The notes under the pieces are model-generated. The model ran no database searches and had not been told where the DNA came from. It worked only from the letters and a program-made list of their open reading frames with translations. 64,000 nt of DNA from a virus: the IMG/VR virus record IMGVR_UViG_3300025012_000055, positions 27,381 to 91,380 of that record; one strand, 5' to 3'. Of the stretch, positions 1 to 64,000 are shown in pieces (within the stretch, counting starts at the first letter, position 1; each line of letters begins with the position of its first letter). The position numbers and the translations under genes were made by a program.

Positions 1-175
1 TATTTTTTTTAAGTGATTTGAATAATGAAACAATCAATTTAATTAAAATAATTAATGCGAAAGCAATAAAAACCCCAAATCCAATCATGTGTAATCCTGA
101 TAATGATAGGACTAAAGATAATAGTGCCAGCCATAATTCAGGATAAAGTAGAAATATTTCTTTAATTATTTTCAT
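1..175 (-). CDS. Small membrane protein, cut by window edge
   Basis: Reading on the minus strand from the ATG at 173-175, the frame stays open to the window edge (58 codons seen). The product is strongly hydrophobic, with two likely membrane segments (about residues 12-30 and 33-50) and a lysine-rich end. It starts inside the last codons of the upstream minus-strand gene (14-nt overlap), as in a translationally coupled pair. No family recognised; the C-terminus lies outside the window. Confidence 0.55.
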   Translation of the reverse strand, partial: MKIIKEIFLLYPELWLALLSLVLSLSGLHMIGFGVFIAFALIILIKLIVSLFKSLKKN

Positions 176-518
176 TATTATTAATTTTTTTATTTTCTTC
201 TTCTGTTTTAATAAATCTTCTTACTGCTTCCATTGTGAGTTCTTTTCTATGTTGCCAATATGCATCATCCTTTTTAATTTTTGAAATATCAAATTCTTCA
301 TAACCTTCTATTAAATTTTGTTTTGATTTTTTAACAAATTTCCAAAAATATTTTTTTTTATCATGTGATATTCCCTCCCTTTCTAAAACATATCCATGAT
401 CTAATATTATGGGAATTAAATTTCTATAAGGGTTTAATAATTTTTCATCTATATAATCCTCATAAGTTTCAATAAAAAATATATCTGGTGTTTCCATTGT
501 TATTAATTTTTTAAACAT
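162..518 (-). CDS. Unknown protein, paralogue of the C-terminal half of the 30065-30763 product
   Basis: 118 residues. The first 75 residues closely match the C-terminal half of the 232-residue protein at 30065-30763, including the stretches METPDIFF, LLNPYRNLIP, EGISHDKKKY and WKFVKK. This copy lacks the N-terminal half. The true start may be the ATG of METPDIF rather than the first Met. The conserved aromatic and charged residues suggest a small folded domain, but I do not recognise a function. It is followed by a small membrane protein with overlapping frames and preceded by a KTSC-domain gene on the same strand, so the three probably form one transcript. Confidence 0.7.
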   Translation of the reverse strand: MFKKLITMETPDIFFIETYEDYIDEKLLNPYRNLIPIILDHGYVLEREGISHDKKKYFWKFVKKSKQNLIEGYEEFDISKIKKDDAYWQHRKELTMEAVRRFIKTEEENKKINNNENN

Positions 519-531
519 TTCTTTTCTTTTA

Positions 532-762
532 TTATATTTTTTTAGATTTTATTGATGTATTATTTTTTATATTTTTATAAAAATATTTACCTTTACTGGG
601 ATTTTTTAAAAAATTAAGATATTGTTGTAAGCTCACTGGACTATATTTATAAACCCCCCCATGATGAAATTTTAATACCAATGTTTTTAATTCTTCATCA
701 TATCCAATTTCTTTTATGTTTGAAGACCTGGGAACAGAAACCATTTTTATGTTATTTTCCAT
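532..762 (-). CDS. KTSC domain protein
   Basis: 76 residues. The pattern VPRSSNIKEIGYD, a central VLKFHHGGVYKYSPV and a terminal NPSKGKYFYKNIKN fits the KTSC domain (named after a lysyl-tRNA synthetase C-terminal fusion), a short beta-rich domain common as a stand-alone protein in bacteria and phages. Its molecular role is unknown; RNA or nucleic-acid binding is only a guess. First gene of a minus-strand trio reading to the left edge of the window. Confidence 0.75.
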   Translation of the reverse strand: MENNIKMVSVPRSSNIKEIGYDEELKTLVLKFHHGGVYKYSPVSLQQYLNFLKNPSKGKYFYKNIKNNTSIKSKKI

Positions 763-855
763 GTTATTAATTTTTATTTTATTATATCGTAATGATTATA
801 ATTTTCATATTCTTATATAAATATTTACTTATATTAAAAAAATTTAATAAAATAT

Positions 856-886
856 TTGGTTTTCTCATTTATTTTATTTACCTTTG
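856..886 (+). promoter_or_regulatory. Bacteroidota-type promoter
   Basis: TTG at 856-858, 20-nt spacer, TACCTTTG at 879-886. Precedes the membrane-anchored protein starting at 930. Confidence 0.8.
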
Positions 887-929
887 TGATTAATTAACTT
901 AAATTATTAACTAAAACACTAAAAAAATT

Positions 930-1493
930 ATGAAAAAAGGACTATTAATATCCCTAATTATTACAGTAATAGTGGGGGGTGGATTGTTTTTCTCTTATAC
1001 GGGGGCTAACAACAAAGAAATAAAATTACGTAAAAATGTTGAGGCGCAACAAGATGTTTGCAAATCAAATTTTGATAAAATGTTTAAAACAATAGCAAAA
1101 ATGGCACAAGTTCCGACAAAATTTATGGAAGATGCCAAAGAAGCATTTAAAGAAATCTATCCCAGCTTAATTGCTGGAAGATATGATAATTCAAGAGGTG
1201 GGGCATTAATGTCATGGGTACATGAACAAAATCCACAATTTGATATGAAAGCAGCTGGAGTATTATATGAAAATCTACAGATTGCAATTGAATCAAATCA
1301 ACAGGAATTCTTTTATGAACAAAAAAAACTTATTGATTATAAAAGAGAACATTCAACATTTATTAATATGTGGTGGAATAGTCATGTTTGGAAATTATCT
1401 TCAAGAGGTGATGTTGAGATAACAACCATTACTTCTGATAAAACTGAAGATGTATATAAAACAGGTAAAGATAATGATTTAAATGTATTTTAA
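930..1493 (+). CDS. Membrane-anchored LemA-like phage protein
   Basis: 187 residues. One N-terminal membrane segment (about residues 4-24) is followed by a helical domain facing away from the cytoplasm. The order, an anchor, NKEIKLRKNVEAQQ, a helix containing MAQVPTKF, then EIYPSLIAGRY and ESNQQEFFYEQKKLID, resembles LemA-like proteins encoded by many bacteria and some large phages. The family's biochemical role is not established; I infer an envelope-associated helical bundle. First gene after the promoter at 856-886, in a run of small unknown genes likely expressed early. Confidence 0.6.
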   Translation: MKKGLLISLIITVIVGGGLFFSYTGANNKEIKLRKNVEAQQDVCKSNFDKMFKTIAKMAQVPTKFMEDAKEAFKEIYPSLIAGRYDNSRGGALMSWVHEQNPQFDMKAAGVLYENLQIAIESNQQEFFYEQKKLIDYKREHSTFINMWWNSHVWKLSSRGDVEITTITSDKTEDVYKTGKDNDLNVF

Positions 1494-1552
1494 TTAATTT
1501 ATTTTAATATTTAAAATTATGAAAAAAAATTGCAGATAACTCTCACAGGAAG

Positions 1553-1768
1553 ATGGCAAAACATTTAAAAATAAAGACAGAAAGTGATAATGATGTCCAT
1601 TTTAATGGAGTATTTGATGACCATACATTATGCGGATTAGACACGAATGGTGATAGCCATTTAAGAATAGGGATACCAATTGAGGTTAAAACAAAAGTAA
1701 ATTGCAAGCAGTGTATATCGTTAATATCATACTGTTATTCTATAAAAAAGAGCGAATGGATAAACTAA
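1553..1768 (+). CDS. Small protein with possible metal-binding Cys/His residues
   Basis: 71 residues. HTLCG near residue 25 and CKQC near residue 52 give four potential metal ligands, so a small zinc-binding fold is possible. No named family recognised. Lies 60 nt after the LemA-like gene and probably shares its transcript. Confidence 0.6.
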   Translation: MAKHLKIKTESDNDVHFNGVFDDHTLCGLDTNGDSHLRIGIPIEVKTKVNCKQCISLISYCYSIKKSEWIN

Positions 1769-1799
1769 TAACACCCCCTGTTGATTTACCATAAATAAA

Positions 1800-2921
1800 A
1801 TGGATTTTCAATTTATATTTCTTGCATTACTTATTCCATTATTTACTGCCATAATTTTATGGTTTTGGTTTAAACATCAAACTGTATGGTGGGAGTTTTT
1901 TATTCCATTTGCTGCATCAATTATAATAATTCTTATATTCAAATTTACAGCAGAATGGTCAAGAACAAGAGATATTGAATATTGGGGAAGTTCAGTAGTA
2001 ATTGCAGAATATTATGAAGATTGGAATGAATACATTCATCGAACTTGTACATGTTGTTGTGATGATGAGGGCAATAATTGTTCAACTTATGATTGTTCTT
2101 ATGTTGATTATCATTCTGAATATTGGATAATAACAGATTCTAATGGAGAATCAATAAGAATAACTGAAAAACAATATAAAGAACTTGTTAATAAATTTAA
2201 AAATGAAATATTTGTTAATCTTAATAGACATTATTATACCAATGATGGAGATAGATATGTTTCTACATGGGATAAAACAGATGAAAAATTAGAACCTGTC
2301 ATTACAGTACATAATTATGAAAATAGGGTCCAAGTATCAAATAGTGTTTTTAATTACCCGGAAGTGTCTAAAAACGATATTAAAGAGTATAAATTATATG
2401 AGTATCCAGAAATATATGAAAATTATAAACAAAAATGTATTTTGGGTAAAAGTGATGATAGTATTCAAAATTTAGCTGAAAGAAAATTACAAATATTAAA
2501 TTCAAAACTTAGTTTAAAAAAACAAGTTAAAGTTTTTATTCTTTTATATAATAATTTACCTGTTATATCAGCAAATTTACAAGAATCATATTGGAAAGGT
2601 GGTAATAAAAATGAATTTATTATTACCATTGGAATTGATGATAAAATGAATGTTAAATGGTGTAAACCATTTTCATGGACAGAAGTTGCTGAAATTAAAA
2701 TAAGAGTTAGAAATTTTGTTGAAAAACAAGATAAATTAAATTTAAATGAATTAAGTGATTTTTTATATAAAGAAATAGATGATAAATTTATCAGAAAACA
2801 ATTTAAAGAATTTTCTTATTTATCTGTTGAACCAACAGATGGTCAAACTATTGCTGCATTTATAGTAACATTGATTATAAATATATTATGTTCGTTATTC
2901 GTTATTAAAAATGAAATTTGA
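1800..2921 (+). CDS. Multi-pass membrane protein of unknown function
   Basis: 373 residues. Two membrane segments at the N-terminus (about residues 5-20 and 32-50) and one at the C-terminus (about 352-370) bracket a large soluble middle. Near residue 80 there is an unusual cysteine cluster (CTCCCDDEGNNCSTYDC), which could bind metal or form disulfides if exported. The middle carries tyrosine- and tryptophan-rich strands. I do not recognise the family. It ends just before the promoter at 2930-2960, so it closes the transcript starting at 856. Confidence 0.65.
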   Translation: MDFQFIFLALLIPLFTAIILWFWFKHQTVWWEFFIPFAASIIIILIFKFTAEWSRTRDIEYWGSSVVIAEYYEDWNEYIHRTCTCCCDDEGNNCSTYDCSYVDYHSEYWIITDSNGESIRITEKQYKELVNKFKNEIFVNLNRHYYTNDGDRYVSTWDKTDEKLEPVITVHNYENRVQVSNSVFNYPEVSKNDIKEYKLYEYPEIYENYKQKCILGKSDDSIQNLAERKLQILNSKLSLKKQVKVFILLYNNLPVISANLQESYWKGGNKNEFIITIGIDDKMNVKWCKPFSWTEVAEIKIRVRNFVEKQDKLNLNELSDFLYKEIDDKFIRKQFKEFSYLSVEPTDGQTIAAFIVTLIINILCSLFVIKNEI

Positions 2922-2929
2922 TAAAATAT

Positions 2930-2960
2930 TTGTTTATTTCAATTATTTTACTTACCTTTG
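2930..2960 (+). promoter_or_regulatory. Bacteroidota-type promoter
   Basis: TTG at 2930-2932, 20-nt spacer, TACCTTTG at 2953-2960. Drives the small-gene run starting at 3004. Confidence 0.8.
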
Positions 2961-3003
2961 TATTCTAATTAACTTAAATTACTTAACTTAAAACTTAAAA
3001 ATT

Positions 3004-3357
3004 ATGACAACATTATTAATCGTTTTGTTAATATTAACAATAAGTAATATTATTTGGCTTATTTTAGATTTAACATTAAATGATGGCAAATTGTGCCAAA
3101 TTCCAAGTGTTATTTTAATGTTCATAGTGATTATTGGTTGGGGGTTAGGCGCCCTTTTACCCATAAAAACAGAGGAAGTTAAAATAACTACTCCCATTGA
3201 AATAATAAAATCTTCAACAAAAGTATATGTTGAAGTTGATAATAAATCGTGGGAATATAATACTATAAATGATAGTACAGTATTTTATTATTTAATAGAT
3301 TATAATATGTATGGTGGAGAACTGTATAGAGAATTAAAATATAGAATTAAAAGATGA
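3004..3357 (+). CDS. Small membrane protein
   Basis: 117 residues with two predicted N-terminal membrane segments (about residues 3-22 and 32-54) and a soluble C-terminal tail of about 60 residues rich in Tyr and charged residues. Begins 43 nt after the promoter. No family recognised. The antisense frame over its 5' half is a shadow of the hydrophobic region. Confidence 0.65.
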   Translation: MTTLLIVLLILTISNIIWLILDLTLNDGKLCQIPSVILMFIVIIGWGLGALLPIKTEEVKITTPIEIIKSSTKVYVEVDNKSWEYNTINDSTVFYYLIDYNMYGGELYRELKYRIKR

Positions 3358-3403
3358 GATATTAAGAGAAGGTTGGGGTAAATTTACAAGATTTCATTGT
3401 AAA

Positions 3404-3640
3404 GTGGGGTATGTTGATAGATGGATAGGAGATTGCATTAATCATCCAAATAATGAAACAAAACATCAATGGCAATTAAATTCTTTTGATACATATTATC
3501 GGTTAAATGGTGGTGAGTGGGTTAATGATAGGGAAATTGGAAGAGATATTTATATTAATTTACAACAATTTAGGGAAGAATTTTCAGCTGATGAAATTTG
3601 GGATATAACATTAAAAGAAACATTAAAAAATGATAAATAA
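3404..3640 (+). CDS. Unknown small protein, start unclear
   Basis: 78 residues if the GTG at 3404 is used, but the same frame stays open back to 3338 and reads REGWGKFTRFHCKV just before the GTG, which looks protein-like. No ATG exists in that extension, so either a rare start codon is used or the true start was lost. The Trp-rich composition is consistent with a small folded domain. No family recognised. A downstream neighbour begins 19 nt after the stop. Confidence 0.5.
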   Translation: MGYVDRWIGDCINHPNNETKHQWQLNSFDTYYRLNGGEWVNDREIGRDIYINLQQFREEFSADEIWDITLKETLKNDK

Positions 3641-3658
3641 TTTAAACCTTATAAAATT

Positions 3659-4252
3659 ATGGAAAAATCACATGAAATAATATATATTGATGATTATGCA
3701 ATAATTGTCAGTGATGACGATATTGAAATTGGAGATAGGAGATTGGATTTATTTAACATGACAATAGGTTTTTGCATTAATGAAAAAGACAAAACTTTTC
3801 TAAATAAACGCCTTAAAGGTGTTGTTGTATTTAAGAAAATTATTGCATCAACTAAATTAACTTGGATACCTGAAACTCCATTGTTTAGTTTACCTAATGA
3901 AATTAATAAATTAATCAGAGAATATTTTAATGGAAGCAATTCAATCAATTTAGATATTTATGAAAATAAAGATTTTGCTGAATTTATTTACAAAGCAGTA
4001 CAAAAAAAGTATTCAGAAGAAGATTTGAGAGATGCCATTATGTATGGTTATCAAACTTGCATGAGAGGAGGAAATATTGATAAAGATAAATATGTTGAAT
4101 CTCTCAATAAATCTAAAAAACCTATAAGTTGTATAGTTGAATATGAAACTATTTGGGCAAGAAATACAGATAGGAATGTACCCACAGAAGCAGATTTTGA
4201 TTATAAACCAAAAATAGAAAATGGTAAACTTGTAATAACGAAATTTAATTGA
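3659..4252 (+). CDS. Unknown phage protein
   Basis: 197 residues, mixed alpha/beta. N-terminal beta-rich part (about 1-80), then a helical part with EEDLRDAIMYGYQTC, a segment often seen in phage early proteins of unknown role. No catalytic motif visible. Its last four bases overlap the next frame (4249), suggesting translational coupling. Confidence 0.65.
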   Translation: MEKSHEIIYIDDYAIIVSDDDIEIGDRRLDLFNMTIGFCINEKDKTFLNKRLKGVVVFKKIIASTKLTWIPETPLFSLPNEINKLIREYFNGSNSINLDIYENKDFAEFIYKAVQKKYSEEDLRDAIMYGYQTCMRGGNIDKDKYVESLNKSKKPISCIVEYETIWARNTDRNVPTEADFDYKPKIENGKLVITKFN

Positions 4253-4443
4253 AAAAAATGATAAACTTTAAACAAAAATTTTCAACAGGAGATAATATAA
4301 AAGTATTATCTGGTATTGAACCTCTTTTCACTAAAATAACTAGAGTTAAATGGAATGATAAAAATAAAACATATTTCTATTATTTTTTAGATGAAGAAGG
4401 TAAAGAATGGCATGAAGATGAAAGTACAATAGAACTTGTTTAA
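4249..4443 (+). CDS. Small SH3-like or YodC-like protein
   Basis: 64 residues from TTG at 4249, or 61 from the ATG at 4258. The pattern FSTGDNIKVLSG, TKITRVKW and a final acidic strand resembles small SH3-like barrels of the YodC type, but similarity is too short to be sure. Coupled to the gene upstream by overlap. Confidence 0.55.
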   Translation: MKKMINFKQKFSTGDNIKVLSGIEPLFTKITRVKWNDKNKTYFYYFLDEEGKEWHEDESTIELV

Positions 4444-4496
4444 TTAAATATAAAAATGTTTATTAACCTGGCAAAACTGTAATTAAAACTTAAAAA

Positions 4497-4780
4497 ATGA
4501 AAAATGATTTAATAGTGTCATCACATAAATTGTGTTTAAAGTTGAGAACTAAATTTAACGAAAATACTACTTTTTGGCATAGGAATGAAAACTCTATAGA
4601 AATTTATGTAGATACTTTTTTTTATGGAATAAATTATTAGATTCTGGAAAATATACAGAAAATGAATTGATTAGTTATTTTATTGAAATGTTAAAGAAAA
4701 AATATTTTGAATATATAAAAGGTAAATCAATTACATTTAAAAGAAACAATACAACCTTTTCTAAGCATTCTTTTTTTTAA
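4497..4780 (+). pseudogene. Small gene broken (or slippage-controlled) at a T8 run
   Basis: Starts with ATG at 4497; the first frame stops at TAG 4638-4640 after 47 residues. A run of eight T at 4617-4624 precedes the break; read one base back, the frame continues WNKLLDSGKYTENELISYF and on to TAA at 4778-4780. A ninth T, or a -1 slip, would give one protein of about 94 residues. Whether this is a real mutation, a slippage site or a sequencing error in a homopolymer cannot be told from sequence alone. No family recognised. Confidence 0.55.
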
Positions 4781-4785
4781 AAAAA

Positions 4786-5487
4786 ATGAAGCCAGGCGAA
4801 TACGAAAAATTAATTATTAATTGTGGTGAAACAGCATTTTCAATTATTTCATTTATTAAAAATACAAGAAATAAATATAATATCCCTTTCAAAGATAAAC
4901 TCATATTACATATTGATATGTTGTCAAAGGAGTTAGAAATGAGGGACATACAAGTATGCAGATGGGAAGGAAATATATCAAAATCTAATATGGGTAATCT
5001 ATCAAAAATTGAATATGATTTATATGAATTATTTAAAAATGATATTTTTTTTGATTATATAAATATAGATGGTTATAATGTTTATTTAGAACTCCCCACA
5101 ATAGAAAAAAAATTACAATTAAATCTATACATTAATGAAATAAAAAGATTGGAAGGTCAAAAAATAAAATATCAAAATAAATTATCCAATAAGAATTTTG
5201 TATTAAAAGCACAAACCCACATAGTGGAAGCAGAACAAAAAAAATTAACTGATACTGAGAATAAAATACAAAGTTTAAAATCCATTATTTTAATGTTTAA
5301 TTGTGGAAAAGAACATTATGACTTGTTAGTAGAATTAGGTAATCATGAACAAATTAGTTGGGAGATACAATATGGGCGAGAATTACAATCAAAAATTGAA
5401 AAATATGAACCAGAATGGTTTGATGAAATTTATAATGAGCAAATAAATGAAGATGAAATTAAATTACTGCATCGTAAATTTTTTTAA
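4786..5487 (+). CDS. Coiled-coil protein of unknown function
   Basis: 233 residues. A helical region from about residue 105 to 175 (IEKKLQLNLYINEIKRL, then a Lys/Gln-rich repeat) is likely coiled coil. The N-terminal part contains a conserved-looking GETAFSIISFIKN. No enzyme motif visible, no family recognised. Begins 5 nt after the broken gene at 4497-4780. Confidence 0.6.
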   Translation: MKPGEYEKLIINCGETAFSIISFIKNTRNKYNIPFKDKLILHIDMLSKELEMRDIQVCRWEGNISKSNMGNLSKIEYDLYELFKNDIFFDYINIDGYNVYLELPTIEKKLQLNLYINEIKRLEGQKIKYQNKLSNKNFVLKAQTHIVEAEQKKLTDTENKIQSLKSIILMFNCGKEHYDLLVELGNHEQISWEIQYGRELQSKIEKYEPEWFDEIYNEQINEDEIKLLHRKFF

Positions 5488-5500
5488 ATAATAACATATT

Positions 5501-5824
5501 ATGAAATTAATTATACTTTTCTTTATTATATTATTAATTAGTTTTAATAATATAAAAACTGATGTTGATGACATTTATGAAATTAACGGAACGGTTATTG
5601 AAACATCATATAATCTCCCCGCCATAAACAGGGAAAGTAGATATATTTTATTAATATTATATAATGATATGAAAATTATAATAGATGTAAAAGATGGGAA
5701 TAACATTAAAAAAGAACATATGATGATACTAATAGATAAAAAAACAAAAATTAAAGTTTTGGCCAAAATGATCAATTTTAGGACTTATACGTGTTATGCT
5801 GATAAAATTAAAATAATTGAATAA
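5501..5824 (+). CDS. Small exported or membrane-anchored protein
   Basis: 107 residues. Begins with a lysine and a hydrophobic stretch (about residues 3-16) that could be a signal peptide or anchor, followed by a beta-rich domain of about 85 residues that may be OB-like. No lipoprotein Cys. Last gene before the convergent terminator at 5855-5881. Confidence 0.6.
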   Translation: MKLIILFFIILLISFNNIKTDVDDIYEINGTVIETSYNLPAINRESRYILLILYNDMKIIIDVKDGNNIKKEHMMILIDKKTKIKVLAKMINFRTYTCYADKIKIIE

Positions 5825-5854
5825 AATTATTAAAAATATTTTTTTAAGCATAAA

Positions 5855-5881
5855 AAAAAGGAAGACAAAATCTTCCTTTTT
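5855..5881. terminator. Bidirectional intrinsic terminator
   Basis: Stem GGAAGA/TCTTCC (5860-5865 and 5871-5876), flanked by A-run on the left and T-run on the right, so it works on both strands. It sits between two convergent genes ending at 5824 and 5902. Confidence 0.85.
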
Positions 5882-5901
5882 AGTATAAAATTTAATAATT
5901 A

Positions 5902-8814
5902 TTAGATATTTTCAAAAGCAGCACCGCTAGCCATAACGTTAAAGTCTAAAATTATAAATTCCGCAGATTTTACTGGTTTTAACCATATAGAACCCCTCAG
6001 TTCATTTCTATCAATACTTTCTGAAGTATTATTTGTATCGTCCATTACAACCTTAAATTCTACAAGTCCTCTTTGTTGTTTAATTCCATCAAGTATCGGA
6101 TTAACTAAACTTAAAAATTGATCTCTTAATTCCTGGTCATTTTGTTCAAATACCAATCTAATTGCTATTGCAGATATTAATTTACGAGTTTGTAACAACA
6201 ATCTTCTAACATTGACTCTATCAAGAGCACTTTCTTTAACTTGTAAAGTTTTCTGTCCCCAGATTGTTACACCAACATCACTAAAAGTTGCAATTGGGTT
6301 AATTCTTCCTTTATATAAAGTATCTCTATCTTCTTGAGTTAATTTTCTTTTTGCTCTTTTTGCTTTAGTTAAACCTCTTGTCATACCTGCTGGTGCGAAC
6401 CAAGGAAATGCAATATTGTCGGTTAAAGCAATATTTCTAACAACCTCACCTGTTGGTGGCAAATAAATATTAACACCATTTTCATTATCTCTCATTTGAA
6501 TCCAAGGATAATAAGTTGCCGAATATGAACTATCAATATCAGCAGCATCTAATAAATCAACAGTATCGTCTGCTAATGTTGAACTATCATCAGCATCAGG
6601 TGTAGTTACAATATATAAACTATCTGCTCTATCATCTTCAATCATATCAATCGCTTCATTGACAAGAGCCAAATGATCACTGAAATTAATTCCAGGAGTG
6701 GCAAATAAGTTAATATTAACACTTTCAGGATTTTTAAAGGTATTAATACCTGTTAAATAAGCATAATAATCACTTTCTGCTATTTCTTCATTTGTAGTAT
6801 TAGTAAATAATCCATTAGTTATTTCATTATTATATCCAGTTTGTCCTATTCTATAGGTATCTTTATTTGTTCTGGAAGTACGGAAAACATCCCAACCATC
6901 AAATCCACCAGCAGGAACTAATGTAAATTTCCTACTTTGACGTTTTTCATAATAAGTGTCAGCACCAACATCTGAAGTGGTTCTTATTTTGGCTGCTCCC
7001 TGATCAAATGTATGAGTATTTGCAGTTATACCACTTGCACCTTCATCTAAGTGAAATCCTTTTGTTAATCCAGTCCAAGTTCCTTCACCCTGATAAATAA
7101 AATGTGATTTATCAATTCCCTTACCTTTTTTACTTGATTTTATAGTTTTATTATATGCAGTTTCAGAAATTCCAAGATAAGTTTTACTTAATTTTCTTGT
7201 AGAACTTTTTTCATCAGATGTATATGTTTGTTTATAAAGAATCGGGGGTTTTGTTTGACCGGAATAATTATGTTGTACATATCCCTCAAATCCTGCAGGA
7301 AACGCATCGTTAGGATGTTTTTCATCAAGTTCCAGCATAATATAATTAGATCTTAAAGTATAATCTAAATCATCAGTTCCTATTCTTTTAGCAACATAAT
7401 TATTAAGAGTTGGTTCCATTATACATCTTGTAAATCTTTCAAGAATAACAGGGTTATCGTCAGTATCAGTAAAGTCCCTGACAATTACATCAAATTCTTT
7501 TGTTTCAAGATTAATATTTTGGATTGAAATTTTAATTTCTTCATTAGCAAAATCACCATCTGAAATAGATATAATCTTAAATAATCTATTTACAGTATTT
7601 CCCCTCACTTCTGAAACAACCCAAGGAGTTTCAGGCGTGTTCCATTTTCTCTTATAATCTGTAAGATCAAAAGATTGCAATAAAGTAGATCTAAGACCAT
7701 ATAATCTATTATCATCATCTAATTTCTTAATCAATTCAGGATAATGCTCTTCAACATATATTTTTGTTGATTTATCTGTAGGTTCTTTACCTAATACTTT
7801 TGTAATATAATTTTCATTTGTATCAAGCAATGAAACTTTATAAGTTTCACTTGTTCTTGTATCTGTACCTGCAGATATCGTAAATTCACCAAAAGGATCA
7901 GCGTTATCTGAATCGGTACTGTAAATATTTGAAGAATCAGAAAATGTTACGCCAGTTACGTTTTTTGTGAGAGTGTCGCCATTATAAGAACCTCTTGATC
8001 TTATTGTTGCAACAACAATATCTTCATATGCTGATTGTGAAGAACCAGAATAAGTTATTACAGTTCCGCTTGCAGTTCCGCTTAACACACTATTATTACT
8101 TGTTACAGTAGAAGAAGTAACAGTTATAGTAAATGCAATACCACTAAAACTATTTGTACCATTTCCCTCTGATTTATCCCATGTATTATAATAATTAGTA
8201 GTTGTATTGGCACTAAAAGATTGTGTCGTACCAGAATTGGATGCGGTTATTTGTGTTAAAAATTGATTTGCTTTTGTTTCAATATCTTTTGATATATTTA
8301 TAGTATCAAGTGTAAGACCTTCTGCTGTAATTCCTGAAAATCTCCAAGTTGCGCCAGAAAAATATGCCATATCAACAGTAGTATTAGATGGGAACGCAAT
8401 ATCTTTTCCTGTTGTCCCTCCACTATGTGCAAACACTGTACTATTTGAAGTTTGTCCAGTTTTAGTTTTATCAACATTTGCTTCTGTACTTATAATCCAA
8501 GATCTACCAGCATCATATCCTGATAAACCAAGAATCCTTGTTACAAACAATTGATTTGATTCTGTTAAATATTGTCTTGCAATATATGACAATTCATATT
8601 TTGGAGCTCCGCCAAATTGTTTTTGATCTAAATTTCCAAATTTCTTTTTGAAATCATCCCAATTGCTTACTGCAACTGCTTCCATTGCTGGTCCTTTTTT
8701 TGTTTCACCCGCAAGCCCAAGTGTAGTGACTGCCACAGTTGACGTTACAAATGATAAATCATTTTCTCTTACAAAAATTCCCGGACTCACGAAGGTTGTT
8801 TTTTCTTTTGCCAT
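5902..8814 (-). CDS. 18: Tail sheath protein (T4 gp18-like)
   Basis: 970 residues, longer than T4 gp18 (about 660). N-terminal SPGIFVRENDLSFV and GLAGETKKGPAMEAV, and the C-terminal region with the long helix around LLLQTRKLISAIAIRLVFEQ and the closing strand SAEFIILDFNVMASGAAF, are hallmarks of contractile phage sheath subunits. The conserved N- and C-terminal parts form the contractile core; the long Ser/Thr-rich middle (about residues 130-330) is probably a surface-exposed insertion. The gene is alone on the minus strand, with a TATTTATTAATA box 28 nt upstream. Confidence 0.93.
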   Translation of the reverse strand: MAKEKTTFVSPGIFVRENDLSFVTSTVAVTTLGLAGETKKGPAMEAVAVSNWDDFKKKFGNLDQKQFGGAPKYELSYIARQYLTESNQLFVTRILGLSGYDAGRSWIISTEANVDKTKTGQTSNSTVFAHSGGTTGKDIAFPSNTTVDMAYFSGATWRFSGITAEGLTLDTINISKDIETKANQFLTQITASNSGTTQSFSANTTTNYYNTWDKSEGNGTNSFSGIAFTITVTSSTVTSNNSVLSGTASGTVITYSGSSQSAYEDIVVATIRSRGSYNGDTLTKNVTGVTFSDSSNIYSTDSDNADPFGEFTISAGTDTRTSETYKVSLLDTNENYITKVLGKEPTDKSTKIYVEEHYPELIKKLDDDNRLYGLRSTLLQSFDLTDYKRKWNTPETPWVVSEVRGNTVNRLFKIISISDGDFANEEIKISIQNINLETKEFDVIVRDFTDTDDNPVILERFTRCIMEPTLNNYVAKRIGTDDLDYTLRSNYIMLELDEKHPNDAFPAGFEGYVQHNYSGQTKPPILYKQTYTSDEKSSTRKLSKTYLGISETAYNKTIKSSKKGKGIDKSHFIYQGEGTWTGLTKGFHLDEGASGITANTHTFDQGAAKIRTTSDVGADTYYEKRQSRKFTLVPAGGFDGWDVFRTSRTNKDTYRIGQTGYNNEITNGLFTNTTNEEIAESDYYAYLTGINTFKNPESVNINLFATPGINFSDHLALVNEAIDMIEDDRADSLYIVTTPDADDSSTLADDTVDLLDAADIDSSYSATYYPWIQMRDNENGVNIYLPPTGEVVRNIALTDNIAFPWFAPAGMTRGLTKAKRAKRKLTQEDRDTLYKGRINPIATFSDVGVTIWGQKTLQVKESALDRVNVRRLLLQTRKLISAIAIRLVFEQNDQELRDQFLSLVNPILDGIKQQRGLVEFKVVMDDTNNTSESIDRNELRGSIWLKPVKSAEFIILDFNVMASGAAFENI

Positions 8815-8842
8815 AATTTAAATAATTTTATTTTTTATTTTA

Positions 8843-8854
8843 TATTAATAAATA
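8843..8854 (-). promoter_or_regulatory. TATTTATTAATA box before the sheath gene
   Basis: Copy, on the minus strand, of the recurring TATTTATWATA motif found before structural genes; 28 nt from the sheath ATG. Confidence 0.55.
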
Positions 8855-8964
8855 TATGAAACATTACTAAAAGTCATAATTTCTAATATTTTATTAAAAT
8901 TATCTTTTTCTGGTATTTTTGGATAATTTTTTAATTTCTTGTTCAAATAATAATTCTTTTTTAT

Positions 8965-8995
8965 TTGGATATGTCAATTATTTTACTTACCTTTG
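8965..8995 (+). promoter_or_regulatory. Bacteroidota-type promoter
   Basis: TTG at 8965-8967, 20-nt spacer, TACCTTTG at 8988-8995. Precedes the two aminoacyl-tRNA synthetase genes. Confidence 0.85.
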
Positions 8996-9016
8996 TATTA
9001 ATTAAATTAAAATACT

Positions 9017-10195
9017 ATGAAAATAGATATAAATAAAATAAAAACAACACCACCCAATTTTGGATTTAATTTTTCTATTTTTGGAAAACCATCTGATGAA
9101 ATTAAAGAATGGTGTAAATATTGGAAGTTGGGTATGGCAGATTCTGGTCCTTATACAAATATTATTATCAATGATAATTTTGATATATCACAAGCCTTTA
9201 ATAGTCATAAAATATATGATTATATTGATGGATTTAGTCCAAATTTAAATAAACACTTACATGTTGGTCACTTATCCAATTTAGTTATTGCTAATGCTTT
9301 TCAGAAATTGGGAATTGGTAATAAATTTATTGCTATTCTTGGTGATACATTAGATGGTCAAATTAAAAAAAAGGATGCCTTAAATTCGTTTTTAAATAAT
9401 TGTAAGGATTTTGGATACAAAGTGGATGATATTTATTATGCTTCAAAAATGGAATTAGAGGATAACTCACTATTAATAGACGGTGATAATGATTATATTG
9501 GATCTAAGGTTTTCGATTTAGGTGATGAGAAGCTAGTTGGAATTAAAAATTCTGGATTCACTACATATTTCTATCAAGATGTTGCCTTGGCTAGTAAATT
9601 AAATTCATCAACTTTATATCTAACTGGATTTGAACAGGATAACCATTTTAAGAGTTTAAAAAAACTATATCCAAAAACAAGTCATATGGGTTTAGGGTTA
9701 GTTCTATTAGATGGTAAAAAAATGTCCAATAGCAAGGGTAATATCATCTACCTTAAAGATTTTATTGACAATTTAATGAATCTATTCAATAATGATATTA
9801 AGCTCGTATATAACATAATTGCTGGTCAAATTTTAAAATCGGCCCCCCCCACAAATAAATCAATAGATACAAAACTAATTGATAATCCTAAATTATCTCT
9901 TGGACTTTATTTAAGCTACACGCTGGCACATATAAAGAGTTGTGGGGTATCTACTCAAAATAATGACTCATTCTACTCAAAAGAGTTAGAATTTTATGAG
10001 TTAAAATCCAAATGTAACCTATCTCCAAATTTATTATTTAAGTCATTATCCAATCATTGTAAGTATATTAATAAATTATATGAAAGTAATTATATAAGGG
10101 GTAATGATAAAAATATTAAAATATTTTCTGACCTAATATCAGATTTAGAATTGGGAATGAGTAAACTTGGATTATTTTCAATAGATAAAGTTTAA
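9017..10195 (+). CDS. Short arginyl-tRNA synthetase-like protein
   Basis: 392 residues. Class I synthetase signatures are present: SPNLNKHLHVGH at about residues 74-85 (the ArgRS form of HIGH) and GKKMSNSKGN near residue 232 (KMSKS). The Asn-x-x-Lys before HVGH and the C-terminal DALR-like helices (LGLYLSYTLAHIKS) point to ArgRS. It is much shorter than cellular ArgRS (about 550-600): the N-terminal tRNA-binding domain is missing and the anticodon domain is reduced. Whether it charges tRNA or has another role is unknown; the phage also encodes tRNA-Arg(ACG) at 29139. Runs of nine C at about 9843 are in frame (Pro codons). Confidence 0.8.
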   Translation: MKIDINKIKTTPPNFGFNFSIFGKPSDEIKEWCKYWKLGMADSGPYTNIIINDNFDISQAFNSHKIYDYIDGFSPNLNKHLHVGHLSNLVIANAFQKLGIGNKFIAILGDTLDGQIKKKDALNSFLNNCKDFGYKVDDIYYASKMELEDNSLLIDGDNDYIGSKVFDLGDEKLVGIKNSGFTTYFYQDVALASKLNSSTLYLTGFEQDNHFKSLKKLYPKTSHMGLGLVLLDGKKMSNSKGNIIYLKDFIDNLMNLFNNDIKLVYNIIAGQILKSAPPTNKSIDTKLIDNPKLSLGLYLSYTLAHIKSCGVSTQNNDSFYSKELEFYELKSKCNLSPNLLFKSLSNHCKYINKLYESNYIRGNDKNIKIFSDLISDLELGMSKLGLFSIDKV

Positions 10196-10219
10196 TATAT
10201 AATCATAATTATAATAATT

Positions 10220-11287
10220 ATGGATATTTTTCCACAAAATAGTAACTTGGAAAATTTAACCAGAGTTAAATTTGGCATTGATCCCACATTCTCCAAACTT
10301 CATTTGGGACATTTTGTTCCATTAAGAACTATTAAAAAATTACAAGAACAAGGCAAAGAAATAACAATAGTGCTTGGAACGTTTACTGCTCAAATGGGTG
10401 ATCCATCAGGTAAAGATAAAACCAGACCAATTCTTTCTGAAAAAGAAGTTAAAAATAATAGTGAACAAATATTAGAACAAATTAAATCTGTTCTTGACCC
10501 AGGATTTAAAATATTTAAAAATGTAGATTTGTTTAATTCCATGACCGTTCCTGAATTATTATTAACATTTTCTAAATTTACTATACAAAATTTATTAAGT
10601 AGGGAATCATTCCAAAAAAGAATAGAAAATAATCAAAGCATTGGACTTCATGAATTAATTGTTCCTATTTTACAAGGAAAGGATTCACTTCATTTAAAAA
10701 GTGAAATAGAGGTTGGTGGTAGTGATCAGTTATTTAATTTTCAAATTACACGTAAATTACAAGAATTAAATAATCAAATTCCTGAAGTATGTATAATGAC
10801 ACCAATTATTAATGGAATCGATGGTAAAAAAATGAGTAAAAGTTTAGGAAATTGTATTTTTTTAGATGAACCAACTAAAGATATTTTTGGTAAATGTATG
10901 AGTATTTCAGATAAAACTATGGAAGAATGGATTCCTTTATTAACAGATCTTGATAATTTACCTAAAAATCCAATGGAACGTAAAAAAACAATGGCTTTTG
11001 ATATTATTAGACAATTAAGAGGCAAAGAAGAAGCCATCTGGGCAATTAAAGATTTTGAAAAAACCATTCAAAATAGAAGTTTACCAGAAAATATAAAAAA
11101 AATCCCCATTTCTGATTTGATTTCTTGTATACAAAAAATAAAAAATTGTAGTAAAAATGAATCGAGAAGATTAATAAAATCTGGTGCTGTTAGTATTATT
11201 GATAGTGGTAAAATTGATGAAACTTTTGAATTGAAAATAGGTCAAATTCTAAAAATTGGGAAAAGAAATTTTGGTAAATTAGCTTAA
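10220..11287 (+). CDS. tyrS: Tyrosyl-tRNA synthetase
   Basis: 355 residues. Shows the TyrRS set: FGIDPTFSKLHLGH (about 18-31, HIGH-type), GTFTAQMGDPSGK, VGGSDQLFNFQ, GKKMSKSLGN (near residue 200, KMSKS) and a C-terminal S4 RNA-binding domain (NESRRLIKSGAVSI). Slightly shorter than cellular TyrRS (about 400), missing part of the N-terminus. Expected to ligate tyrosine to tRNA-Tyr in the host cytoplasm. It follows the ArgRS-like gene by 24 nt, so the two synthetases form an operon. No tRNA-Tyr gene is in this window. Confidence 0.92.
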   Translation: MDIFPQNSNLENLTRVKFGIDPTFSKLHLGHFVPLRTIKKLQEQGKEITIVLGTFTAQMGDPSGKDKTRPILSEKEVKNNSEQILEQIKSVLDPGFKIFKNVDLFNSMTVPELLLTFSKFTIQNLLSRESFQKRIENNQSIGLHELIVPILQGKDSLHLKSEIEVGGSDQLFNFQITRKLQELNNQIPEVCIMTPIINGIDGKKMSKSLGNCIFLDEPTKDIFGKCMSISDKTMEEWIPLLTDLDNLPKNPMERKKTMAFDIIRQLRGKEEAIWAIKDFEKTIQNRSLPENIKKIPISDLISCIQKIKNCSKNESRRLIKSGAVSIIDSGKIDETFELKIGQILKIGKRNFGKLA

Positions 11288-11311
11288 TTTGCTTAAAGAT
11301 TTCATTTATTT

Positions 11312-12091
11312 TTATTCTCCAGATAAAACTGTATTTCCTGATAATGTTATAAAATCACTATCTACCTCTTGAAACATTATAATTTTTTGTACTGCAGGTT
11401 TTATTTCAAATTCATCTTCGTTTTGAATATAGCCCATAAGATTAAAATTATAAACCTGTTTATAAAACCTATCACCACTAAAATCTTCAATTGTTGATTC
11501 ATCACTTGGGTCATCTTCTAAAATTATTGGCATATAAAAATTTTTTATTTTTGTATAAGATTGCCTTGAAGAAAAATCAGTTAAAATTAATTCAGCGAAT
11601 TTATTTATGTCCTGAATATATTTTGAAAGAAAAAATAATTGGAAGCGGCAGTCGACCTGAATTGGTTGTGGTATCTTATAAATATCTGCTCCTCGATAAG
11701 ATGAAAAGGTTGGTACTCTCATATAAGTAAACGTTTTACGTCCAGGAATATTATATAGTTTATTTAATGATGTCCCAGGTGCTGGTGGAGATGATCTTCT
11801 TATACTAATAAGTGGCATAATTGGATTTTTATCTTTATCAAGATATTTCCACGATTTAGAAAATTCGGCCCAGCGTTCAGATGGTAAAAAAACAACTGGA
11901 ATTTTCTTACCATCTAATGTAAAATTTAATTCTTCAATAAATTCTTTAAATCCATTTTCCAGATCTTTAATAGAAATACCAGGGGGAAAATAGGATGTTT
12001 TAGGATCTACCGAATTAAGTAATTCGTCTATACGCTCTTGGCCACGTTTAGCTGGCGATATATTAACTTGACGCTTTTTTGGCATACTCAT
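11312..12091 (-). CDS. Tail sheath stabiliser (T4 gp15-like)
   Basis: 259 residues. The order of features resembles T4 gp15: an N-terminal region ending in IPVVFLPSERWAEF, a middle with MPLISIRRSS, then PQPIQVDCRFQLFFLSKYI followed by a helix (DINKFAELILTDF), an imperfect but recognisable match to the gp15 family that caps the tail tube and sheath. Overall identity is low, so this is a family-pattern call. It is transcribed toward the synthetases with a TATTTATTAATA box 17 nt upstream. Confidence 0.6.
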   Translation of the reverse strand: MSMPKKRQVNISPAKRGQERIDELLNSVDPKTSYFPPGISIKDLENGFKEFIEELNFTLDGKKIPVVFLPSERWAEFSKSWKYLDKDKNPIMPLISIRRSSPPAPGTSLNKLYNIPGRKTFTYMRVPTFSSYRGADIYKIPQPIQVDCRFQLFFLSKYIQDINKFAELILTDFSSRQSYTKIKNFYMPIILEDDPSDESTIEDFSGDRFYKQVYNFNLMGYIQNEDEFEIKPAVQKIIMFQEVDSDFITLSGNTVLSGE

Positions 12092-12108
12092 AAATAATAT
12101 CTTTTATT

Positions 12109-12120
12109 TATTAATAAATA
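12109..12120 (-). promoter_or_regulatory. TATTTATTAATA box before the gp15-like gene
   Basis: Minus-strand copy of the motif found before structural genes; directly abuts the divergent plus-strand promoter at 12122. Confidence 0.55.
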
Positions 12121-12121
12121 C

Positions 12122-12152
12122 TTGTTTATTTCAATTATTTTACTTACCTTTG
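12122..12152 (+). promoter_or_regulatory. Bacteroidota-type promoter
   Basis: TTG at 12122-12124, 20-nt spacer, TACCTTTG at 12145-12152. Drives the Pnkp operon. Confidence 0.85.
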
Positions 12153-12184
12153 TATTCTAAAACTTAAAATAAAATGGAAGATCA

Positions 12185-12307
12185 ATTACTAAAGAAAAAT
12201 TAATCAAGGATAGTATTGAAAGAAATTTTTGGGTTATTTATCCTGCATGGAAATTTACTCAAAATAAAGATAAACTATTGAATTTAATTCCTGAATATCC
12301 AGAATAA
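12185..12307 (+). other. Small ORF without a normal start codon
   Basis: A 40-residue frame begins ATT ACT AAA GAA and ends at TAA 12305-12307; it reads like coding sequence (IERNFWVIYPAWKF) but has no ATG, GTG or TTG. An ATG at 12174 is in another frame and stops after nine codons. Either an ATT start is used or the start was lost by a small deletion. Confidence 0.35.
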
Positions 12308-12310
12308 ATT

Positions 12311-12682
12311 ATGAAAAAAAGAAAATATAAAATAGGAGATAAAGTTATTTTAATTGATAATCCTAGAGAGCTTGGTGAATCAAATAAATTTTACAAAGAT
12401 AAAGTATATAAAATAACAGATATTAAAATTGCCTATCAAAATAATACACAAATAATTAATTCTTTAGATAATTTAAACTGTTGTTTAGTAAATACAAGAT
12501 TTGAATATTATTATGAAAAATCATTAGATACCCTATCTACTAAAATATTTATTAGTACATCCTCAGGATATGGGGATTATAATATAATAAAAAAATTTAT
12601 TGAAAAAGAAGAAACTTTGACACATGAAGAGCTCAAACAATGTGCTTTAATTTGGGAAAAATATAATAAAAATGAAAGATAA
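12311..12682 (+). CDS. Unknown protein, KOW/SH3-like N-terminus; paralogue of 17243-17683
   Basis: 123 residues. Begins YKIGDKVILID, a beta-barrel pattern seen in KOW or SH3-like domains. The C-terminal part (FIEKEETLTHEELKQCALIWEKYNKN) is nearly the same as in the 146-residue protein at 17243-17683, so the two are paralogues. Function unknown. Its end overlaps the start of the Pnkp gene by 11 nt, suggesting coupled translation. Confidence 0.7.
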   Translation: MKKRKYKIGDKVILIDNPRELGESNKFYKDKVYKITDIKIAYQNNTQIINSLDNLNCCLVNTRFEYYYEKSLDTLSTKIFISTSSGYGDYNIIKKFIEKEETLTHEELKQCALIWEKYNKNER

Positions 12683-13580
12683 TCTAAAAGTAATCATACT
12701 AATTGGCATAAGCGGTGCCGGTAAATCAACATGGGCAAAAGATTTTATTTCCAAAAATCAAAATTATGTCAGAGTTTCCAGAGATGAATTCAGATACATG
12801 TTAAAAAACCAACAAATATGTGAAAACAAAATTGAAAATTTAATAACTGAATTATGTGAAGATGTTATAATAAAAAGTTTAATTAAAAAACAAAATGTTA
12901 TTATTGATAATACCAATCTTAAATTAAAATATATCAATAATTTTATTAAACTTGTTCAGGATTATGCAGATATTGAATATATATTATTTGATACATCAGT
13001 GGAAAAATGTATAGAAAGAGATAAAAATAGAGAAAAACAAGTGGGAGAAAAAATAATTAATAAAATGAACAATGATTTAAAAATTTTAAAAGAAAATTTT
13101 AATTTTCAATATGTTAAGAAAAATAAAACTAGAAAAATTATAAAACCTGATTTTAATTCTGAATTACCTAACGTAATTTGTTTTGATATAGATGGAACCT
13201 TAGCATTAATGGGGGATAGAAGTCCATATGATTGGGATAAAATTAGTATTGATTCTCTTAATGAAATTGTTGCTGAACAAATTGAGTTTCATAGATATAT
13301 GAAAAGAAAAATAATTATTTTATCTGGCAGAGATTCTTCTTGTAAAGAATTAACAGAAAAATGGTTAAAAACAAATGGAATTAAATATGATTATATTTTT
13401 ATGAGAAAAGAAAATGATTTTAGAAAAGACAGTATTATCAAAAAAGAATTATATGAAGAAAATATAAAAGATAAATTTAATTTATTATGTGTTTATGATG
13501 ACAGAATTTCTATAATTAAGATGTGGGCCGAATTGGGAATATTTTGTTTTAGTGTGAATCAAGATTTAAAATTTTATTAG
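12672..13580 (+). CDS. pseT: Polynucleotide 5'-kinase / 3'-phosphatase (T4 PseT-like)
   Basis: 302 residues, the same two-domain order and length as T4 Pnkp. Kinase domain: P-loop GISGAGKSTWAKDF (about 9-22), SRDEFRY and IIDNTNL. Phosphatase domain: HAD motif CFDIDGTLALMGDRSPYDW (about 171), SGRDSS (motif II) and CVYDDRISIIKMW (motif III). The enzyme heals RNA ends, putting 5'-phosphate on and removing 3'-phosphate, and in T4 it works with RNA ligase to repair tRNA cut by the host anticodon nuclease PrrC. No RNA ligase is seen in this window. It connects naturally with the tRNA operons here. Confidence 0.93.
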   Translation: MKDNLKVIILIGISGAGKSTWAKDFISKNQNYVRVSRDEFRYMLKNQQICENKIENLITELCEDVIIKSLIKKQNVIIDNTNLKLKYINNFIKLVQDYADIEYILFDTSVEKCIERDKNREKQVGEKIINKMNNDLKILKENFNFQYVKKNKTRKIIKPDFNSELPNVICFDIDGTLALMGDRSPYDWDKISIDSLNEIVAEQIEFHRYMKRKIIILSGRDSSCKELTEKWLKTNGIKYDYIFMRKENDFRKDSIIKKELYEENIKDKFNLLCVYDDRISIIKMWAELGIFCFSVNQDLKFY

Positions 13581-13590
13581 AATTTTAATT

Positions 13591-13929
13591 ATGAATAAAA
13601 AACAAATAAAAAAAATTATAGAAAAAATAAATATTGATAATTGGAATAACTGGGATTTAAAATCTGGTAAAATTTTAACTCGATTTAATCCTTTTTATTT
13701 TGATAATAATAATGTTAAAAATAGAATAGTAATCCTTACAGAATTAATAGGAAATTGGGAAAAATTATTAAATTCTAAAAAATATATAAAGGAACAATTA
13801 GAAAATTATTTAAAAGAGATTATTATAAAAAAATACTTTAAAAATAATGAAAAAATTACAATAAAATATGAACATGATATTCATTTTACGGATATAAGTA
13901 ACAACAAAGAAATAAATGAACAAGAATAA
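13591..13929 (+). CDS. Unknown small protein
   Basis: 112 residues, Lys/Asn/Ile-rich and mostly helical. No recognised motif. It ends 14 nt inside the start of the phosphoesterase gene (13916), so it sits within the Pnkp operon. Confidence 0.6.
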   Translation: MNKKQIKKIIEKINIDNWNNWDLKSGKILTRFNPFYFDNNNVKNRIVILTELIGNWEKLLNSKKYIKEQLENYLKEIIIKKYFKNNEKITIKYEHDIHFTDISNNKEINEQE

Positions 13930-14503
13930 AAAATATAATTCATCAGAAATAAATGTTTTTTTCAGCTCTGATTTTCACCACAGTCATGTAAACATAGTTA
14001 AAGGAACAACTGTTTGGCCAGATACCTCTAGTTGCAGAAATTTTAATAGTATTCAAGAAATGAACCAAACAATTATTAATGGAATAAATAATAAAGTTGG
14101 AGAAAATGATATTTTATATAATTTAGGGGATTGGTCATTTGGACATCCATCGAATATTCAATATTTCAGAAATCAAATTATCTGTAAAAATATTCATCTA
14201 ATATTGGGGAATCATGACAAATATATAAGAAAAAATAAAGATGATATTCAAAATATATTTTCTTCTGTTCAGAATTATGCAGAAATACAAATTGATAATC
14301 AAAGAATAATATTATTTCATTATCCCATTGTTAGTTGGGCAGGAATGAAAAGGGAAACAATTCACCTATTCGGACACGTTCATTCAAAATATCAAGGACA
14401 AGGAAAATCCTTGGACGTTGGAATTGATAATTATTATAAATTATTTGGTACTTATGAGCCTTTCTCATATAAAGAAATTTTAAAAATAACTGAAAATAAA
14501 TAA
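13916..14503 (+). CDS. Calcineurin-like metallophosphoesterase
   Basis: 195 residues. All the metal-binding motifs of the family appear in order: SSDFHHSH (DxH, about residue 18), NLGDWSFG (GDxxF), LGNHDK (GNHD), FHYPI (H) and LFGHVHSK (GHxH). It hydrolyses phosphoester bonds with two metal ions; the substrate could be a nucleotide, RNA end or DNA. The family has many small phage and bacterial members of unknown substrate. It is too small and unlike gp47/SbcD to be the partner of the gp46 at 22716. Part of the Pnkp operon. Confidence 0.88.
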   Translation: MNKNKKYNSSEINVFFSSDFHHSHVNIVKGTTVWPDTSSCRNFNSIQEMNQTIINGINNKVGENDILYNLGDWSFGHPSNIQYFRNQIICKNIHLILGNHDKYIRKNKDDIQNIFSSVQNYAEIQIDNQRIILFHYPIVSWAGMKRETIHLFGHVHSKYQGQGKSLDVGIDNYYKLFGTYEPFSYKEILKITENK

Positions 14504-14508
14504 CAAAA

Positions 14509-14718
14509 ATGGCTTATACAAAACAAGATATTAAAGATTTTCTTGAAGATTACATATATGATAAGGGAGTTATTATTAATCATTTACCTAAAATGGATTA
14601 TAAAGATAAAATTATTGAAGATTGGCTTGAATTTGAAGATATCTGGGAAATATCCAAAATAACAAGAAAAACACCAACCCAAATTGTTAGTATATTAAAA
14701 AATTGTGGGATATATTGA
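14509..14718 (+). CDS. Unknown small protein
   Basis: 69 residues, helical. It contains EISKITRKTPTQIVSIL, which could be a helix-turn-helix, but the match is weak. Starts 6 nt after the phosphoesterase stop; last gene of the Pnkp operon before a new promoter. Confidence 0.6.
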   Translation: MAYTKQDIKDFLEDYIYDKGVIINHLPKMDYKDKIIEDWLEFEDIWEISKITRKTPTQIVSILKNCGIY

Positions 14719-14740
14719 AAAAAAATAATTCACTTTTTAT

Positions 14741-14771
14741 TTGGATATGTCATTTATTTTACTTACCTTTG
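14741..14771 (+). promoter_or_regulatory. Bacteroidota-type promoter
   Basis: TTG at 14741-14743, 20-nt spacer, TACCTTTG at 14764-14771. Confidence 0.85.
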
Positions 14772-14802
14772 TATTATTAAAATATATTAAAACTTAAAAA
14801 CA

Positions 14803-15177
14803 ATGAAAAAATTAATAATATTCTTACTTGTTATTTTAACATTAAATGTTAATGCACAAACATTTTATAACAAATATACAAGTTTTAATCCATATAATGG
14901 CCAATCTCAAACATATAATAATAAAGAAAGAAATGATGATAATGATGGAAGGGATAGAAGATTTGAACTTGGAATTATTATTATGGGTGTTGGCCTAGTT
15001 ACAATGTTAGCAGCAACATATTCTTACACTTCCTACAGTTATAATCAAAATTATTATAATTATGGATATAGTTATGCAAGAGAAACTGATAGATATGTGT
15101 TTTTTACTGGTGTTGGATTATCTGTAACAGGCTTAACTATTTCTTTAGCTAATAGTGGGAAAAAATCAAGAAGATAA
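14803..15177 (+). CDS. Exported small membrane protein
   Basis: 124 residues. A clear signal peptide (MKKLIIFLLVILTLNVNA, cleavage after Ala-18) is followed by a Tyr/Asn-rich tail and two hydrophobic segments (about 53-70 and 99-115). Such proteins sit in the envelope; function unknown. The last five codons lie within a 63-bp sequence duplicated from the gene at 22399-22683, so the present C-terminus may have been made by that duplication. Confidence 0.65.
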   Translation: MKKLIIFLLVILTLNVNAQTFYNKYTSFNPYNGQSQTYNNKERNDDNDGRDRRFELGIIIMGVGLVTMLAATYSYTSYSYNQNYYNYGYSYARETDRYVFFTGVGLSVTGLTISLANSGKKSRR

Positions 15178-15225
15178 CAACTGACCTGTTGGAAGAACAT
15201 TTAAAATTGAAGGGAGTAACAACTA
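15163..15225. repeat. 63-bp exact repeat, copy 1
   Basis: Identical to 22598-22660. In the other copy it encodes the conserved C-terminal end of a 94-residue protein (EIKKITTDLLEEHLK). Here it is out of frame and forms the end of the exported-protein gene plus intergenic DNA. Confidence 0.9.
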
Positions 15226-15241
15226 AATAAATTAAAATATC

Positions 15242-17230
15242 ATGTCTTGGTTTAATAAACAATTTGGAAATATGGAAACATCATTTGGTGAAAGAACCAA
15301 ATCAACAAAAGGAAACAAAGGAACAAGTTTTTGGGGAAAAAGATTATTTGATTTTAATAATAATGATAAAGAACCCACAATTCTTGAAAGAACTAAACTT
15401 CTTAAATCTGTAAGAAATTTTGTTAAAATATTAACTGGAAAGGATATTCCTGTTAGATATTCTTCTGAAGGGGAGGATAAAAGTTTTACTGATAGTAAAA
15501 CAATTACTATTTCTGGAAATGTATCAAAAGAATTTGATGCTACCTGTGGACTAGCAATGCATGAAGGAACTCATATTGTTTTAACTGATTTTGAAATTTT
15601 ACATCAAATAATGGATGAAAAACAAAGGAAACAATTATTAGATAAAAAATATTTGAATTATATTGGGTTAATTAAAGATTTGTTAAATATTATAGAGGAC
15701 AGAAGAATTGACGATTGGCAATATAAAGAATCCCCAGGATATAAAATATATTATCAGGAAATGTATAAGAAATATTTTGAATCAGATAAAATTAATGAAT
15801 TAATAAACAACAAATTTGTAGTTTGTGAAGAAACAAAACAAAAAATAGATTTAACTGAAGAAACGGTACAAAACTATATGTTTTATGTTATCAATATAAC
15901 TAACCCAAAAGTTAAAATGAATGAATTAAAAGGACTTCCAGAAATATGGAAATTAGTTGATATTAAAAATATTGATAGACTGGGTGATAATAAAAAAGGA
16001 ACTAAAAAGGCATTGGGTGTTGCACTTAAAATTTTTGATATTATTGAAAAATATGTTACAAAAGAAGATATGAAAAAAAATGAGGGTGATAAAAGTAAAG
16101 ATAATGAACCAATTGAATATGATGGGCCATTAAAAGATTTAAAATCAGGAAATGGTAAAGGAGGAAAACTTGTTAAATTGGGACCAAATGCACTTAAAGA
16201 ACTACAGAATTTATTAAAAAAACAAAAAGATTTTTTAAAAAGTTTGGTTAAAAAACAAAAAGTTGATTCTGAAACAAATAATAAAATTAATGTTTTAATA
16301 GAATCAGATACAGAAGAAATTGAAATAAAAAAACAACAAGATAGAGAATCCAATGATGGGGAACACAAAGTTATTACTGTCAATAACATTACAATGAATA
16401 CAATCCAATCAAACATATATAAAATATTTAATTATTATAATTCTTATCAGGATGAAAATGTTAATCGGGGGATAATGCTTGGAACCATGCTGGGGAAAAA
16501 ACTTCAAACAAGGCAAGAAGAAAGAACTTTAATAACACCCAGATTAAATATCGGGAAAATTGATAAAAGAAGATTATCAAATTGCGGTTATGGTTCAGAT
16601 GATATATTTTTTACCAAAACTACAGATAAATATGGAGATATATCAGTTCATATTTCATTAGATTTAAGTGGTTCAATGACTGGTAATAAATGGACAAATA
16701 CAATGATTTCTGCTATTGCTATTGCAAAAGCAGCATCAATGACAAAAGGAATAAGAGTTCAAATATCATTGAGATATTCTGATGGTATTAATGATAACCA
16801 ACCTGAGCAAGCAATTGTTATTAATTTTTATGACTCAAAAATTGATAGTCCTAATAAATTGAAATGGTTTAAATATGTTTCACCTCATGGTTGTACTCCA
16901 GAAGGATTATGTTATGAGGCACTTATGACTAAAATTATGAAACCACTTTTAAATAAAAATTCTTTATTTATTAATTATTCTGATGGATATCCTGGAATGT
17001 GTACTATGGGAACACAAGAGGGAATAATAATTACAAAACAAGCAGTTAATAAAATAAGAAATTCTGGGGTTGAAATACTGTCTTTCTTTATTAATGAAAA
17101 TGGTTTAGATGATATGAATTCATTTAAAGAAATGTATGGAAAAGGTACAACAAATATTAATGTTACAAGTTTAATACCGTTAGCAAAAGAATTAAATAAG
17201 AAATTTCTTCAAATGGGAAAACTTAATTAA
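15242..17230 (+). CDS. HExxH and VWA domain protein (CobT/BatA-like partner of AAA ATPase)
   Basis: 662 residues. N-terminal third has a metallopeptidase-like motif AMHEGTHIVLTD (about residue 110: His-Glu-x-x-His with a downstream Asp). The middle is a charged linker (about 265-370). The C-terminal third is a von Willebrand A domain with a MIDAS motif SLDLSGSMTG (about 475), a Thr in the second loop and NYSDGYPG. VWA proteins of this type act with a MoxR/CobS-type AAA ATPase, which is encoded just downstream (17894). Such pairs are common in large phages and are often annotated CobT/CobS, but they need not act in cobalamin synthesis; a remodelling or assembly job is more likely. Confidence 0.8.
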   Translation: MSWFNKQFGNMETSFGERTKSTKGNKGTSFWGKRLFDFNNNDKEPTILERTKLLKSVRNFVKILTGKDIPVRYSSEGEDKSFTDSKTITISGNVSKEFDATCGLAMHEGTHIVLTDFEILHQIMDEKQRKQLLDKKYLNYIGLIKDLLNIIEDRRIDDWQYKESPGYKIYYQEMYKKYFESDKINELINNKFVVCEETKQKIDLTEETVQNYMFYVINITNPKVKMNELKGLPEIWKLVDIKNIDRLGDNKKGTKKALGVALKIFDIIEKYVTKEDMKKNEGDKSKDNEPIEYDGPLKDLKSGNGKGGKLVKLGPNALKELQNLLKKQKDFLKSLVKKQKVDSETNNKINVLIESDTEEIEIKKQQDRESNDGEHKVITVNNITMNTIQSNIYKIFNYYNSYQDENVNRGIMLGTMLGKKLQTRQEERTLITPRLNIGKIDKRRLSNCGYGSDDIFFTKTTDKYGDISVHISLDLSGSMTGNKWTNTMISAIAIAKAASMTKGIRVQISLRYSDGINDNQPEQAIVINFYDSKIDSPNKLKWFKYVSPHGCTPEGLCYEALMTKIMKPLLNKNSLFINYSDGYPGMCTMGTQEGIIITKQAVNKIRNSGVEILSFFINENGLDDMNSFKEMYGKGTTNINVTSLIPLAKELNKKFLQMGKLN

Positions 17231-17242
17231 TTATTTTTAATA

Positions 17243-17683
17243 ATGAATAAAAAAATAAGAAATTATAAACCTGGAGATAAAGTTATCATTTTAAAAAATA
17301 ATTATTGTAATCATAAGGTGGGAGATGTTGGATTTATCATAATGCAAAATCCAAATCCGGGTTTTAATAATTGTTGGGTTGTTGATGTAAAAAGAAAAAT
17401 AAGTATATCTGGAAACTGGACACCTTATGTTTCCTATTTAGATGAAAATATTGAATATTATTATGAAAAACCATTAAAAGAATTAAGAAATAAAATATAT
17501 AATGATTATTATAACACTTTATTTTTGGCTAAGGGAATTAAAATAAATAAAGATGTTTATGGAACAATAAGTAATTTTATTAATAAAGAAGAAACTTTAA
17601 CAAATGAAGAGATTAAACAATGTGCATTAATTTGGGAAAAATATAATAAAAATTATGAAAAAATCAAAAAAAATAAAAAGTGA
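17243..17683 (+). CDS. Unknown protein, KOW/SH3-like; paralogue of 12311-12682
   Basis: 146 residues. Shares the N-terminal YKPGDKVIIL barrel-like start and the C-terminal FINKEETLTNEEIKQCALIW with the protein at 12311-12682. The middle differs in length. Function unknown. Its end overlaps the short acidic gene at 17655 by 29 nt. Confidence 0.7.
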   Translation: MNKKIRNYKPGDKVIILKNNYCNHKVGDVGFIIMQNPNPGFNNCWVVDVKRKISISGNWTPYVSYLDENIEYYYEKPLKELRNKIYNDYYNTLFLAKGIKINKDVYGTISNFINKEETLTNEEIKQCALIWEKYNKNYEKIKKNKK

Positions 17684-17816
17684 AAAAGAGCCAATGGAAG
17701 AAATTCCAGTCATAAATCTTGATGAAATTGAAATTAATGAAGAAAAAGAAACCAAACAAGAAGATAATAATGATAATAATATTTCAGAAAATAATCCATT
17801 TGTTAGCAATAATTAA
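17655..17816 (+). CDS. Short acidic protein ending in an NPF tail
   Basis: 53 residues, almost all Lys, Glu, Asp and Asn, probably unstructured. It ends ENNPFVSNN, almost the same tail as the AAA ATPase (ENPFTTNN) and the next small protein (ENPFAKNN). That shared ending argues it is a real gene although it overlaps its neighbour. No other feature recognised. Confidence 0.55.
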   Translation: MKKSKKIKSEKEPMEEIPVINLDEIEINEEKETKQEDNNDNNISENNPFVSNN

Positions 17817-17824
17817 TTTTTTAT

Positions 17825-17855
17825 TTGGATATGTCAATTATTTTACTTACTTTTG
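17825..17855 (+). promoter_or_regulatory. Bacteroidota-type promoter
   Basis: TTG at 17825-17827, 20-nt spacer, TACTTTTG at 17848-17855. Drives the AAA ATPase to DnaJ operon. Confidence 0.85.
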
Positions 17856-17893
17856 TATTCTAATTAATAACTTAATTTATTAACTTAAAAAAA

Positions 17894-19123
17894 ATGAAAA
17901 AATTAAAAAAAGAAATGGAAAATCCACCCCAATTAACCAAAACTAAAAAACAAGTTCCAGAAACTAAAAATACTTATCAACCAATTGAAGGTGATATTAT
18001 TAAAGTAACAAAACAAGATGATGGTAGAGTTTATTTTGCAAGCATTGTTGGAACAAATAGTGATGTTACTGACCATATTGATTTAGATATTAGAAAACAA
18101 TCATATGAAAAAGGAAAGAATATTATTTTTGAAAACGGAGAATATCAATTAGTTGATAAAGATTATGTACCACAAATACCAGAAAATCAAATATTTGATA
18201 TGAGTTTTGTACATAACAGTTATAAATATAAACCTAAAAAGCTTTTTATTAATGAATTAAAATGGAAATATCTTATAAGAAATATACTTAAGTCAAAGAA
18301 TATTATTATGACTGGCCTCTCCGGTTCAGGAAAAACTATAAGTGCTTTTCATGCTGCCAGTACTTTAAAAAGAAAATTATTTAATATTCCTTTAGGTTCT
18401 ACGCAGGACCCACGGGCAGCACTTATTGGAAATACTTTTTATAACAAAGAAAAAGGAACATTTTTTAATGAAAGCACATTTGTTCAGGCAATTCAAACAG
18501 AAAATGCTGTTATTCTCTTGGAAGAATTATCAAGAGCACATCCTGAAGCATGGAATATTCTTATGCCTGTCTTGGACAAAGAACAAAACTTTTTAAAATT
18601 GGACGAAGCAGAAGGGCAGCCAGTAATTAAAGTTGCAAAGGGGGTTTCTTTTATTGCTACTGCAAATGTTGGAAGTGAATATACTTCAACAAGAGTATTT
18701 GATAGAGCACTATCTGACAGGTTTACAACTATTGAAATGGATGTACTTAACAAGGATGAAGAAGTTGAATTACTTACAATGTTATATCCAGATATTAATA
18801 AAAAAACAATTGAAGCCCTTGCTAAAATAACACATGAAACAAGAAAAGATCAAGAATCAGAATCCCCCAAATTAAACACTGCAATTAGTACACGAATGTC
18901 AGTTGAAATGGGAGAAATTATTAATGATGGATTTTCATTACTGGAAGCAATGGAAGTATGTGTTCTTCCGTTTTATAATTTATCTGGGGGCGCAGAATCA
19001 GAAAGAGAGTACATTATGCAACTCATTCAGAAACATTTGCCTAATGATGAAGATGATAAAGAATTAGTTGGTGATAAAAATGATGAACGAGAGAATGAAA
19101 ATCCATTTACTACTAATAATTAA
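17894..19123 (+). CDS. MoxR/CobS-type AAA+ ATPase
   Basis: 409 residues. Walker A GLSGSGKTISAFHA at about residue 143, Walker B NAVILLEELSRAHPEAW at about 203, sensor 1 ATANVGSEYTSTRVFDRALSDRF region at about 255, and a C-terminal lid helix. The Glu-Glu in Walker B and the loop insert fit the MoxR/CobS branch. The first 110 residues form a separate beta-rich domain. It most likely forms a ring that acts with the VWA protein at 15242, delivering ATP-driven remodelling to an unknown target. The C-terminus ends in an acidic linker and the tail ENPFTTNN. Confidence 0.88.
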   Translation: MKKLKKEMENPPQLTKTKKQVPETKNTYQPIEGDIIKVTKQDDGRVYFASIVGTNSDVTDHIDLDIRKQSYEKGKNIIFENGEYQLVDKDYVPQIPENQIFDMSFVHNSYKYKPKKLFINELKWKYLIRNILKSKNIIMTGLSGSGKTISAFHAASTLKRKLFNIPLGSTQDPRAALIGNTFYNKEKGTFFNESTFVQAIQTENAVILLEELSRAHPEAWNILMPVLDKEQNFLKLDEAEGQPVIKVAKGVSFIATANVGSEYTSTRVFDRALSDRFTTIEMDVLNKDEEVELLTMLYPDINKKTIEALAKITHETRKDQESESPKLNTAISTRMSVEMGEIINDGFSLLEAMEVCVLPFYNLSGGAESEREYIMQLIQKHLPNDEDDKELVGDKNDERENENPFTTNN

Positions 19124-19150
19124 ATTATTAATATTTTAAAAAAAAATAAA

Positions 19151-19351
19151 ATGAAAAAAGCTAAAAGATATTTTCCCTTTGATAATCAAAAATTATCTAA
19201 ATGTCATAATGTTCCTTTTATTGAGGGAACAAATTTATGTATTTTCTGTAAAAAACCTTCTCTTACAGTAATATCAGAAAAAAAGGAAGAAATCGTAGAT
19301 TTAAAAAGGGATAATATTTCAAAAGAAAATCCTTTTGCTAAAAATAACTAA
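19151..19351 (+). CDS. Small protein with a Cys-pair and an NPF tail
   Basis: 66 residues. His-17 with Cys-16, and LCIFCKKPS at about residue 33, could bind one zinc ion. Ends ENPFAKNN, the tail shared with the ATPase upstream and the acidic protein at 17655. I infer an adaptor or substrate of the ATPase system, without direct support beyond the shared tail and operon. Confidence 0.6.
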   Translation: MKKAKRYFPFDNQKLSKCHNVPFIEGTNLCIFCKKPSLTVISEKKEEIVDLKRDNISKENPFAKNN

Positions 19352-19360
19352 ATGTGAAAA

Positions 19361-19663
19361 ATGACAACGGAGATACAAATTATAAAAGAACTTAATGTAA
19401 TTTTTTATAAAAGAGGATGGAAATTATTGCCCCCAGATAATATCTATCAGAATGATAGTGAGCTTACATGGTATAAGGTTATTCTCAGTGATGTTTATTT
19501 AGATAGAAGTTTTATACCTTATAAAAAACATTTAAATAAATTTACAATTGAAGAATTAGATAATTACGTTGTTGAATTTATTAACCCAGTATGTAAAAAA
19601 TATAAAATTGATAATATACATTTTGCTGATGAAGGAAAACCAAATAGTATACAAATTAAATGA
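19361..19663 (+). CDS. Unknown small protein
   Basis: 100 residues, mixed alpha/beta, no recognised motif. Overlaps the next gene by 4 nt (ATGA), so the two are translationally coupled. Confidence 0.6.
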   Translation: MTTEIQIIKELNVIFYKRGWKLLPPDNIYQNDSELTWYKVILSDVYLDRSFIPYKKHLNKFTIEELDNYVVEFINPVCKKYKIDNIHFADEGKPNSIQIK

Positions 19664-20220
19664 AAAACATTAAAGTTTCTGATGAAACACATAAAGAATT
19701 AATTGAATGGGTTACTCATAAAGAAATAAAAATAATAGATATTATTGATAGTCTCATTAATACTGGGCTAATGACAGAAAAATATGGGCTATCTTTTTTT
19801 CAAACCATAATAAAGAAAGAAGGATTTGTTTCAAAAAACGAACTCAGTAATTTGGAATCTGATTTAAAAAAAGAATTTTTTGATAATGGGTATGACAAAG
19901 GACTTAAAATAGGAGAAGAAAATGGTTATAAAAAAGGTTATAAAGAATCACAAGAACTAAAAGATAAATTTGTTAGGCCCAAAAGTAAAAATAATAAAGA
20001 AGAAAATATAATAATAAAAGAAATTGTTAAGGAAAAAATTATTGAAAAAGAACCTTCTTTTGAAAACTTGTTATTATATTTTGGAAATAAGGATTTAACA
20101 CATGAAGAACAAAGACAAGTTTCAGATTTTATAAGAATGTTTAGAATGAAATATGAGGATATTTATGGTGAAGAAAAAAATACAAGATTTGTTAGACTGG
20201 AACAAAAAAGGAAAAAATGA
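19660..20220 (+). CDS. Coiled-coil protein
   Basis: 186 residues. The start (IKVSDETHKELIEWVTHKE) resembles the N-terminus of small ribbon-helix-helix or antitoxin-like proteins, followed by a Gly/Tyr/Lys repeat (YDKGLKIGEENGYKKGYKES) and a helical Lys/Glu segment. Probably an adaptor or scaffold; no catalytic motif. Overlaps neighbours by 4 nt on both sides (19660 and 20217). Confidence 0.6.
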   Translation: MKNIKVSDETHKELIEWVTHKEIKIIDIIDSLINTGLMTEKYGLSFFQTIIKKEGFVSKNELSNLESDLKKEFFDNGYDKGLKIGEENGYKKGYKESQELKDKFVRPKSKNNKEENIIIKEIVKEKIIEKEPSFENLLLYFGNKDLTHEEQRQVSDFIRMFRMKYEDIYGEEKNTRFVRLEQKRKK

Positions 20221-20534
20221 AAGAAATAGGGGAAGAAAAAATAAAGTTTAAAAGATTTGAAAATTGGTTAATAAAAAATTATACAAATTTTTTAGATAAT
20301 AAAGAATATATGCTTAAAGTAAATCATTTTTATTGTACATATTCTGGTGTAGGTACTCATCTTAGGTTACTAACTAATATATTTCCAAAATGGAATGATT
20401 TATTAAAAAAATATAGACATGAACAATTGATTGATTATTTTATGGGAGTGGTTAGAATAAAATTACCACAATTAAAAGGAACAAAATTGATATTCACATC
20501 AAATAAAGAAAAAGAAATAAATGTAATAATTTAA
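20217..20534 (+). CDS. Unknown small protein
   Basis: 105 residues, no recognised motif; Trp/Tyr-rich helical pattern (NWLIKNYTNFLDNKEYML). Coupled by a 4-nt overlap to the coiled-coil gene and followed 6 nt later by DnaJ. Confidence 0.55.
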   Translation: MKEIGEEKIKFKRFENWLIKNYTNFLDNKEYMLKVNHFYCTYSGVGTHLRLLTNIFPKWNDLLKKYRHEQLIDYFMGVVRIKLPQLKGTKLIFTSNKEKEINVII

Positions 20535-20540
20535 AAATTA

Positions 20541-21563
20541 ATGAATAAAGACCCATATCAAATATTAGGACTTAATAAAGATGCATCACAAGATGAAATT
20601 AAAAAGGCTTTTAGAAAAAAAGCAATACAACATCACCCAGATAAGGGGGGGGATGAAGAAAAATTCAAAGAAATTAATTGGGCAAACTCAATTCTCTCTG
20701 ATTCACAAAAAAAAGAACAATATGATAACTTAGGTCATGTTGGAAAAGGACAAGAATTTGAGGGGTTTAATATGAATGATATATTTTCTCATTTTGAAAA
20801 TATGTTTGGTTTCAGAAGAAACAGGCAAGGATATAATAATCAAAATAAAGGTACTAATTTAAGAATTAAAATTAAAGTAAATTTAAAAGAAGTATTAGAA
20901 GGAACTCAGAGAAAAATTAAAATAAATAGACATGTTAAGTGTGATAGTTGTTCTGGAAGGGGTGGAACAGGGGAAATAACATGTTTAAATTGTAAAGGTT
21001 CTGGGCAACTAACAAATTCACAAAGAACAGCATTTGGTATGTTCCAACAAACAATAATATGTTATATTTGTAATGGTTCTGGTAAAATAATTCAAAATAA
21101 ATGTCATAATTGTTCTGGAGAAGGAATAATACCGAAACAAGAATATCTTGGAATAGAAATACCAAAAGGTGTGGAAGAAGGAATGCAATTAAATATGCCA
21201 GGATATGGGAATTGTGGGAAAAATAATGGTCCAAATGGAGATTTATTAATATTAATAGAAGAAGAAAAACATCCTCACTTAATAAGAGAAGGTTTAAATG
21301 TTATTTATAATTTAGATTTAAATTATGTTGATGCTTGTTTGGGATCAAATATTGAAATACCTACAATATTAAATAATACTAAAATTGATATTAAATCTGG
21401 AACACAACCTGGAAAAGTATTAAAATTAAAAAGAAAAGGATTACCAAATATAAATAATTCTTATGAGGTTGGAGACCAATTAATAAACATAAACGTAATT
21501 ATTCCAAACAATCTAAAATCTGAAGAAAAACATTTATTAGAACAAATAAAAGAATTAAAATAA
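20541..21563 (+). CDS. dnaJ: DnaJ (Hsp40) co-chaperone
   Basis: 340 residues. J domain at 1-68 with the HPD motif (QHHPDKGG), a short Gly/Phe-like linker, then four CxxCxGxG-type zinc repeats (CDSCSGRG, CLNCKGSG, CYICNGSG, CHNCSGEG at about 132-195) and the C-terminal substrate-binding domain. This is a complete type I DnaJ, slightly shorter than E. coli DnaJ (376). It would stimulate the host DnaK ATPase and direct it to phage or host proteins. Last large gene of the operon that starts with the AAA ATPase, so the phage groups its protein-remodelling functions. Confidence 0.95.
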   Translation: MNKDPYQILGLNKDASQDEIKKAFRKKAIQHHPDKGGDEEKFKEINWANSILSDSQKKEQYDNLGHVGKGQEFEGFNMNDIFSHFENMFGFRRNRQGYNNQNKGTNLRIKIKVNLKEVLEGTQRKIKINRHVKCDSCSGRGGTGEITCLNCKGSGQLTNSQRTAFGMFQQTIICYICNGSGKIIQNKCHNCSGEGIIPKQEYLGIEIPKGVEEGMQLNMPGYGNCGKNNGPNGDLLILIEEEKHPHLIREGLNVIYNLDLNYVDACLGSNIEIPTILNNTKIDIKSGTQPGKVLKLKRKGLPNINNSYEVGDQLININVIIPNNLKSEEKHLLEQIKELK

Positions 21564-21571
21564 ATAATTTA

Positions 21572-22027
21572 ATGAAAACTATTCTAAAAACAAAAAGACA
21601 AGAATTCATTGATATTTTAAATAAAGAAGATATTCCTTATAAAATAACTCCCCCCTTTCGGGGGGTTATGAAAAACAATAAATCCTCCCCCTCGGGAGGT
21701 TATAAGATTATTATTGATGGTTCTTATATAAATTCTAAATTAATAACATATATTCCAGATAATGTTGAATTTAATAATAAAAGTTTTGTAAGTTTATCTT
21801 CTCTTAAAAAAATGGGAAATAATATTAAGTTTAATAATAAGCATAATGTGTGGCTAATTTCAATTTTTTATTTTAATACATTTTCTGTTAATTTCACAAA
21901 TAATATTCATGATGTATTTTTTGGAAAAGAAACATACTGGATGAATTTATTTCCTTATGAATTATATAATATTGGGGGAAATTTTCATATAATAAATAAA
22001 AAAAATGAATATAAAATAATAAAATAA
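21572..22027 (+). CDS. Unknown protein, paralogue of 44379-44906, with inserted GC-rich hairpins
   Basis: 151 residues. Closely matches the protein at 44379-44906: QEFIDILN, ITYIPDNVEFNN, MGNNIKFNNK, VNFTNN and the end YKIIK are shared. The repeated pattern of Asn-rich short strands suggests a beta-solenoid. Compared with the paralogue, this copy has an in-frame insertion of about 18 residues (around TPPFRGVM and SSPSGGYK) encoded by two GC-rich palindromes at 21644-21700. It also lacks the N-terminal ITESQFKRLIEN segment. Function unknown. Confidence 0.7.
   Translation: MKTILKTKRQEFIDILNKEDIPYKITPPFRGVMKNNKSSPSGGYKIIIDGSYINSKLITYIPDNVEFNNKSFVSLSSLKKMGNNIKFNNKHNVWLISIFYFNTFSVNFTNNIHDVFFGKETYWMNLFPYELYNIGGNFHIINKKNEYKIIK
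21644..21700. repeat. Two GC-rich hairpins inserted in a coding sequence
   Basis: First hairpin 21644-21669: ATAAC, C-run, TTTC loop, G-run, GTTAT. Second 21684-21699: CCTCCC/GGGAGG with a short loop. Both are extremely GC-rich against an AT-rich genome, end in GGTTAT, and are absent from the paralogue at 44379, so they look like a recent small mobile palindrome. Confidence 0.75.
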
Positions 22028-22278
22028 AAAAAACTATAAAATTAGAAGTCGGTAAAACATATAAAAATTATGGTGTGTATCTTGGAATTACCACAGTTTA
22101 CGAATATAGTGGAAAAGTACATGAAGAACATAGATTTAGGTCTAATGAAACTGAAAATGATTTTGATGGATTTGATAATATTCCAGTGATTAAAGAAATC
22201 AGGACAGATGATGAAAAGATATTGAAGAGAATAGAACATGAAAATCAAATTAATTATAAAAAAAATCATTATAAATAA
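22024..22278 (+). CDS. Unknown small protein with an apparent ATA start
   Basis: The coding pattern (KLEVGKTYKNYGVYLGITTV) begins upstream of any ATG, GTG or TTG that would include it; the first candidate is ATA at 22024, overlapping the previous stop as ATAA in the way ATGA overlaps do. From there 84 residues. If only standard starts are allowed, the GTG at 22075 gives 67 residues. It may be a start-codon mutation (ATG to ATA). No family recognised. Confidence 0.45.
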   Translation: MKKTIKLEVGKTYKNYGVYLGITTVYEYSGKVHEEHRFRSNETENDFDGFDNIPVIKEIRTDDEKILKRIEHENQINYKKNHYK

Positions 22279-22402
22279 ACGACCAGAAAAATGGGGTAGT
22301 GGATTATGGACAAAAAAACATACAATATATCTTTTATTTGGAATATTTCCAATTTGGCATGATTATTATTATTATATTAAAAAAATAAATAATAAAAAAT
22401 GA
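22271..22402 (+). CDS. Small hydrophobic protein with an apparent ATA start
   Basis: 43 residues in a frame beginning ATA at 22271, 8 nt inside the previous gene, and ending TGA within the ATG of the next gene (ATGA overlap at 22399). One membrane segment (YLLFGIFPIWHDYYYYI). The tight overlaps on both sides suggest a real gene, but no standard start codon exists. Confidence 0.4.
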   Translation: MNKRPEKWGSGLWTKKHTIYLLFGIFPIWHDYYYYIKKINNKK

Positions 22403-22683
22403 AATCAAAAGAAGATTATTTTATTGAGTTATTAAAAGTTTTAAAACCAAAAACTCTTAATGAACATCCAGATTATATATTTTATGTTTATAAAGATAAA
22501 CTTTATATTGAATATAATAAAAAAACTAACCATGCCTGGGTAGATTATAATAGAATATGGAAAATTTTTTCATCCAAATATCATTGTAATTCTCAGGAAA
22601 TCAAGAAGATAACAACTGACCTGTTGGAAGAACATTTAAAATTGAAGGGAGTAACAACTATGGGCTTTGTCCATATTTTCTGA
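22399..22683 (+). CDS. Unknown protein, paralogue of 53245-53541
   Basis: 94 residues. Shares YFIELLKVLKP, DYIFYVYKDK, YNRIWKIF and ITTDLLEEHLKLKGVTT with the minus-strand gene at 53245-53541. Function unknown. Its end contains the 63-bp repeat copy 2, after which the sequence (MGFVHIF) no longer matches the paralogue, indicating rearrangement at its 3' end. Confidence 0.65.
   Translation: MKSKEDYFIELLKVLKPKTLNEHPDYIFYVYKDKLYIEYNKKTNHAWVDYNRIWKIFSSKYHCNSQEIKKITTDLLEEHLKLKGVTTMGFVHIF
22598..22660. repeat. 63-bp exact repeat, copy 2 (with a 23-bp partial third copy at 22689-22711)
   Basis: Identical to 15163-15225. A further 23 bp of the same sequence recurs at 22689-22711. This is the native coding context, since the paralogue at 53245 has the same protein segment. 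Confidence 0.9.
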
Positions 22684-22715
22684 CTGCCGTTGGAAGAACA
22701 TTTAAAATTGATAAG

Positions 22716-24872
22716 ATGATAAAAACAATAACATATAAAAAATACAAAGATTTATTAAAACAGAATCTTAATGGGTCCCCAGTAAATATAATAGAACATA
22801 GCAATTTTGTAAAAAATTTATTTAAATTAGACAAAAAAGTTAATGACCAATTACAAAATAAAAAATATTCAAATAGTTCATGGTCAATTAGAAAACTTGA
22901 AATTGATAATTTTTTAAGTTATGGAAAAAATAATGTTATTGAGTTTGATAAATTAAATGGATTAGTAGGAATTTTTTCTAAAAATTTTATGGGGAAAACG
23001 GTGCTGTGTATCGATTCTTTATTGTTTTTATTTTTCAATACAACAACCAGAACATCAAAAAGTGAAGAAATTTTTAATTTATATACAAAGGATGATATTG
23101 TAAAAGTAAAAGGTTATATAAAAATTGATAATTCAAATTATATTATTGAAAGAGAAATAATAAGAAAATGGAAAAAAGATGGGACACCAAATTGTAGTAC
23201 TGAATTAAATTTTTATAAGGAATTAGATAATGATATAATAGAAAATTTGGAGGGGGAACAAAGACAAGAAACTGATAAAATAATCAAAAGTAAAATTGGA
23301 GATATGGAAGATTTTATTATGACTATTTTTACCACTGGTGATAATCTTATGAATTTTATTGAAACAAAACCCACAGAAAGAGGATTATTGTTGTGTAAAT
23401 TCCTTGGTTTAAATATATTCAAAGAGAAAGAAGAAATATGTAAAACAATATTTAATGATTGGAAAACAACATTAAAATCAAATTTATATAATATTCCGAC
23501 TTTAAAAAGTGAAATAGAAGAATTACAATCAGAAATAAAACAAAAAGAAACTCAGTTAAAAGAAAATAAAGATAAGTTAGTTATTGTTGAAAAAAACATA
23601 AAAGATACAAAAGAAACAAAGGATTCTTTATTATCTTCATTACATCAGGATATTGATGACAAATTATTAAAATCAGATCCTTTATTAATTGAAAATAAAA
23701 TAAGTGCAATAGAAAAAGATGTAACTAATAAAAAAAATGAATTAAAAGAAATTAAATTTAAAATTGATAATATTAAAGTAACATATAGTAAAATAGAACA
23801 TGAAAAATTAATACAAAAAGAAAGAGAACTATCCTCAAACGTAACAATATTAAAAAATGATATTGAAAGATTAGAAAAAGATATAAAAGAATTAAAAGAA
23901 GGAGAAATTTGTTCCAAATGTGGTCAATCATTAAAAGGTATTGATCATTCAAAAGAAATAAAAGAATTAAAAATTAAATTAGAATCAAATAATTTATCAT
24001 ATAAAAAATATAAAGAAGATTTGAATGGTACAGGACAACAATTAAAAGAATATAATGAAAATAAAGATAAAATAGAACAAAGAGATAAACTCCAACTTAA
24101 ATTTGATAGAACCGAAATTGAAATAGATTTATCAAATATAAATTTACAAAAAGAAAATGATAATTTAAAAAACTATCATAAAAATATTGATAAAATTAAT
24201 CAAAATAATAAAACAAATGAGAAGATAAGAGATATTAATTTTAAGGTTCATCAACAAGAAACAGATGAAAAAGAATTAATATCAATAATTAGAGAATTTG
24301 AAAATATTATTTTAAATAATAATAAGGATATTGAAGATAAAATAAAAATAGGAAAAGAAATAAGAGAAGAAGAAAAAATTTATAAAGTTTTTACTATCTA
24401 TTTAAGTTTGATGGGAAAAAATGGAATTTCCAAATCAATTTTACGTGATATGATTCCAAAATTAAATAATGAACTATCCAAATTATTGGAAGGAGTTGCA
24501 GAATTCACAGTTGAAGTATCAATCAATGAAAACAACCAGGAAATGGTATTGGATATGAAAGACAATAAAACTGGACTGATTAAATCATTAAAAACGGGTT
24601 CTGGATATGAAAGAACCATTGCCTCACTTGCATTAAGAGTAGTTTTAAATAAAATAAATTCTCTACCAAAACCAAATTTTATTATTTTTGATGAGCCGTT
24701 TGAAAAAGTATCAGAAGAGAATTTACAGGAGATGAGTTATTTTCTGGATAGAATAAAAAAGTATTATGATTTAATATTTTTGGTAACATTTAATTCTTTG
24801 GTAAAAGATTGGGTATCAAATGTTATAACAATAGAAAAAATAAATAATATTTCTACAATTAATTTGAATTAA
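22716..24872 (+). CDS. 46: Recombination endonuclease subunit, SbcC/Rad50 type (T4 gp46-like)
   Basis: 718 residues. N-terminal ATPase half with VGIFSKNFMGKTVLCIDS (Walker A, about residues 90-107), two long coiled coils (about 260-420 and 440-560) joined by a zinc hook (ICSKCGQSL, near residue 400), and a C-terminal half with the signature KTGSGYERTIASLALR and Walker B FIIFDEPFEKVS. This is the gp46/Rad50 layout; it works with gp47/SbcD nuclease in DNA-end processing and recombination-dependent replication. No gp47 gene is in the window. The 3' partial repeat copy lies just before its start. Confidence 0.93.
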   Translation: MIKTITYKKYKDLLKQNLNGSPVNIIEHSNFVKNLFKLDKKVNDQLQNKKYSNSSWSIRKLEIDNFLSYGKNNVIEFDKLNGLVGIFSKNFMGKTVLCIDSLLFLFFNTTTRTSKSEEIFNLYTKDDIVKVKGYIKIDNSNYIIEREIIRKWKKDGTPNCSTELNFYKELDNDIIENLEGEQRQETDKIIKSKIGDMEDFIMTIFTTGDNLMNFIETKPTERGLLLCKFLGLNIFKEKEEICKTIFNDWKTTLKSNLYNIPTLKSEIEELQSEIKQKETQLKENKDKLVIVEKNIKDTKETKDSLLSSLHQDIDDKLLKSDPLLIENKISAIEKDVTNKKNELKEIKFKIDNIKVTYSKIEHEKLIQKERELSSNVTILKNDIERLEKDIKELKEGEICSKCGQSLKGIDHSKEIKELKIKLESNNLSYKKYKEDLNGTGQQLKEYNENKDKIEQRDKLQLKFDRTEIEIDLSNINLQKENDNLKNYHKNIDKINQNNKTNEKIRDINFKVHQQETDEKELISIIREFENIILNNNKDIEDKIKIGKEIREEEKIYKVFTIYLSLMGKNGISKSILRDMIPKLNNELSKLLEGVAEFTVEVSINENNQEMVLDMKDNKTGLIKSLKTGSGYERTIASLALRVVLNKINSLPKPNFIIFDEPFEKVSEENLQEMSYFLDRIKKYYDLIFLVTFNSLVKDWVSNVITIEKINNISTINLN

Positions 24873-24882
24873 AAATAAACTA

Positions 24883-24913
24883 TTGACTTTTTAATTTATT
24901 TTATTTATATTTG
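24883..24913 (+). promoter_or_regulatory. Bacteroidota-type promoter of the tmRNA transcript
   Basis: TTG at 24883-24885 (as TTGACTTT), 20-nt spacer, TATATTTG at 24906-24913. A stronger -33 element than most copies; the same form occurs before tRNA operon 3. Confidence 0.85.
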
Positions 24914-24939
24914 TAATTTAGATTATATTTATAAACAAG

Positions 24940-25090
24940 TTCTTTGAAATTAAAAGATATTATTTATTTAAGTGTTGGTCTTGGAATAATCCAGAAGTAA
25001 TATAATAGGAGAAACTTAATTGTGTTATCCCTTCCCATCAACCGTAGTACGTAGTATTACAACGAAGGATAAAAACACAGCTAAAATAAA
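24940..25090 (+). ncRNA. Structured RNA upstream of tmRNA, unknown
   Basis: No ORF. Between promoter and tmRNA lies about 170 nt with clear secondary structure, mainly an imperfect long hairpin at 25022-25078 (GTGTTATCCCTTC pairing with GAAGGATAAAAACAC), with a smaller hairpin at its tip (CGTAGTACGTAGTATTACAACG region), and a short one near 24970. It could be the 5' part of the tmRNA precursor, a separate small RNA, or a processing signal. Confidence 0.45.
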
Positions 25091-25104
25091 TAATTATATC
25101 ATAT

Positions 25105-25515
25105 GGGGATGACAGGCATTGACGTGATCAAAGTAGTCATAAAATATGTGTTTGGCATTCTGGAAAAGACAGAAGAATCGCTTAAATGGCGAATCAAACA
25201 AAGGACTCTCAAATGAGATTGCAAGGTTCTTGGTGTCAGATGAAAATCTGATTTTCAAAAATCAAGAAATTGAATTTGAAATTGCTTAACAAGGTTAAGT
25301 CAATTATATTGGAAACAGGATAGAGTTAAACTGAATAATCGGGAACAGATTTTAACTGAACATGTTTGTATAATCCAAACAATAAAATAAATCCTGATTA
25401 GTTTAGGGTAAAAGTTTGGGAACGATTCTTTAAAAATTGAACAAAAAATAACACTAAAAAAATATTTTATGTTGAAAGATTAACGGACCCGGTTTTCGAA
25501 TTACCGGCATCTCCA
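25105..25515 (+). ncRNA. ssrA: tmRNA (transfer-messenger RNA)
   Basis: The 5' end GGGGATGACAGGCATTGACG and the 3' end with GGACCCGG, a T-loop (TTTCGAATT) and CATCTCCA are typical of tmRNA; GGGGATG and CATCTCC form a 7-bp acceptor stem. Length about 411 nt fits. CCA is not encoded. The tag frame is not certain: the best candidate ends GAA ATT GCT TAA at about 25278-25289, preceded in frame by codons for SDENLIFKNQEIEFEIA, which would be an unusual tag (normal ones end ALAA). Its job is to rescue stalled ribosomes and tag the unfinished protein. Confidence 0.85.
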
Positions 25516-25524
25516 CTTTTTAAT

Positions 25525-25557
25525 CCTTAACGATTAGGCTTGTTAGAGGTTTTTATT
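25525..25557 (+). terminator. Intrinsic terminator after tmRNA
   Basis: Stem CCTTAAC (25525-25531) with GTTAGAGG (25542-25549), one bulged A, followed by a T-rich tract. Confidence 0.7.
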
Positions 25558-25584
25558 TAAAATAATTCACTTTTTATTGATAAT

Positions 25585-26172
25585 ATGAAAGTAGAACCAA
25601 TATTAAATCAAATACTTGCAGAATCATCATTATCAAGAGTATGGAATCATACAAATAATGATGATACTTTTGGTATTATTTCTGCATTCAAATTAGATAA
25701 TTATTGGGTTGAAAATATAATTTTACATAGTAATTTAAAAAAAGAAATTAAAAGTAAAGGATATGGTTTCATAGAGTTAGATAGTGGATATAGTTATCTT
25801 GATAATACTAATGAGGAAATATCGGTTAGAGAAAGATCATATTTTATTCCAAAAATTACATTTAAAGATATTACTGAATTAGGTAAAAAATATGAACAAG
25901 AAACTATTATATTTAAAGATAATGAATTTTTTATTTTAGTTAAACCAGATGGTACTATAGAAAAAACATTTTTAAAAGGAAACGGTTATAATTTTAAACC
26001 AGAGAATTTAAAAAACGCATGGAGTCAATTTATTAGAAGTAAAAACAAAAATGCAATTAAAAAATTTACTTTTAATGTCCAAGAAAGAATTATACCATCA
26101 AGAACCGATTCTTATAAAATGTTAGGAGAAAATAAAGGTTTAGCAAAAGTAAAATATATTAATTTATTTTAA
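25585..26172 (+). CDS. Unknown protein, DUF3293-like pattern
   Basis: 195 residues. TFGIISAF, KSKGYGFIELDSGYSYL, a strand RERSYFIPKI, and a helix followed by QETIIFKDN resemble small phage and bacterial proteins of the DUF3293 kind, whose function is unknown. It begins MKVEPILNQILAE, a short amphipathic helix as in several putative head proteins here. Followed by a related-looking gene 6 nt later. Confidence 0.55.
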   Translation: MKVEPILNQILAESSLSRVWNHTNNDDTFGIISAFKLDNYWVENIILHSNLKKEIKSKGYGFIELDSGYSYLDNTNEEISVRERSYFIPKITFKDITELGKKYEQETIIFKDNEFFILVKPDGTIEKTFLKGNGYNFKPENLKNAWSQFIRSKNKNAIKKFTFNVQERIIPSRTDSYKMLGENKGLAKVKYINLF

Positions 26173-26178
26173 AATTTT

Positions 26179-26796
26179 ATGAATAATTTTTTAAAAAATT
26201 TTAGAAGATTATCTGGAATTAAAGAACTTTCATTAACTGAAGAATTTACTGGTTTCAAAAGAATTCATGTTTTAGAAACCGTTGGCAGAGGAATATCCTC
26301 TTTACAGCTTAACGGTATTTCTATTAACAGAGATAATTCAAAAGATAATGTAATAAATTATCAAATAAAAGAAGGAATATTAACAGAAGAAAAAGAATTT
26401 GTTTTCCCGGAAAATCAAAAAGGTGGAATTATTGTTTTTTCTATTGATGTTAATAAAAAGTTTGAATATAAAAATTTAATTGATAAAATTAAAGAATGGT
26501 TTAAACAAAAATATCAATCATTATTAAACAGAATATTTAAAGATAAAAAATTATCAAAAATTATAAGTAAACATGAAGAAATAACTGGATTTAGCATCGG
26601 TAAATTTTTTAAAGGAAGATATAAATCTCCTAATGGAAAACATTATGATGAAACAAGTACATCAATTGAAATAATTGGTATTGGTTCTGAATTATTGGAA
26701 ATTGTTGCATCAAAAATTGCTAGTGAATTTAATCAGGAAAGTGTATTAGTAAAAGATTATATAAAAAATGAAATATATTTAGCAAATAAAAAATAA
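26179..26796 (+). CDS. Unknown protein with head-targeting-like N-terminus
   Basis: 205 residues. Begins NFLKNFRRLSGIKELSLTEE, the RLSGI-type segment seen in several proteins of this window that may be packaged in the head. The C-terminal part (KHYDETSTSIEIIGI, FNQESVLVKDY) shares the QES pattern with the gene upstream. No enzyme motif. Likely expressed together with its neighbour. Confidence 0.55.
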   Translation: MNNFLKNFRRLSGIKELSLTEEFTGFKRIHVLETVGRGISSLQLNGISINRDNSKDNVINYQIKEGILTEEKEFVFPENQKGGIIVFSIDVNKKFEYKNLIDKIKEWFKQKYQSLLNRIFKDKKLSKIISKHEEITGFSIGKFFKGRYKSPNGKHYDETSTSIEIIGIGSELLEIVASKIASEFNQESVLVKDYIKNEIYLANKK

Positions 26797-26808
26797 TTGA
26801 TAAATAAT

Positions 26809-26839
26809 TTGGATATGTCATTTATTTTACTTACCTTTG
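26809..26839 (+). promoter_or_regulatory. Bacteroidota-type promoter
   Basis: TTG at 26809-26811, 20-nt spacer, TACCTTTG at 26832-26839. Confidence 0.85.
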
Positions 26840-26870
26840 TATTTTAAAATTAAAATTAACTATTATTTTT

Positions 26871-27071
26871 ATGGATACAAATATAAAAGAACAAATTGAT
26901 AATATGGATTATGAATCAATGTTAAGATTATGGAGATTTAGTCCTGCTGGCCATTCATTATTTCAAGGAGAATCTGGTGAATATTTCAGTAAAAATATGA
27001 AAGAAAAACGTGATAAATTACCAAATGAAGAACATCCAATCATATCAAAAAGAATAGGTTGGGAAAAATAA
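26871..27071 (+). CDS. Small conserved phage/bacterial protein
   Basis: 66 residues. IDNMDYESMLRLWRF followed by PAGHSLFQGESGEYF and a Lys/Glu helix is a pattern found in small proteins of phages and bacteria with unknown function. Monocistronic, with its own promoter. Confidence 0.7.
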   Translation: MDTNIKEQIDNMDYESMLRLWRFSPAGHSLFQGESGEYFSKNMKEKRDKLPNEEHPIISKRIGWEK

Positions 27072-27083
27072 TTCATTTTATAC

Positions 27084-27114
27084 TTGTTTATTTTAATTAT
27101 TTTACTTACTTTTG
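27084..27114 (+). promoter_or_regulatory. Promoter of tRNA operon 1
   Basis: TTG at 27084-27086, 20-nt spacer, TACTTTTG at 27107-27114. Confidence 0.85.
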
Positions 27115-27138
27115 TATCTTGAAAGTATTTATAATAAA

Positions 27139-27210
27139 ATGAAAAACATAAATTTACATAATCTCCCACAGCTACCCAGTAATAAACATTGGGGTGGAAA
27201 ACTTATGTAA
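27139..27210 (+). CDS. Leader peptide of tRNA operon 1
   Basis: 23 codons, ATG 27139 to TAA 27208-27210. In the middle (27163-27177) it has the run CTC CCA CAG CTA CCC, that is Leu-Pro-Gln-Leu-Pro. These are the amino acids of the three tRNAs encoded downstream: Pro(TGG), Leu(TAG), Gln(TTG). Such C-rich codons are rare in this AT-rich genome. The leader starts 25 nt after the promoter, and a terminator follows 29 nt after its stop. I infer a regulatory peptide whose translation is sensed rather than a functional product. Confidence 0.75.
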   Translation: MKNINLHNLPQLPSNKHWGGKLM

Positions 27211-27248
27211 AAAAATTAAAAAAATACAATAGATTATAAACCCTGATG
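27187..27248 (+). promoter_or_regulatory. Antiterminator pairing of tRNA operon 1
   Basis: CATTGGGGT (27187-27195), inside the leader ORF, can pair over nine positions (two of them G-U) with ACCCTGATG (27240-27248), the 5' arm of the terminator. A weak upstream pairing of CCCA (27175-27178) with TGGG (27190-27193) could sequester it. The segment ends 12 nt before the stop codon, so a ribosome that finishes the leader covers it. Confidence 0.65.
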
Positions 27249-27280
27249 TTCAATAAAAAAGTCATCAGGGTTTTTTTATT
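27239..27280 (+). terminator. Intrinsic terminator of tRNA operon 1 (attenuator)
   Basis: Stem ACCCTGATG (27240-27248) with CATCAGGGT (27263-27271), followed by seven T. Located between the leader ORF and the first tRNA, so it stops the tRNA transcript unless bypassed. Confidence 0.9.
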
Positions 27281-27298
27281 GATAAAAAATTAAAATAT

Positions 27299-27366
27299 GG
27301 TGTTAGTTCAGAGGCAGAACGCTACATTTGGGATGTAGAGGTCGAGATATCATAATTCTCACACCA
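27299..27366 (+). tRNA. tRNA-Pro(TGG)
   Basis: Cloverleaf with anticodon stem CTACA/TGTAG and loop TTTGGGA (anticodon TGG). T-loop is atypical (ATCATAA) and one acceptor pair is mismatched. No CCA encoded. Confidence 0.75.
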
Positions 27367-27385
27367 TACAAAAAAATTAAAAAAT

Positions 27386-27459
27386 ATTCCAGTATCCCAA
27401 TTGGTAGAGGATATAGTATTAGAAACTATAAAGTGAGAGTTCGAATCTCTCCTGGAGTA
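27386..27459 (+). tRNA. tRNA with anticodon TAG (Leu), class I shape
   Basis: Acceptor ATTCCAG/CTGGAGT, anticodon stem ATAGT/ACTAT with loop ATTAGAA (anticodon TAG, reads CUN), T-arm GAGAG TTCGAAT CTCTC. The variable region is only five nt (AAAGT); normal tRNA-Leu has a long variable arm, so its amino-acid identity is not certain. Confidence 0.75.
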
Positions 27460-27460
27460 C

Positions 27461-27534
27461 TACCGGATCTTCTAATTTTGGCAGGAAAGCACCCTTTGAA
27501 GGTGATAATATAGGTTAGATCCCTACTCTGGTAA
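27461..27534 (+). tRNA. tRNA-Gln(TTG)
   Basis: Acceptor TACCGGA/TCTGGTA, anticodon loop CTTTGAA (anticodon TTG), T-stem with one A-C mismatch. Begins 2 nt after the previous tRNA; processing must be tight. Confidence 0.75.
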
Positions 27535-27565
27535 CTACAAAAATTAAAAAAATATTAGATAATAC

Positions 27566-27596
27566 TTGTTTATTTCAATTATTTTACTTACCTTTG
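27566..27596 (+). promoter_or_regulatory. Bacteroidota-type promoter
   Basis: TTG at 27566-27568 region, 20-nt spacer, TACCTTTG at 27589-27596. Drives the three small genes between tRNA operons 1 and 2. Confidence 0.85.
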
Positions 27597-27638
27597 TATT
27601 CTAAATATCTGAATTAATAACTTAAAAACCTAAAAAAA

Positions 27639-27845
27639 ATGAAAGATAAACCACAAAAGCCGAAATTGAATACTACTGTTGTTGGCGGTAGTTTTTATTG
27701 GGTTAGACCATTTCAAGGAGATGAATTTGAACCTGCAAAGGCTAGAGATAGATATGAGAATGGAGAGCTATATTTCTGCTTTACAAACGGTAGTGTGTTG
27801 GAAGTAGAGCGCGCTTGGGAGGTTGAGCCATTAAATTTCAGCTAA
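27639..27845 (+). CDS. Unknown small protein, less AT-rich
   Basis: 68 residues, with a beta-strand pattern (VVGGSFYWVRPF, GELYFCFTNGSVLEV). Base composition is clearly richer in G+C than the genome average, suggesting recent acquisition. No family recognised. Confidence 0.55.
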   Translation: MKDKPQKPKLNTTVVGGSFYWVRPFQGDEFEPAKARDRYENGELYFCFTNGSVLEVERAWEVEPLNFS

Positions 27846-27900
27846 CGGTTTTGGGATTGCTGTCAGGTTTCTTACGGATTAACAACTAAAATATAATTAT

Positions 27901-28140
27901 ATGAACGAAGAATTAAGAGTGATATCACAAAGCTATTGCGGAATGACACCGAAAGATAAAGGATGCAAAACTTGGGCTGAGATGCAACAGAAAATGGCAG
28001 ATGAATTGGAATGTGTAGTAAAAAATTATATTGTCCAAGCAAATGTTAGCGGACACTTGTGCCAATGTGGAAATCCGATTGCCAGAACGGAGTGCGATGA
28101 TTGTTTAGACAATAGAATTAGATGCAAGTTAGAAAATTAG
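27901..28140 (+). CDS. Small Cys-rich protein, likely zinc-binding
   Basis: 79 residues. LCQCGNPI (about 58) and TECDDCLDNRIRC (about 67) give five cysteines arranged as a short zinc ribbon; the N-terminal half is helical (TWAEMQQKMADELE). Higher G+C than the genome. Role unknown. Confidence 0.6.
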   Translation: MNEELRVISQSYCGMTPKDKGCKTWAEMQQKMADELECVVKNYIVQANVSGHLCQCGNPIARTECDDCLDNRIRCKLEN

Positions 28141-28222
28141 GTACAATTTCCGCTAACGCATCGGAGATTTATGAAGGATTTTTTACGACTTAAACTACAA
28201 ATTTAAAAATATAAAAAACACA

Positions 28223-28465
28223 ATGACAAAAGAAGAATTGATTACAAAGCAACAACTGGAAATAGAGCAGTATCAAATTGCAATAGAAGAAAACAAAAAA
28301 CTGCTGAAAAAGATAAAACTAAATTTCATTGCGATAGGGATGCCGTTAAATGATAACCTATTGCAATTTGATAAGAAGCAGATAAAATGGTGCTTGGAAA
28401 CATTAGAAATGATTGAACAAATTAACTGTACTGTGCTTGACTATGAGGGTGTGTGGGCGGGTTAA
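28223..28465 (+). CDS. Small coiled-coil protein
   Basis: 80 residues. A helix rich in Glu, Gln and Lys (residues 2-32) is probably coiled coil. No family recognised. Last of the three less AT-rich small genes. Confidence 0.55.
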   Translation: MTKEELITKQQLEIEQYQIAIEENKKLLKKIKLNFIAIGMPLNDNLLQFDKKQIKWCLETLEMIEQINCTVLDYEGVWAG

Positions 28466-28502
28466 AAAGTTTGCGTATAAGTAGGGGATTGTCGCAATAT
28501 TA

Positions 28503-28533
28503 TTGATTTTTTAAAATATTTTACTTATATTTG
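28503..28533 (+). promoter_or_regulatory. Promoter of tRNA operon 2
   Basis: TTG at 28503-28505 region, 20-nt spacer, TATATTTG at 28526-28533. Confidence 0.85.
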
Positions 28534-28558
28534 TACTTTGAAACTATTTATTAAGAAA

Positions 28559-28639
28559 ATGAAAAACTGGTTAAACATATCAATTCATAGTAATAGTCGT
28601 AATATTATACGACCTGGAAGGGGTATGTTTATACAATAA
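28559..28639 (+). CDS. Leader peptide of tRNA operon 2
   Basis: 26 codons, ATG 28559 to TAA 28637-28639. Between 28565 and 28606 it carries Asn (AAC, AAC, AAT, AAT), Trp (TGG), Ser (TCA, AGT, AGT), Ile (ATT, ATT), His (CAT) and Arg (CGT). The seven tRNAs encoded downstream are Asn, Ser(TGA), Trp, Ser(GCT), Ile(GAT), Arg(ACG) and His, and each has at least one exactly matching codon here. The last third of the ORF holds the antiterminator segment. I infer translation of this peptide senses the supply of these tRNAs. Confidence 0.8.
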   Translation: MKNWLNISIHSNSRNIIRPGRGMFIQ

Positions 28640-28670
28640 TCATTTTTAAAAGATATATAAAAAACCCCTT
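28618..28670 (+). promoter_or_regulatory. Antiterminator pairing of tRNA operon 2
   Basis: AAGGGGT (28618-28624), within the leader ORF, is fully complementary to ACCCCTT (28664-28670), the terminator 5' arm, and identical to the terminator 3' arm. A 6-bp hairpin GTCGTA/TACGAC (28596-28613) forms just upstream. The segment ends 12 nt before the stop codon, as in operon 1. Confidence 0.7.
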
Positions 28671-28696
28671 GGATTAAGTTTTTAAGGGGTTTTTTA
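28660..28696 (+). terminator. Intrinsic terminator of tRNA operon 2 (attenuator)
   Basis: Stem AAAAACCCCTT (28660-28670) with AAGGGGTTTTT (28684-28694), followed by T. Lies five nt before the first tRNA gene. Confidence 0.9.
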
Positions 28697-28700
28697 ATTT

Positions 28701-28774
28701 TGGTCTGTAACTCAGAAGTTTAGAGTGCCAAGCCGTTAACTTGGAAGCCGGGATGGCAGAATTCCCCAGACCAG
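28701..28774 (+). tRNA. tRNA-Asn(GTT)
   Basis: Acceptor TGGTCTG/CAGACCA, D-stem ACTC/GAGT, anticodon stem CCAAG/CTTGG with loop CCGTTAA (anticodon GTT). Position 33 is C instead of the nearly universal T. Confidence 0.75.
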
Positions 28775-28790
28775 CTGGAAATATAAAAAA

Positions 28791-28874
28791 GGAAAAGGAC
28801 TGGCATGGACGAAGAGATAGTCTTGAAAACTATTGTGTGTAAAAACATCGTGAGTTCGATTCTCACCTTTTCCG
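28791..28874 (+). tRNA. tRNA-Ser(TGA)
   Basis: Acceptor GGAAAAG/CTTTTCC, anticodon stem ATAGT/ACTAT with loop CTTGAAA (anticodon TGA), long variable arm, T-arm GTGAG TTCGATT CTCAC. Confidence 0.85.
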
Positions 28875-28888
28875 CTTTTTTAAAAAAC

Positions 28889-28959
28889 AGGTTCTTGGTG
28901 TAATGGCAGCATCTGAAATTCCAAACTTCAGGGTATGGGTTCGAATCCTATAAAACTTG
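28889..28959 (+). tRNA. tRNA-Trp(CCA)
   Basis: Anticodon loop TTCCAAA (anticodon CCA), T-arm ATGGG TTCGAAT CCTAT. One A-C mismatch in the acceptor stem and one in the anticodon stem. Confidence 0.7.
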
Positions 28960-28960
28960 C

Positions 28961-29046
28961 GGAAAATAAACCAATCAGGGTATTGGGCCTATTTGCTAAA
29001 TAGTGCGTTCTGTAAAAAGAATGTGTTTCAAATACTCTGTCCTCCG
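28961..29046 (+). tRNA. tRNA-Ser(GCT)
   Basis: D-stem CCAA/TTGG, anticodon stem CCTAT/ATAGT with loop TTGCTAA (anticodon GCT), long variable arm CGTTC/GAATG. T-arm and acceptor stem are weak (several A-C mismatches), so exact ends are uncertain. Confidence 0.65.
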
Positions 29047-29056
29047 CAAAATTATA

Positions 29057-29131
29057 TTGACCAGTAGCTCAATTGGTGGAGCAACATTCTGATGAAATGA
29101 AGGTCGAAGGTTCAAATCCTTCCTGGTCAAC
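29057..29131 (+). tRNA. tRNA-Ile(GAT)
   Basis: Acceptor TTGACCA/TGGTCAA, D-arm GCTC/GAGC, anticodon loop CTGATGA (anticodon GAT), T-arm GAAGG TTCAAAT CCTTC. Confidence 0.85.
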
Positions 29132-29138
29132 AAAAAAC

Positions 29139-29213
29139 TATTTTCTTAGTTTAACTGGATAAAATATTTGGCTACGAACCAAAAGATGAGAGTTCGAATC
29201 TTTCAGAAAATAC
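29139..29213 (+). tRNA. tRNA-Arg(ACG)
   Basis: Acceptor TATTTTC/GAAAATA, anticodon stem TTTGG/CCAAA with loop CTACGAA (anticodon ACG; needs A-to-I at 34 to read CGC/CGA), T-arm GAGAG TTCGAAT CTTTC. Confidence 0.85.
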
Positions 29214-29227
29214 ATTATAATTAATAT

Positions 29228-29302
29228 GGTGCTATTGTTGTAAATTGGTGAGCATAGAAAACTGTGAATTTTCAGGTAAAGGTTCAATTCCTTTATGGCA
29301 CC
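29228..29302 (+). tRNA. tRNA-His(GTG)
   Basis: The extra G at -1 (29228) pairs with C73 (29302), as required for tRNA-His. Acceptor GTGCTAT/ATGGCAC, anticodon stem GAAAA/TTTTC with loop CTGTGAA (anticodon GTG). Confidence 0.85.
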
Positions 29303-29310
29303 CAATAATC

Positions 29311-30003
29311 TTAATTTAATAATTCAAAAACTTCTTTTATTCCTTCACTAGCTTTTTTATTAATATAAGTAATTTCCATTCCAATTTTACTTAAACTTTT
29401 AACTGGGTTTGGATCAATAAAAAATACTTCACAAGATAATTTTATATAAGTTAACATTTGAAAACAATAATGGATAAATAAAGAAGTTCCAATTATTATT
29501 AAATAATCACATTTTTCAATTGTTTTATATGATTCTTCAATATTACAAGGATATTCCCCAAACCAAACAACATGAGGTCTTAATTGTGAGCCATTTTCAC
29601 ATTTATCACCCAACTTTATATCATTATAACCACAATCATATATTAAATCTTCATCTGATGAGCTTTGAGATTTTGTAAGTTCCCCATGAATGTGAATAAC
29701 ATTTGAAGAGCCACCCCTTTCATGTAAATTATCAACATTTTGAGTTATCACGGTAACATCAAAATTATTTTCAAGTTCTGCAATTAATTTATGCGCCAGA
29801 TTTGGTTTTACATTTTCCAGTTGCCTTCTTCTTTCGTTATAAAAATCTAAAACTTTTTGTTTATCTTTGTGCCATGCACTTATTGTTGCAACATCATCTA
29901 TTTTATGGTTTAACCATAAACCATTTTTTCCTGTCCTGAATGTTGGGATGCCAGATTCCTCACTTACGCCCGCACCAGTAAAAACAACTATTTTCTTTTT
30001 CAT
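29311..30003 (-). CDS. Sir2-family NAD-dependent protein deacylase (sirtuin)
   Basis: 230 residues, close in length to bacterial CobB. Shows the family motifs: FTGAGVSEESGIPTFR (NAD binding, about 7-22), TQNVDNLHERGG (catalytic centre, about 104), HIHGEL with the catalytic His, and IIGTSL near the end. The zinc-binding cysteines are altered or missing (only scattered Cys remain), so a small zinc-free class is possible. It could remove acyl groups from host proteins using NAD, but the target is unknown. It is transcribed leftward with its stop just beyond the tRNA-His gene. Confidence 0.9.
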   Translation of the reverse strand: MKKKIVVFTGAGVSEESGIPTFRTGKNGLWLNHKIDDVATISAWHKDKQKVLDFYNERRRQLENVKPNLAHKLIAELENNFDVTVITQNVDNLHERGGSSNVIHIHGELTKSQSSSDEDLIYDCGYNDIKLGDKCENGSQLRPHVVWFGEYPCNIEESYKTIEKCDYLIIIGTSLFIHYCFQMLTYIKLSCEVFFIDPNPVKSLSKIGMEITYINKKASEGIKEVFELLN

Positions 30004-30041
30004 TTATTTGTTTTTTTAATAAATATTTATAAATAAGAATA

Positions 30042-30052
30042 TATTTATATAA
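30042..30052 (+). promoter_or_regulatory. TATTTATATAA box
   Basis: Copy of the recurring box, 12 nt before the ATG at 30065. A second palindromic copy (AAATATTTATAAATA) at about 30022 faces the sirtuin gene. Confidence 0.5.
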
Positions 30053-30064
30053 TGATATAATAAC

Positions 30065-30763
30065 ATGAAAGATCAAATATCCAGAATGAAAGAATTGATT
30101 AATTATAATATTAATTATGGTTATATTAATGAAGAAATGGAAACTTCTGATAATTTTATAAATAATACATTTCAAGAATATAAAGAAAAAAATGCAATTG
30201 CAGTTGAGGTTAGCATTGATTCAGAAAATGATGTTGATTACAGATTAGCACTTATATTAAGATTTACAAATGTTAGTGGATATGATGAATTAGTATTTTA
30301 TTTTTCATTAATAGATAAAAATAATCAGTTTGTAAAAGGAAAAGAAAGTATTTATAATAGAGAAGAAGCAAATAAATATTTACCAAAAAAATTACAAGGT
30401 AGTATTTCTTTTTTTACTAAACTAAAAGAAATGTTTAAAAAATTAATAAATATGGAAACACCAGATATATTTTTTATGGAAACATATGAAGATTTTATAA
30501 GTGAAAGATTATTAAATCCTTATAGAAATTTAATTCCATTAATATTGGAAAATGGATATCTTTTGGAAAAAGAAGGAATATCCCATGATAAAAAGAAATA
30601 TTATTGGAAATTTGTAAAAAAAACAAATCAACAAATAAAAGAAGATAAGGAATTTGAATATTTTATAAATAATTTTAAAAAAGATGATGAATATTGGGAA
30701 AAATTTAATAAAGAATCAAGAATAATTATTGAGAAAATGTATGGAAATAAAAAAATTATTTAA
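30065..30763 (+). CDS. Unknown putative head protein with N-terminal targeting-like segment
   Basis: 232 residues. Begins MKDQISRMKELINYN, the RMKEL-type segment seen at the ends of scaffold and other putative head proteins here. The C-terminal half matches the 118-residue protein at 162-518. Middle beta-rich domain (VEVSIDSENDVDYRL). Function unknown; late box upstream supports a virion role. Confidence 0.65.
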   Translation: MKDQISRMKELINYNINYGYINEEMETSDNFINNTFQEYKEKNAIAVEVSIDSENDVDYRLALILRFTNVSGYDELVFYFSLIDKNNQFVKGKESIYNREEANKYLPKKLQGSISFFTKLKEMFKKLINMETPDIFFMETYEDFISERLLNPYRNLIPLILENGYLLEKEGISHDKKKYYWKFVKKTNQQIKEDKEFEYFINNFKKDDEYWEKFNKESRIIIEKMYGNKKII

Positions 30764-30766
30764 AAA

Positions 30767-31744
30767 ATGAAAACTTTAAAATCCGTTGGTGAGTTCCCAA
30801 ATATAAGAAAAGGAGAAATCAAAAAAGGAAATAATAATATCTTGTCTTCCCTCAAAATTAAAAATGATTTAAACAGAGATATTTGGGATGAAAATGATCA
30901 ACTAAAAGAAAATATAAAAAAAAATCTTTTGGAAGTTGGAAAAGATTTCTTTGATTATCTTGAATTAACCACAGAAATTAAAGATATAATAATAACAGGT
31001 TCTCTTTCAAATTATAATTGGTCCAAATATTCGGATATTGATTTACATGTTATTTTTGATTTTAATGATGTCAAAGAATCTGATGATATAGAATTTATAA
31101 AAGAATACAGCAATGCAAAAAAATCAATTTGGAATGATACCCACAATATAAAAATAAAAGGATTCGAGGTAGAAATATATGGGCAAGATAAAAATGAGGT
31201 TCATAAATCTAATGGTATTTATTCTGTTTTAAATAATAAATGGATAATAAAACCAATAAAAAAAGAATTTAAAGTTGACTATGAATTAATTAAAAATAAA
31301 GCAAATCAATTAATGAAAGAAATTGATAATTTATCTTCTGATAATAATTTAATAAAAAAAATTGATAAGATTAAAGATAAAATAAAACGTATGAGAGAAT
31401 GTGGTCTTGAACAGGGTGGGGAATATTCCATTGAAAATTTAACTTTTAAAATGTTAAAAAGAAGTGGTTATTTAAAAAAACTAAATGATATTAAAAATAA
31501 ATCTTATGATAATGAACTCTCAATTAAAGAAAAGTTAAATACAGAAGAATCTGATATGGGTCCAACTATTGGAGAACCAAAGGATAAACATGGATATGAT
31601 GATTCTGGGAATGAAAATGCAATGGGTTGGTGGGGATTGGAAGGTGGTGGAAGTTCCGATTATTCCTCATCTTCCTTTGATTCAAGTTCCGATATTTTTG
31701 ATTTAAAAGAATCATTAAAAAAAGAATTAAGAAAATATTTATAA
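30767..31744 (+). CDS. Nucleotidyltransferase-like protein
   Basis: 325 residues. IIITGSLSNYNWSKYSDIDLHV (about residues 79-99) is the GSxxN...SDIDLH signature of the polymerase-beta nucleotidyltransferase superfamily, followed by a third acidic position (GFEVEIYGQ). The C-terminal 100 residues are Ser/Gly-rich with GPTIGEPKDKHGYDD and end in DLKESLKKELRKYL. Similar proteins occur among structural genes of marine T4-like phages; the nucleotide and acceptor substrates are unknown. It follows the 30065 gene by 3 nt. Confidence 0.75.
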   Translation: MKTLKSVGEFPNIRKGEIKKGNNNILSSLKIKNDLNRDIWDENDQLKENIKKNLLEVGKDFFDYLELTTEIKDIIITGSLSNYNWSKYSDIDLHVIFDFNDVKESDDIEFIKEYSNAKKSIWNDTHNIKIKGFEVEIYGQDKNEVHKSNGIYSVLNNKWIIKPIKKEFKVDYELIKNKANQLMKEIDNLSSDNNLIKKIDKIKDKIKRMRECGLEQGGEYSIENLTFKMLKRSGYLKKLNDIKNKSYDNELSIKEKLNTEESDMGPTIGEPKDKHGYDDSGNENAMGWWGLEGGGSSDYSSSSFDSSSDIFDLKESLKKELRKYL

Positions 31745-31761
31745 CTTTTCTTTTTATGTAA

Positions 31762-31772
31762 TATTTATATAA
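31762..31772 (+). promoter_or_regulatory. TATTTATATAA box
   Basis: Immediately precedes an ATG (31773) whose frame stops after four codons, probably a remnant of a gene disrupted by the following HNH endonuclease. Confidence 0.45.
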
Positions 31773-31914
31773 TGAAGTTTGTTTAAATTGGTTAATAAAA
31801 TAATCAATAAAATATTAAAAACCCAATACCATTCATTTTTTTCCAATATTAATCAATTGGCAAACTTCAAAATGGGTGTGAGGGTTTTATATTTTTTTAA
31901 AAAAATAAACTTAT

Positions 31915-32928
31915 ATGATAATAACAAAATTTATAAAAATAAAAATTGGGGGTGGAAATATAAAACATTTTAAAAATTTAGGATATAAAATAAAGCGATT
32001 GGATATTATTACAATACCTATTGAACACCTACAAAAAGGAAGTCATCAAAAGATTAAAGTAAAATGTGATGTTTGTAATATAGAAAAAGAAATAGAACAT
32101 AGATTATATTTAAAAAATACTAAAAATTATACTATTGAATATTCTTGTTCTCAAAAATGTGCTTATAATATAGGTAAAAATCAAAAAACTTGTTTAAAAA
32201 AATATGGAGTGGAATTTACATCTCAAATAAAAGAACATAAGGAATTAGTAATAGAAACATGGAATAACAAATCAGAAAAAGAGTTAGAAGAAATAAATAA
32301 TAAACGTAATAATACTAAAAAAGAACTTTATGGAGATAAGTATTATAATAATATGGATAAAAATAAACAAACAAAATTAAAAAACCATGGAGATGAAAAT
32401 TATAATAACAGAAATAAATTTATAAAAACTTGTTTAAAAAAATATGGAGTAGAAAATGTTTTTCAAGTGGAAGAAATTAAAGAAATATCTAACCAAACTA
32501 TATTAAACACTTATGGTGTTAAACATGTCATGCATTCAGATAAAATTAAAAATAAAGCATTTGAAACTAGATATGGAATAACTCATGAAAAATTTATTGA
32601 AAGATTATCTGATTTCTTAAAATATAGAAAAAAAATTTTAAAAATAACAAATCAGCAATTATTATTTTTATTAAAAAATTATAATAAAAGAGGAAATACT
32701 AAAATAAAAGGATCTTATCATATTGATCATAAATTTTCAATTTTTGAGGGGTTTGTACAAAACATATCTCCACACATTATCGGTAATATAGTTAATCTTG
32801 AAATGTTAACTTGGGAAGATAATTGTAGTAAACATACTAAGTGTTCATTAACAAAAAAAGAATTGTTTAATTTATATGACAATAAAAATAAAATATTGAA
32901 ACAACTAGAAAAAGAATATAAAAAATAA
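31915..32928 (+). CDS. HNH homing endonuclease with NUMOD-type repeats
   Basis: 337 residues. N-terminal zinc-finger-like region (CDVCNIEKEIEHRL, CSQKC), then repeats of the CLKKYGVE type (at about 68, 168 and 192), known as DNA-binding NUMOD-like modules, and a C-terminal HNH core (YHIDHKFSIFEGF, then NLEMLTWEDNCSKH). Free-standing homing endonucleases of this sort are mobile and common between structural genes of T4-like phages. The 170 nt before it hold no convincing gene. Confidence 0.85.
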   Translation: MIITKFIKIKIGGGNIKHFKNLGYKIKRLDIITIPIEHLQKGSHQKIKVKCDVCNIEKEIEHRLYLKNTKNYTIEYSCSQKCAYNIGKNQKTCLKKYGVEFTSQIKEHKELVIETWNNKSEKELEEINNKRNNTKKELYGDKYYNNMDKNKQTKLKNHGDENYNNRNKFIKTCLKKYGVENVFQVEEIKEISNQTILNTYGVKHVMHSDKIKNKAFETRYGITHEKFIERLSDFLKYRKKILKITNQQLLFLLKNYNKRGNTKIKGSYHIDHKFSIFEGFVQNISPHIIGNIVNLEMLTWEDNCSKHTKCSLTKKELFNLYDNKNKILKQLEKEYKK

Positions 32929-32958
32929 TAAAATATAAATTTTTTTCTATTTAACTAA

Positions 32959-32970
32959 TATTTATAATAA
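32959..32970 (+). promoter_or_regulatory. TATTTATAATAA box
   Basis: 14 nt before the ATG at 32985, in the form ACTAATATTTATAATAA. Confidence 0.55.
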
Positions 32971-32984
32971 AAATATAAAAAATT

Positions 32985-33878
32985 ATGCCAAATTATTCAG
33001 AACAATATTTTAATCAAGATGCAGGGCAACCTGCAGGTTTTTCTGATCAGGACAGAACAATTATAAAAGAAATTGAAGTTAGTGGGGATTCCACCAATAA
33101 AAAGTACATGGCCCAGCTTGTTGTTGTAAGGGGTGCTGGGGTTTCTCTTTCTACAGGAGATATTAATGTGGAATTATCACATTCAACCGATAGTGTTAGA
33201 TTGGGAGATGCAACCACATTAACAAAAGTTGCTACTGGTGGATTTCTACTTGTTTCTGGGCAAACGGAAATAAAAAATGTTTCAACTGCTGCTGGCGGAT
33301 TTTTACTTGTTTCTGGGCAAACATCAATAAAAGATGTTGCAGTTTCTGGCAGTAGTTTACAGGTAATTTTGACTGATAATGAAGGTATGATCGGTTCTGT
33401 TGTGGGAAAATCTAAAAAACCACAAATTTCCATAACTCGCCCATCCAATACTACTACCTATTCGATTTTGGATACAATTAATTCTGGAACTACCGTTATG
33501 GAAAGATTTAATATTGCCAGATCAAATAACAAACTAGTGTGGTGTTTGGGGGGACATATGTCAAGTTCCGTTTCCGCAGCAACTTCTTTAAATTGTGATC
33601 TTCATATATTTTCATCTGGATTAACCGTAACATCAGATAATACTTTATGGCAACCAAATGTTAATGAATTAACACATCATTTAGGTGTTGTATCATTTTC
33701 AAGTTGGAAAGTTTTAGGAAATAGATCTGTTTCTGAAGGTAGTATTGAACAACCTTTTCTTTTAACTCCAGACCCAGATAATCCCTCTTCCGTTTGGAGT
33801 GAACTTATTGCCAGAAATGCTTATGTTCCTTCAAGTGCCGAAATATTAACTGCCAGTTTGGATATTTCACAAGATTAA
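32985..33878 (+). CDS. Putative virion protein with internal repeat
   Basis: 297 residues, Ser/Thr/Val-rich and beta-structured. GGFLLVSGQTEIKNV and GGFLLVSGQTSIKDV are two tandem copies of the same segment (about residues 86-117). This composition is usual for capsid decoration or fibre proteins. It lies among late-type genes behind a TATTTATAATAA box. No family recognised. Confidence 0.6.
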   Translation: MPNYSEQYFNQDAGQPAGFSDQDRTIIKEIEVSGDSTNKKYMAQLVVVRGAGVSLSTGDINVELSHSTDSVRLGDATTLTKVATGGFLLVSGQTEIKNVSTAAGGFLLVSGQTSIKDVAVSGSSLQVILTDNEGMIGSVVGKSKKPQISITRPSNTTTYSILDTINSGTTVMERFNIARSNNKLVWCLGGHMSSSVSAATSLNCDLHIFSSGLTVTSDNTLWQPNVNELTHHLGVVSFSSWKVLGNRSVSEGSIEQPFLLTPDPDNPSSVWSELIARNAYVPSSAEILTASLDISQD

Positions 33879-33917
33879 TCGGAAAAATTATTTGAATTTA
33901 AATTAAATATTTAAAAT

Positions 33918-34172
33918 GTGAAAAATAAAATAATTAGATTAACAGAATCAGAACTTAAACAAATTATTGAACACCAGGTTTATTCAAATGTTTGGAAAAA
34001 GGATTTTTATGGATATATTAAAAGATTGAAGGGTTTAATTGATGGAATTAATAAATCATTTGATTCAATGGATGATATTTCTTTTGATGATGAGATTAAG
34101 GAAAACTTTATTGAGGATTTAAAAAATGTTGGAAAAATGGTTAAGATTTCTGTGGATAAATTGGAAAAATAA
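33918..34172 (+). CDS. Small putative head protein
   Basis: 84 residues from a GTG start. Begins KNKIIRLTESELKQIIE, the LTESELKQII segment shared with the starts of the proteins at 40567 and 44379. Rest is helical. Function unknown. Confidence 0.6.
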   Translation: MKNKIIRLTESELKQIIEHQVYSNVWKKDFYGYIKRLKGLIDGINKSFDSMDDISFDDEIKENFIEDLKNVGKMVKISVDKLEK

Positions 34173-34194
34173 TTTTTAAAAATATAATTAACTA

Positions 34195-34923
34195 ATGAAC
34201 CCCAGACTAAGAAAAACTCTTTTATTCAATACTAAGAAATTTAAGAATCAATATAGCTTTCTCTTTGATGGAATTAATGAATATATTGAAAGAAATAATG
34301 CAATAATCAATGGAACTCCTGCAACTTTTAGTGCGTGGATAAAGTTAAGTAGTTTAAATTTAGTTCAAAGAATAACCACAATAAATCAAAAATCTACTAC
34401 TACTAATGTATTATCAATCTTTATTGATGCAAATAATAAGGCCAATGCACAGCATTTTGATGTGGATGGTGTAGCGGCATTAAGTACAACTGTTTTGACA
34501 ACCAATACTTGGTATCATATAGTCGGGGTTTTTACAAGTGATTCTTCAAGAACTATTTACGTAAATGGGGTTTCGGAAAATACAAATACAACAGTTCAAT
34601 CCGCAATGACTGGATTAGATTACACATCTTTTGGTTATATTGCTTGGACCACTAATATTCAGTTTTTTAATGGAAATATTGATGAAGTAGGTTTTTTTAA
34701 CACCAATTTAACCGCAGCACAAATAACTGAAATATATAATAATGGCAAGCCCAAAGACTTAAAAAAACATAGTATGGTAAATAATCTTGTTAGCTATTTT
34801 AGAATGGGAGATAAATCAACATGGGATGGAACAAATTGGACATTAGTGGATCAAAAAGGAACTAATAATGGAACAAGTGTGAACATGGAATATAATGACA
34901 GGAGTCTTGATGTAAAATTATAA
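34195..34923 (+). CDS. LamG-like (concanavalin-fold) protein
   Basis: 242 residues. The pattern SFLFDGINEYIE, TFSAWIKLSS, NTWYHIVGVF, RTIYVNGVSE, FNGNIDEVGFFN and LTAAQITEIYNNGKP matches the LamG/laminin-G3 fold used by phage and bacterial surface proteins to bind sugars. The final 40 residues are a separate small segment. Probably a virion surface or fibre-associated protein that helps in adhesion to the host. Confidence 0.85.
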   Translation: MNPRLRKTLLFNTKKFKNQYSFLFDGINEYIERNNAIINGTPATFSAWIKLSSLNLVQRITTINQKSTTTNVLSIFIDANNKANAQHFDVDGVAALSTTVLTTNTWYHIVGVFTSDSSRTIYVNGVSENTNTTVQSAMTGLDYTSFGYIAWTTNIQFFNGNIDEVGFFNTNLTAAQITEIYNNGKPKDLKKHSMVNNLVSYFRMGDKSTWDGTNWTLVDQKGTNNGTSVNMEYNDRSLDVKL

Positions 34924-34949
34924 TGATAAAAAATAAATTTTTAACTTAA

Positions 34950-34960
34950 TATTTATAAAT
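34950..34960 (+). promoter_or_regulatory. TATTTATAAAT box
   Basis: Ends about 12 nt before the ATG at 34972. Confidence 0.5.
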
Positions 34961-34971
34961 AAAATAATAAC

Positions 34972-35238
34972 ATGGTAGAAAATCTATATAAAATATTACC
35001 AATAACATCTGTTAGGCCAGAATGGTTTGGTGTTGCTACTGTTGAAAAATCATTAGAAAATTGTAGAAAAAATAATGATGGAACCAAGGTTATATTGAAA
35101 ATCCCAGTTGGAGTCAAAGATATTAATGATGTTCCTGACAAATGGAAACAAGATTTTATAAACAGTTCACCTTTTATGAATCATTCTCAAATTTTAATTG
35201 AAATGAGTAAACCTGAATGGGTCTCTAATATGATTTAA
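34972..35238 (+). CDS. Unknown small protein
   Basis: 88 residues, mixed alpha/beta (ITSVRPEWFGVATVEKSLENC). No recognised family. Preceded by a late-type box, so probably expressed with virion genes. Confidence 0.6.
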   Translation: MVENLYKILPITSVRPEWFGVATVEKSLENCRKNNDGTKVILKIPVGVKDINDVPDKWKQDFINSSPFMNHSQILIEMSKPEWVSNMI

Positions 35239-35301
35239 TTAATTTTTAAAAAAAATAAACATATATTTATAATAAAATATAAACTTTTTTAAACTTACGT
35301 A

Positions 35302-35312
35302 TATTTATAATA
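35302..35312 (+). promoter_or_regulatory. TATTTATAATA box
   Basis: In the form TTAAACTTACG then TATATTTATAATA; a second copy lies at 35264-35274. Both precede the gene at 35356. Confidence 0.55.
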
Positions 35313-35355
35313 AAAAAATAAGAAATAAAAAATAATAATATTTAAATAAAAAATT

Positions 35356-36564
35356 ATGAACGACAAATCACAAAATTCAGAAAAAATAGTAGGAAAAGAA
35401 TACTATGACAGATTAAGGGTTTTATCTGGAATACCACTGAAAGAAGAAAAAGAAAATAAAGATAATACAAAAACTGTTATAAAAGAAGGTATTATTAGTT
35501 CTCCAGAACTTATAAAAGATTCTATTAAAAAAGCATGGGGTAAAAATTATTCAATACTTCGTGAGAATCATAAATATTTTATCAAGACAGCCACTGGAAC
35601 TAAAAAACCTGAACAATTAGACGAATCAGATTTTACATATATTGGTGGACTTGGAAATAAACTTAAATATAGATATGATTCATTGGCTGAGGCACAAAAA
35701 CAACTTAACTTTATAATGAAATCTCTTAATGAAGCATATAATTGGGTTAGCCCAGACACAATGGTAAAAGAACAAGTAATTGGTGGTGAAGAAGAAAAAC
35801 CAGATGAAGAAGAACCTATTGCTGAACCAGAAACAGAAGTATCGCCAGAAGCATCTGCAGGGGTGGAAGAACCTGTTGGTGATAATATTCCATCAGCAGA
35901 ACCAGAAGGTGGAGTTGCTCCAGATGCTGGTTTGGATGAACCATTAGCAGAACCAGAAGTGTCAGCAGAACCAGAAGTTTCTGATGATTTGGGTGATGAT
36001 TTAGGTGATGATTTAGAAGATGATCCAGTTCAATTAATTCAATCATTAAAAGGAAAATTGGCACAAAAAATAAGGATGACCGAATTAACACCAGAAGCAA
36101 CCAAGGACGTTTTAAATACTATTATATCCGCTCTTGATTTACAACAAGTGGATCCAGATGATAGATTATCAATAGCAAAAAAAGTTAGAAAGGGTGGTTC
36201 TGTAGAAAAAGAAGTAGAACTCCAAGAAGATTTTGGTGATAAATCAAAAGGAACACAAACTGTTGGGAAAGGAAAAGTTACAAGTACGGCTGGTGGTGGA
36301 ACTACAGAAAAGAAAAAAGGTGAATTTGGTAAATCTGCCAAAGGAACTCAGTCAATGGGTAAGGGTAGATTAAAAGCAGAAAGTGTTGAACTTATTGAAA
36401 AATTGGTAAAGGAATCATTGCTCAAATATAGAAAACCTGTTGTTAATCAACAACCTGTTAAAAAAGTAGTTTCTGAAAATAAAAATAGAACTTTTACTTC
36501 AGAAAGGTCAGATTTAAAAAGGATTGAAAATCTTATTGAATCTGTTCTTAAAAAAAAAGCCTAG
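35356..36564 (+). CDS. Putative head protein, acidic middle
   Basis: 402 residues. N-terminus has the segment YYDRLRVLSGIPLKEE typical of putative head-targeted proteins here. A region of about 90 residues (140-225) is rich in Glu, Pro and Asp repeats (AEPEVS), followed by a helical domain and a Lys-rich end. The composition resembles internal or scaffold-like head proteins. It ends just after a run of nine A (36550-36558), and the overlapping frame beyond it continues coding, so slippage could extend the protein. Confidence 0.65.
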   Translation: MNDKSQNSEKIVGKEYYDRLRVLSGIPLKEEKENKDNTKTVIKEGIISSPELIKDSIKKAWGKNYSILRENHKYFIKTATGTKKPEQLDESDFTYIGGLGNKLKYRYDSLAEAQKQLNFIMKSLNEAYNWVSPDTMVKEQVIGGEEEKPDEEEPIAEPETEVSPEASAGVEEPVGDNIPSAEPEGGVAPDAGLDEPLAEPEVSAEPEVSDDLGDDLGDDLEDDPVQLIQSLKGKLAQKIRMTELTPEATKDVLNTIISALDLQQVDPDDRLSIAKKVRKGGSVEKEVELQEDFGDKSKGTQTVGKGKVTSTAGGGTTEKKKGEFGKSAKGTQSMGKGRLKAESVELIEKLVKESLLKYRKPVVNQQPVKKVVSENKNRTFTSERSDLKRIENLIESVLKKKA

Positions 36565-36820
36565 CGCTAAGCAACAAATAAAGGAAAGTATTGCCCCAAA
36601 CGAAATTCTTACAATGTTTGAATTTGCAATGGCAATGCTTGGAGTTGGTGGGTTAGCATTTGCTGCATTTTTAACATCTGGAGGTTGGGGGGCCACAAAA
36701 CGAATAGCTGTTAATTTATTTAAAAAATTAGGAAAAATAGATAGTGCTCGTAAACTAGAGACTGCTGATGATTCGGCTATACAACAAGCCATTACCCAAA
36801 TAAAACAAAAAACAAAATAA
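36524..36820 (+). CDS. Small membrane-like protein, possibly a frameshift extension of the gene upstream
   Basis: 98 residues if TTG at 36524 is the start, but the first part overlaps the end of the 35356 gene and reads like its own continuation in a +1 frame. From IKESIAPNEILTMFEF onward it contains one membrane segment (about residues 35-52). An A9 run at 36550-36558 lies in the overlap, so ribosomal or polymerase slippage could fuse the two frames. Otherwise a small membrane protein of unknown role. Confidence 0.5.
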   Translation: MKILLNLFLKKKPSAKQQIKESIAPNEILTMFEFAMAMLGVGGLAFAAFLTSGGWGATKRIAVNLFKKLGKIDSARKLETADDSAIQQAITQIKQKTK

Positions 36821-37097
36821 CCCTAAATCCAATATAAGATATAAAACTGAAAAATATAAATTTTATTAAATTTATATTACCTTTCATCTTTATTTTTTTT
36901 GATGTTACCCACTCTTCATTTGGTGTTACCCACAATATTAAATTATACATTAAAAAAAACAATAAACAAAAAATTCCCAAATATATGTGATTTAAATAAA
37001 ATGAAAGGAACATTAAAAAAAACATTATTATTGCCATTCCCTGTACATTAGATTTTACTTTATTTAATGATACAAGAAATAAATGAATATTTTTCAT
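36792..37097 (-). CDS. Multi-pass small membrane protein
   Basis: 101 residues with about four hydrophobic segments (AIIMFFLMFLSFYL, IYLGIFCLLFFLMYNLIL, INLIKFIFFSFISYIGF). It has its own minus-strand promoter (37141-37171). The 3' end overlaps the plus-strand gene end by 29 nt. Function unknown. Confidence 0.65.
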   Translation of the reverse strand: MKNIHLFLVSLNKVKSNVQGMAIIMFFLMFLSFYLNHIYLGIFCLLFFLMYNLILWVTPNEEWVTSKKIKMKGNINLIKFIFFSFISYIGFRVILFFVLFG

Positions 37098-37140
37098 TGT
37101 CTTTAAGTTTTAATTATTAAATAAATACCATTTCATAATA

Positions 37141-37171
37141 CAAAGGTAAGTAAAATAAATGACATTTTCAA
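37141..37171 (-). promoter_or_regulatory. Bacteroidota-type promoter (minus strand)
   Basis: On the minus strand TTG, 20-nt spacer, TACCTTTG. Drives the membrane protein ending at 36792. Confidence 0.85.
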
Positions 37172-37203
37172 GTAAAAAATGAATTATTTTTAAAATAAAT
37201 AGA

Positions 37204-37214
37204 TATTTATAATA
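37204..37214 (+). promoter_or_regulatory. TATTTATAATA box
   Basis: Ends only 1 nt before the ATG at 37216, closer than a -10 promoter element should be. Confidence 0.5.
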
Positions 37215-37215
37215 A

Positions 37216-38244
37216 ATGAGTGAAACATTAACAAAAAATTATTTAAAGAAATTTTATAATTTATCAAATTATGACCTTTCAGGTGAAATTATAAAAGAAG
37301 AAAAAGAATTGCTTGAAGAGGGTTGGCTGGGAAGAATTGCTGGTCTTTTGGGTATTACCGTTGCCTCATTTAGTTCAGCACTTTCTCAAAAAGTGGATAT
37401 ACAACAATTATCAAATAAGGTTGATTATGAAACGTTAAATAAAATTGAAATGGCAATGAAAGATCCATCAGTTGAACAAAAACTCAATCAACTTGGAATT
37501 CCTGATAATAATATTCAAAGAACAATAAATAGGTTGGAAAAAACAAAAAAAGTTAGTGGGATTAAGGAAAAACAAGTTTTAAACGATGAACAATTAGTAA
37601 ATTTATTAAAACAAGGATGGAATTTAACAGGAGTACAAACTGACACAATAATTAATACCTTTCAAACAATTACTCCAGAAAGTGATATAATACAATACAC
37701 ACATACCTTAAGCGATAATGCATTTTTTGCTAGCGGGGGGCACGCATTAAATAATCAAGAAATTCAAAAATTAACAAATACCATAGATTCATTACAACAA
37801 CAGGGAAATGTTTTATTAAATATTTCAATAGAATCCTCAACTGATAAACAAGGACTTTCAATTAATCTTCAGAATAAATTAGAAGATTTGAGATATTCAA
37901 AAGATAATAATGGGTTATCCAAAATAAGAAATGATCAAATAAAACAAATATTAATTAGTAAAGGAATTGATGATAGTTTAATAGGTCAAGTAATATTATC
38001 AGAACAAGGAACACAAATAATTGATAAAAATGCAAGGTATGTTAAAATTAGATTTAATATATCTTATCTTCCAGAAACCCCCCCACCAGGACCAAAAATA
38101 GATACTACATATAAACAAACATATAATTTAATATATTTATATTCTAAACAAAAATCACCAAAATCACCAAAAATTAAAATACCTTCTTGTAAAATTAAAA
38201 TAAAATTATTTAATAAAAAATCTATTTGTCCTGCTTACCAATAG
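37216..38244 (+). CDS. Putative virion protein with OmpA-like C-terminal fold
   Basis: 342 residues. N-terminus (LKKFYNLSNYDLSGEIIKEE) resembles the putative head-targeting segments. The region around residues 170-285 (SDNAFFASGGHALNNQEI, IESSTDKQGLSINLQ, LSKIRNDQIKQILISKGI, NARYVKIRFN) follows the OmpA C-terminal (peptidoglycan-binding) pattern in strand and helix order, though without clear diaminopimelate-binding residues. The last 50 residues are basic and Pro-rich and may be unstructured. A peptidoglycan-binding or structural role is inferred. Confidence 0.6.
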   Translation: MSETLTKNYLKKFYNLSNYDLSGEIIKEEKELLEEGWLGRIAGLLGITVASFSSALSQKVDIQQLSNKVDYETLNKIEMAMKDPSVEQKLNQLGIPDNNIQRTINRLEKTKKVSGIKEKQVLNDEQLVNLLKQGWNLTGVQTDTIINTFQTITPESDIIQYTHTLSDNAFFASGGHALNNQEIQKLTNTIDSLQQQGNVLLNISIESSTDKQGLSINLQNKLEDLRYSKDNNGLSKIRNDQIKQILISKGIDDSLIGQVILSEQGTQIIDKNARYVKIRFNISYLPETPPPGPKIDTTYKQTYNLIYLYSKQKSPKSPKIKIPSCKIKIKLFNKKSICPAYQ

Positions 38245-38804
38245 CCATTGAAAGTAACGTATATATTTATATTATCTATATCTGTTACTAGAGTATTAAA
38301 ACTATTAACATAATAATATTCATATTCAATAATTGAATTTGAACCATATTTAATATTTTCATTCAATAAAAATTCATTGTGAAGTTTTGAACTAATCCAA
38401 TTTTTCAATATTTGATCTACAATAAATTCATTCATTTTTAAGATTGATGCAAAAAAAACATTTTCACCCACAAAAACATCCCCTTTTAAATAATATTTAG
38501 TTCTATCTGTGGGAGATTTTAATTTTTTAATTCCCCTAACATTTTTATTTTCGGCATGACCCAATAGTATCCACATATCATTATTTTCATAAACCGTATC
38601 ATTTGGAATTTTATTCAAATTAACTAAATAATTTGAATGATGTTCAGATGCTTTAAATAAATCATTATCCCAAATAAGTTCATTTAATCCTTTTGATACT
38701 CTGTATTCATTAATTTTTTCAAATAATAAGGAATCATATTTGGTTTGTGAGAATAGATTAAACCAAATAAAAGTTAAAAATAATATCATTATAAGTTTTT
38801 TCAT
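38235..38804 (-). CDS. Secreted CAP (SCP/PR-1) domain protein
   Basis: 189 residues. Signal peptide (MKKLIMILFLTFIWFNLFSQ) then the CAP layout: FEKINEYRVSKGLNELIWD, a helix with ASEHHSNYLV, GENVFFA, and a helix-strand with NWISSKLHNEFLL, containing the family's His/Glu/Asn positions. CAP proteins are extracellular and of varied function. The gene has its own minus-strand host-type promoter and signal peptide, as for a host-derived cargo gene. Its function in the phage is unknown. Confidence 0.85.
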   Translation of the reverse strand: MKKLIMILFLTFIWFNLFSQTKYDSLLFEKINEYRVSKGLNELIWDNDLFKASEHHSNYLVNLNKIPNDTVYENNDMWILLGHAENKNVRGIKKLKSPTDRTKYYLKGDVFVGENVFFASILKMNEFIVDQILKNWISSKLHNEFLLNENIKYGSNSIIEYEYYYVNSFNTLVTDIDNINIYVTFNGYW

Positions 38805-38808
38805 AATA

Positions 38809-38839
38809 CAAAGATAAGTAAAATATTTGACATTTCCAA
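38809..38839 (-). promoter_or_regulatory. Bacteroidota-type promoter (minus strand)
   Basis: On the minus strand TTG, 20-nt spacer, TATCTTTG; only five nt from the CAP-gene ATG. Confidence 0.85.
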
Positions 38840-38871
38840 GTAAAAAGTGAATTATTTTTAAAATAAATAGA

Positions 38872-38882
38872 TATTTATAATA
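38872..38882 (+). promoter_or_regulatory. TATTTATAATA box
   Basis: 18 nt before the ATG (38901) of the interrupted gene. Confidence 0.5.
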
Positions 38883-38919
38883 AAATAAATATTATATAAC
38901 ATGGAACTATTGGTTAATA

Positions 38920-40112
38920 AAAATGTTAAAAGCATATAAATATAGAATTTATCCAACAAAAGAACAAAAAATTCTGATAGAAAAACATTTTGGATGCTGC
39001 CGGCTCGTTTTTAATCTTGCATTGGAAATAAAGCAATATGCTTATAAAACACAGCATAAATATTTATCTTCTTTTGATTTATGTTATCAACTTCCTGATT
39101 TGAAAAAAGAATTCACATGGATTAATGAAATTGATAGTCAGGCATTACAGTCAAGCATTAAAAAACTTGATATCGCCTTTAAGAATTTTTTAAAACACGG
39201 AGCAGGCTTTCCAAAGTATAAATCAAAGGACAATAAACAAAGTTTTCAATGCCCCAATAATACACGCAGGATAAACTGGAAGGAAAATACTTTGGATTTG
39301 CCTAAAATAAAAGGGATTCCTATTGTATTATCAAGAACATTTAAGGGAAAAATAAAAACAATTACTATAAGCCGGACACCAACATATAAGTATTTTGCTT
39401 CCATTTTGGTAGATACAAATATTGTTATTCCAGAGAAACCACAAATAACAGAAAACAAAACATTAGGTATTGATTTAGGTTTGAAAGATTTTGCAATATT
39501 GAGCAATGGGGAGAAATTTGCTAACCCTAAATTTTTGAAAAACAATATTGAACGATTAAAAGTTTTACAAAGAAGAGCAAGCAAGAAAATGAAGGGAAGT
39601 CAAAACAAGAAGAAAGCAAATTTAAGAGTTGCTATTAAACATGAAAATATAAAAAATAAACGGGATGACTTTCTGCACAAATTGTCTTCACGACTAATCT
39701 GCGAGAGCCAAGCAGATACATTTGTGTTTGAAAATTTGTCATCTCAAAATATGATGGCTAATCATAATCTGGCACAAGCAATCAGCGATGTGAGTTGGGC
39801 CAAACTCGTTGAGATGATGAAATATAAAGGGGAATGGTATGGAAAAAATATTTTATTCATTGACCGATTTGCGCCAAGCAGCAAGACTTGTTCTAATTGC
39901 AATTTTGTTAATGATAAATTAACATTATCAGATAGAGATTGGCAATGTATTGTATGTGGCGTAACCCATGACCGGGACATCAATGCAGCAAAAAATATAA
40001 AGTTCATGGGATTAAAGAAAGTAAAGATATGGGATTAAAAAAAGCAGGGATGCGGATGCCCGAAGTGCCTGTGGAGTTGCCAACATTGGCTGGAACTATG
40101 AAGCAGGAAATT
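38920..40112 (+). mobile_element. TnpB-only element (IS200/IS605 family), approximate bounds
   Basis: Contains an intact-looking TnpB and no TnpA. Ends were not mapped by repeats; bounds are set by where flanking phage coding sequence stops and resumes. Confidence 0.65.
38923..40038 (+). CDS. tnpB: TnpB (IS200/IS605 OrfB), RNA-guided nuclease type
   Basis: 371 residues. RuvC-like residues present: Asp-184 in LGIDLGLKDF, Glu-270 in FVFENLSS, Asp-352 in THDRDINAAKN. Zinc ribbon CSNCNF (323) and CIVCG (342). N-terminal MLKAYKYRIYPTKEQKILIEKHFG is the normal TnpB start. TnpB uses an RNA from the element's 3' end to guide DNA cutting and keep the element in place. A 23-bp tandem duplication (ATGGGATTAAA at 40006 and 40029) shifts the frame near the C-terminus; the usual last part (GMRMPEVPVELPTLAG) is in the next frame. 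Confidence 0.9.
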   Translation: MLKAYKYRIYPTKEQKILIEKHFGCCRLVFNLALEIKQYAYKTQHKYLSSFDLCYQLPDLKKEFTWINEIDSQALQSSIKKLDIAFKNFLKHGAGFPKYKSKDNKQSFQCPNNTRRINWKENTLDLPKIKGIPIVLSRTFKGKIKTITISRTPTYKYFASILVDTNIVIPEKPQITENKTLGIDLGLKDFAILSNGEKFANPKFLKNNIERLKVLQRRASKKMKGSQNKKKANLRVAIKHENIKNKRDDFLHKLSSRLICESQADTFVFENLSSQNMMANHNLAQAISDVSWAKLVEMMKYKGEWYGKNILFIDRFAPSSKTCSNCNFVNDKLTLSDRDWQCIVCGVTHDRDINAAKNIKFMGLKKVKIWD

Positions 40113-40566
40113 GGTTTTTCAATTAAACCAATAATTTCGAAAGAACAATTACGTCTTGTTTTTGTAAATAAAATAGGATTGGATGTTTATGGTAAAACAA
40201 TATATGAGTTTGTTTTTTCAAATAATGATATAACTAAAGTAACGGGGGAAGATTGGAATAATTATCCTGCCAATGGAGAACCCCAACCGCCTAATAAAAA
40301 ATATATTGAGGATGTTGGTTCAATTAAAACAGACAAATTTGAATTGGATGTAATTCAAGATTCTGGGTTCTTTGGAATGTGTGATGCACAAGATGGAATA
40401 ATTGCATTGGCATGGGAAATAAATAAAAGTGATAATGAAGATGATATCAATGAAACAGATAAAAGATTAATATTTCATTACGGAGAATTGGAATCATCAG
40501 TAAATGATAAATTATATTCAAAGGACATTCAATTGGAAAGTATTAATAACAAATAAAATTAAAAAT

Positions 40567-40839
40567 ATGGAAAAAACAATTAAATTAACAGAAAAAGAAG
40601 TAAAAAATATTCTTGAAAAAGAATTAAATAAAAATAATAATGAAAATATTGATGAGATTGTATCAATTGATTCAGAAACAGCAGAAAAAGACCCAGATTT
40701 AGTTAAAAAATTACAAGATAAAATAGGTAATGAAGATATTATTCAAATAAAAGAAGAACAAATAATAAAATTAATTAAAAATCATCAAAATCCAAAAATA
40801 TCAAAAAATAAATTATTGGAAACTTTAAATTTAAAATAA
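40567..40839 (+). CDS. Small putative head protein
   Basis: 90 residues from the ATG at 40567; the open frame extends further upstream, but only into the previous gene. Begins KTIKLTEKEVKNILEKELN, the same LTExE segment as in the proteins at 33918 and 44379. Acidic helical remainder. Lies two genes before the terminase. Confidence 0.6.
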   Translation: MEKTIKLTEKEVKNILEKELNKNNNENIDEIVSIDSETAEKDPDLVKKLQDKIGNEDIIQIKEEQIIKLIKNHQNPKISKNKLLETLNLK

Positions 40840-41421
40840 ATGAATAATAATAATAATAATAATAATAGTAAGATACAATTGGAGGTGTTGGGACTATCAT
40901 ATAATCAAAACATGGGAAATAGTTACACATTAATATTACAAGAATCAAAAGGTAATAGAAAAATACCAATTGTTATAGGAGAATCAGAGACACAATCAAT
41001 TATAATGGTTCTTGAGGGTGTTATGACTCAAAGACCGATGACTCATGATTTATTTGTTAAATTATGTTTGGAACATAATATTGAAATGGATGAGATTCTA
41101 ATTTATAAATTAGAGGAAGGTGTATTTTATTCCAAATTAATATGTAAAGATATTATGAACAATGTTAAAGAAATTGATTCAAGAACATCTGATGCTATTG
41201 CATTAGCACTACGATTTGAATGTCCAATATATATAAATGAAGATATTATGGATATTTCAAGTATTGATATTGGTGATGATAATAAAAAAATTGAGATATC
41301 TGATTTACCAGAATATAATAAAAAAGAATTAGAAAAAAAATTAGAGGAGGCAATTAGAATAGAGGACTATGAAAGTGCCAGCACTATAAGAGATATTATA
41401 AATAAAAAAAGAAAAAATTAA
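40840..41421 (+). CDS. Bifunctional-nuclease-family (DUF151) protein with UVR motif
   Basis: 193 residues. The core (LEVLGLSYNQNMGNSYTLIL, KIPIVIGESETQSI, MTHDLFVKLC, IDSRTSDAIALALRF, PIYINEDIM) is the DUF151/BFN domain; the C-terminal helix hairpin (LEEAIRIEDYESASTIRDII) is a UvrB/UvrC motif. Exactly this domain order is common in chromosomes of Bacteroidota, so the gene is probably taken from a host. Enzymatic activity of the family (DNase/RNase) has been proposed for plant members but is not settled. It starts directly after the small gene at 40567 and ends against the terminase start codon. Confidence 0.85.
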   Translation: MNNNNNNNNSKIQLEVLGLSYNQNMGNSYTLILQESKGNRKIPIVIGESETQSIIMVLEGVMTQRPMTHDLFVKLCLEHNIEMDEILIYKLEEGVFYSKLICKDIMNNVKEIDSRTSDAIALALRFECPIYINEDIMDISSIDIGDDNKKIEISDLPEYNKKELEKKLEEAIRIEDYESASTIRDIINKKRKN

Positions 41422-44370
41422 GTGGGTAGGACATCAAAAGAAAATAGAATTGTTGAATTTGCAAAATGTATAAAAGACCCATCATATTATGCTGAAACTT
41501 TTTGTCAGACATTTGATATGACAAAAGATAAAAATGTCCCATTTAAAATGTTTAGAAGACAAAGGGAATTAGTACAAAATTGTATTAATAATAGATATAA
41601 TATTATTAAAAAACCAAGGCAAGCTGGGGTTACAACATCCATTTCTTTATTTGCTGCATGTTATATGATGTTTCAAGAGAAAAGAAAAGTTATGATTGTT
41701 GCCAACAAACAGGACATGGCATTTGAAATGTTAAAAAAAATAAAAGAATTCATACATTTTGCTCCTAGTTGGATGGGAATTAATTTAACAAGAATTGCTC
41801 AGGGTATATTAGAATTAAATAATGGTAGTCTTGTTAAGGCATTTGCAACTTCAGAAGATGCTTTGAGGGGATTTACTCCAACTTTACTAATTATTGATGA
41901 GGCAAGTAATATTAGAGATGGTGCTGAATTTTGGGGTGCTGCACACCCTTCACTTGCAAGCGGGGGGAAATGTATTATATGCAGTACTCCAAGGGGAATG
42001 GACGAATTTTATTGGGCAATATATGATGCAGCTTTAAATAATAAAAGTAATTTTTATATAAATGAATTTAAGTGGTATGAAGATCCAAGATATAATGATA
42101 AATTAAAATGGACAAAGGGTGATTTAATTATTGATACGTGGTTAAAAACAAAAGTAAAAGATGAAGATTACGAAGTATTTGAAAGATTAGAAGAAAAAGG
42201 ATTTGAGCCAACTTCTCCCTGGTTTGAAGATCAATGCAGGGAATTAAATTATGATAAAAGACGAATTTCACAAGAATTGTTGGGAAAATTTATTGGTTCT
42301 GGCGATAATGTTATTGATGAAAAAGATATTAATTTTCAAGAAAAAGAAAATGTAATGCCACCGATAAGAAGTGAGGGATTTGATGGAAATGTATGGATTT
42401 GGAAAGATCCAATTCCAGATCATCAGTATATTTTGGGATGCTTACCACCTGGAGAAAAAGTATTGACAAACGAAGGATTAAAAAATATAGAGGATATAAA
42501 AATTGATAATTTACTTATAGATGAAAATGGAAATTTTACTAAAATAAAAAATATTCAAACAACAAAAAATATAAATGATGAATTATATGAATTTAAATTA
42601 AGTAATGTTTGTAGAAAAACAATTTTTACTAGAAATCATCCAATATTATCAAGTATAAATACCGAACTAAAAAGAAATTGGAAAAGGAAGCATCCAGAAC
42701 ATAAATTTGGAAAACGATATTGGGATTTTAATTTCAATTTTATTAATTCAGAAAATTTAAAAATTAATGATTGGATCAAATATCCTAATTTATATTATAA
42801 TAAGGATTTAACTGATAATGAAATATTATCAAAATGGGATAAATATAAAAATATTGGTAGAACTGATTTTAAAATTAAAAACCCATTATTAGAAAAAGAC
42901 TTTTGGTGGTATGTTGGGATATGGTTGGCCGAGGGGTGGTATTTAAAATCTAAAGCAGTTGAAAAAAGTAAAGGTTTATCAACTTGTCATAATATAAATG
43001 AAAAAATATTTGCATATAAAATAAAATTTTTGTGTGAAAAAATATTTAATAGAAAAGTAAATATAAGAGATAGAGAATCTGTAGTATATACACAATTTAA
43101 CTCATTACAATTATATAGTTTTTTTCTTGATAATTTTAGTGAATACGCCCATAATAAAAAATTACCTGAATGGGTAAAATATTTACCTAAAAAATATAAA
43201 ATAGAAATTTTAAAAGGATATTTTGATGGTGATGGGTGTTGGTCAAAAACATATAAAAACAATAAAGGTTTTTCTTTTATAGCATTTGTCAGTGTTTCTT
43301 TAGAATTATTAGAGGGAATTCAAGATCTATTATTTTCATTAGGAATTATTTCCGCATTAAAAATATTGAGAAAGGGGGGGTTTTGTATTATTGAAAATAG
43401 AAAATTTAAAACTAAAATAACATACGACTTAACTTTAGCACATTATGATAGTTTACAATTAGTTAATATGTTTAATATTAAAAAATATAATCATGTAAAT
43501 ATTAATGATTTTGAAATTAGAAATGAAAGAATTATTTCTGGTACTTTAATCAGTAAAGATAATAAATGGATTTATCACAAAATAAAAGAAATAAATAAAA
43601 TACCTTATAATGGAGATGTTTATAATTTTGAAACAGAATCTCACACTTTTTTATGTAAAAATATAACAACACATAATTGTGATGTATCAAGGGGTGATAG
43701 TAGTGATTTTAGTACAATTTGTATAATAGATTTACATGCTGGAGAACAGGTAGTGGAATATCAGGGAAAAATAACACCTGATTTTTTTGGGGAACTTATA
43801 TATGATTATGCAAATAAGTATCAAGCATATACAATAATTGATGTAACTGGTGGAATGGGGGTTGCCCCAATTCTAAAATTAATAGATATGGGATTTGATA
43901 AAAAATTACTTCATTATGATAATCCCAAATCCAGATTAATACAAGAAAAGTTGGGCAGATTTAAAAAAGGAGATAAATTACCAGGATTTAATATAGGAGC
44001 AAATAGAAATATGACCATAATGGAATTTGAAAGACAAGTTAGAATGGGTGAGATAAAAATTAGATCAAAAAGATTAATAAATGAAATGAAAACTTTTATT
44101 TGGAAAAATGTTGGACCAAATGTCAGCAGACCAGATCATATTTCTGGAAAAAATGATGACCTTATTTGGAGTATATCAATGCCACTTTTTATTTCTCAAA
44201 CAACATTTAAAAATCTTAAAAGATATAATGAACAAACAAAAGCAATGTTGAGTAGCATGACATCTGATTCAAATCAATATAAGGATACAATAACACCACA
44301 AACAGGATATATGGGGAGAAATGATACAAAATGGGCATATCAAGAATATGGGTGGTTATTTAAAAAATAA
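41422..44370 (+). CDS. terL: Large terminase subunit with intein (T4 gp17-like)
   Basis: 982 residues from a GTG start; 569 after removing the intein. ATPase: KKPRQAGVTTSISLFA (Walker A, about 70), Walker B LLIIDEASNI (about 156), motif III CSTPRGMDEF. Nuclease: DVSRGDSSDF (753 on, first Asp), TIIDVTGGMG (second acidic site), SGKNDDLIWS (third). The intein (residues 340-752) sits directly before the DVSRG motif. The protein cuts the phage concatemer and drives DNA into the prohead through the portal. Confidence 0.95.
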   Translation: MGRTSKENRIVEFAKCIKDPSYYAETFCQTFDMTKDKNVPFKMFRRQRELVQNCINNRYNIIKKPRQAGVTTSISLFAACYMMFQEKRKVMIVANKQDMAFEMLKKIKEFIHFAPSWMGINLTRIAQGILELNNGSLVKAFATSEDALRGFTPTLLIIDEASNIRDGAEFWGAAHPSLASGGKCIICSTPRGMDEFYWAIYDAALNNKSNFYINEFKWYEDPRYNDKLKWTKGDLIIDTWLKTKVKDEDYEVFERLEEKGFEPTSPWFEDQCRELNYDKRRISQELLGKFIGSGDNVIDEKDINFQEKENVMPPIRSEGFDGNVWIWKDPIPDHQYILGCLPPGEKVLTNEGLKNIEDIKIDNLLIDENGNFTKIKNIQTTKNINDELYEFKLSNVCRKTIFTRNHPILSSINTELKRNWKRKHPEHKFGKRYWDFNFNFINSENLKINDWIKYPNLYYNKDLTDNEILSKWDKYKNIGRTDFKIKNPLLEKDFWWYVGIWLAEGWYLKSKAVEKSKGLSTCHNINEKIFAYKIKFLCEKIFNRKVNIRDRESVVYTQFNSLQLYSFFLDNFSEYAHNKKLPEWVKYLPKKYKIEILKGYFDGDGCWSKTYKNNKGFSFIAFVSVSLELLEGIQDLLFSLGIISALKILRKGGFCIIENRKFKTKITYDLTLAHYDSLQLVNMFNIKKYNHVNINDFEIRNERIISGTLISKDNKWIYHKIKEINKIPYNGDVYNFETESHTFLCKNITTHNCDVSRGDSSDFSTICIIDLHAGEQVVEYQGKITPDFFGELIYDYANKYQAYTIIDVTGGMGVAPILKLIDMGFDKKLLHYDNPKSRLIQEKLGRFKKGDKLPGFNIGANRNMTIMEFERQVRMGEIKIRSKRLINEMKTFIWKNVGPNVSRPDHISGKNDDLIWSISMPLFISQTTFKNLKRYNEQTKAMLSSMTSDSNQYKDTITPQTGYMGRNDTKWAYQEYGWLFKK
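42439..43677 (+). other. Intein in terminase, LAGLIDADG endonuclease type
   Basis: 413 residues. Cys-1 (CLPPGEKVLTNEG), block B with TRNHPILS, DOD endonuclease motifs VGIWLAEGWY and LKGYFDGDGCW, and the C-terminal splice block YNFETESHTFLCKN ending in THN, followed by Cys+1. All splicing residues are in place, so it should be active. Confidence 0.92.
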
Positions 44371-44378
44371 AATAATTT

Positions 44379-44906
44379 ATGAATATATTAATAACAGAAA
44401 GTCAATTTAAAAGATTAATTGAAAACATTATTGATGAAAGTAATAATGATATTAAAACACAAGAATTCATTGATATATTAAATCAGGAAAATATTCCTTA
44501 TGAAATAAAAAATAATAAAATTATTATTGGTGGTGATAATAATATAAATTCTGAATTAATAACATATATTCCAGATAATGTTGAATTTAATAATGGTGAT
44601 GATGTAGATTTAGATTATCTTAAAGAGATGGGAAATAATATTAAATTTAATAATAAAGGTTATGTAAATATAGATTCCCTTGATAGGGTAGGAAATAATA
44701 TTCTATTTAATAATAAAGGTTATGTGGCTTTAGATTCAATTATATGGTTTAGCATTAATTCCGTTAATTTTACAAATAATGTTAAAGATGTATATTTTGG
44801 AAAAGAATTATTCTGGGGAAATGAATTCCCTTATCAGATATATAATATTAAAGGAAATTTTAAAATGTGGGATGATAAAAAAGGTGATTATAAAATAATA
44901 AAATAA
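44379..44906 (+). CDS. Unknown protein, beta-solenoid-like; paralogue of 21572-22027
   Basis: 175 residues. Begins MNILITESQFKRLIEN (putative targeting segment), then repeated NNIKFNNKGYVNIDSL and NNILFNNKGYVALDSI, regular 23-residue repeats likely forming a beta-solenoid. Shares most of its sequence with 21572-22027, which lacks the N-terminal segment. Function unknown. Confidence 0.7.
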   Translation: MNILITESQFKRLIENIIDESNNDIKTQEFIDILNQENIPYEIKNNKIIIGGDNNINSELITYIPDNVEFNNGDDVDLDYLKEMGNNIKFNNKGYVNIDSLDRVGNNILFNNKGYVALDSIIWFSINSVNFTNNVKDVYFGKELFWGNEFPYQIYNIKGNFKMWDDKKGDYKIIK

Positions 44907-44941
44907 TTTATGAAAAATTGGGCTTTTCTCAAACTAACATA

Positions 44942-44952
44942 TATTTATAATA
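44942..44952 (+). promoter_or_regulatory. TATTTATAATA box
   Basis: In the form AAACTAACATATATTTATAATA; 35 nt before the ATG at 44988. Confidence 0.55.
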
Positions 44953-44987
44953 CATAACATATATATAAAAACATAAAATAAATAACC

Positions 44988-45188
44988 ATGGGACAAACAA
45001 TCTTTAATGAAATTAATAATATAGATTTTGATTTAAAAAAAATCAAATTACAAGTTCTTATTACGGATAATCTTGAAAAAAAAATGAATAAAAGAATATC
45101 TGAATTGTCATTGGAAAAGGGAACAAAACCTAAACCAGTATCTACCTATGTGAGAGAATTAATTGAAAATGATTGTGAAAATAAATAA
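44988..45188 (+). CDS. Unknown small protein
   Basis: 66 residues, no recognised family. Helical, with a C-terminal Lys-Glu rich part (KPVSTYVRELIEND) that could be a ribbon-helix-helix-like end. Lies just before the portal gene. Confidence 0.55.
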   Translation: MGQTIFNEINNIDFDLKKIKLQVLITDNLEKKMNKRISELSLEKGTKPKPVSTYVRELIENDCENK

Positions 45189-45207
45189 GTTTTTTAAATA
45201 ATATAAA

Positions 45208-45218
45208 TATTTATATAA
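45208..45218 (+). promoter_or_regulatory. TATTTATATAA box
   Basis: Ends 3 nt before the portal ATG. Confidence 0.5.
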
Positions 45219-45221
45219 AAT

Positions 45222-48200
45222 ATGGCAGAACAACAAAAAACTACTTTATATCAACGACTTACAAAACTCTTTGGAACAGGTGGCCAACCTGTAATTGATA
45301 AAAAACCTTCAATATCAGCAAAAGAATTATTGACAGCGACTTCTGCCGAAGAACTGATGTTAAAAAAATTAGCAGCCCAGCAATCACAATATTTGGGAAA
45401 TCAATTTGAGAAAATAACATCCAATTTATATCAACAATCAGTTTATTATGAAACAACAAGACTTGCAAGTTATGCGGATTTTACGGCCATGGAACATACC
45501 CCAGAAATTGCGGCCACTTTAGATCTTGTATCTGAAGAAAGCTGTCTAGCTGGGAATAGTACTATAAGATTATTAGATGGAACTAACCCAACAATAAAAA
45601 AATTATATAAAGAAAATAAAAAAAATTTTTGGATATATTCTTATGATACTAATAATAATAAATTTATTCCATCTAAAGCAGAGAAAGTAATTTATAAAGG
45701 CATTCAAGATATATATTTGATTAAATTAGACGATGATACAAAAATAAAATGTACTGGTAATCATAAATGGTTAGGGAAAGATAATAAGTGGATAGAAACA
45801 CATGATTTATATAAAGGATATTTTTTCATTAATCATAAGGTTATTTCTATAAAATATATGGGAAAAGAGAAAGTATATGATGTTGTTAATTCTGGTAAAT
45901 TTAATAATTTTGGGGTTAAGTGTAATAGTGGGATGATTATAAGTCATAATTGTACGCTCTCAGAATTTGGTAAAATGTTACAAGTATTCTCTGATAGTAA
46001 AAGAGTTAAAACAATTCTTGAAAATTTATTTTATAAAACTTTAGATATTAACATTAATTTACCAGCATGGACAAGAAATACATGTTTATATGGCGATAAT
46101 TTTATTTATCTTAAATCAGAAATTGGAAAGGGAATTGTTGGGGTTAAACAACTTCCAAATATTGAAATAAGAAGAGAAGAGAGTTCGATTACTGATCAGA
46201 AAAATATGATTAGATTTATTTGGCAAGGAAAAAGTATGGAATTCACGGCCTGGCAAATTGCTCATTTTAGATTATTGGGGGACGATAGAAAATTACCTTA
46301 CGGAAATTCTTTTTTAGAAAAAGTAAGGAAGATATGGAAAATGTTGATATTAGCAGAAGATGCAATGCTTGTCTATAGAATAACAAGAGCACCTGAAAGG
46401 CGTGTATTTAAAATTGATGTTGGAAACTTAGATGATAAAGATGTTGAGCCGTATATTCAAAGAGTTGCTCAAAAATTTAAAAGACAGCCGCAAGCTGAAA
46501 ATACTGGTAATTTTACAGGACAAGTAGATATGAGATATCGAACACTTCCAGTATGGAAAAATACTCCAATCCCATTATTGGATGGTAGAACAATAACAAT
46601 AGAAGAATTATCAAAGGAATATGAAGAAGGAAAATATAATGAGGTCTATTCTATAAAAGATAATACACATGAAATTGTTCCTGGAAAAGTTATTTGGTGT
46701 GGTAGGAATTATAAAGCAAATAAATTAATTAAAATTTGGTTGGATAACAAAACATGGATAATGTCTGCACCAGAACATCCATTTATTTTAAGAGATGGTT
46801 CACATAGTAGAGCAGATAAATTATGTTCTGGTGATAAATTAATGCCATTTAGACATGTTAAAATTAAAATAAAATATACAGAAGAAATTTATGAACCAGA
46901 TGATGTATATTGTATGACTGTTGTTGGACCAAATGGAGAAAATAATAGACATAATTTTGCTGTTTGCTCTCTTAATAAAGATGAAAACTATACGAGAAAG
47001 GGTGTATTTGTTAAGAATAGCACGGATGAAGATTTTTTCTTACCAACAAGACAAGGTGGAGGAGATACAGAAATTGATACATTACCTGGTGCAAGCAATT
47101 TATGTCTTTCATTAGATACAAAAATTCCTCTATTAGATGGTAGAACATTAAAATTAAAAGAAATTATCGAAGAGTATAAAAATAATAAAGATTTATGGGT
47201 TTATAGTTGTAATCCAAATACTGGTGAAATTATTCCAGGGATCATTTCATGGGCGGGAATTACAAGAAAAAATGCTCATGTTTTAAAAATTACGTTAGAC
47301 AACGGAAAAGAGATTATATCAACACCGGATCATAAATTTTTAACAAGGGATGGACTAAAAAAAGAAGCAAAAGATTTAGAAATAAATGAATCTTTGATGC
47401 CGTTTCATAGAAAAAAAGAAAAAATAAGTAAAAATTCTAGTGACTATGAAATGATTTGGGATAATTCAAAACAAAAATGGATTTTTATTCATAGAATGGT
47501 TGGTAGTTATATGAAAGATAAAAATTTACATAATGAATTAATACATAATAATAAATTTATAAATGAAAATAAAAATATTATTCATCATAACAATATGAAC
47601 CGATTTTGCAATAATCCTAGCAATTTATATTTTATGAGTAGAAATGATCATATAGATCTTCACTGTGATTTTAATAATAATTTATTAGAGTGGAATAAAA
47701 ATCCAATTAATTTAAAACAAAAAGGAAAATTAATAAGTAAAACAAAATCAGATCCAGAACGTAAAAAAATATATTCAAAAAACGCTAAAAAATTATGGGA
47801 AAATAAAGAATATAAAAATAAAGTATTTAGCAAACCACAAAAAATTATATTTACTGATAAGTTATATTCAATATTTTTTGATACTTTTAAATTATATGGC
47901 AGAAGTGATTTAACTCTTGAAAAATTAAATTCTAATAAAATCTTTATGCATGAATTTATATTGTCAAATTCAAATATTCGTAGCTCGATGACCAATTTAT
48001 CAGAATTTACTCATAATCATGTAGATAAAATGGTTAAAGAAAAAGGATATAAAAATTATCGAGAATGGGTTAAAAAAACTTCTGATAATTTGGGATATAA
48101 AAATGTTAATTCTTGGAGATATTATATTGCTAAAGAAAATAAAACAGGAAAATATACTACTCATAGATTTTTAGAACAAGATTACTATAATCATAAAATT

Positions 48201-49169
48201 ACTAAAATTGAATGGTTGGAAGAAAAAATTGATACTGGAACAATTACCGTAGATGGAGAACATAAATATCATAATTTTCATACTTTTGCAGTAGAATCTG
48301 GGGTGTTTATATATAATTCTGAAATTGCAGATATAGAATATATCCAGCGTAAATTATTCACAGCAATGAGAGTTCCAAAGGCATTTCTTGGTTTTGAGGA
48401 AGCAATTGGTGAAGGAAAAAACTTGGCACTTCAAGATATAAGATTTGCTCGTACAATTAATCGTATTCAACAATCAATGATTCAGGAATTAAATAAAATC
48501 GCCATTATCCATTTATATATGTTAGGATTTGAAGAGGAACTTGACAATTTTACTTTAACACTAAATTCCCCATCAACACAGGCAGAGATGTTAAAGATTG
48601 AACAGTGGAAAGAAAAAGTATTATTATATAAGGATTTGGTATCATTAAATGATACAGGATTTGCTGCAACGTCAATGACATGGGCCAAAAAGAATATTCT
48701 TGGTTTCTCTGATGATGAAATTATATTGGATCTTAAACAACAAAGAGTGGAAAAGGCTGCAGGAAAAGAAAATGAAGCGCCAGAACAAATTATTCATACA
48801 GGATTATTTGATGCTTTGGATAAACGTTATCAACAAAAACCAGGGGAAGAAGCACCAGAAGGTGGTGAAGGTGGCGCACCTGGCGAATTACCAGGTGTTG
48901 GTGGAATGGGTGGGGGTGAAGAATTACAACCACCAGGTGGAGGGCCAGGAGGTGGTGGAATGCCAGAACTTCCTGAATTAACTGAAGAAAATAAAATTAA
49001 TATATTGGAAAGTGAAGATAAGGAACAAGATTCAAAATATAAAATATTGAATGATGATTCTAAAGTATTAAATGAAGATTTAAAAACAATGTTTGAATCT
49101 TTGGATGAAACGTTAAGTGAAAATAAAGAGATTATTATAAAAAAAATTGAAGATGATGAAAAAGAGTAA
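45222..49169 (+). CDS. 20: Portal protein with three inteins (T4 gp20-like)
   Basis: 1315 residues; about 617 after removing three inteins. The exteins show the T4-type portal: TRLASYADFTAMEHTPEIAATLDLV, WKMLILAEDAMLVYRITRAPERRVFKIDVG, DEDFFLP..GGGDTEIDTLPGASN, then IEYIQRKLFTAMRVPKAFLGF and LNKIAIIHLYMLGF. The C-terminal part is Gly/Pro/Glu-rich. Forms the ring at one head vertex through which the terminase packs DNA. Inteins are at residues 108-243, 443-599 and 628-1032. Confidence 0.93.
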   Translation: MAEQQKTTLYQRLTKLFGTGGQPVIDKKPSISAKELLTATSAEELMLKKLAAQQSQYLGNQFEKITSNLYQQSVYYETTRLASYADFTAMEHTPEIAATLDLVSEESCLAGNSTIRLLDGTNPTIKKLYKENKKNFWIYSYDTNNNKFIPSKAEKVIYKGIQDIYLIKLDDDTKIKCTGNHKWLGKDNKWIETHDLYKGYFFINHKVISIKYMGKEKVYDVVNSGKFNNFGVKCNSGMIISHNCTLSEFGKMLQVFSDSKRVKTILENLFYKTLDININLPAWTRNTCLYGDNFIYLKSEIGKGIVGVKQLPNIEIRREESSITDQKNMIRFIWQGKSMEFTAWQIAHFRLLGDDRKLPYGNSFLEKVRKIWKMLILAEDAMLVYRITRAPERRVFKIDVGNLDDKDVEPYIQRVAQKFKRQPQAENTGNFTGQVDMRYRTLPVWKNTPIPLLDGRTITIEELSKEYEEGKYNEVYSIKDNTHEIVPGKVIWCGRNYKANKLIKIWLDNKTWIMSAPEHPFILRDGSHSRADKLCSGDKLMPFRHVKIKIKYTEEIYEPDDVYCMTVVGPNGENNRHNFAVCSLNKDENYTRKGVFVKNSTDEDFFLPTRQGGGDTEIDTLPGASNLCLSLDTKIPLLDGRTLKLKEIIEEYKNNKDLWVYSCNPNTGEIIPGIISWAGITRKNAHVLKITLDNGKEIISTPDHKFLTRDGLKKEAKDLEINESLMPFHRKKEKISKNSSDYEMIWDNSKQKWIFIHRMVGSYMKDKNLHNELIHNNKFINENKNIIHHNNMNRFCNNPSNLYFMSRNDHIDLHCDFNNNLLEWNKNPINLKQKGKLISKTKSDPERKKIYSKNAKKLWENKEYKNKVFSKPQKIIFTDKLYSIFFDTFKLYGRSDLTLEKLNSNKIFMHEFILSNSNIRSSMTNLSEFTHNHVDKMVKEKGYKNYREWVKKTSDNLGYKNVNSWRYYIAKENKTGKYTTHRFLEQDYYNHKITKIEWLEEKIDTGTITVDGEHKYHNFHTFAVESGVFIYNSEIADIEYIQRKLFTAMRVPKAFLGFEEAIGEGKNLALQDIRFARTINRIQQSMIQELNKIAIIHLYMLGFEEELDNFTLTLNSPSTQAEMLKIEQWKEKVLLYKDLVSLNDTGFAATSMTWAKKNILGFSDDEIILDLKQQRVEKAAGKENEAPEQIIHTGLFDALDKRYQQKPGEEAPEGGEGGAPGELPGVGGMGGGEELQPPGGGPGGGGMPELPELTEENKINILESEDKEQDSKYKILNDDSKVLNEDLKTMFESLDETLSENKEIIIKKIEDDEKE
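45543..45950 (+). other. Portal intein A (mini-intein)
   Basis: 136 residues. Cys-1 (CLAGNSTIRLLDG), block B CTGNHKWL, block F VYDVVNSG and end ISHN followed by Cys+1. No endonuclease domain, so it cannot home by itself. Confidence 0.85.
46548..47018 (+). other. Portal intein B (noncanonical N-terminus)
   Basis: 157 residues. Aligning IPLLDGRT with the other inteins puts a Pro at position 1 (PVWKNTPIPLLDG) instead of Cys/Ser. Block B is SAPEHPFIL; block F is VYCMTVV, with Cys where Asp is usual. It ends in KN followed by Ser+1. Pro-1 plus block F Cys fits class 3 inteins, known from mycobacteriophage DnaB. No endonuclease domain. Confidence 0.75.
47103..48317 (+). other. Portal intein C with HNH endonuclease
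   Basis: 405 residues. Cys-1 (CLSLDTKIPLLDGRT), block B STPDHKFLT, a central HNH-type endonuclease (FIHRMVGSYM, IIHHNNMNRFCNNPSNLY, HIDLHCDF), and block F/G HNFHTFAVE ending in IYN followed by Ser+1. Only 28 extein residues separate it from intein B. Confidence 0.88.
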
Positions 49170-49174
49170 ATAAT

Positions 49175-49381
49175 TTAAGGTAATTTAGATTTAAGTTTTT
49201 CAGCAAGTTCATAATCTTCATTTTCAACTGCTTTTCTAATTTGCTCTTCAATGGTTGATTTATCAATAATTATTTCACTACCATTAAATAAAGTGCTGGG
49301 TTCAATATAATGTTCCCATCCCTCATCCCACAAATCAACTGGTAATTTAATTAAGTAATTTTCACCAAATATTTTTAACTT
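49175..49381 (-). other. Small ORF with UVR motif, start missing
   Basis: On the minus strand, a frame of about 68 codons reads KIFGENYLIKLPVDLW and ends EEQIRKAVENEDYELAEKLK, which is a UVR motif like that in the protein at 40840. No standard start codon: the codon before KIF is TTA, preceded by a stop. The TnpB element begins immediately upstream, so insertion probably removed the start. Confidence 0.5.
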
Positions 49382-49399
49382 TTATTTATAAATATATAA

Positions 49400-50705
49400 T
49401 TTATTTTCCATAAAGTCAAACTTTTCAATGTATCAGCATATTTATATATGTCTATGAGACAAAAATATTATGCAACTTGTTGAACAACATTTAATCAAAA
49501 ATACATCAGAATCATTTAAGGAATGTGAAGATGTTTGTTTTAAAACAAAAAACTTATACAATTATTCTTTATATCTAATCAGATAAGCATATATTAAAGA
49601 AAATAAAAATATTATTTTTGATTTATATCATCATATAAAGAAACATGAATCTTATAGCGCCTTACCAAGGAAAGTTTCATCCAATGTTTTGTTAATGGTA
49701 CAGAAGAATTTTAAATCATTTTTCAAAGCATTAACATTATATCAAAAAAACCCAAATAAATTTAAAGGAAGACCTGGTTTACCAAAATATTTGGATAAAC
49801 AAAAGGGAAGATACATTGCTTGGTTTACAAATCAAGCCGTATCAAAAAAAGTATTTAAAAAAACAGGAAAAATTAAACTTTCACAATGTAATATAGAATT
49901 TAAAACAAAATTAAAATCTTTTGAGGAAATTGATTGTGTCAGAATTGTCCCAAAAAATAATCACCATGTAATTGAGGTGGTTTATACAATAGTAACACCA
50001 GAAAAATTAACGGATAATAACAAATATGCAGCAATTGATTTGGGTGTGAATAATTTAGCAACGATTGTATCAAATGTTAAAAAATTTAAACCATTAATTA
50101 TAAATGGAAAACCATTAAAATCCATTAATCAGTTTTACAATAAAAAGAAAGCACATTTGCAATCTGTTAATGAAATAAGACATAAAATAAAAACAAGCAG
50201 ACAAGTACAGAAACTTGATTTAAAAAGACAAAATAAAATCAATCATTATCTTCATGTTTCCAGCAAATTAATTGTTAACATTCTCAAAGAAAATAATATT
50301 AATACTTTGATTATAGGGAAAAATGATAATTGGAAACAAGAGGTGAATATTGGAACAAAAAATAATCAGAATTTTGTCAGCATACCACACAGTAGATTTA
50401 TAAATTTTATCAATTATAAATGCGAAAAAGAAGGTATAAATGTTATAACTAAAAATGAAAATTATACATCTAAATGTTCCTTTTTGGATTTGGAAACGAT
50501 CCGAAAGCATAAAATGTATAAAGGAAAAAGAATCAAAAGGGGTTTATTTATTTCTTCAGAAGGAAGAAAAATAAATGCTGATGTGAATGGTAGTTATAAT
50601 ATGTTAATAAAAGTAATTCCAAACGTCTTTGACAATGGAATAGAGGGTGTCGGAATTCATCCAAGGGTCATAAAAATCCTGAAGTGAAAAATATTTATAT
50701 ATTTT
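49400..50705 (+). mobile_element. TnpB-type element, degenerate; approximate bounds
   Basis: Contains the nonsense-mutated TnpB at 49470-50687. Ends not resolved; the bounds are taken from where the flanking minus-strand phage frames stop. Confidence 0.5.
49470..50687 (+). pseudogene. TnpB-like gene with an in-frame TAA
   Basis: From ATG 49470 (MQLVEQHLIKNTSE) the frame has TAA at 49584-49586 and then continues without a break to 50687. The context (YSLYLIR, stop, AYIKEN) suggests CAA-to-TAA change. The remaining part (332 residues from the Met at 49689) holds AAIDLGVNNLATIV (RuvC Asp), IIGKNDNWKQEVNIG, NYTSKCSFLD, GKRIKRGLF and NADVNGSYN. It belongs to the same subgroup as the gene at 61903, with GKN replacing the usual Glu motif. 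Confidence 0.8.
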
Positions 50706-50708
50706 CAC

Positions 50709-50843
50709 CTATTCTTTCAATATTCTTCCAATGCAACTTGTTGTGGATATATTGTTATCAATTTTTCTTGCCAGTTCATTTCTTAAATTTTGAAGGGATT
50801 TCTGTGTGTATCCCATCGAATCATAATAAATTTTTGTTTTCAT
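50709..50843 (-). CDS. Small unknown protein (minus strand)
   Basis: 44 residues, from ATG (complement of 50841-50843) with the same A-rich leader (AACTTAAAAACA) found before other minus-strand genes here. Helical (QKSLQNLRNELARKI). It ends close to the TnpB element, so it may be truncated by the insertion. Too short for confident family assignment. Confidence 0.45.
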   Translation of the reverse strand: MKTKIYYDSMGYTQKSLQNLRNELARKIDNNISTTSCIGRILKE

Positions 50844-50879
50844 TGTTTTTAAGTTTTGAATATTAATTAATAAATTTTA

Positions 50880-51080
50880 TTATTCTATCGTAATAAATTC
50901 AGGACTTTGAAATTTAGACCATTGGCACACATCTTTGTAAAATTCAAAATAGTTATCTTCAATAAACCATTTTGCCTGTTGTAAAGTCCTGAATTGACCA
51001 AGCACTTTCAATATAACGTTTCCGCTTCTTAATAAGATTATTTTGTTTTTCATAACATTTTTATTGAAGTTTAATTTCAT
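50880..51080 (-). CDS. Unknown small protein
   Basis: 66 residues from the first ATG, or 57 from the second. Beta-strand pattern, then a helix (QQAKWFIEDNYFEFY). No recognised family. Has its own promoter at 51101-51131. Confidence 0.6.
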   Translation of the reverse strand: MKLNFNKNVMKNKIILLRSGNVILKVLGQFRTLQQAKWFIEDNYFEFYKDVCQWSKFQSPEFITIE

Positions 51081-51100
51081 GGTATTTTAATTTCACAGTA

Positions 51101-51131
51101 CAAAAATAAGTAAAATAAATGACATTTCCAA
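51101..51131 (-). promoter_or_regulatory. Bacteroidota-type promoter (minus strand)
   Basis: On the minus strand TTG, 20-nt spacer, TATTTTTG. Confidence 0.8.
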
Positions 51132-51149
51132 ATAAAAAATTAATTATTT

Positions 51150-51356
51150 TTAATCTACTGGTGAGAAAAAATCTGCATTATCAGATGCTTCACTTCTTAA
51201 TAGATCAACATATTTTCTATCTTCATCAGATAAATTGTTATACCATTTTACTATTTTTAATTGGGTTAGTTCATCTAATTTTGATTTAAAGAAAAATAGA
51301 CCACTACCATTTATTAAAAATTTATCTTTTTTTGTTACTTCCATTTTTGTTTTCAT
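51150..51356 (-). CDS. Unknown small protein
   Basis: 68 residues, helical, with LNGSGLFFFKSK-like and DEDRKYVDLLRSEASD segments. No recognised family. Own promoter at 51399-51429. Confidence 0.6.
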   Translation of the reverse strand: MKTKMEVTKKDKFLINGSGLFFFKSKLDELTQLKIVKWYNNLSDEDRKYVDLLRSEASDNADFFSPVD

Positions 51357-51398
51357 TGTTTTTAAGTTTTAAGTTAATAAATTAAGTTAATTAGAACA

Positions 51399-51429
51399 CA
51401 AAGGTAAGTAAAATAATTGACATATCCAA
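51399..51429 (-). promoter_or_regulatory. Bacteroidota-type promoter (minus strand)
   Basis: On the minus strand TTG, 20-nt spacer, TACCTTTG. Confidence 0.85.
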
Positions 51430-51458
51430 ATAAAAAGTGAATTATTTTTAATTATAAA

Positions 51459-51469
51459 TATTTATATAA
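51459..51469 (+). promoter_or_regulatory. TATTTATATAA box
   Basis: 4 nt before the ATG of the nonsense-mutated gene at 51474. Confidence 0.5.
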
Positions 51470-51473
51470 GAAT

Positions 51474-51848
51474 ATGAAAATAATAATAACATAAAGTCAA
51501 TTTAAGAGATTAATAGAGAATATAATTAAAGAACGAGGGATAGATATTATTGATTCTGATAATTATGATGTTTTCAATGATGAGAAAGCAATAGCATTAA
51601 TTATGTTTTTAAATAAAAATATGGAGGGGGATTATGGTTTGTGGGAGTTAAAACCCATTAAAACTTATTGGTCTGGCACAAATGTATATACACTTAATAA
51701 TGATAGATATTATGTTGGAACTAAAGAAGAAATGATAAAATATGATGATTGGTACAGAAGAAGAGATGCAGGCAATATACCAGACCCATTAAATCAATTT
51801 TATCTTGGGAGTGAGAATCAATATGATATTTGTAAACCTTTTAATTAA
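51474..51848 (+). pseudogene. Putative head gene with a nonsense codon
   Basis: ATG 51474 then ATA ATA ATA ACA TAA AGT CAA. Compared with the start of the 44379 protein (ILITESQFKRLIEN), the TAA at 51492-51494 replaces a Glu codon. The frame then runs on to 51848 (125 codons in all). The only later standard starts give a truncated form from 51603. Function unknown. Confidence 0.65.
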
Positions 51849-51870
51849 TAATTTTTTTCCTTTTAACTGA

Positions 51871-51881
51871 TATTTATTAAT
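51871..51881 (+). promoter_or_regulatory. TATTTATTAAT box
   Basis: In the form TTAACTGATATTTATTAATAA; about 13 nt before the ATG at 51895. Confidence 0.5.
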
Positions 51882-51894
51882 AAATAAAATTATT

Positions 51895-52989
51895 ATGGAA
51901 AATTTTGGTATAATTAAAGAATATGTAACTAAACAATTAACACAGTCATTATTAAATGAAAATGTGGAAAGTAATATTTTTAACAATTTTATAAAAGAAA
52001 TTAAAAAGTCAGATATTTTAAAAACTCAATATGTGGTATATAGTAATCTTGAGAATAAATATATAAAAGATGAAAATAAAGCAACCAGATATATTAATGA
52101 AAATATAAATTTATTTAAAAAATTTAATTATAAAGATTTATTAAATGAAAATAAAAAATTATCTGATAAGTTTAGTAAATTATTAAAAGAAGCATATATT
52201 GATTCATCTGGTAAACTAAAGGATTTTGAATTTGATGGGTCTGATGACTCATCAAAATATTTTAAAAATCCAAATCCAGATATAATTAAAAAAGCAGAAT
52301 ATTATGGTTTAGTGGATATTGAAAATGAGAATTTAACACCTGAAGGTTTAATACAAAAAATGATTGAATGGGATGAGGGGGAACATGGCGTTGAAGAATA
52401 TATTTATGATATGACAAAAAAAGATTTGGAAAGACAGGGATATAAAATGCCAGATTATATAAGAAGAGGAAACGTATTGGATGAAAATAAAAATAATAAT
52501 CAATGTCCTTGTACTAAAAAATTATATGAAAATCTTGATATTCTAATTAAAGAATCATTAAAAGATGTTCCAGATCCAGAAAAAAAATATAATAGTTATA
52601 ACAACGTTTTAGAATACGTTATGACAGAGGATACTTCAAAACAAGAAGAAGATAAATATAAACTTAAAAATGAAACTTATTTTCCTGATAAAAAAATAAT
52701 TGAAATGGCAATAAATAAATTTAATGATAAATATTCATTTTTAAATGAAAATGAAAGGGAAATTTTTACTGTATTATTTAATAACGATAATAACGGAAAA
52801 CAAAAGGTTTTTGAAAAAATAAAAAAGAATAATATCAATCAGATAAAAAGAAAACTAATTGAATCTTCTGATGAAAAATTATCTGATAAACTTAAACTTG
52901 TGGAAGAAAAATTATCTTCAATGGCTTATAATAAAGATAATTATATTGATGATATGGTCAAACTTAATAAACTGAGTTTGGGGTTTTAA
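51895..52989 (+). CDS. Putative prohead core or internal head protein
   Basis: 364 residues. Highly charged and helical; N-terminus IIKEYVTKQLTQSLLNE is an amphipathic targeting-like helix. Contains CPCTKKL and a FDGSDDSSKYFKNPNPDI segment. Similar charged proteins occur near prohead genes of marine T4-like phages. Function not assigned. Confidence 0.55.
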   Translation: MENFGIIKEYVTKQLTQSLLNENVESNIFNNFIKEIKKSDILKTQYVVYSNLENKYIKDENKATRYINENINLFKKFNYKDLLNENKKLSDKFSKLLKEAYIDSSGKLKDFEFDGSDDSSKYFKNPNPDIIKKAEYYGLVDIENENLTPEGLIQKMIEWDEGEHGVEEYIYDMTKKDLERQGYKMPDYIRRGNVLDENKNNNQCPCTKKLYENLDILIKESLKDVPDPEKKYNSYNNVLEYVMTEDTSKQEEDKYKLKNETYFPDKKIIEMAINKFNDKYSFLNENEREIFTVLFNNDNNGKQKVFEKIKKNNINQIKRKLIESSDEKLSDKLKLVEEKLSSMAYNKDNYIDDMVKLNKLSLGF

Positions 52990-53213
52990 TATTTTTTAAT
53001 ATTAAATTTAATAAATTTTAATTTTTCATCAACACATTTTTCGCATATATGTGCTGTCCATTCTTCTAAATCTTTATTTGAACCAAACCCCCAATTTGCA
53101 TGCAATTCCATACATTCAAAACCATAACCAGCTTCGCATGATTTTCCACATAAATCACATTCAATATCTTTAATTTCTTCAATTTCCTTTTTAATTTTTT
53201 TATTTATAATCAT
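52986..53213 (-). CDS. Small zinc-finger protein
   Basis: 75 residues. IECDLCGKSC (about residue 19), ECMELHANWGFG and HICEKCVDEKL (about 58) give two Cys pairs for one zinc site. Small phage proteins of this shape are common; function unknown. First of four minus-strand genes read from the promoter at 54321, ending the operon. Confidence 0.65.
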   Translation of the reverse strand: MIINKKIKKEIEEIKDIECDLCGKSCEAGYGFECMELHANWGFGSNKDLEEWTAHICEKCVDEKLKFIKFNIKKY

Positions 53214-53244
53214 TTTTTTTAATTTTAAAATTTCTTTTAATAAT

Positions 53245-53541
53245 TCAATTAAAATACTCTATATCTAATAAGAATGCGGTTGTTACCCCCATTAATTTTA
53301 AATGTTCTTCTACCAGATCAGTTGTTATCTTTTTGATTTCCATATAATCACACTTATATTTGGATAAAAAAATTGACCATATTCTATTATAATCTAACGC
53401 TGCATAGTTATTTTTTTTATTATATTTAATATAAAATTTATCTTTATAAATATAAAATATATAATCTGGATAGTTATTAATAGTTTCTGGTTTTAAAACT
53501 TTTAACAGTTCAACAAAATATTCTTCTTTCGACTTTTCCAT
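53245..53541 (-). CDS. Unknown protein, paralogue of 22399-22683
   Basis: 98 residues. YFVELLKVLKP, DYIFYIYKDK, DYNRIWSIF and ITTDLVEEHLKLMGVTT align well with the gene at 22399-22683. Function unknown. Part of the minus-strand operon. Confidence 0.7.
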   Translation of the reverse strand: MEKSKEEYFVELLKVLKPETINNYPDYIFYIYKDKFYIKYNKKNNYAALDYNRIWSIFLSKYKCDYMEIKKITTDLVEEHLKLMGVTTAFLLDIEYFN

Positions 53542-53544
53542 AAA

Positions 53545-54027
53545 TTATTTTAAATCCTTTTTTGTTAAACAAAACTCAAACCATTCATTATTTATAAACA
53601 AATCAGATATTGTTAAATCATTTACAAACTTATCAATAAAAAATGACAAATCTTTTTTATTATCTTTTGATACCAGTGGTAAATAATTATTTTCTGAACC
53701 TCTTTGATATAAGTTAAACTCCAGAGACATAAAACTTTTTTTATCTAATTTTATTCCAGAAGACCTTATATCAAGATCCAAAATATAAAAATCATTCCAT
53801 ATTTCTTTGTTAATAAGATTATTCTCTCTTATTATTTTTCTTATGTTTCTTTTAAAAGAAAAAATAACTTTATTATAATCATTATTTATTTTCTTTGGTT
53901 TAACCCATGTTGAAATAATGATATAAACACTATCTGGTGATTTATTATTTTTTACTGTCCCACTTAAACATTTTAAGTTTTCATTTAAGCATGAGATTTC
54001 TATCTCTTTTCCAGTTTTTTGGCCCAT
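53545..54027 (-). CDS. Unknown protein
   Basis: 160 residues, alternating beta strands and helices (VYIIISTWVKP, FYILDLDIRSSGI, SFMSLEFNLYQ). No recognised family. Lies between the DUF4494-like gene and the paralogue at 53245, spaced 3-6 nt, so in one transcript. Confidence 0.6.
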   Translation of the reverse strand: MGQKTGKEIEISCLNENLKCLSGTVKNNKSPDSVYIIISTWVKPKKINNDYNKVIFSFKRNIRKIIRENNLINKEIWNDFYILDLDIRSSGIKLDKKSFMSLEFNLYQRGSENNYLPLVSKDNKKDLSFFIDKFVNDLTISDLFINNEWFEFCLTKKDLK

Positions 54028-54033
54028 TTATCA

Positions 54034-54288
54034 TTATTCCTTAGCTTCTTTCTTTTCTTCTTCTTCTTTTTTGATGGCCAATTTCCCAATAACTGCCTCA
54101 ATTTTACTTTCTGAAACGCTTGATACTTCAAAATTGTGAGCACCCTTCAAATGTTCATGAATTTTTAATTCTGCATCAGAAACAGATTCAGCAGCAACCA
54201 AAAATTGAGATGTTGTTATTTTTTCCGTAACTCCTTTTGATTTTGAAAAAACGTCTTCTGTGAATTTAACTTTTACAAGATAATACAT
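54034..54288 (-). CDS. DUF4494-like protein
   Basis: 84 residues. YYLVKVKFTEDVFSK, KITTSQFLVAAESVSDAE and a final KIEAVIGKLAI fit DUF4494, a small family typical of Bacteroidota and their phages with no known function. The end is Lys/Glu-rich. First gene after the minus-strand promoter at 54321-54351. Confidence 0.7.
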   Translation of the reverse strand: MYYLVKVKFTEDVFSKSKGVTEKITTSQFLVAAESVSDAELKIHEHLKGAHNFEVSSVSESKIEAVIGKLAIKKEEEEKKEAKE

Positions 54289-54320
54289 AATTTTTTAATT
54301 TTAATTGTTTTTTAATAATA

Positions 54321-54351
54321 CAAAAATAGATATAATAATTTTAAAAGTCAA
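54321..54351 (-). promoter_or_regulatory. Bacteroidota-type promoter (minus strand)
   Basis: On the minus strand TTGACTTT, 20-nt spacer from TTG, TATTTTTG. Confidence 0.8.
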
Positions 54352-54384
54352 TAGCCATCAAATGATTTTTTTTAATTTAACATA

Positions 54385-54395
54385 TATTTATAATA
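54385..54395 (+). promoter_or_regulatory. TATTTATAATA box
   Basis: In the form TTTAACATATATTTATAATA; 32 nt before the ATG at 54428. Confidence 0.55.
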
Positions 54396-54427
54396 AAATA
54401 TAATATAAAAATAAAAAATTTTTCATT

Positions 54428-54640
54428 ATGCCAACACTAACCAAACAAAAATCCAAAGTAGTTATTTTAAATAACAGTAATGGTACAACTAATATTTATC
54501 ATAAACTGTCAAAAACAGAATTAATAAAAGAAATAATTAGTCTTAAAACAAAAATTACTTATTATGAGAGTACGGAAAAAGAAAGAAAATTAAAACAAAA
54601 TAATTGTTTAAGTGAGTTGGAAAATATTTTAAAAAAATAA
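54428..54640 (+). CDS. Unknown small protein
   Basis: 70 residues. C-terminal helix KTELIKEIISLKTKI may be coiled coil. No recognised family. First gene of the head cassette that continues with protease, scaffold and capsid; its end abuts the next gene. Confidence 0.6.
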   Translation: MPTLTKQKSKVVILNNSNGTTNIYHKLSKTELIKEIISLKTKITYYESTEKERKLKQNNCLSELENILKK

Positions 54641-54958
54641 TTGAGTATGAATTTGGATTGGCAATCGGTTTCACTTATTTTGGGAATTTTAGTAATAATT
54701 ACTGGAGCATTAATAAAAATATTTAAAAAAAATGGTAAAAATATTACACCAGAATTAAAATTACCAAAAGAATTTTATGATGTTAAAACACAGGTTGGAG
54801 AACAACAAATAAGATTTGAAGAGTATGAAAAATTAATAAATGAAAAATTATCTGGATTATCAGATGATATTAAAGAATTAAAAGAAAATATTAAAGAAAG
54901 AAATGAAAAAATAGATAAATTAACTGAGACTATAATCAAATACATTTCAAAAAATTAA
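54641..54958 (+). CDS. Membrane-anchored coiled-coil protein
   Basis: 105 residues from TTG, or 103 from the ATG at 54647. One membrane segment (VSLILGILVIITGALIKIF) and a long coiled coil (about 60-105). It could be a spanin- or holin-like lysis helper or a head-assembly anchor on the membrane; sequence alone does not decide. Confidence 0.6.
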   Translation: MSMNLDWQSVSLILGILVIITGALIKIFKKNGKNITPELKLPKEFYDVKTQVGEQQIRFEEYEKLINEKLSGLSDDIKELKENIKERNEKIDKLTETIIKYISKN

Positions 54959-54965
54959 AAATTAA

Positions 54966-55712
54966 ATGATTAACCCCTTTCCAAAATATATTAATGGACA
55001 ACTTCAATTTGATGATGGTAGATTTTTATTAAGAGAATTTTACTCCATCCCCACAAAAGATATTGATAAAATAAAAGAACAATCCAAAATAATAACAGAA
55101 TCATTTGATAAAAATAAATTATCAACTGATAGTTCCATATTTATGAATTGTATTTTACAAAAATGTGAAACAGAAAATAGAAATGGAAGATATTATCCTC
55201 GTCATATATTAGAAAGAGAAAATAATAATTATCAGGAATTAATTAAAGAAAAAAGAGCTCTTTCGCATAGTTCACATCCAGATCATAGTCTAGTTGAATT
55301 TAAAGATTCTTCTCATAGAGTGATTAAAACTTGGTGGGATGATAATACATTAATGGGCACTATTGAAATTCTTGGTTCTCCTGGATATTTTAAATTTGGA
55401 ATAATAAGTTGTCCTGGAGATACAATTATTAATCTTCTTAATAAAGAAGTTAAAATGGGAATATCTTCAAGAGGTGTTGGTTCATTAGAACAACAAAATG
55501 GTAAAAATGTGGTACAAGATGATTTTGAACTTATTGCATTTGATTTGGTTAGTTCTCCTTCAACTCCAGGTGCATTCTTATATGCTGAAAATAGTGAAAT
55601 GCAAGAAAATATTACAGAAGATATAAAATATAAGCCATCATTTTTAAGAATAAATAAAAAAATTAATGTTGATCCATTTTTAGAAAATTTAAATAATTTT
55701 TTAGAAAAATAA
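54966..55712 (+). CDS. 21: Prohead protease (T4 gp21-like)
   Basis: 248 residues. Serine protease of the herpesvirus-protease/S78 fold: CILQKCETENRNGRYYP, the His region LSHSSHPDH (about 98), the catalytic Ser in VKMGISSRGVGSL (about 170), and the end DLVSSPSTPGAF. It cuts scaffold and capsid precursors during head maturation. Located just before scaffold and capsid, as in all T4-like phages. Confidence 0.92.
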   Translation: MINPFPKYINGQLQFDDGRFLLREFYSIPTKDIDKIKEQSKIITESFDKNKLSTDSSIFMNCILQKCETENRNGRYYPRHILERENNNYQELIKEKRALSHSSHPDHSLVEFKDSSHRVIKTWWDDNTLMGTIEILGSPGYFKFGIISCPGDTIINLLNKEVKMGISSRGVGSLEQQNGKNVVQDDFELIAFDLVSSPSTPGAFLYAENSEMQENITEDIKYKPSFLRINKKINVDPFLENLNNFLEK

Positions 55713-55752
55713 AAAAAATATACAAAAAACTGAACTTTTTTAAACTAACGTA

Positions 55753-55763
55753 TATTTATTAAA
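55753..55763 (+). promoter_or_regulatory. TATTTATTAAA box
   Basis: In the form AAACTAACGTATATTTATTAA; a second copy (TATTTATAATT) at 55790-55800 lies 2 nt before the scaffold ATG. Confidence 0.5.
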
Positions 55764-55801
55764 AAATAAAGATAATATTTTACATACAATATTTATAATT
55801 T

Positions 55802-57070
55802 ATGGCAGAAAATAAAGAAAAAAAACAGTCCATTCTTGAACAAGCCTTGTTAGAAGCAAGCGAGATTCAAAAAACGGCTGAAAGCAATGCAAAAGAAATA
55901 CTGGCAAAACAAATGAGACCAGAAATTGAACGCATAGTTAAAGAATCAATAGAAAAAGAAGATTCTGTTGATGAAACAAAAATGGAAGAAAGTCATGATC
56001 AACAACCAGTTGATGAAGAAAAAAATAAAGTCAAGGAAAATGAGGACGAAGACAATGATTTAGAAGATATTGATTCTGAAAAGGTGGAAACCGATTTAGA
56101 AGATGATATTGATTCTGAAAAAATAGAGGATAAAGAACCTGAAGAAATTTCTGATGATGAAGAAGGTATAGAACAAGTTGATCTTACCAGTACTCCTGAT
56201 GAAGATGTTGTCAAAGTTTTCAAAAAAATGACAAAAGATGATCAAATTGAAATTGAAAAAGATGGAGATTCGATCAAAATAAAAGATGAGGACAAAGAAT
56301 ATCGTATTGAATTAAGTGAATCTAAAAATAAAGGAAAACTTAATGAAGATGGTGTTTGTGAAGAATGTCCTGATAACGATTTGACAGATGATGATAGTGA
56401 AATGATTTATGAAATTGAAATAGAAGGAAAAGATAATGTTTCTGAAACTGATGGGGTATCAGAAAAAGTGACTAAAGATGAAGAATTGGAAGAAACTTTT
56501 AATGTTACTCATGCAGAAGGAAGAAATGTAACATCAAAACCCCAAAATTTCAATGTTAGAAGTAGACCAGGAGATACCAGATATAAAAAACTTTATCAGG
56601 AAGCTGCTGGAAAAAATAAGCAACTTGTTGAGAAATTTAATTCTCTAAGAGGCAAAGCAGTAAAAATTCTTAATGAAAATAAAGAATTAAAAGAGTTTCA
56701 GACAAAACTCAAAAATGCTGTTGTTGATATGAGAGGAAAACTTAATGAGGTTGCATTATTCAATTCTAATTTGGCTTATGCCAATAGAATAATGGCAGAA
56801 GAAACAACCACTAGGAAAGAAAAAATTGATATGATTCAAAGATTTGATAAAGTCAAATCTATTAAAGAATCAAAACAACTTTATAAAACACTTCTTAGTG
56901 AATTGAAAAAAGAGCCAATTAAAGAATCTGTTGAAAAGAAAATAACAAAAACTTCAGAGTCAAGCTCATCCAAACAAATAAATGAATCAAAAGTTTATTC
57001 TGATCCTCAATTAGAGAATCAAATAAAAAGGATGAAAGACTTAATGAACTATTCCACGAATGGAAAATAA
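55802..57070 (+). CDS. 22: Prohead core scaffold (T4 gp22-like)
   Basis: 422 residues. Very acidic middle (about 50-230), then coiled helices (KAVKILNENKELKEFQ, LKNAVVDMRGKLNEVALFN, NRIMAEETTTRKEKIDMI) typical of gp22. It ends QIKRMKDLMNYS, the RMKDL segment also present at the start of the 30065 protein. It builds the core around which the capsid assembles and is later cut up by the protease. Position between gp21 and gp23 fixes the assignment. Confidence 0.9.
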   Translation: MAENKEKKQSILEQALLEASEIQKTAESNAKEILAKQMRPEIERIVKESIEKEDSVDETKMEESHDQQPVDEEKNKVKENEDEDNDLEDIDSEKVETDLEDDIDSEKIEDKEPEEISDDEEGIEQVDLTSTPDEDVVKVFKKMTKDDQIEIEKDGDSIKIKDEDKEYRIELSESKNKGKLNEDGVCEECPDNDLTDDDSEMIYEIEIEGKDNVSETDGVSEKVTKDEELEETFNVTHAEGRNVTSKPQNFNVRSRPGDTRYKKLYQEAAGKNKQLVEKFNSLRGKAVKILNENKELKEFQTKLKNAVVDMRGKLNEVALFNSNLAYANRIMAEETTTRKEKIDMIQRFDKVKSIKESKQLYKTLLSELKKEPIKESVEKKITKTSESSSSKQINESKVYSDPQLENQIKRMKDLMNYSTNGK

Positions 57071-57099
57071 TTAATAATAAAACTTAAAAAATAATAACT

Positions 57100-58794
57100 A
57101 TGGGACAAATTTTAAATTCAGGAGAAGTTGGAAATATTGGGTTGAGGCAACTCAAAGAACAACGAGAACTGATAACACAAAAATGGACTAAATTAGGTCT
57201 TTTAGAAGATCTAAAAGGTCATATAAAAGATAATATTGCTCAGTTGTTTGAAAATCAAGCATCTTACATGTTGAATGAATCAACAACCGCATCTAATTCA
57301 GGTGCGTTTGAAACTGTTGCGTTTCCTATTATACGTAGGGTCTTTTCAAAATTGCTTGCTAATGAGATTGTATCAGTACAAGCTCTTAATTTACCAATTG
57401 GTAAACTGTTCTATTTGAATCCAAAAGTATCAACGAGAGTAGATACTGGTTCAACAGGACACACATCACCGGATGGTGCTTATTCTAATGCAGCCGATTT
57501 AACAGCTGGTTCAGGAACTCAATTTGAAACTAAATCATTGTACGATAGTTTCTATGCAACCGCAAATAATGATGAGGGTACTTCTTTATTTGATAGAAGT
57601 AAAGGGGCATTCACATCAACAAATGCAGTTCTTACTGGTTCTACACCGCAATCTGGGGTAACTAAATTCAAAACATTTCAATTAACAGGATTTACAACTA
57701 CAAGTGATGGTAAGTTGATTGGTCCTGCTGGTGTTCCTATGGACACTGAAGAATTTTTAGCTAGTCTAAAAGTTACGGCAGACCAAAATTTATCAGGCGG
57801 ATCTGGTTTCCAAGGTTCAAGTATTACCGCAGGAGACCCAATTCCTTTCAGAGTTAAAACTCAACAATACGGAAGAGAAATTGTAAGTTCTAATGGTGTA
57901 ATTGATGTTGAGATTGATTTAACATATCCAGCAGCTAATGGTTATTCGGCATTTACATCATATGTTGATCAGGCTGGTACACCTTCAGCAACTAATAAAA
58001 TTTTATTTACAGCTAACTACAGAACTTATTCTGATTTAGAACAAGATTCTGAAATGGCCGAAGTAACATTTAGTCTTGATGAAGTTACGGTATCTGTAAC
58101 AACTCGTAAAATGAGAGCACAATGGACACCTGAACTTGCACAAGACGTATCAGCATTCCATAATATAGATGCAGAGGCTGAACTTACTGCATTGTTGTCA
58201 GAACAAATGGCAGCTGAAATTGACAGGGAAATCCTTAGAGATCTTAGAAGAGGTGCAGCTTGGACATTACGTTGGGATTATAATGGTTTGAGAAACCAAA
58301 CTACTCAGTATCACGGTACTCAGAAAGATTGGAATCAAACATTGTTAACCAAAATAAATCAAATTTCAGCTCAAATTCATAAAGCAACACTGAGAGGTGG
58401 AGCTTCTTGGATAGTTATATCACCTGAAATTTCAGCAGTATTAGATGATTTGGAATATTTCCACGTATCAAATGCTGATCCTGAACAGGACAAATATAAC
58501 ATGGGTATTGAAAGAGTTGGATCTCTTGGTGGAAGATATCAAGTATATCGTGATCCTTACGCTCCAGCTAACACAATGTTAATTGGACATAAAGGAAATT
58601 CGATATTGGAAGCTGGATATATATATGCTCCATATGTTCCAATGCAATTGACACCTACAATGTATAATCCATTTGACTTTAAACCAATTAAGGGGGTAAT
58701 GACAAGATATGCCAAGAAAATGATAAATAACAGGTTCTATGGCAAGGTCTTCTGTGATGGATTAACAACTTTTGACCCAACTGAACTTAGATAA
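57100..58794 (+). CDS. 23: Major capsid protein (T4 gp23-like)
   Basis: 564 residues, HK97 fold. The N-terminal part (ending near FENQASYMLNES) resembles the gp23 delta domain removed by gp21; FPIIRRVFSKLLANEIVSVQ, VTTRKMRAQWTPELAQDVSAFHNIDAEAELT (split here), EIDREILRDLRRGA, ASWIVISPEISAVLDDL and the end YAKKMINNRFYGKV are characteristic. Codon and G+C use are richer than neighbours, as usual for a highly expressed gene. Terminator follows at 58828. Confidence 0.96.
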   Translation: MGQILNSGEVGNIGLRQLKEQRELITQKWTKLGLLEDLKGHIKDNIAQLFENQASYMLNESTTASNSGAFETVAFPIIRRVFSKLLANEIVSVQALNLPIGKLFYLNPKVSTRVDTGSTGHTSPDGAYSNAADLTAGSGTQFETKSLYDSFYATANNDEGTSLFDRSKGAFTSTNAVLTGSTPQSGVTKFKTFQLTGFTTTSDGKLIGPAGVPMDTEEFLASLKVTADQNLSGGSGFQGSSITAGDPIPFRVKTQQYGREIVSSNGVIDVEIDLTYPAANGYSAFTSYVDQAGTPSATNKILFTANYRTYSDLEQDSEMAEVTFSLDEVTVSVTTRKMRAQWTPELAQDVSAFHNIDAEAELTALLSEQMAAEIDREILRDLRRGAAWTLRWDYNGLRNQTTQYHGTQKDWNQTLLTKINQISAQIHKATLRGGASWIVISPEISAVLDDLEYFHVSNADPEQDKYNMGIERVGSLGGRYQVYRDPYAPANTMLIGHKGNSILEAGYIYAPYVPMQLTPTMYNPFDFKPIKGVMTRYAKKMINNRFYGKVFCDGLTTFDPTELR

Positions 58795-58827
58795 TAAGTA
58801 AAGTAGTTCAAATTTAAACCATAAAGG

Positions 58828-58860
58828 GGGGTCTGGATAATAAAAATTCAGATCCTTTTT
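58828..58860 (+). terminator. Intrinsic terminator after the capsid gene
   Basis: Stem GGTCTGGA with TCAGATCC (G-U pairs allowed) followed by six T. Separates the capsid transcript from the next gene. Confidence 0.85.
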
Positions 58861-58881
58861 TATGTTTATTCTAATTTAAGA

Positions 58882-58912
58882 TTGACTTTAAACGGATTAT
58901 ATATTATATTTG
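58882..58912 (+). promoter_or_regulatory. Bacteroidota-type promoter
   Basis: TTGACTTT at 58882, 20-nt spacer from TTG, TATATTTG at 58905-58912. Gives the nuclease-methyltransferase its own transcript. Confidence 0.85.
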
Positions 58913-58938
58913 TAATATAATTTAAAAATATTATAAAA

Positions 58939-61062
58939 ATGAAAAAAACAACAATAACGAAAGAACAGGAAAAAGAAATTGTTGCCATTTATTCTTTAAC
59001 AAATATTGGAACAGAACCATTATCATTAAGGTTTAGAATTAGTAAAAAAAGAATTAATCAAATATTTAAAAACTATAATATATCAAAAAAGAAAAAAGGT
59101 AATCAAATAACAAATAATATTATAGAAATAAAAGAAAATTATAAAAAAATAAGAAGTATTTCAAGTAATAATTTTATAGTTAAGTGTAAAAAAACAAACA
59201 AAGAATTTAATGATTATAATAATAAGTCGGGAATATTAACAATTCATTTAAAAAAAATATTTCCAAACATAAAAATACCTTCAAATTATAATAAAAAATT
59301 ATTTTTAAAAGAAAATGGATTTCAATGGCATGAACAATATTTTAACATTTTATTAAAAAAAGAAAAACAAACAAGAAAATGTAAATATTGTGATTGGGAG
59401 ACAACAGATATCAAAAATAAAACTGGGTGTTATGAAATTCATTTAAAAAATACTCATAATAAAACCATAAATGAATTTATAAAACAATTTCCAGAAGAAA
59501 TAAAATATCACCCCAACTTCAAAAAAATTAAGAAAAGAAATGAATCATTCAAAGATACAGATAGTTATATTATTTGTAAAATATGTAACAAAAAACTTAA
59601 AAAATTAACAAATACTCATTTTATTCAACATGGAGTAACTGTAAAAGAATATAAAGAAAAATATTCTATATTATCAACAAATTCTTTAAATAGTACAAAA
59701 AATCAATCAAAAATAACAACAGAATATAATTTAAAACATGGGACGACATTTCCCAATAAAAAATCTTCATATGAAATTGATTTTGAAACAAAATTAAAAA
59801 AAATAAATATTAAATATATAACACCATTTATATATAAAGGAAAGAAATTTGATTTTTATTTGCCAAAAATAGATACGGTTATTGAGATTGATGGGGAAGT
59901 ATTTCATAAAAATTATTTAGAGAACTTAACAATAAAAACAATTCAAAACTCAATAAATGACTATAAAAAATCTAATTTAATCGGATATGATTTTAAATTT
60001 TATAGGATAAGATATAATAAAAATGAAATTTTTAATTCAGAAAATGAATTAATCAATTTAATTATAAATAATTCTTATACTCCAAATTATTCAATTTCCT
60101 ATAACCAAAAAATAATATTAAAAGAATATTTCAAAAATTATATTGAAACAAAGGGAAAATCAAAATTGGAAAAATATATTCCTCTTTTATTGAAATTTAT
60201 AAGAACATTTCATTCAGAGTTTCCATATCCAGAAAATAATGATAATTTAAATGATATTATTAACACTATTAAGAATTATGATTTGTCCAGGGTATATGAT
60301 GAAAACACCAACACTTTTAGTAATATTTGTTATTCAATAGGAAATACATACTTAAAATCATTATTTAAATCATACTGGGATTGTAACTATAAAGGAAATG
60401 AATCACCAATTCATGCATGGAACAACGATACCACAATGAAAAGAATTATAAAATATAGAATTGGATGTAATGATTCTAATGAAATATTTGATTTTTCACT
60501 AAAAAACCTAATAAAGGGTTTATCTGCCAACAGAAATACAATATCATTTTTTAAACCTATATTAGCAGCTTCAATATATAATCATTATTTGCCAAAAAAC
60601 ATTGAAAACCCTATAGTTTTTGATCCTTGTTGTGGATTTGGTGGAAGAATATTGGGGTTTAAATCTTTGTTCCCACATGGAAAATATATTGGATTAGAAC
60701 CAAATAAAAAGATATATGGCGAATTATCAATACTATCTTCAAAATTTGAAGATAATAATGAGTTATATAATTGTAAATTAGAAGATTTTAATAAAAATAT
60801 AAAATATGATATTTGTTTTACAAGCATTCCTTATTTTGATTTAGAGAATTATAATAATTATTTTGATTATAATTCATATAGTCAATGGAAAAAAGAATTT
60901 ATTGATAAGTTACTAACCTATAATAAGTTAATTATTAATATGTCAGAAGAATTATGTAATAAATTGAATTTAAATAAATATATTGATTCTTATATAATAA
61001 AATCTCAATCTCATTTTGGAAATAAGGAAAAAGAAGTTATGATAAAATTAAACTTTTCATAA
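58939..61062 (+). CDS. Zinc-finger, Vsr/EDxHD-like nuclease and DNA methyltransferase fusion
   Basis: 707 residues. Order: possible HTH (about 10-50), zinc finger CKYCDWE..H..H (148-172), second finger CKICNKK..H..H (213-230), a nuclease-like domain with YEIDFE, KFDFYLPK, EIDGEVFH (about 278-330), which fits the Vsr/EDxHD homing nuclease pattern, a helical linker, and a C-terminal methyltransferase with FDPCCGFGG (SAM site, about 561) and CFTSIPYFDLENY (about 626; the TSPPY-type motif with Ile for Pro). It has its own promoter and lies between capsid and another virion gene, as homing genes do. The combination suggests a self-protecting mobile nuclease. Confidence 0.75.
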   Translation: MKKTTITKEQEKEIVAIYSLTNIGTEPLSLRFRISKKRINQIFKNYNISKKKKGNQITNNIIEIKENYKKIRSISSNNFIVKCKKTNKEFNDYNNKSGILTIHLKKIFPNIKIPSNYNKKLFLKENGFQWHEQYFNILLKKEKQTRKCKYCDWETTDIKNKTGCYEIHLKNTHNKTINEFIKQFPEEIKYHPNFKKIKKRNESFKDTDSYIICKICNKKLKKLTNTHFIQHGVTVKEYKEKYSILSTNSLNSTKNQSKITTEYNLKHGTTFPNKKSSYEIDFETKLKKINIKYITPFIYKGKKFDFYLPKIDTVIEIDGEVFHKNYLENLTIKTIQNSINDYKKSNLIGYDFKFYRIRYNKNEIFNSENELINLIINNSYTPNYSISYNQKIILKEYFKNYIETKGKSKLEKYIPLLLKFIRTFHSEFPYPENNDNLNDIINTIKNYDLSRVYDENTNTFSNICYSIGNTYLKSLFKSYWDCNYKGNESPIHAWNNDTTMKRIIKYRIGCNDSNEIFDFSLKNLIKGLSANRNTISFFKPILAASIYNHYLPKNIENPIVFDPCCGFGGRILGFKSLFPHGKYIGLEPNKKIYGELSILSSKFEDNNELYNCKLEDFNKNIKYDICFTSIPYFDLENYNNYFDYNSYSQWKKEFIDKLLTYNKLIINMSEELCNKLNLNKYIDSYIIKSQSHFGNKEKEVMIKLNFS

Positions 61063-61070
61063 CTAACAAC

Positions 61071-61081
61071 TATTTATATAA
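61071..61081 (+). promoter_or_regulatory. TATTTATATAA box
   Basis: In the form TAACTAACAACTATTTATATAA; 24 nt before the ATG at 61106. Confidence 0.55.
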
Positions 61082-61105
61082 AAAAATAATTAAACTTAAT
61101 AAATT

Positions 61106-61507
61106 ATGCCACTATTTACAGATATTTGTGGGGCGGTAGATCAATTTGAAAGTACGATTGCTAATGAAATTGCCACAATGACTACTCATGCCCAATTTTT
61201 AACAGCTGCTGACAATATGTCAAGTGGGAAAACTGATATGAATCTTCAATTATCAGGTACACTTGGTACTCATGTGACTAGATTATTAATTGACAGACTA
61301 ACACTGGTTGAAGCAGATATGAGAAGGTTTTCTACAATGAAGGGTCTTGCTCAAAATATTAATCAAGTTCATGAAGTTTTAAGAGAGCATGCCAAAATTA
61401 CGGCAGCAATTATCAGGGGTGGAACAAGATGTGCAAATGGAAGTGGGACTTCTGCTGCTGATCAAAGATTTTATAAAGATACCATATTTAAAGAATTTGG
61501 CAGGTAA
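61106..61507 (+). CDS. Putative virion protein
   Basis: 133 residues, helical, rich in Ala, Thr and Met (TICGAVDQFE-like start, LRREHAKITAAIIRGG-like region). Its composition and position between capsid and neck genes suggest a head or connector component. No family recognised; the final Gly-rich segment may be exposed. Confidence 0.6.
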   Translation: MPLFTDICGAVDQFESTIANEIATMTTHAQFLTAADNMSSGKTDMNLQLSGTLGTHVTRLLIDRLTLVEADMRRFSTMKGLAQNINQVHEVLREHAKITAAIIRGGTRCANGSGTSAADQRFYKDTIFKEFGR

Positions 61508-61532
61508 TTAAATAATTTTTTTAATTAATCTA

Positions 61533-61563
61533 TTGACTTTTTAGAATATTTTATTTATCTTTG
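61533..61563 (+). promoter_or_regulatory. Promoter of tRNA operon 3
   Basis: TTGACTTT at 61533, 20-nt spacer from TTG, TATCTTTG at 61556-61563. Confidence 0.85.
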
Positions 61564-61579
61564 TATTTATAATAATATA

Positions 61580-61660
61580 ATGAAACAGATAACGACATAT
61601 TTTGGTGGAAATGGTGATGGCACAACTGATGCGATAACCATAATGGCCAGATTATGTTAA
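61580..61660 (+). CDS. Leader peptide of tRNA operon 3
   Basis: 26 codons, ATG 61580 to TAA 61658-61660. Contains Phe (TTT), Gly (GGT, GGA, GGT, GGC), Asp (GAT, GAT) and Ala (GCG, GCC), matching all four downstream tRNAs: Asp(GTC), Phe(GAA), Gly(TCC), Ala(TGC). It also has five Thr codons with no tRNA-Thr downstream in the present sequence. Stop-to-terminator distance and layout copy those of operons 1 and 2. Confidence 0.75.
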   Translation: MKQITTYFGGNGDGTTDAITIMARLC

Positions 61661-61695
61661 AAATATAAATAACAACTATATAAAAACCCTGGCTA
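61644..61695 (+). promoter_or_regulatory. Antiterminator pairing of tRNA operon 3
   Basis: TGGCCAG (61644-61650) can pair with CTGGCTA (61689-61695) over seven positions (one G-U), removing part of the terminator's 5' arm. A hairpin CATAAT/ATTATG (61639-61656) presents GGCCAG in its loop. It ends 7 nt before the stop codon. Confidence 0.65.
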
Positions 61696-61717
61696 ATAAA
61701 AAGTCAGGGTTTTTTTG
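61682..61717 (+). terminator. Intrinsic terminator of tRNA operon 3 (attenuator)
   Basis: Stem AAAAACCCTG (61682-61691) with CAGGGTTTTT (61705-61714) followed by T; 15 nt before the first tRNA. Confidence 0.9.
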
Positions 61718-61731
61718 TTTATATGATAAAT

Positions 61732-61808
61732 GGTGATACAGCATATTGGTGCATGTTGCTTCCCTGTCACGGAAGAGATTGTCGGTTCAAATCCGTCTAT
61801 CACCGCCA
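61732..61808 (+). tRNA. tRNA-Asp(GTC)
   Basis: Acceptor GGTGATA/TATCACC, anticodon stem CTTCC/GGAAG with loop CTGTCAC (anticodon GTC), T-loop TTCAAAT. G73 followed by an encoded CCA (61806-61808). Confidence 0.85.
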
Positions 61809-61809
61809 A

Positions 61810-61882
61810 GGAACTTTGGTGTAGGTGGTCTGCACAACTGTTTGAAGCACAGTGGGTCTTTGTTCGATTCAAAGAGGTTCCA
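61810..61882 (+). tRNA. tRNA-Phe(GAA)
   Basis: Acceptor GGAACTT/AGGTTCC, anticodon stem ACTGT/ACAGT with loop TTGAAGC (anticodon GAA), T-arm CTTTG TTCGATT CAAAG. Confidence 0.85.
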
Positions 61883-61884
61883 CA

Positions 61885-63175
61885 AGGTTATTCATTTTTA
61901 CATCAAACATTACATTTGAGTTCAAATGATTTTACAAATTCAACTTTGTATGGGTTAAACCCTAACCCTATATTCCTTATGTTACTTATGAATTTTTCAC
62001 ATTCAGGAATTACTTTTGATTTTAACATTATTCCAATTGCACCATTAACATCAGCATTTATTGTTTTGCCAATACTACTTAAAAATAAACCACGCTTTAT
62101 TCTTTTGCCAAGATAAATTGCTTGTTTTTGTATCGGTTCAAATGCCAAATGGTCGCATTTACTGGTATAACTTTCTTCCTGCTCAACAAGTTTTATGCTG
62201 TTGAGTTCTAACTTATATTTTATTTTATCTATAAGTTTGGCATGAGGGATAGAAACAAAATTCTGGTTATTACGGCTACCAATATTTATTTTCTTCTTCC
62301 AATGTTCATTTTTACCGATAACAACTGTCCCAATATTATACTTTAAACAGTATTTAAGAATGAAATCGCCTACCTGGTGCATTGCATTTTCTATCTTGTT
62401 ATTCCTGTCAAAAGTTAATTTATTTATTCTGTTTGACGTCCCTTTATTACCAACATAACTCATTAACTTGGCTCGCTTTTTATTAAAATACGCATTGATG
62501 GATTTTAATCCTCTACCGTTGATAATGAAAGGATTATTACCGACATTATCTATTGCTGTGATAAGATTGTTTAATCCCAAATCAATGCTTAATACATTTT
62601 CTTCTTTTATTTTTTCATGTTTTACCTCCTTTTTTTCATAGACAACTTCTATTACAAAACAAGTTGCTTGTGGAATTATTCTCACTTGTGATATATTATC
62701 TACTTTTGTTTTTAATGGTTGAATATTTGCTTGTTTTGGAAAATGTATAAGTCCCCCTTTTAAATTAACTTGCTGATTAGTGAAAATGCAAATAGAATAT
62801 CCAGCCTTATCTTTGTATTTTGGTTGCTTAGGGTTTCCTTTAAATTTGCTTGGGCATTTTTTATATTCTTTTAATGCTTTGAAATATGACTTCCAGTTCT
62901 TAAAAAGTAATTTTATTATTTGCTGCGATGTTTGTGCCGGCAATGCCCTATAATCTTCCTGGTTAAATTCAGCAAGCAATTTAGATAATTCATATTCCTC
63001 AAATTTCTGTATATTACCAAAAAATGCTTGCCGTTTGTGATAATTACAAAAATTATACAATCTGGCTGATTTAAAACAAATATCCTCTATTGCTTTATCG
63101 TTTATCCTAATATGTCGCTCTACGAGTTGCATTATTTATATAAAACTTAAAGTTTTACACTTATAAATATCTTTC
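61885..63175 (-). mobile_element. TnpB-type element inside tRNA operon 3, approximate bounds
   Basis: The minus-strand TnpB gene and its flanks separate tRNA-Phe from tRNA-Gly. Ends not mapped. Confidence 0.6.
61903..63132 (-). CDS. tnpB: TnpB-like protein (IS200/IS605 OrfB subgroup)
   Basis: 409 residues. LSIDLGLNNLITAI gives the first RuvC Asp (about 193), VVIGKNEHWKKKINIG replaces the usual FEDL-type Glu segment, then SRNNQNFVSIPH, EESYTSKCDHLAFEP, GKRIKRGLFLSS and NADVNGAIGI (last Asp). The second Cys pair of the zinc ribbon is absent, as in others of this subgroup. Start MQLVERHIRINDKA is the same as in the broken copy at 49470. Transcribed against the tRNA operon it interrupts. Nuclease activity is uncertain given the changed middle motif. 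Confidence 0.88.
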   Translation of the reverse strand: MQLVERHIRINDKAIEDICFKSARLYNFCNYHKRQAFFGNIQKFEEYELSKLLAEFNQEDYRALPAQTSQQIIKLLFKNWKSYFKALKEYKKCPSKFKGNPKQPKYKDKAGYSICIFTNQQVNLKGGLIHFPKQANIQPLKTKVDNISQVRIIPQATCFVIEVVYEKKEVKHEKIKEENVLSIDLGLNNLITAIDNVGNNPFIINGRGLKSINAYFNKKRAKLMSYVGNKGTSNRINKLTFDRNNKIENAMHQVGDFILKYCLKYNIGTVVIGKNEHWKKKINIGSRNNQNFVSIPHAKLIDKIKYKLELNSIKLVEQEESYTSKCDHLAFEPIQKQAIYLGKRIKRGLFLSSIGKTINADVNGAIGIMLKSKVIPECEKFISNIRNIGLGFNPYKVEFVKSFELKCNV

Positions 63176-63251
63176 TAAAATAAAAAACTCAATAAAATGA
63201 ATACATAAGAAATAAATAATATCAAAAATTACTATTTATATAAGATAATGT

Positions 63252-63327
63252 GCATCAGTAGCTCAATTGGTAGAGCGCCGGTCTTCCAAATCGGAGGTTG
63301 TGGGATCATAGCCCATCTGATGCTCCA
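63252..63327 (+). tRNA. tRNA-Gly(TCC)
   Basis: Acceptor GCATCAG/CTGATGC, D-arm GCTC/GAGC, anticodon stem CCGGT/ATCGG with loop CTTCCAA (anticodon TCC), encoded CCA at 63325-63327. T-loop ATCATAG is atypical. Confidence 0.85.
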
Positions 63328-63342
63328 GATTAAATAAAATAT

Positions 63343-63415
63343 GGGGGTACATGTACCAAGGCTGGCGAAGAGCATTTGCAATGCTTTTGGGTGGATTGGA
63401 TTTCCACTATCTCCA
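63343..63415 (+). tRNA. tRNA-Ala(TGC)
   Basis: Acceptor GGGGGTA/TATCTCC (two G-U), anticodon loop TTTGCAA (anticodon TGC), T-arm GTGGA TTGGATT TCCAC. Confidence 0.8.
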
Positions 63416-63452
63416 CTAAATATATAAATGATTTCTTTTTCAATCATCAAAC

Positions 63453-63463
63453 TATTTATATAA
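63453..63463 (+). promoter_or_regulatory. TATTTATATAA box
   Basis: 12 nt before the ATG at 63476. Confidence 0.5.
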
Positions 63464-63475
63464 AAATATATTCTT

Positions 63476-64000
63476 ATGGCAGATATCACAACAAGTGAAA
63501 AAGACAAATTATTTACAAGAATAAAACATCAACTTGGTGCCCCATTAAGACAAATTGAAATTGATAATTCTCAACTGGAAACATTTCTTGAAATATCAAT
63601 TGAAGATTATTCATCTTATGTTAATAATTGGCTAATTGATCAGCAGTGGGATAGTTTAATAGGTTTAGATACAAATTCAACAGATTTATCCTTTGCATTT
63701 ACTACACGTTCTTTAGATTTCACAAGGTCATTTAGTTTTGCATATTCAAAACAAGTTGGCCTTGGAACAAATAGTCCCTGGGAACTTAAAAAAGATTTTG
63801 TTGTTATTACTGCCGGAACACAAGTTTATACAATACCAAAAAACAGGGAAGTTAATGAAGTTTTATGGGTAACTCCCCCATTAATAGATAGAGGTTTAAT
63901 AGATCCATTTTCAAGGTCTAATTGGTCAGCAGAACAATTTGGATGGAGTTATATTGGTCGTGCTGCGGAATATGTTCAACCTGTGTTTAATATTTTATTA
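63476..64000 (+). CDS. Neck/head-closure protein (gp13-like), cut by window edge
   Basis: 175 codons seen, open to the edge. The start (LFTRIKHQLGAPLRQIEIDNSQ, split as RIKHQLGAPLR and IEIDNSQLE) followed by FLEISIEDYSSYV is the pattern of T4-like neck proteins of the gp13 kind, which seal the portal after packaging. The following Ser/Phe-rich region and YTIPKNREVNEVLWV (a strand-loop common in this family) support it. Family identity is inferred from pattern and position after capsid and connector genes. Confidence 0.6.
   Translation, partial: MADITTSEKDKLFTRIKHQLGAPLRQIEIDNSQLETFLEISIEDYSSYVNNWLIDQQWDSLIGLDTNSTDLSFAFTTRSLDFTRSFSFAYSKQVGLGTNSPWELKKDFVVITAGTQVYTIPKNREVNEVLWVTPPLIDRGLIDPFSRSNWSAEQFGWSYIGRAAEYVQPVFNILL

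Follow-up and report, generated by a model that had tools for sequence, protein, structure and literature searches.

The window analysed here, a stretch of 64,000 nucleotides, carries 12 tRNAs in three operons and belongs to a large phage of the Bacteroidota type. Judged from its sequence, each tRNA operon is very probably controlled by transcription attenuation of the ribosome-mediated trp/his type, in which it is the tRNA genes that are regulated. The original prediction had spoken in passing of attenuated tRNAs. That claim now stands far more firmly than it was stated, on the anatomy of the operons, the match between leader codons and tRNAs, the pairing of the antiterminator arm, the position of the control codons and the recurrence of the arrangement in related phages, where leaders covary with tRNA content.

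Organization of the tRNA operons

The order of parts is the same in all three operons: a Bacteroidota -7 box, a leader open reading frame (ORF) of 23–26 residues, an intrinsic terminator and then the tRNAs. The antiterminator arm, or region 2, is situated near the end of each leader ORF. The parts are located as follows:

27107–27114, plus strand: operon 1 -7 box TACTTTTG, Bacteroidota type TAnnTTTG
27139–27210, plus strand: operon 1 leader ORF MKNINLHNLPQLPSNKHWGGKLM and stop; control codons CTC CCA CAG CTA CCC at 27163–27177
27186–27196, plus strand: operon 1 antiterminator arm (region 2), pairing with 27239–27248
27238–27273, plus strand: operon 1 intrinsic terminator
27297–27535, plus strand: operon 1 tRNAs, Pro(TGG) 27297–27368, Leu(TAG) 27386–27460, Gln(TTG) 27461–27535
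28526–28533, plus strand: operon 2 -7 box TATATTTG
28559–28639, plus strand: operon 2 leader ORF MKNWLNISIHSNSRNIIRPGRGMFIQ and stop
28612–28625, plus strand: operon 2 antiterminator arm, pairing with 28663–28673
28661–28693, plus strand: operon 2 intrinsic terminator
28701–29303, plus strand: operon 2 tRNAs, Asn(GTT), Ser(TGA), Trp(CCA), Ile(GAT), Arg(ACG), His(GTG)
61556–61563, plus strand: operon 3 -7 box TATCTTTG
61580–61660, plus strand: operon 3 leader ORF MKQITTYFGGNGDGTTDAITIMARLC and stop
61644–61651, plus strand: operon 3 antiterminator arm, pairing with 61688–61694
61683–61713, plus strand: operon 3 intrinsic terminator
61732–61883, plus strand: operon 3 tRNA-Asp(GTC) and tRNA-Phe(GAA)
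63252–63327, plus strand: tRNA-Gly(TCC), probably of operon 3, past the TnpB insertion at 61903–63132

The TnpB (OrfB_IS605) gene between tRNA-Phe and tRNA-Gly is on the minus strand (61903–63132) and, from the sequence, has apparently been inserted into operon 3; further TnpB genes are found at 38923–40038 and 49689–50687. Near 63337–63410 a sequence resembling tRNA-Ala(TGC), in which G3 and U70 may pair, was read by eye; neither ARAGORN nor Rfam recognises it. A minus-strand tRNA-Ile called by ARAGORN at 37205–37295 was discarded as probably false. Operon 2 is directly followed, on the opposite strand, by the gene of a Sir2-family protein (29311–30003). Elsewhere in the window, the large terminase (41422–44370) carries an intein with a LAGLIDADG-like domain.

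Leader codons and tRNA content

In operon 1 the leader sequence LPQLP (Leu-Pro-Gln-Leu-Pro) precedes Pro, Leu and Gln tRNAs, and all five control codons are CTN, CCN or CAR, which comprise 8.5% of the phage's codons. The leader of operon 2 contains ISIHSNSRNIIR, with the run Ile-Ser-Ile-His-Ser-Asn-Ser-Arg-Asn-Ile-Ile-Arg, ahead of Asn, Ser, Trp, Ile, Arg and His tRNAs. In operon 3, which has Asp, Phe and Gly tRNAs, the run is Phe-Gly-Gly-Asn-Gly-Asp-Gly-Thr-Thr-Asp-Ala.

The match was evaluated in control zones, defined as the codons 10–37 nt upstream of the antiterminator arm. Here, 6 of 9 residues are cognate in operon 1 (NLHNLPQLP, p 6e-4), all 9 of 9 in operon 2 (ISIHSNSRN, p 2e-5) and 6 of 10 in operon 3 (GNGDGTTDAI, p 5e-3, counting the Ala tRNA that is unrecognised by both programs). 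Operon 3 taken alone is weak, with p 0.013 when Asp, Phe and Gly are counted and p 0.29 with Asp and Phe only. The Fisher combined value for the three control zones is 2e-8, or 7e-7 when operon 3 is counted with Asp and Phe only. Over their whole length, the leaders of operons 1 and 3 show only modest enrichment.

The window leaders were also folded with the RNA masked up to a stalled ribosome. Pairing between region 2 and the 5' arm of the terminator (2:3 pairing) was obtained for stalls at or before the control codons, and was absent without a ribosome or with the ribosome further on. A protector hairpin (1:2) is predicted in all three window leaders; in relatives, the pairing of regions 1 and 2 is weak (mean z -0.82).

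Probable attenuators in related phages

Phages with a related major capsid protein, on contigs that reach 365 kb, have up to 53 tRNAs. Related phages together yielded 85 non-redundant elements, of which about 11 are without the antiterminator pairing and are probably false calls. Leader ORFs were selected by length and position only and composition was never used. The tRNA regions have the same architecture as in the window, with four recurring leaders: Pro/His/Gln operons stand behind MKNLVNIQPQPQQHPQ..., Asp/Glu/Val/Leu/Ala/Trp operons behind MKNLLDILMVALEAVLLWAADED..., Tyr/Lys operons behind MRTFGTYYYGKKSYKK... and Cys/Ile/Asn/Ser/Phe/Thr/Gly/Arg operons behind MKTTVSSRTISISTSISRNGNSIFCSNF....

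Leaders track operon content where the tRNAs are divided among operons in another way. In relative G011, a Thr/Arg/Ile operon has the leader ...IITITQITRIRGTKTSS..., while in G049 a single 17-tRNA operon has a leader that covers 13 of its 14 amino acids. In G051, the leader of operon A covers 14 of 14 amino acids of the operon and is without Pro, Gln and Tyr; in the leader of the second operon, Asn, Leu, Pro and Gln are abundant. As a separate observation, the grouping of tRNAs into operons in relatives such as L092, L095, L101 and L125 loosely tracks the first letter of the codon, with Pro/His/Gln (C), Asp/Glu/Val/Ala (G), Ile/Asn/Thr/Ser/Arg-AGR (A) and Tyr/Lys separate.

Across 62 elements, 43% of leader residues are cognate to the tRNA set of their own operon and 21% to the sets of other operons. 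For this comparison, the observed value of 0.220 (null sd 0.020) stands against a maximum of 0.092 in 100,000 permutations. The match is specific to the reading frame, being 0.43 in the coding frame, 0.17 in each of the other two frames and 0.21 in antisense (p ~1e-10). The result was replicated on held-out contigs that were found via their RNA ligase, where 20 elements gave 0.376 versus 0.215 and none of 100,000 permutations was as high. Among 19 leader clusters that are dissimilar at 45% identity, the own-set match was again reached by 0 of 100,000 permutations, which answers the objection of common descent. As single linkage at this identity merged many unlike short leaders, the 19 representatives constitute a conservative test.

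Further support came from the RNA structure. Pairing of the antiterminator arm with the 5' arm of the terminator has a mean z of -3.05, with p<=0.05 in 49 of 64 cases, whereas 144 other strong terminators from the same phages gave a mean z of -0.03; several of the strongest of these controls look like additional tRNA-operon attenuators that were missed by the strict filter. Exact upstream complements match 12 different terminator-arm sequences, so the pairing has been maintained through changes on both sides.

Cognate codons make up 71–76% of codons at -36 to -10 nt from region 2, 27% at -9 to -1 and 21% at the start of region 2, with the leader stop codon a median of 14 nt after it. This peak 10–36 nt before the arm, with a fall to background over the last 9 nt and within the arm, is as expected if a stalled ribosome has to leave the arm free. 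A -7 box is present upstream of 49 of the 62 leaders, compared with 5.8 expected. The elements contain four features of a trp-type attenuator: leader codons related to the regulated genes, an intrinsic terminator, a competing antiterminator arm and control codons placed where a stalled ribosome would free that arm.

The Asp/Glu/Val/Leu/Ala/Trp leader is present in 16 viral contigs and, by the search used, was confirmed in no genome among 84,980 species of bacteria and archaea. A leader similarity search gave no match in 50,697 named phages, where the short, filtered query makes for a weak test, and a direct scan of two named relatives (LR756508 and Flavobacterium phage immuto_2-6A) showed no convincing element.

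Pnkp, the synthetases and the probable tmRNA

The original prediction placed the tRNA operons in a set with a polynucleotide 5'-kinase/3'-phosphatase (Pnkp), two aminoacyl-tRNA synthetases and a tmRNA:

9017–10195, plus strand: divergent ArgRS-like class I synthetase (Pfam match, HVGH and KMSNSKG motifs)
10220–11287, plus strand: tyrosyl-tRNA synthetase, TyrRS (tyrS equivalog)
12672–13580, plus strand: T4-type Pnkp (profile, PHROG and structure matches)
25105–25518, plus strand: probable tmRNA, sub-threshold, with the frame end ...FKNQEIEFEIA and stop

The three proteins were correctly recognised. The Pnkp ORF spans exactly 12672–13580 and encodes 302 residues, comprising an N-terminal P-loop kinase and a C-terminal HAD phosphatase that can be aligned to solved Pnkps, as is characteristic of the T4-type enzyme. 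The domain profiles HAD_PNKP (E 1e-41) and AAA_33 (the kinase domain) are both matched, as are phrog_505 polynucleotide kinase (E 9e-83) and the structures 4xrp (E 9e-57) and T4 1ltq (E 4e-35); the motifs GISGAGKS (P-loop), RDEFR and DIDGT are present. TyrRS scores 259.6 bits against a tyrS equivalog cut-off of 113.8. The ArgRS-like protein (392 residues) passes the Pfam tRNA-synt_1d cut-off (26 versus 23.3 bits) but reaches only 36 of the 261.65 bits required for the NCBIfam argS equivalog. It is labelled ArgRS-like but divergent because the HVGH and KMSNSKG motifs are present while the argS score is far below the cut-off.

Neither the synthetases nor Pnkp stand behind an attenuator; ahead of the ArgRS-like and TyrRS genes none was seen and the promoter runs straight into the gene. 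Two genes past Pnkp is a calcineurin-like phosphoesterase (phrog_547, 13916–14503), which is possibly another RNA end-processing enzyme.

The tmRNA is less clear-cut. The sequence at 25105–25518 scores 17.7 bits (E 0.0042) against an Rfam RF00023 gathering score of 47, and ARAGORN makes no tmRNA call there. However, among 37 records of related phages, 11 contain a tmRNA above the Rfam cut-off; the window sequence can be aligned with these over its full length and its frame terminates at the same stop (...EIEFEIA versus ...VELEIAA). From this alignment the locus is probably a tmRNA. The tmRNAs of relatives (L100, L101, L125 and others) encode long tags of 28–32 residues, for example, AEDIMSIPTSLTRGKSVFARNTELAFAA.

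The RNA ligase and the linkage of the two halves

The Pnkp-Rnl1 repair pathway requires an RNA ligase. None was found in the window's own record of 91,380 bases, and the search succeeded instead on contig G002, which is 100% identical to window positions 22631–64000 and extends past the right end of the window. The ligase (371 residues; L088:11042–12157, minus strand) lies 7.7–8.8 kb past the window, exceeds the PF09511 cut-off (E 6e-19), matches structures of T4 RNA ligase 1 (E 9e-11) and contains the KxDGS motif with the nucleotidyl lysine (KxDG). By sequence it is of the T4 Rnl1 type.

Left of window position 22450, contig G002 differs in sequence and has the same tetranucleotide profile. 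The join lies within 22300–22560, where a paralogous ORF connects the shared right part to the different left sequence, and may represent a misassembly or a strain rearrangement. As the two contigs disagree to the left of this point, only the window's contig links the tRNA half to Pnkp and the synthetases.

In relatives, an Rnl1-type ligase is found in 19 of 37, mostly inside the tRNA region, and Pnkp in 5 of 37. One relative, G021, has Pnkp, two ligases and tRNA operons together.

A model for the switch

From these features we infer that termination in cells is controlled by ribosome stalling. Transcription would start at the host-type promoter and RNA polymerase would make the short leader ORF. 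When charged tRNAs for the leader codons are plentiful, the ribosome would continue to the stop codon, which lies just beyond region 2, and would cover this region; the terminator would then form and prevent synthesis of the tRNAs. When any one of these tRNAs is short, the ribosome would stall on the control codons 10–36 nt before region 2, leaving this region available for pairing with the terminator's 5' arm, and the polymerase would read into the tRNA genes. Without translation, the upstream hairpin of the leader would hold region 2 and termination would be the default.

The leader may therefore be regarded as a summary of its operon, through which each tRNA class could be replenished on demand, for example, following tRNA loss caused by host nucleases or host shut-off. 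Repair of cut tRNAs would fall to Pnkp and the Rnl1 ligase encoded nearby, and removal of stalled ribosomes to the tmRNA. More broadly, it is likely that tRNA supply is demand-driven in a widespread group of large phages, with one to four or more attenuated operons, each with a leader that is a readout of the operon's amino acids. Shortage would be sensed across almost the whole genetic code and answered by phage tRNAs, RNA repair enzymes and tmRNA. It would be the first case of tRNA genes controlled by leader-peptide attenuation, and also the first in which phage tRNAs respond to tRNA loss in a regulated way.

Alternative explanations

Two other readings concern the mechanism. The terminators could be plain punctuation between upstream genes and the tRNAs, with the short ORFs arising by chance, as such ORFs are abundant in AT-rich genomes and the whole leaders of operons 1 and 3 are only modestly enriched. 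This is highly improbable, being contradicted by the frame-specific codon match, its replication on held-out contigs, the positional profile, an antiterminator pairing that is absent from the 144 control terminators and a promoter motif of its own before the leader. Still less credible is control of the operons by a T-box or another RNA that binds uncharged tRNA directly. T-boxes likewise sense tRNA charging and use terminators; here, however, the match is found in the translated codons of a single reading frame rather than in a specifier loop. A permissive Rfam scan of the window (E up to 5) gave no match to a T-box or other known amino-acid leader RNA.

The remaining readings accept attenuation and concern its purpose. 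The original prediction saw the set as a layered response to host defences that attack tRNAs. Its parts are real, an Rnl1 ligase was found nearby and the operons have the anatomy of a shortage switch, whereas the sequence does not show a nuclease to be the cause and the set is not a fixed module. As relatives keep Pnkp in 5 of 37, tmRNA in 11 of 37 and Rnl1 in 19 of 37 cases, it is instead a loose assortment. One dedicated anti-defence module of Pnkp, synthetases, tmRNA and attenuated tRNAs is unlikely: the parts co-occur on this contig, with Rnl1 on the overlapping one, and G021 combines Pnkp, two ligases and tRNA operons, but the parts are scattered over ~60 kb, Pnkp and the synthetases are without attenuators and on the part of the contig with the alternative join, and relatives keep different subsets. 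The set may nevertheless serve an anti-nuclease purpose. Host anticodon nucleases are a good candidate for the cause of shortage, given that RNA ligase, Pnkp and tmRNA occur together in these phages and that phage tRNAs are known to counteract nucleases of this kind (PMC10264068, PMC11555353); codon demand and host tRNA decay are equally compatible. That the switch is real and serves to match tRNA supply to codon demand as host tRNAs decay, and not as a defence response, is a serious possibility that falls slightly short of even. An attenuator is indifferent to how tRNAs become scarce, the operons cover nearly all amino acids, a wider range than any single anticodon nuclease is known to attack, and Pnkp is infrequent in relatives. 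On the other hand, the frequency of the Rnl1-type ligase, mostly within the tRNA region, and the published cases of phage tRNAs offsetting tRNA-cutting defences fit a defence role.

Relation to known systems

For decades, opinion has been divided over why phages have tRNAs, with codon supplementation on one side and resistance to tRNA-cutting defences on the other. A tRNA switch triggered by shortage makes this question directly testable, by asking which leader is switched by which infection or defence. It would also extend classical attenuation to the control of tRNA genes, and the leaders would be ready-made, amino-acid-specific reporters of tRNA shortage.

Classical ribosome-mediated attenuators control the amino-acid operons trp, his, thr, ilv and leu, as well as pheST. 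The elements described here resemble them in having a promoter, a leader ORF with control codons, an antiterminator arm that competes with an intrinsic terminator, and control codons placed about one ribosome footprint upstream of the arm. They differ in acting on tRNA genes of a phage and in having leaders that serve 2 to 14 amino acids and reflect the set of tRNAs in the operon. T-box riboswitches raise expression via an antiterminator when charged tRNA is short. This response is shared, but there is no T-box match here and translation of the leader is the apparent sensor. Similarly, Pnkp and an Rnl1 with KxDGS are the same two enzymes as in T4 tRNA repair, although here they accompany tRNA operons that are themselves switched.

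Leader-peptide attenuators before tRNA operons are what seems to be new, as no description of them was found in the open-access literature and the switch does not appear to have been described before. In jumbo phages, tRNAs are already known together with Rnl1/Rnl2 ligases and PNK-HAD enzymes (PMC7824862), so that the RNA repair sets and tRNA arrays are alike; the word stem "attenuat" and tmRNA are absent from that overview and the novelty lies in how the tRNAs are regulated. Finally, in the systems where phage tRNAs offset tRNA-cutting defences (PMC10264068, PMC11555353), they constitute, as here, a supply against tRNA loss. There, the phage provides resistant variants or a supply of the depleted tRNAs, whereas here the supply itself looks to be switched by shortage.
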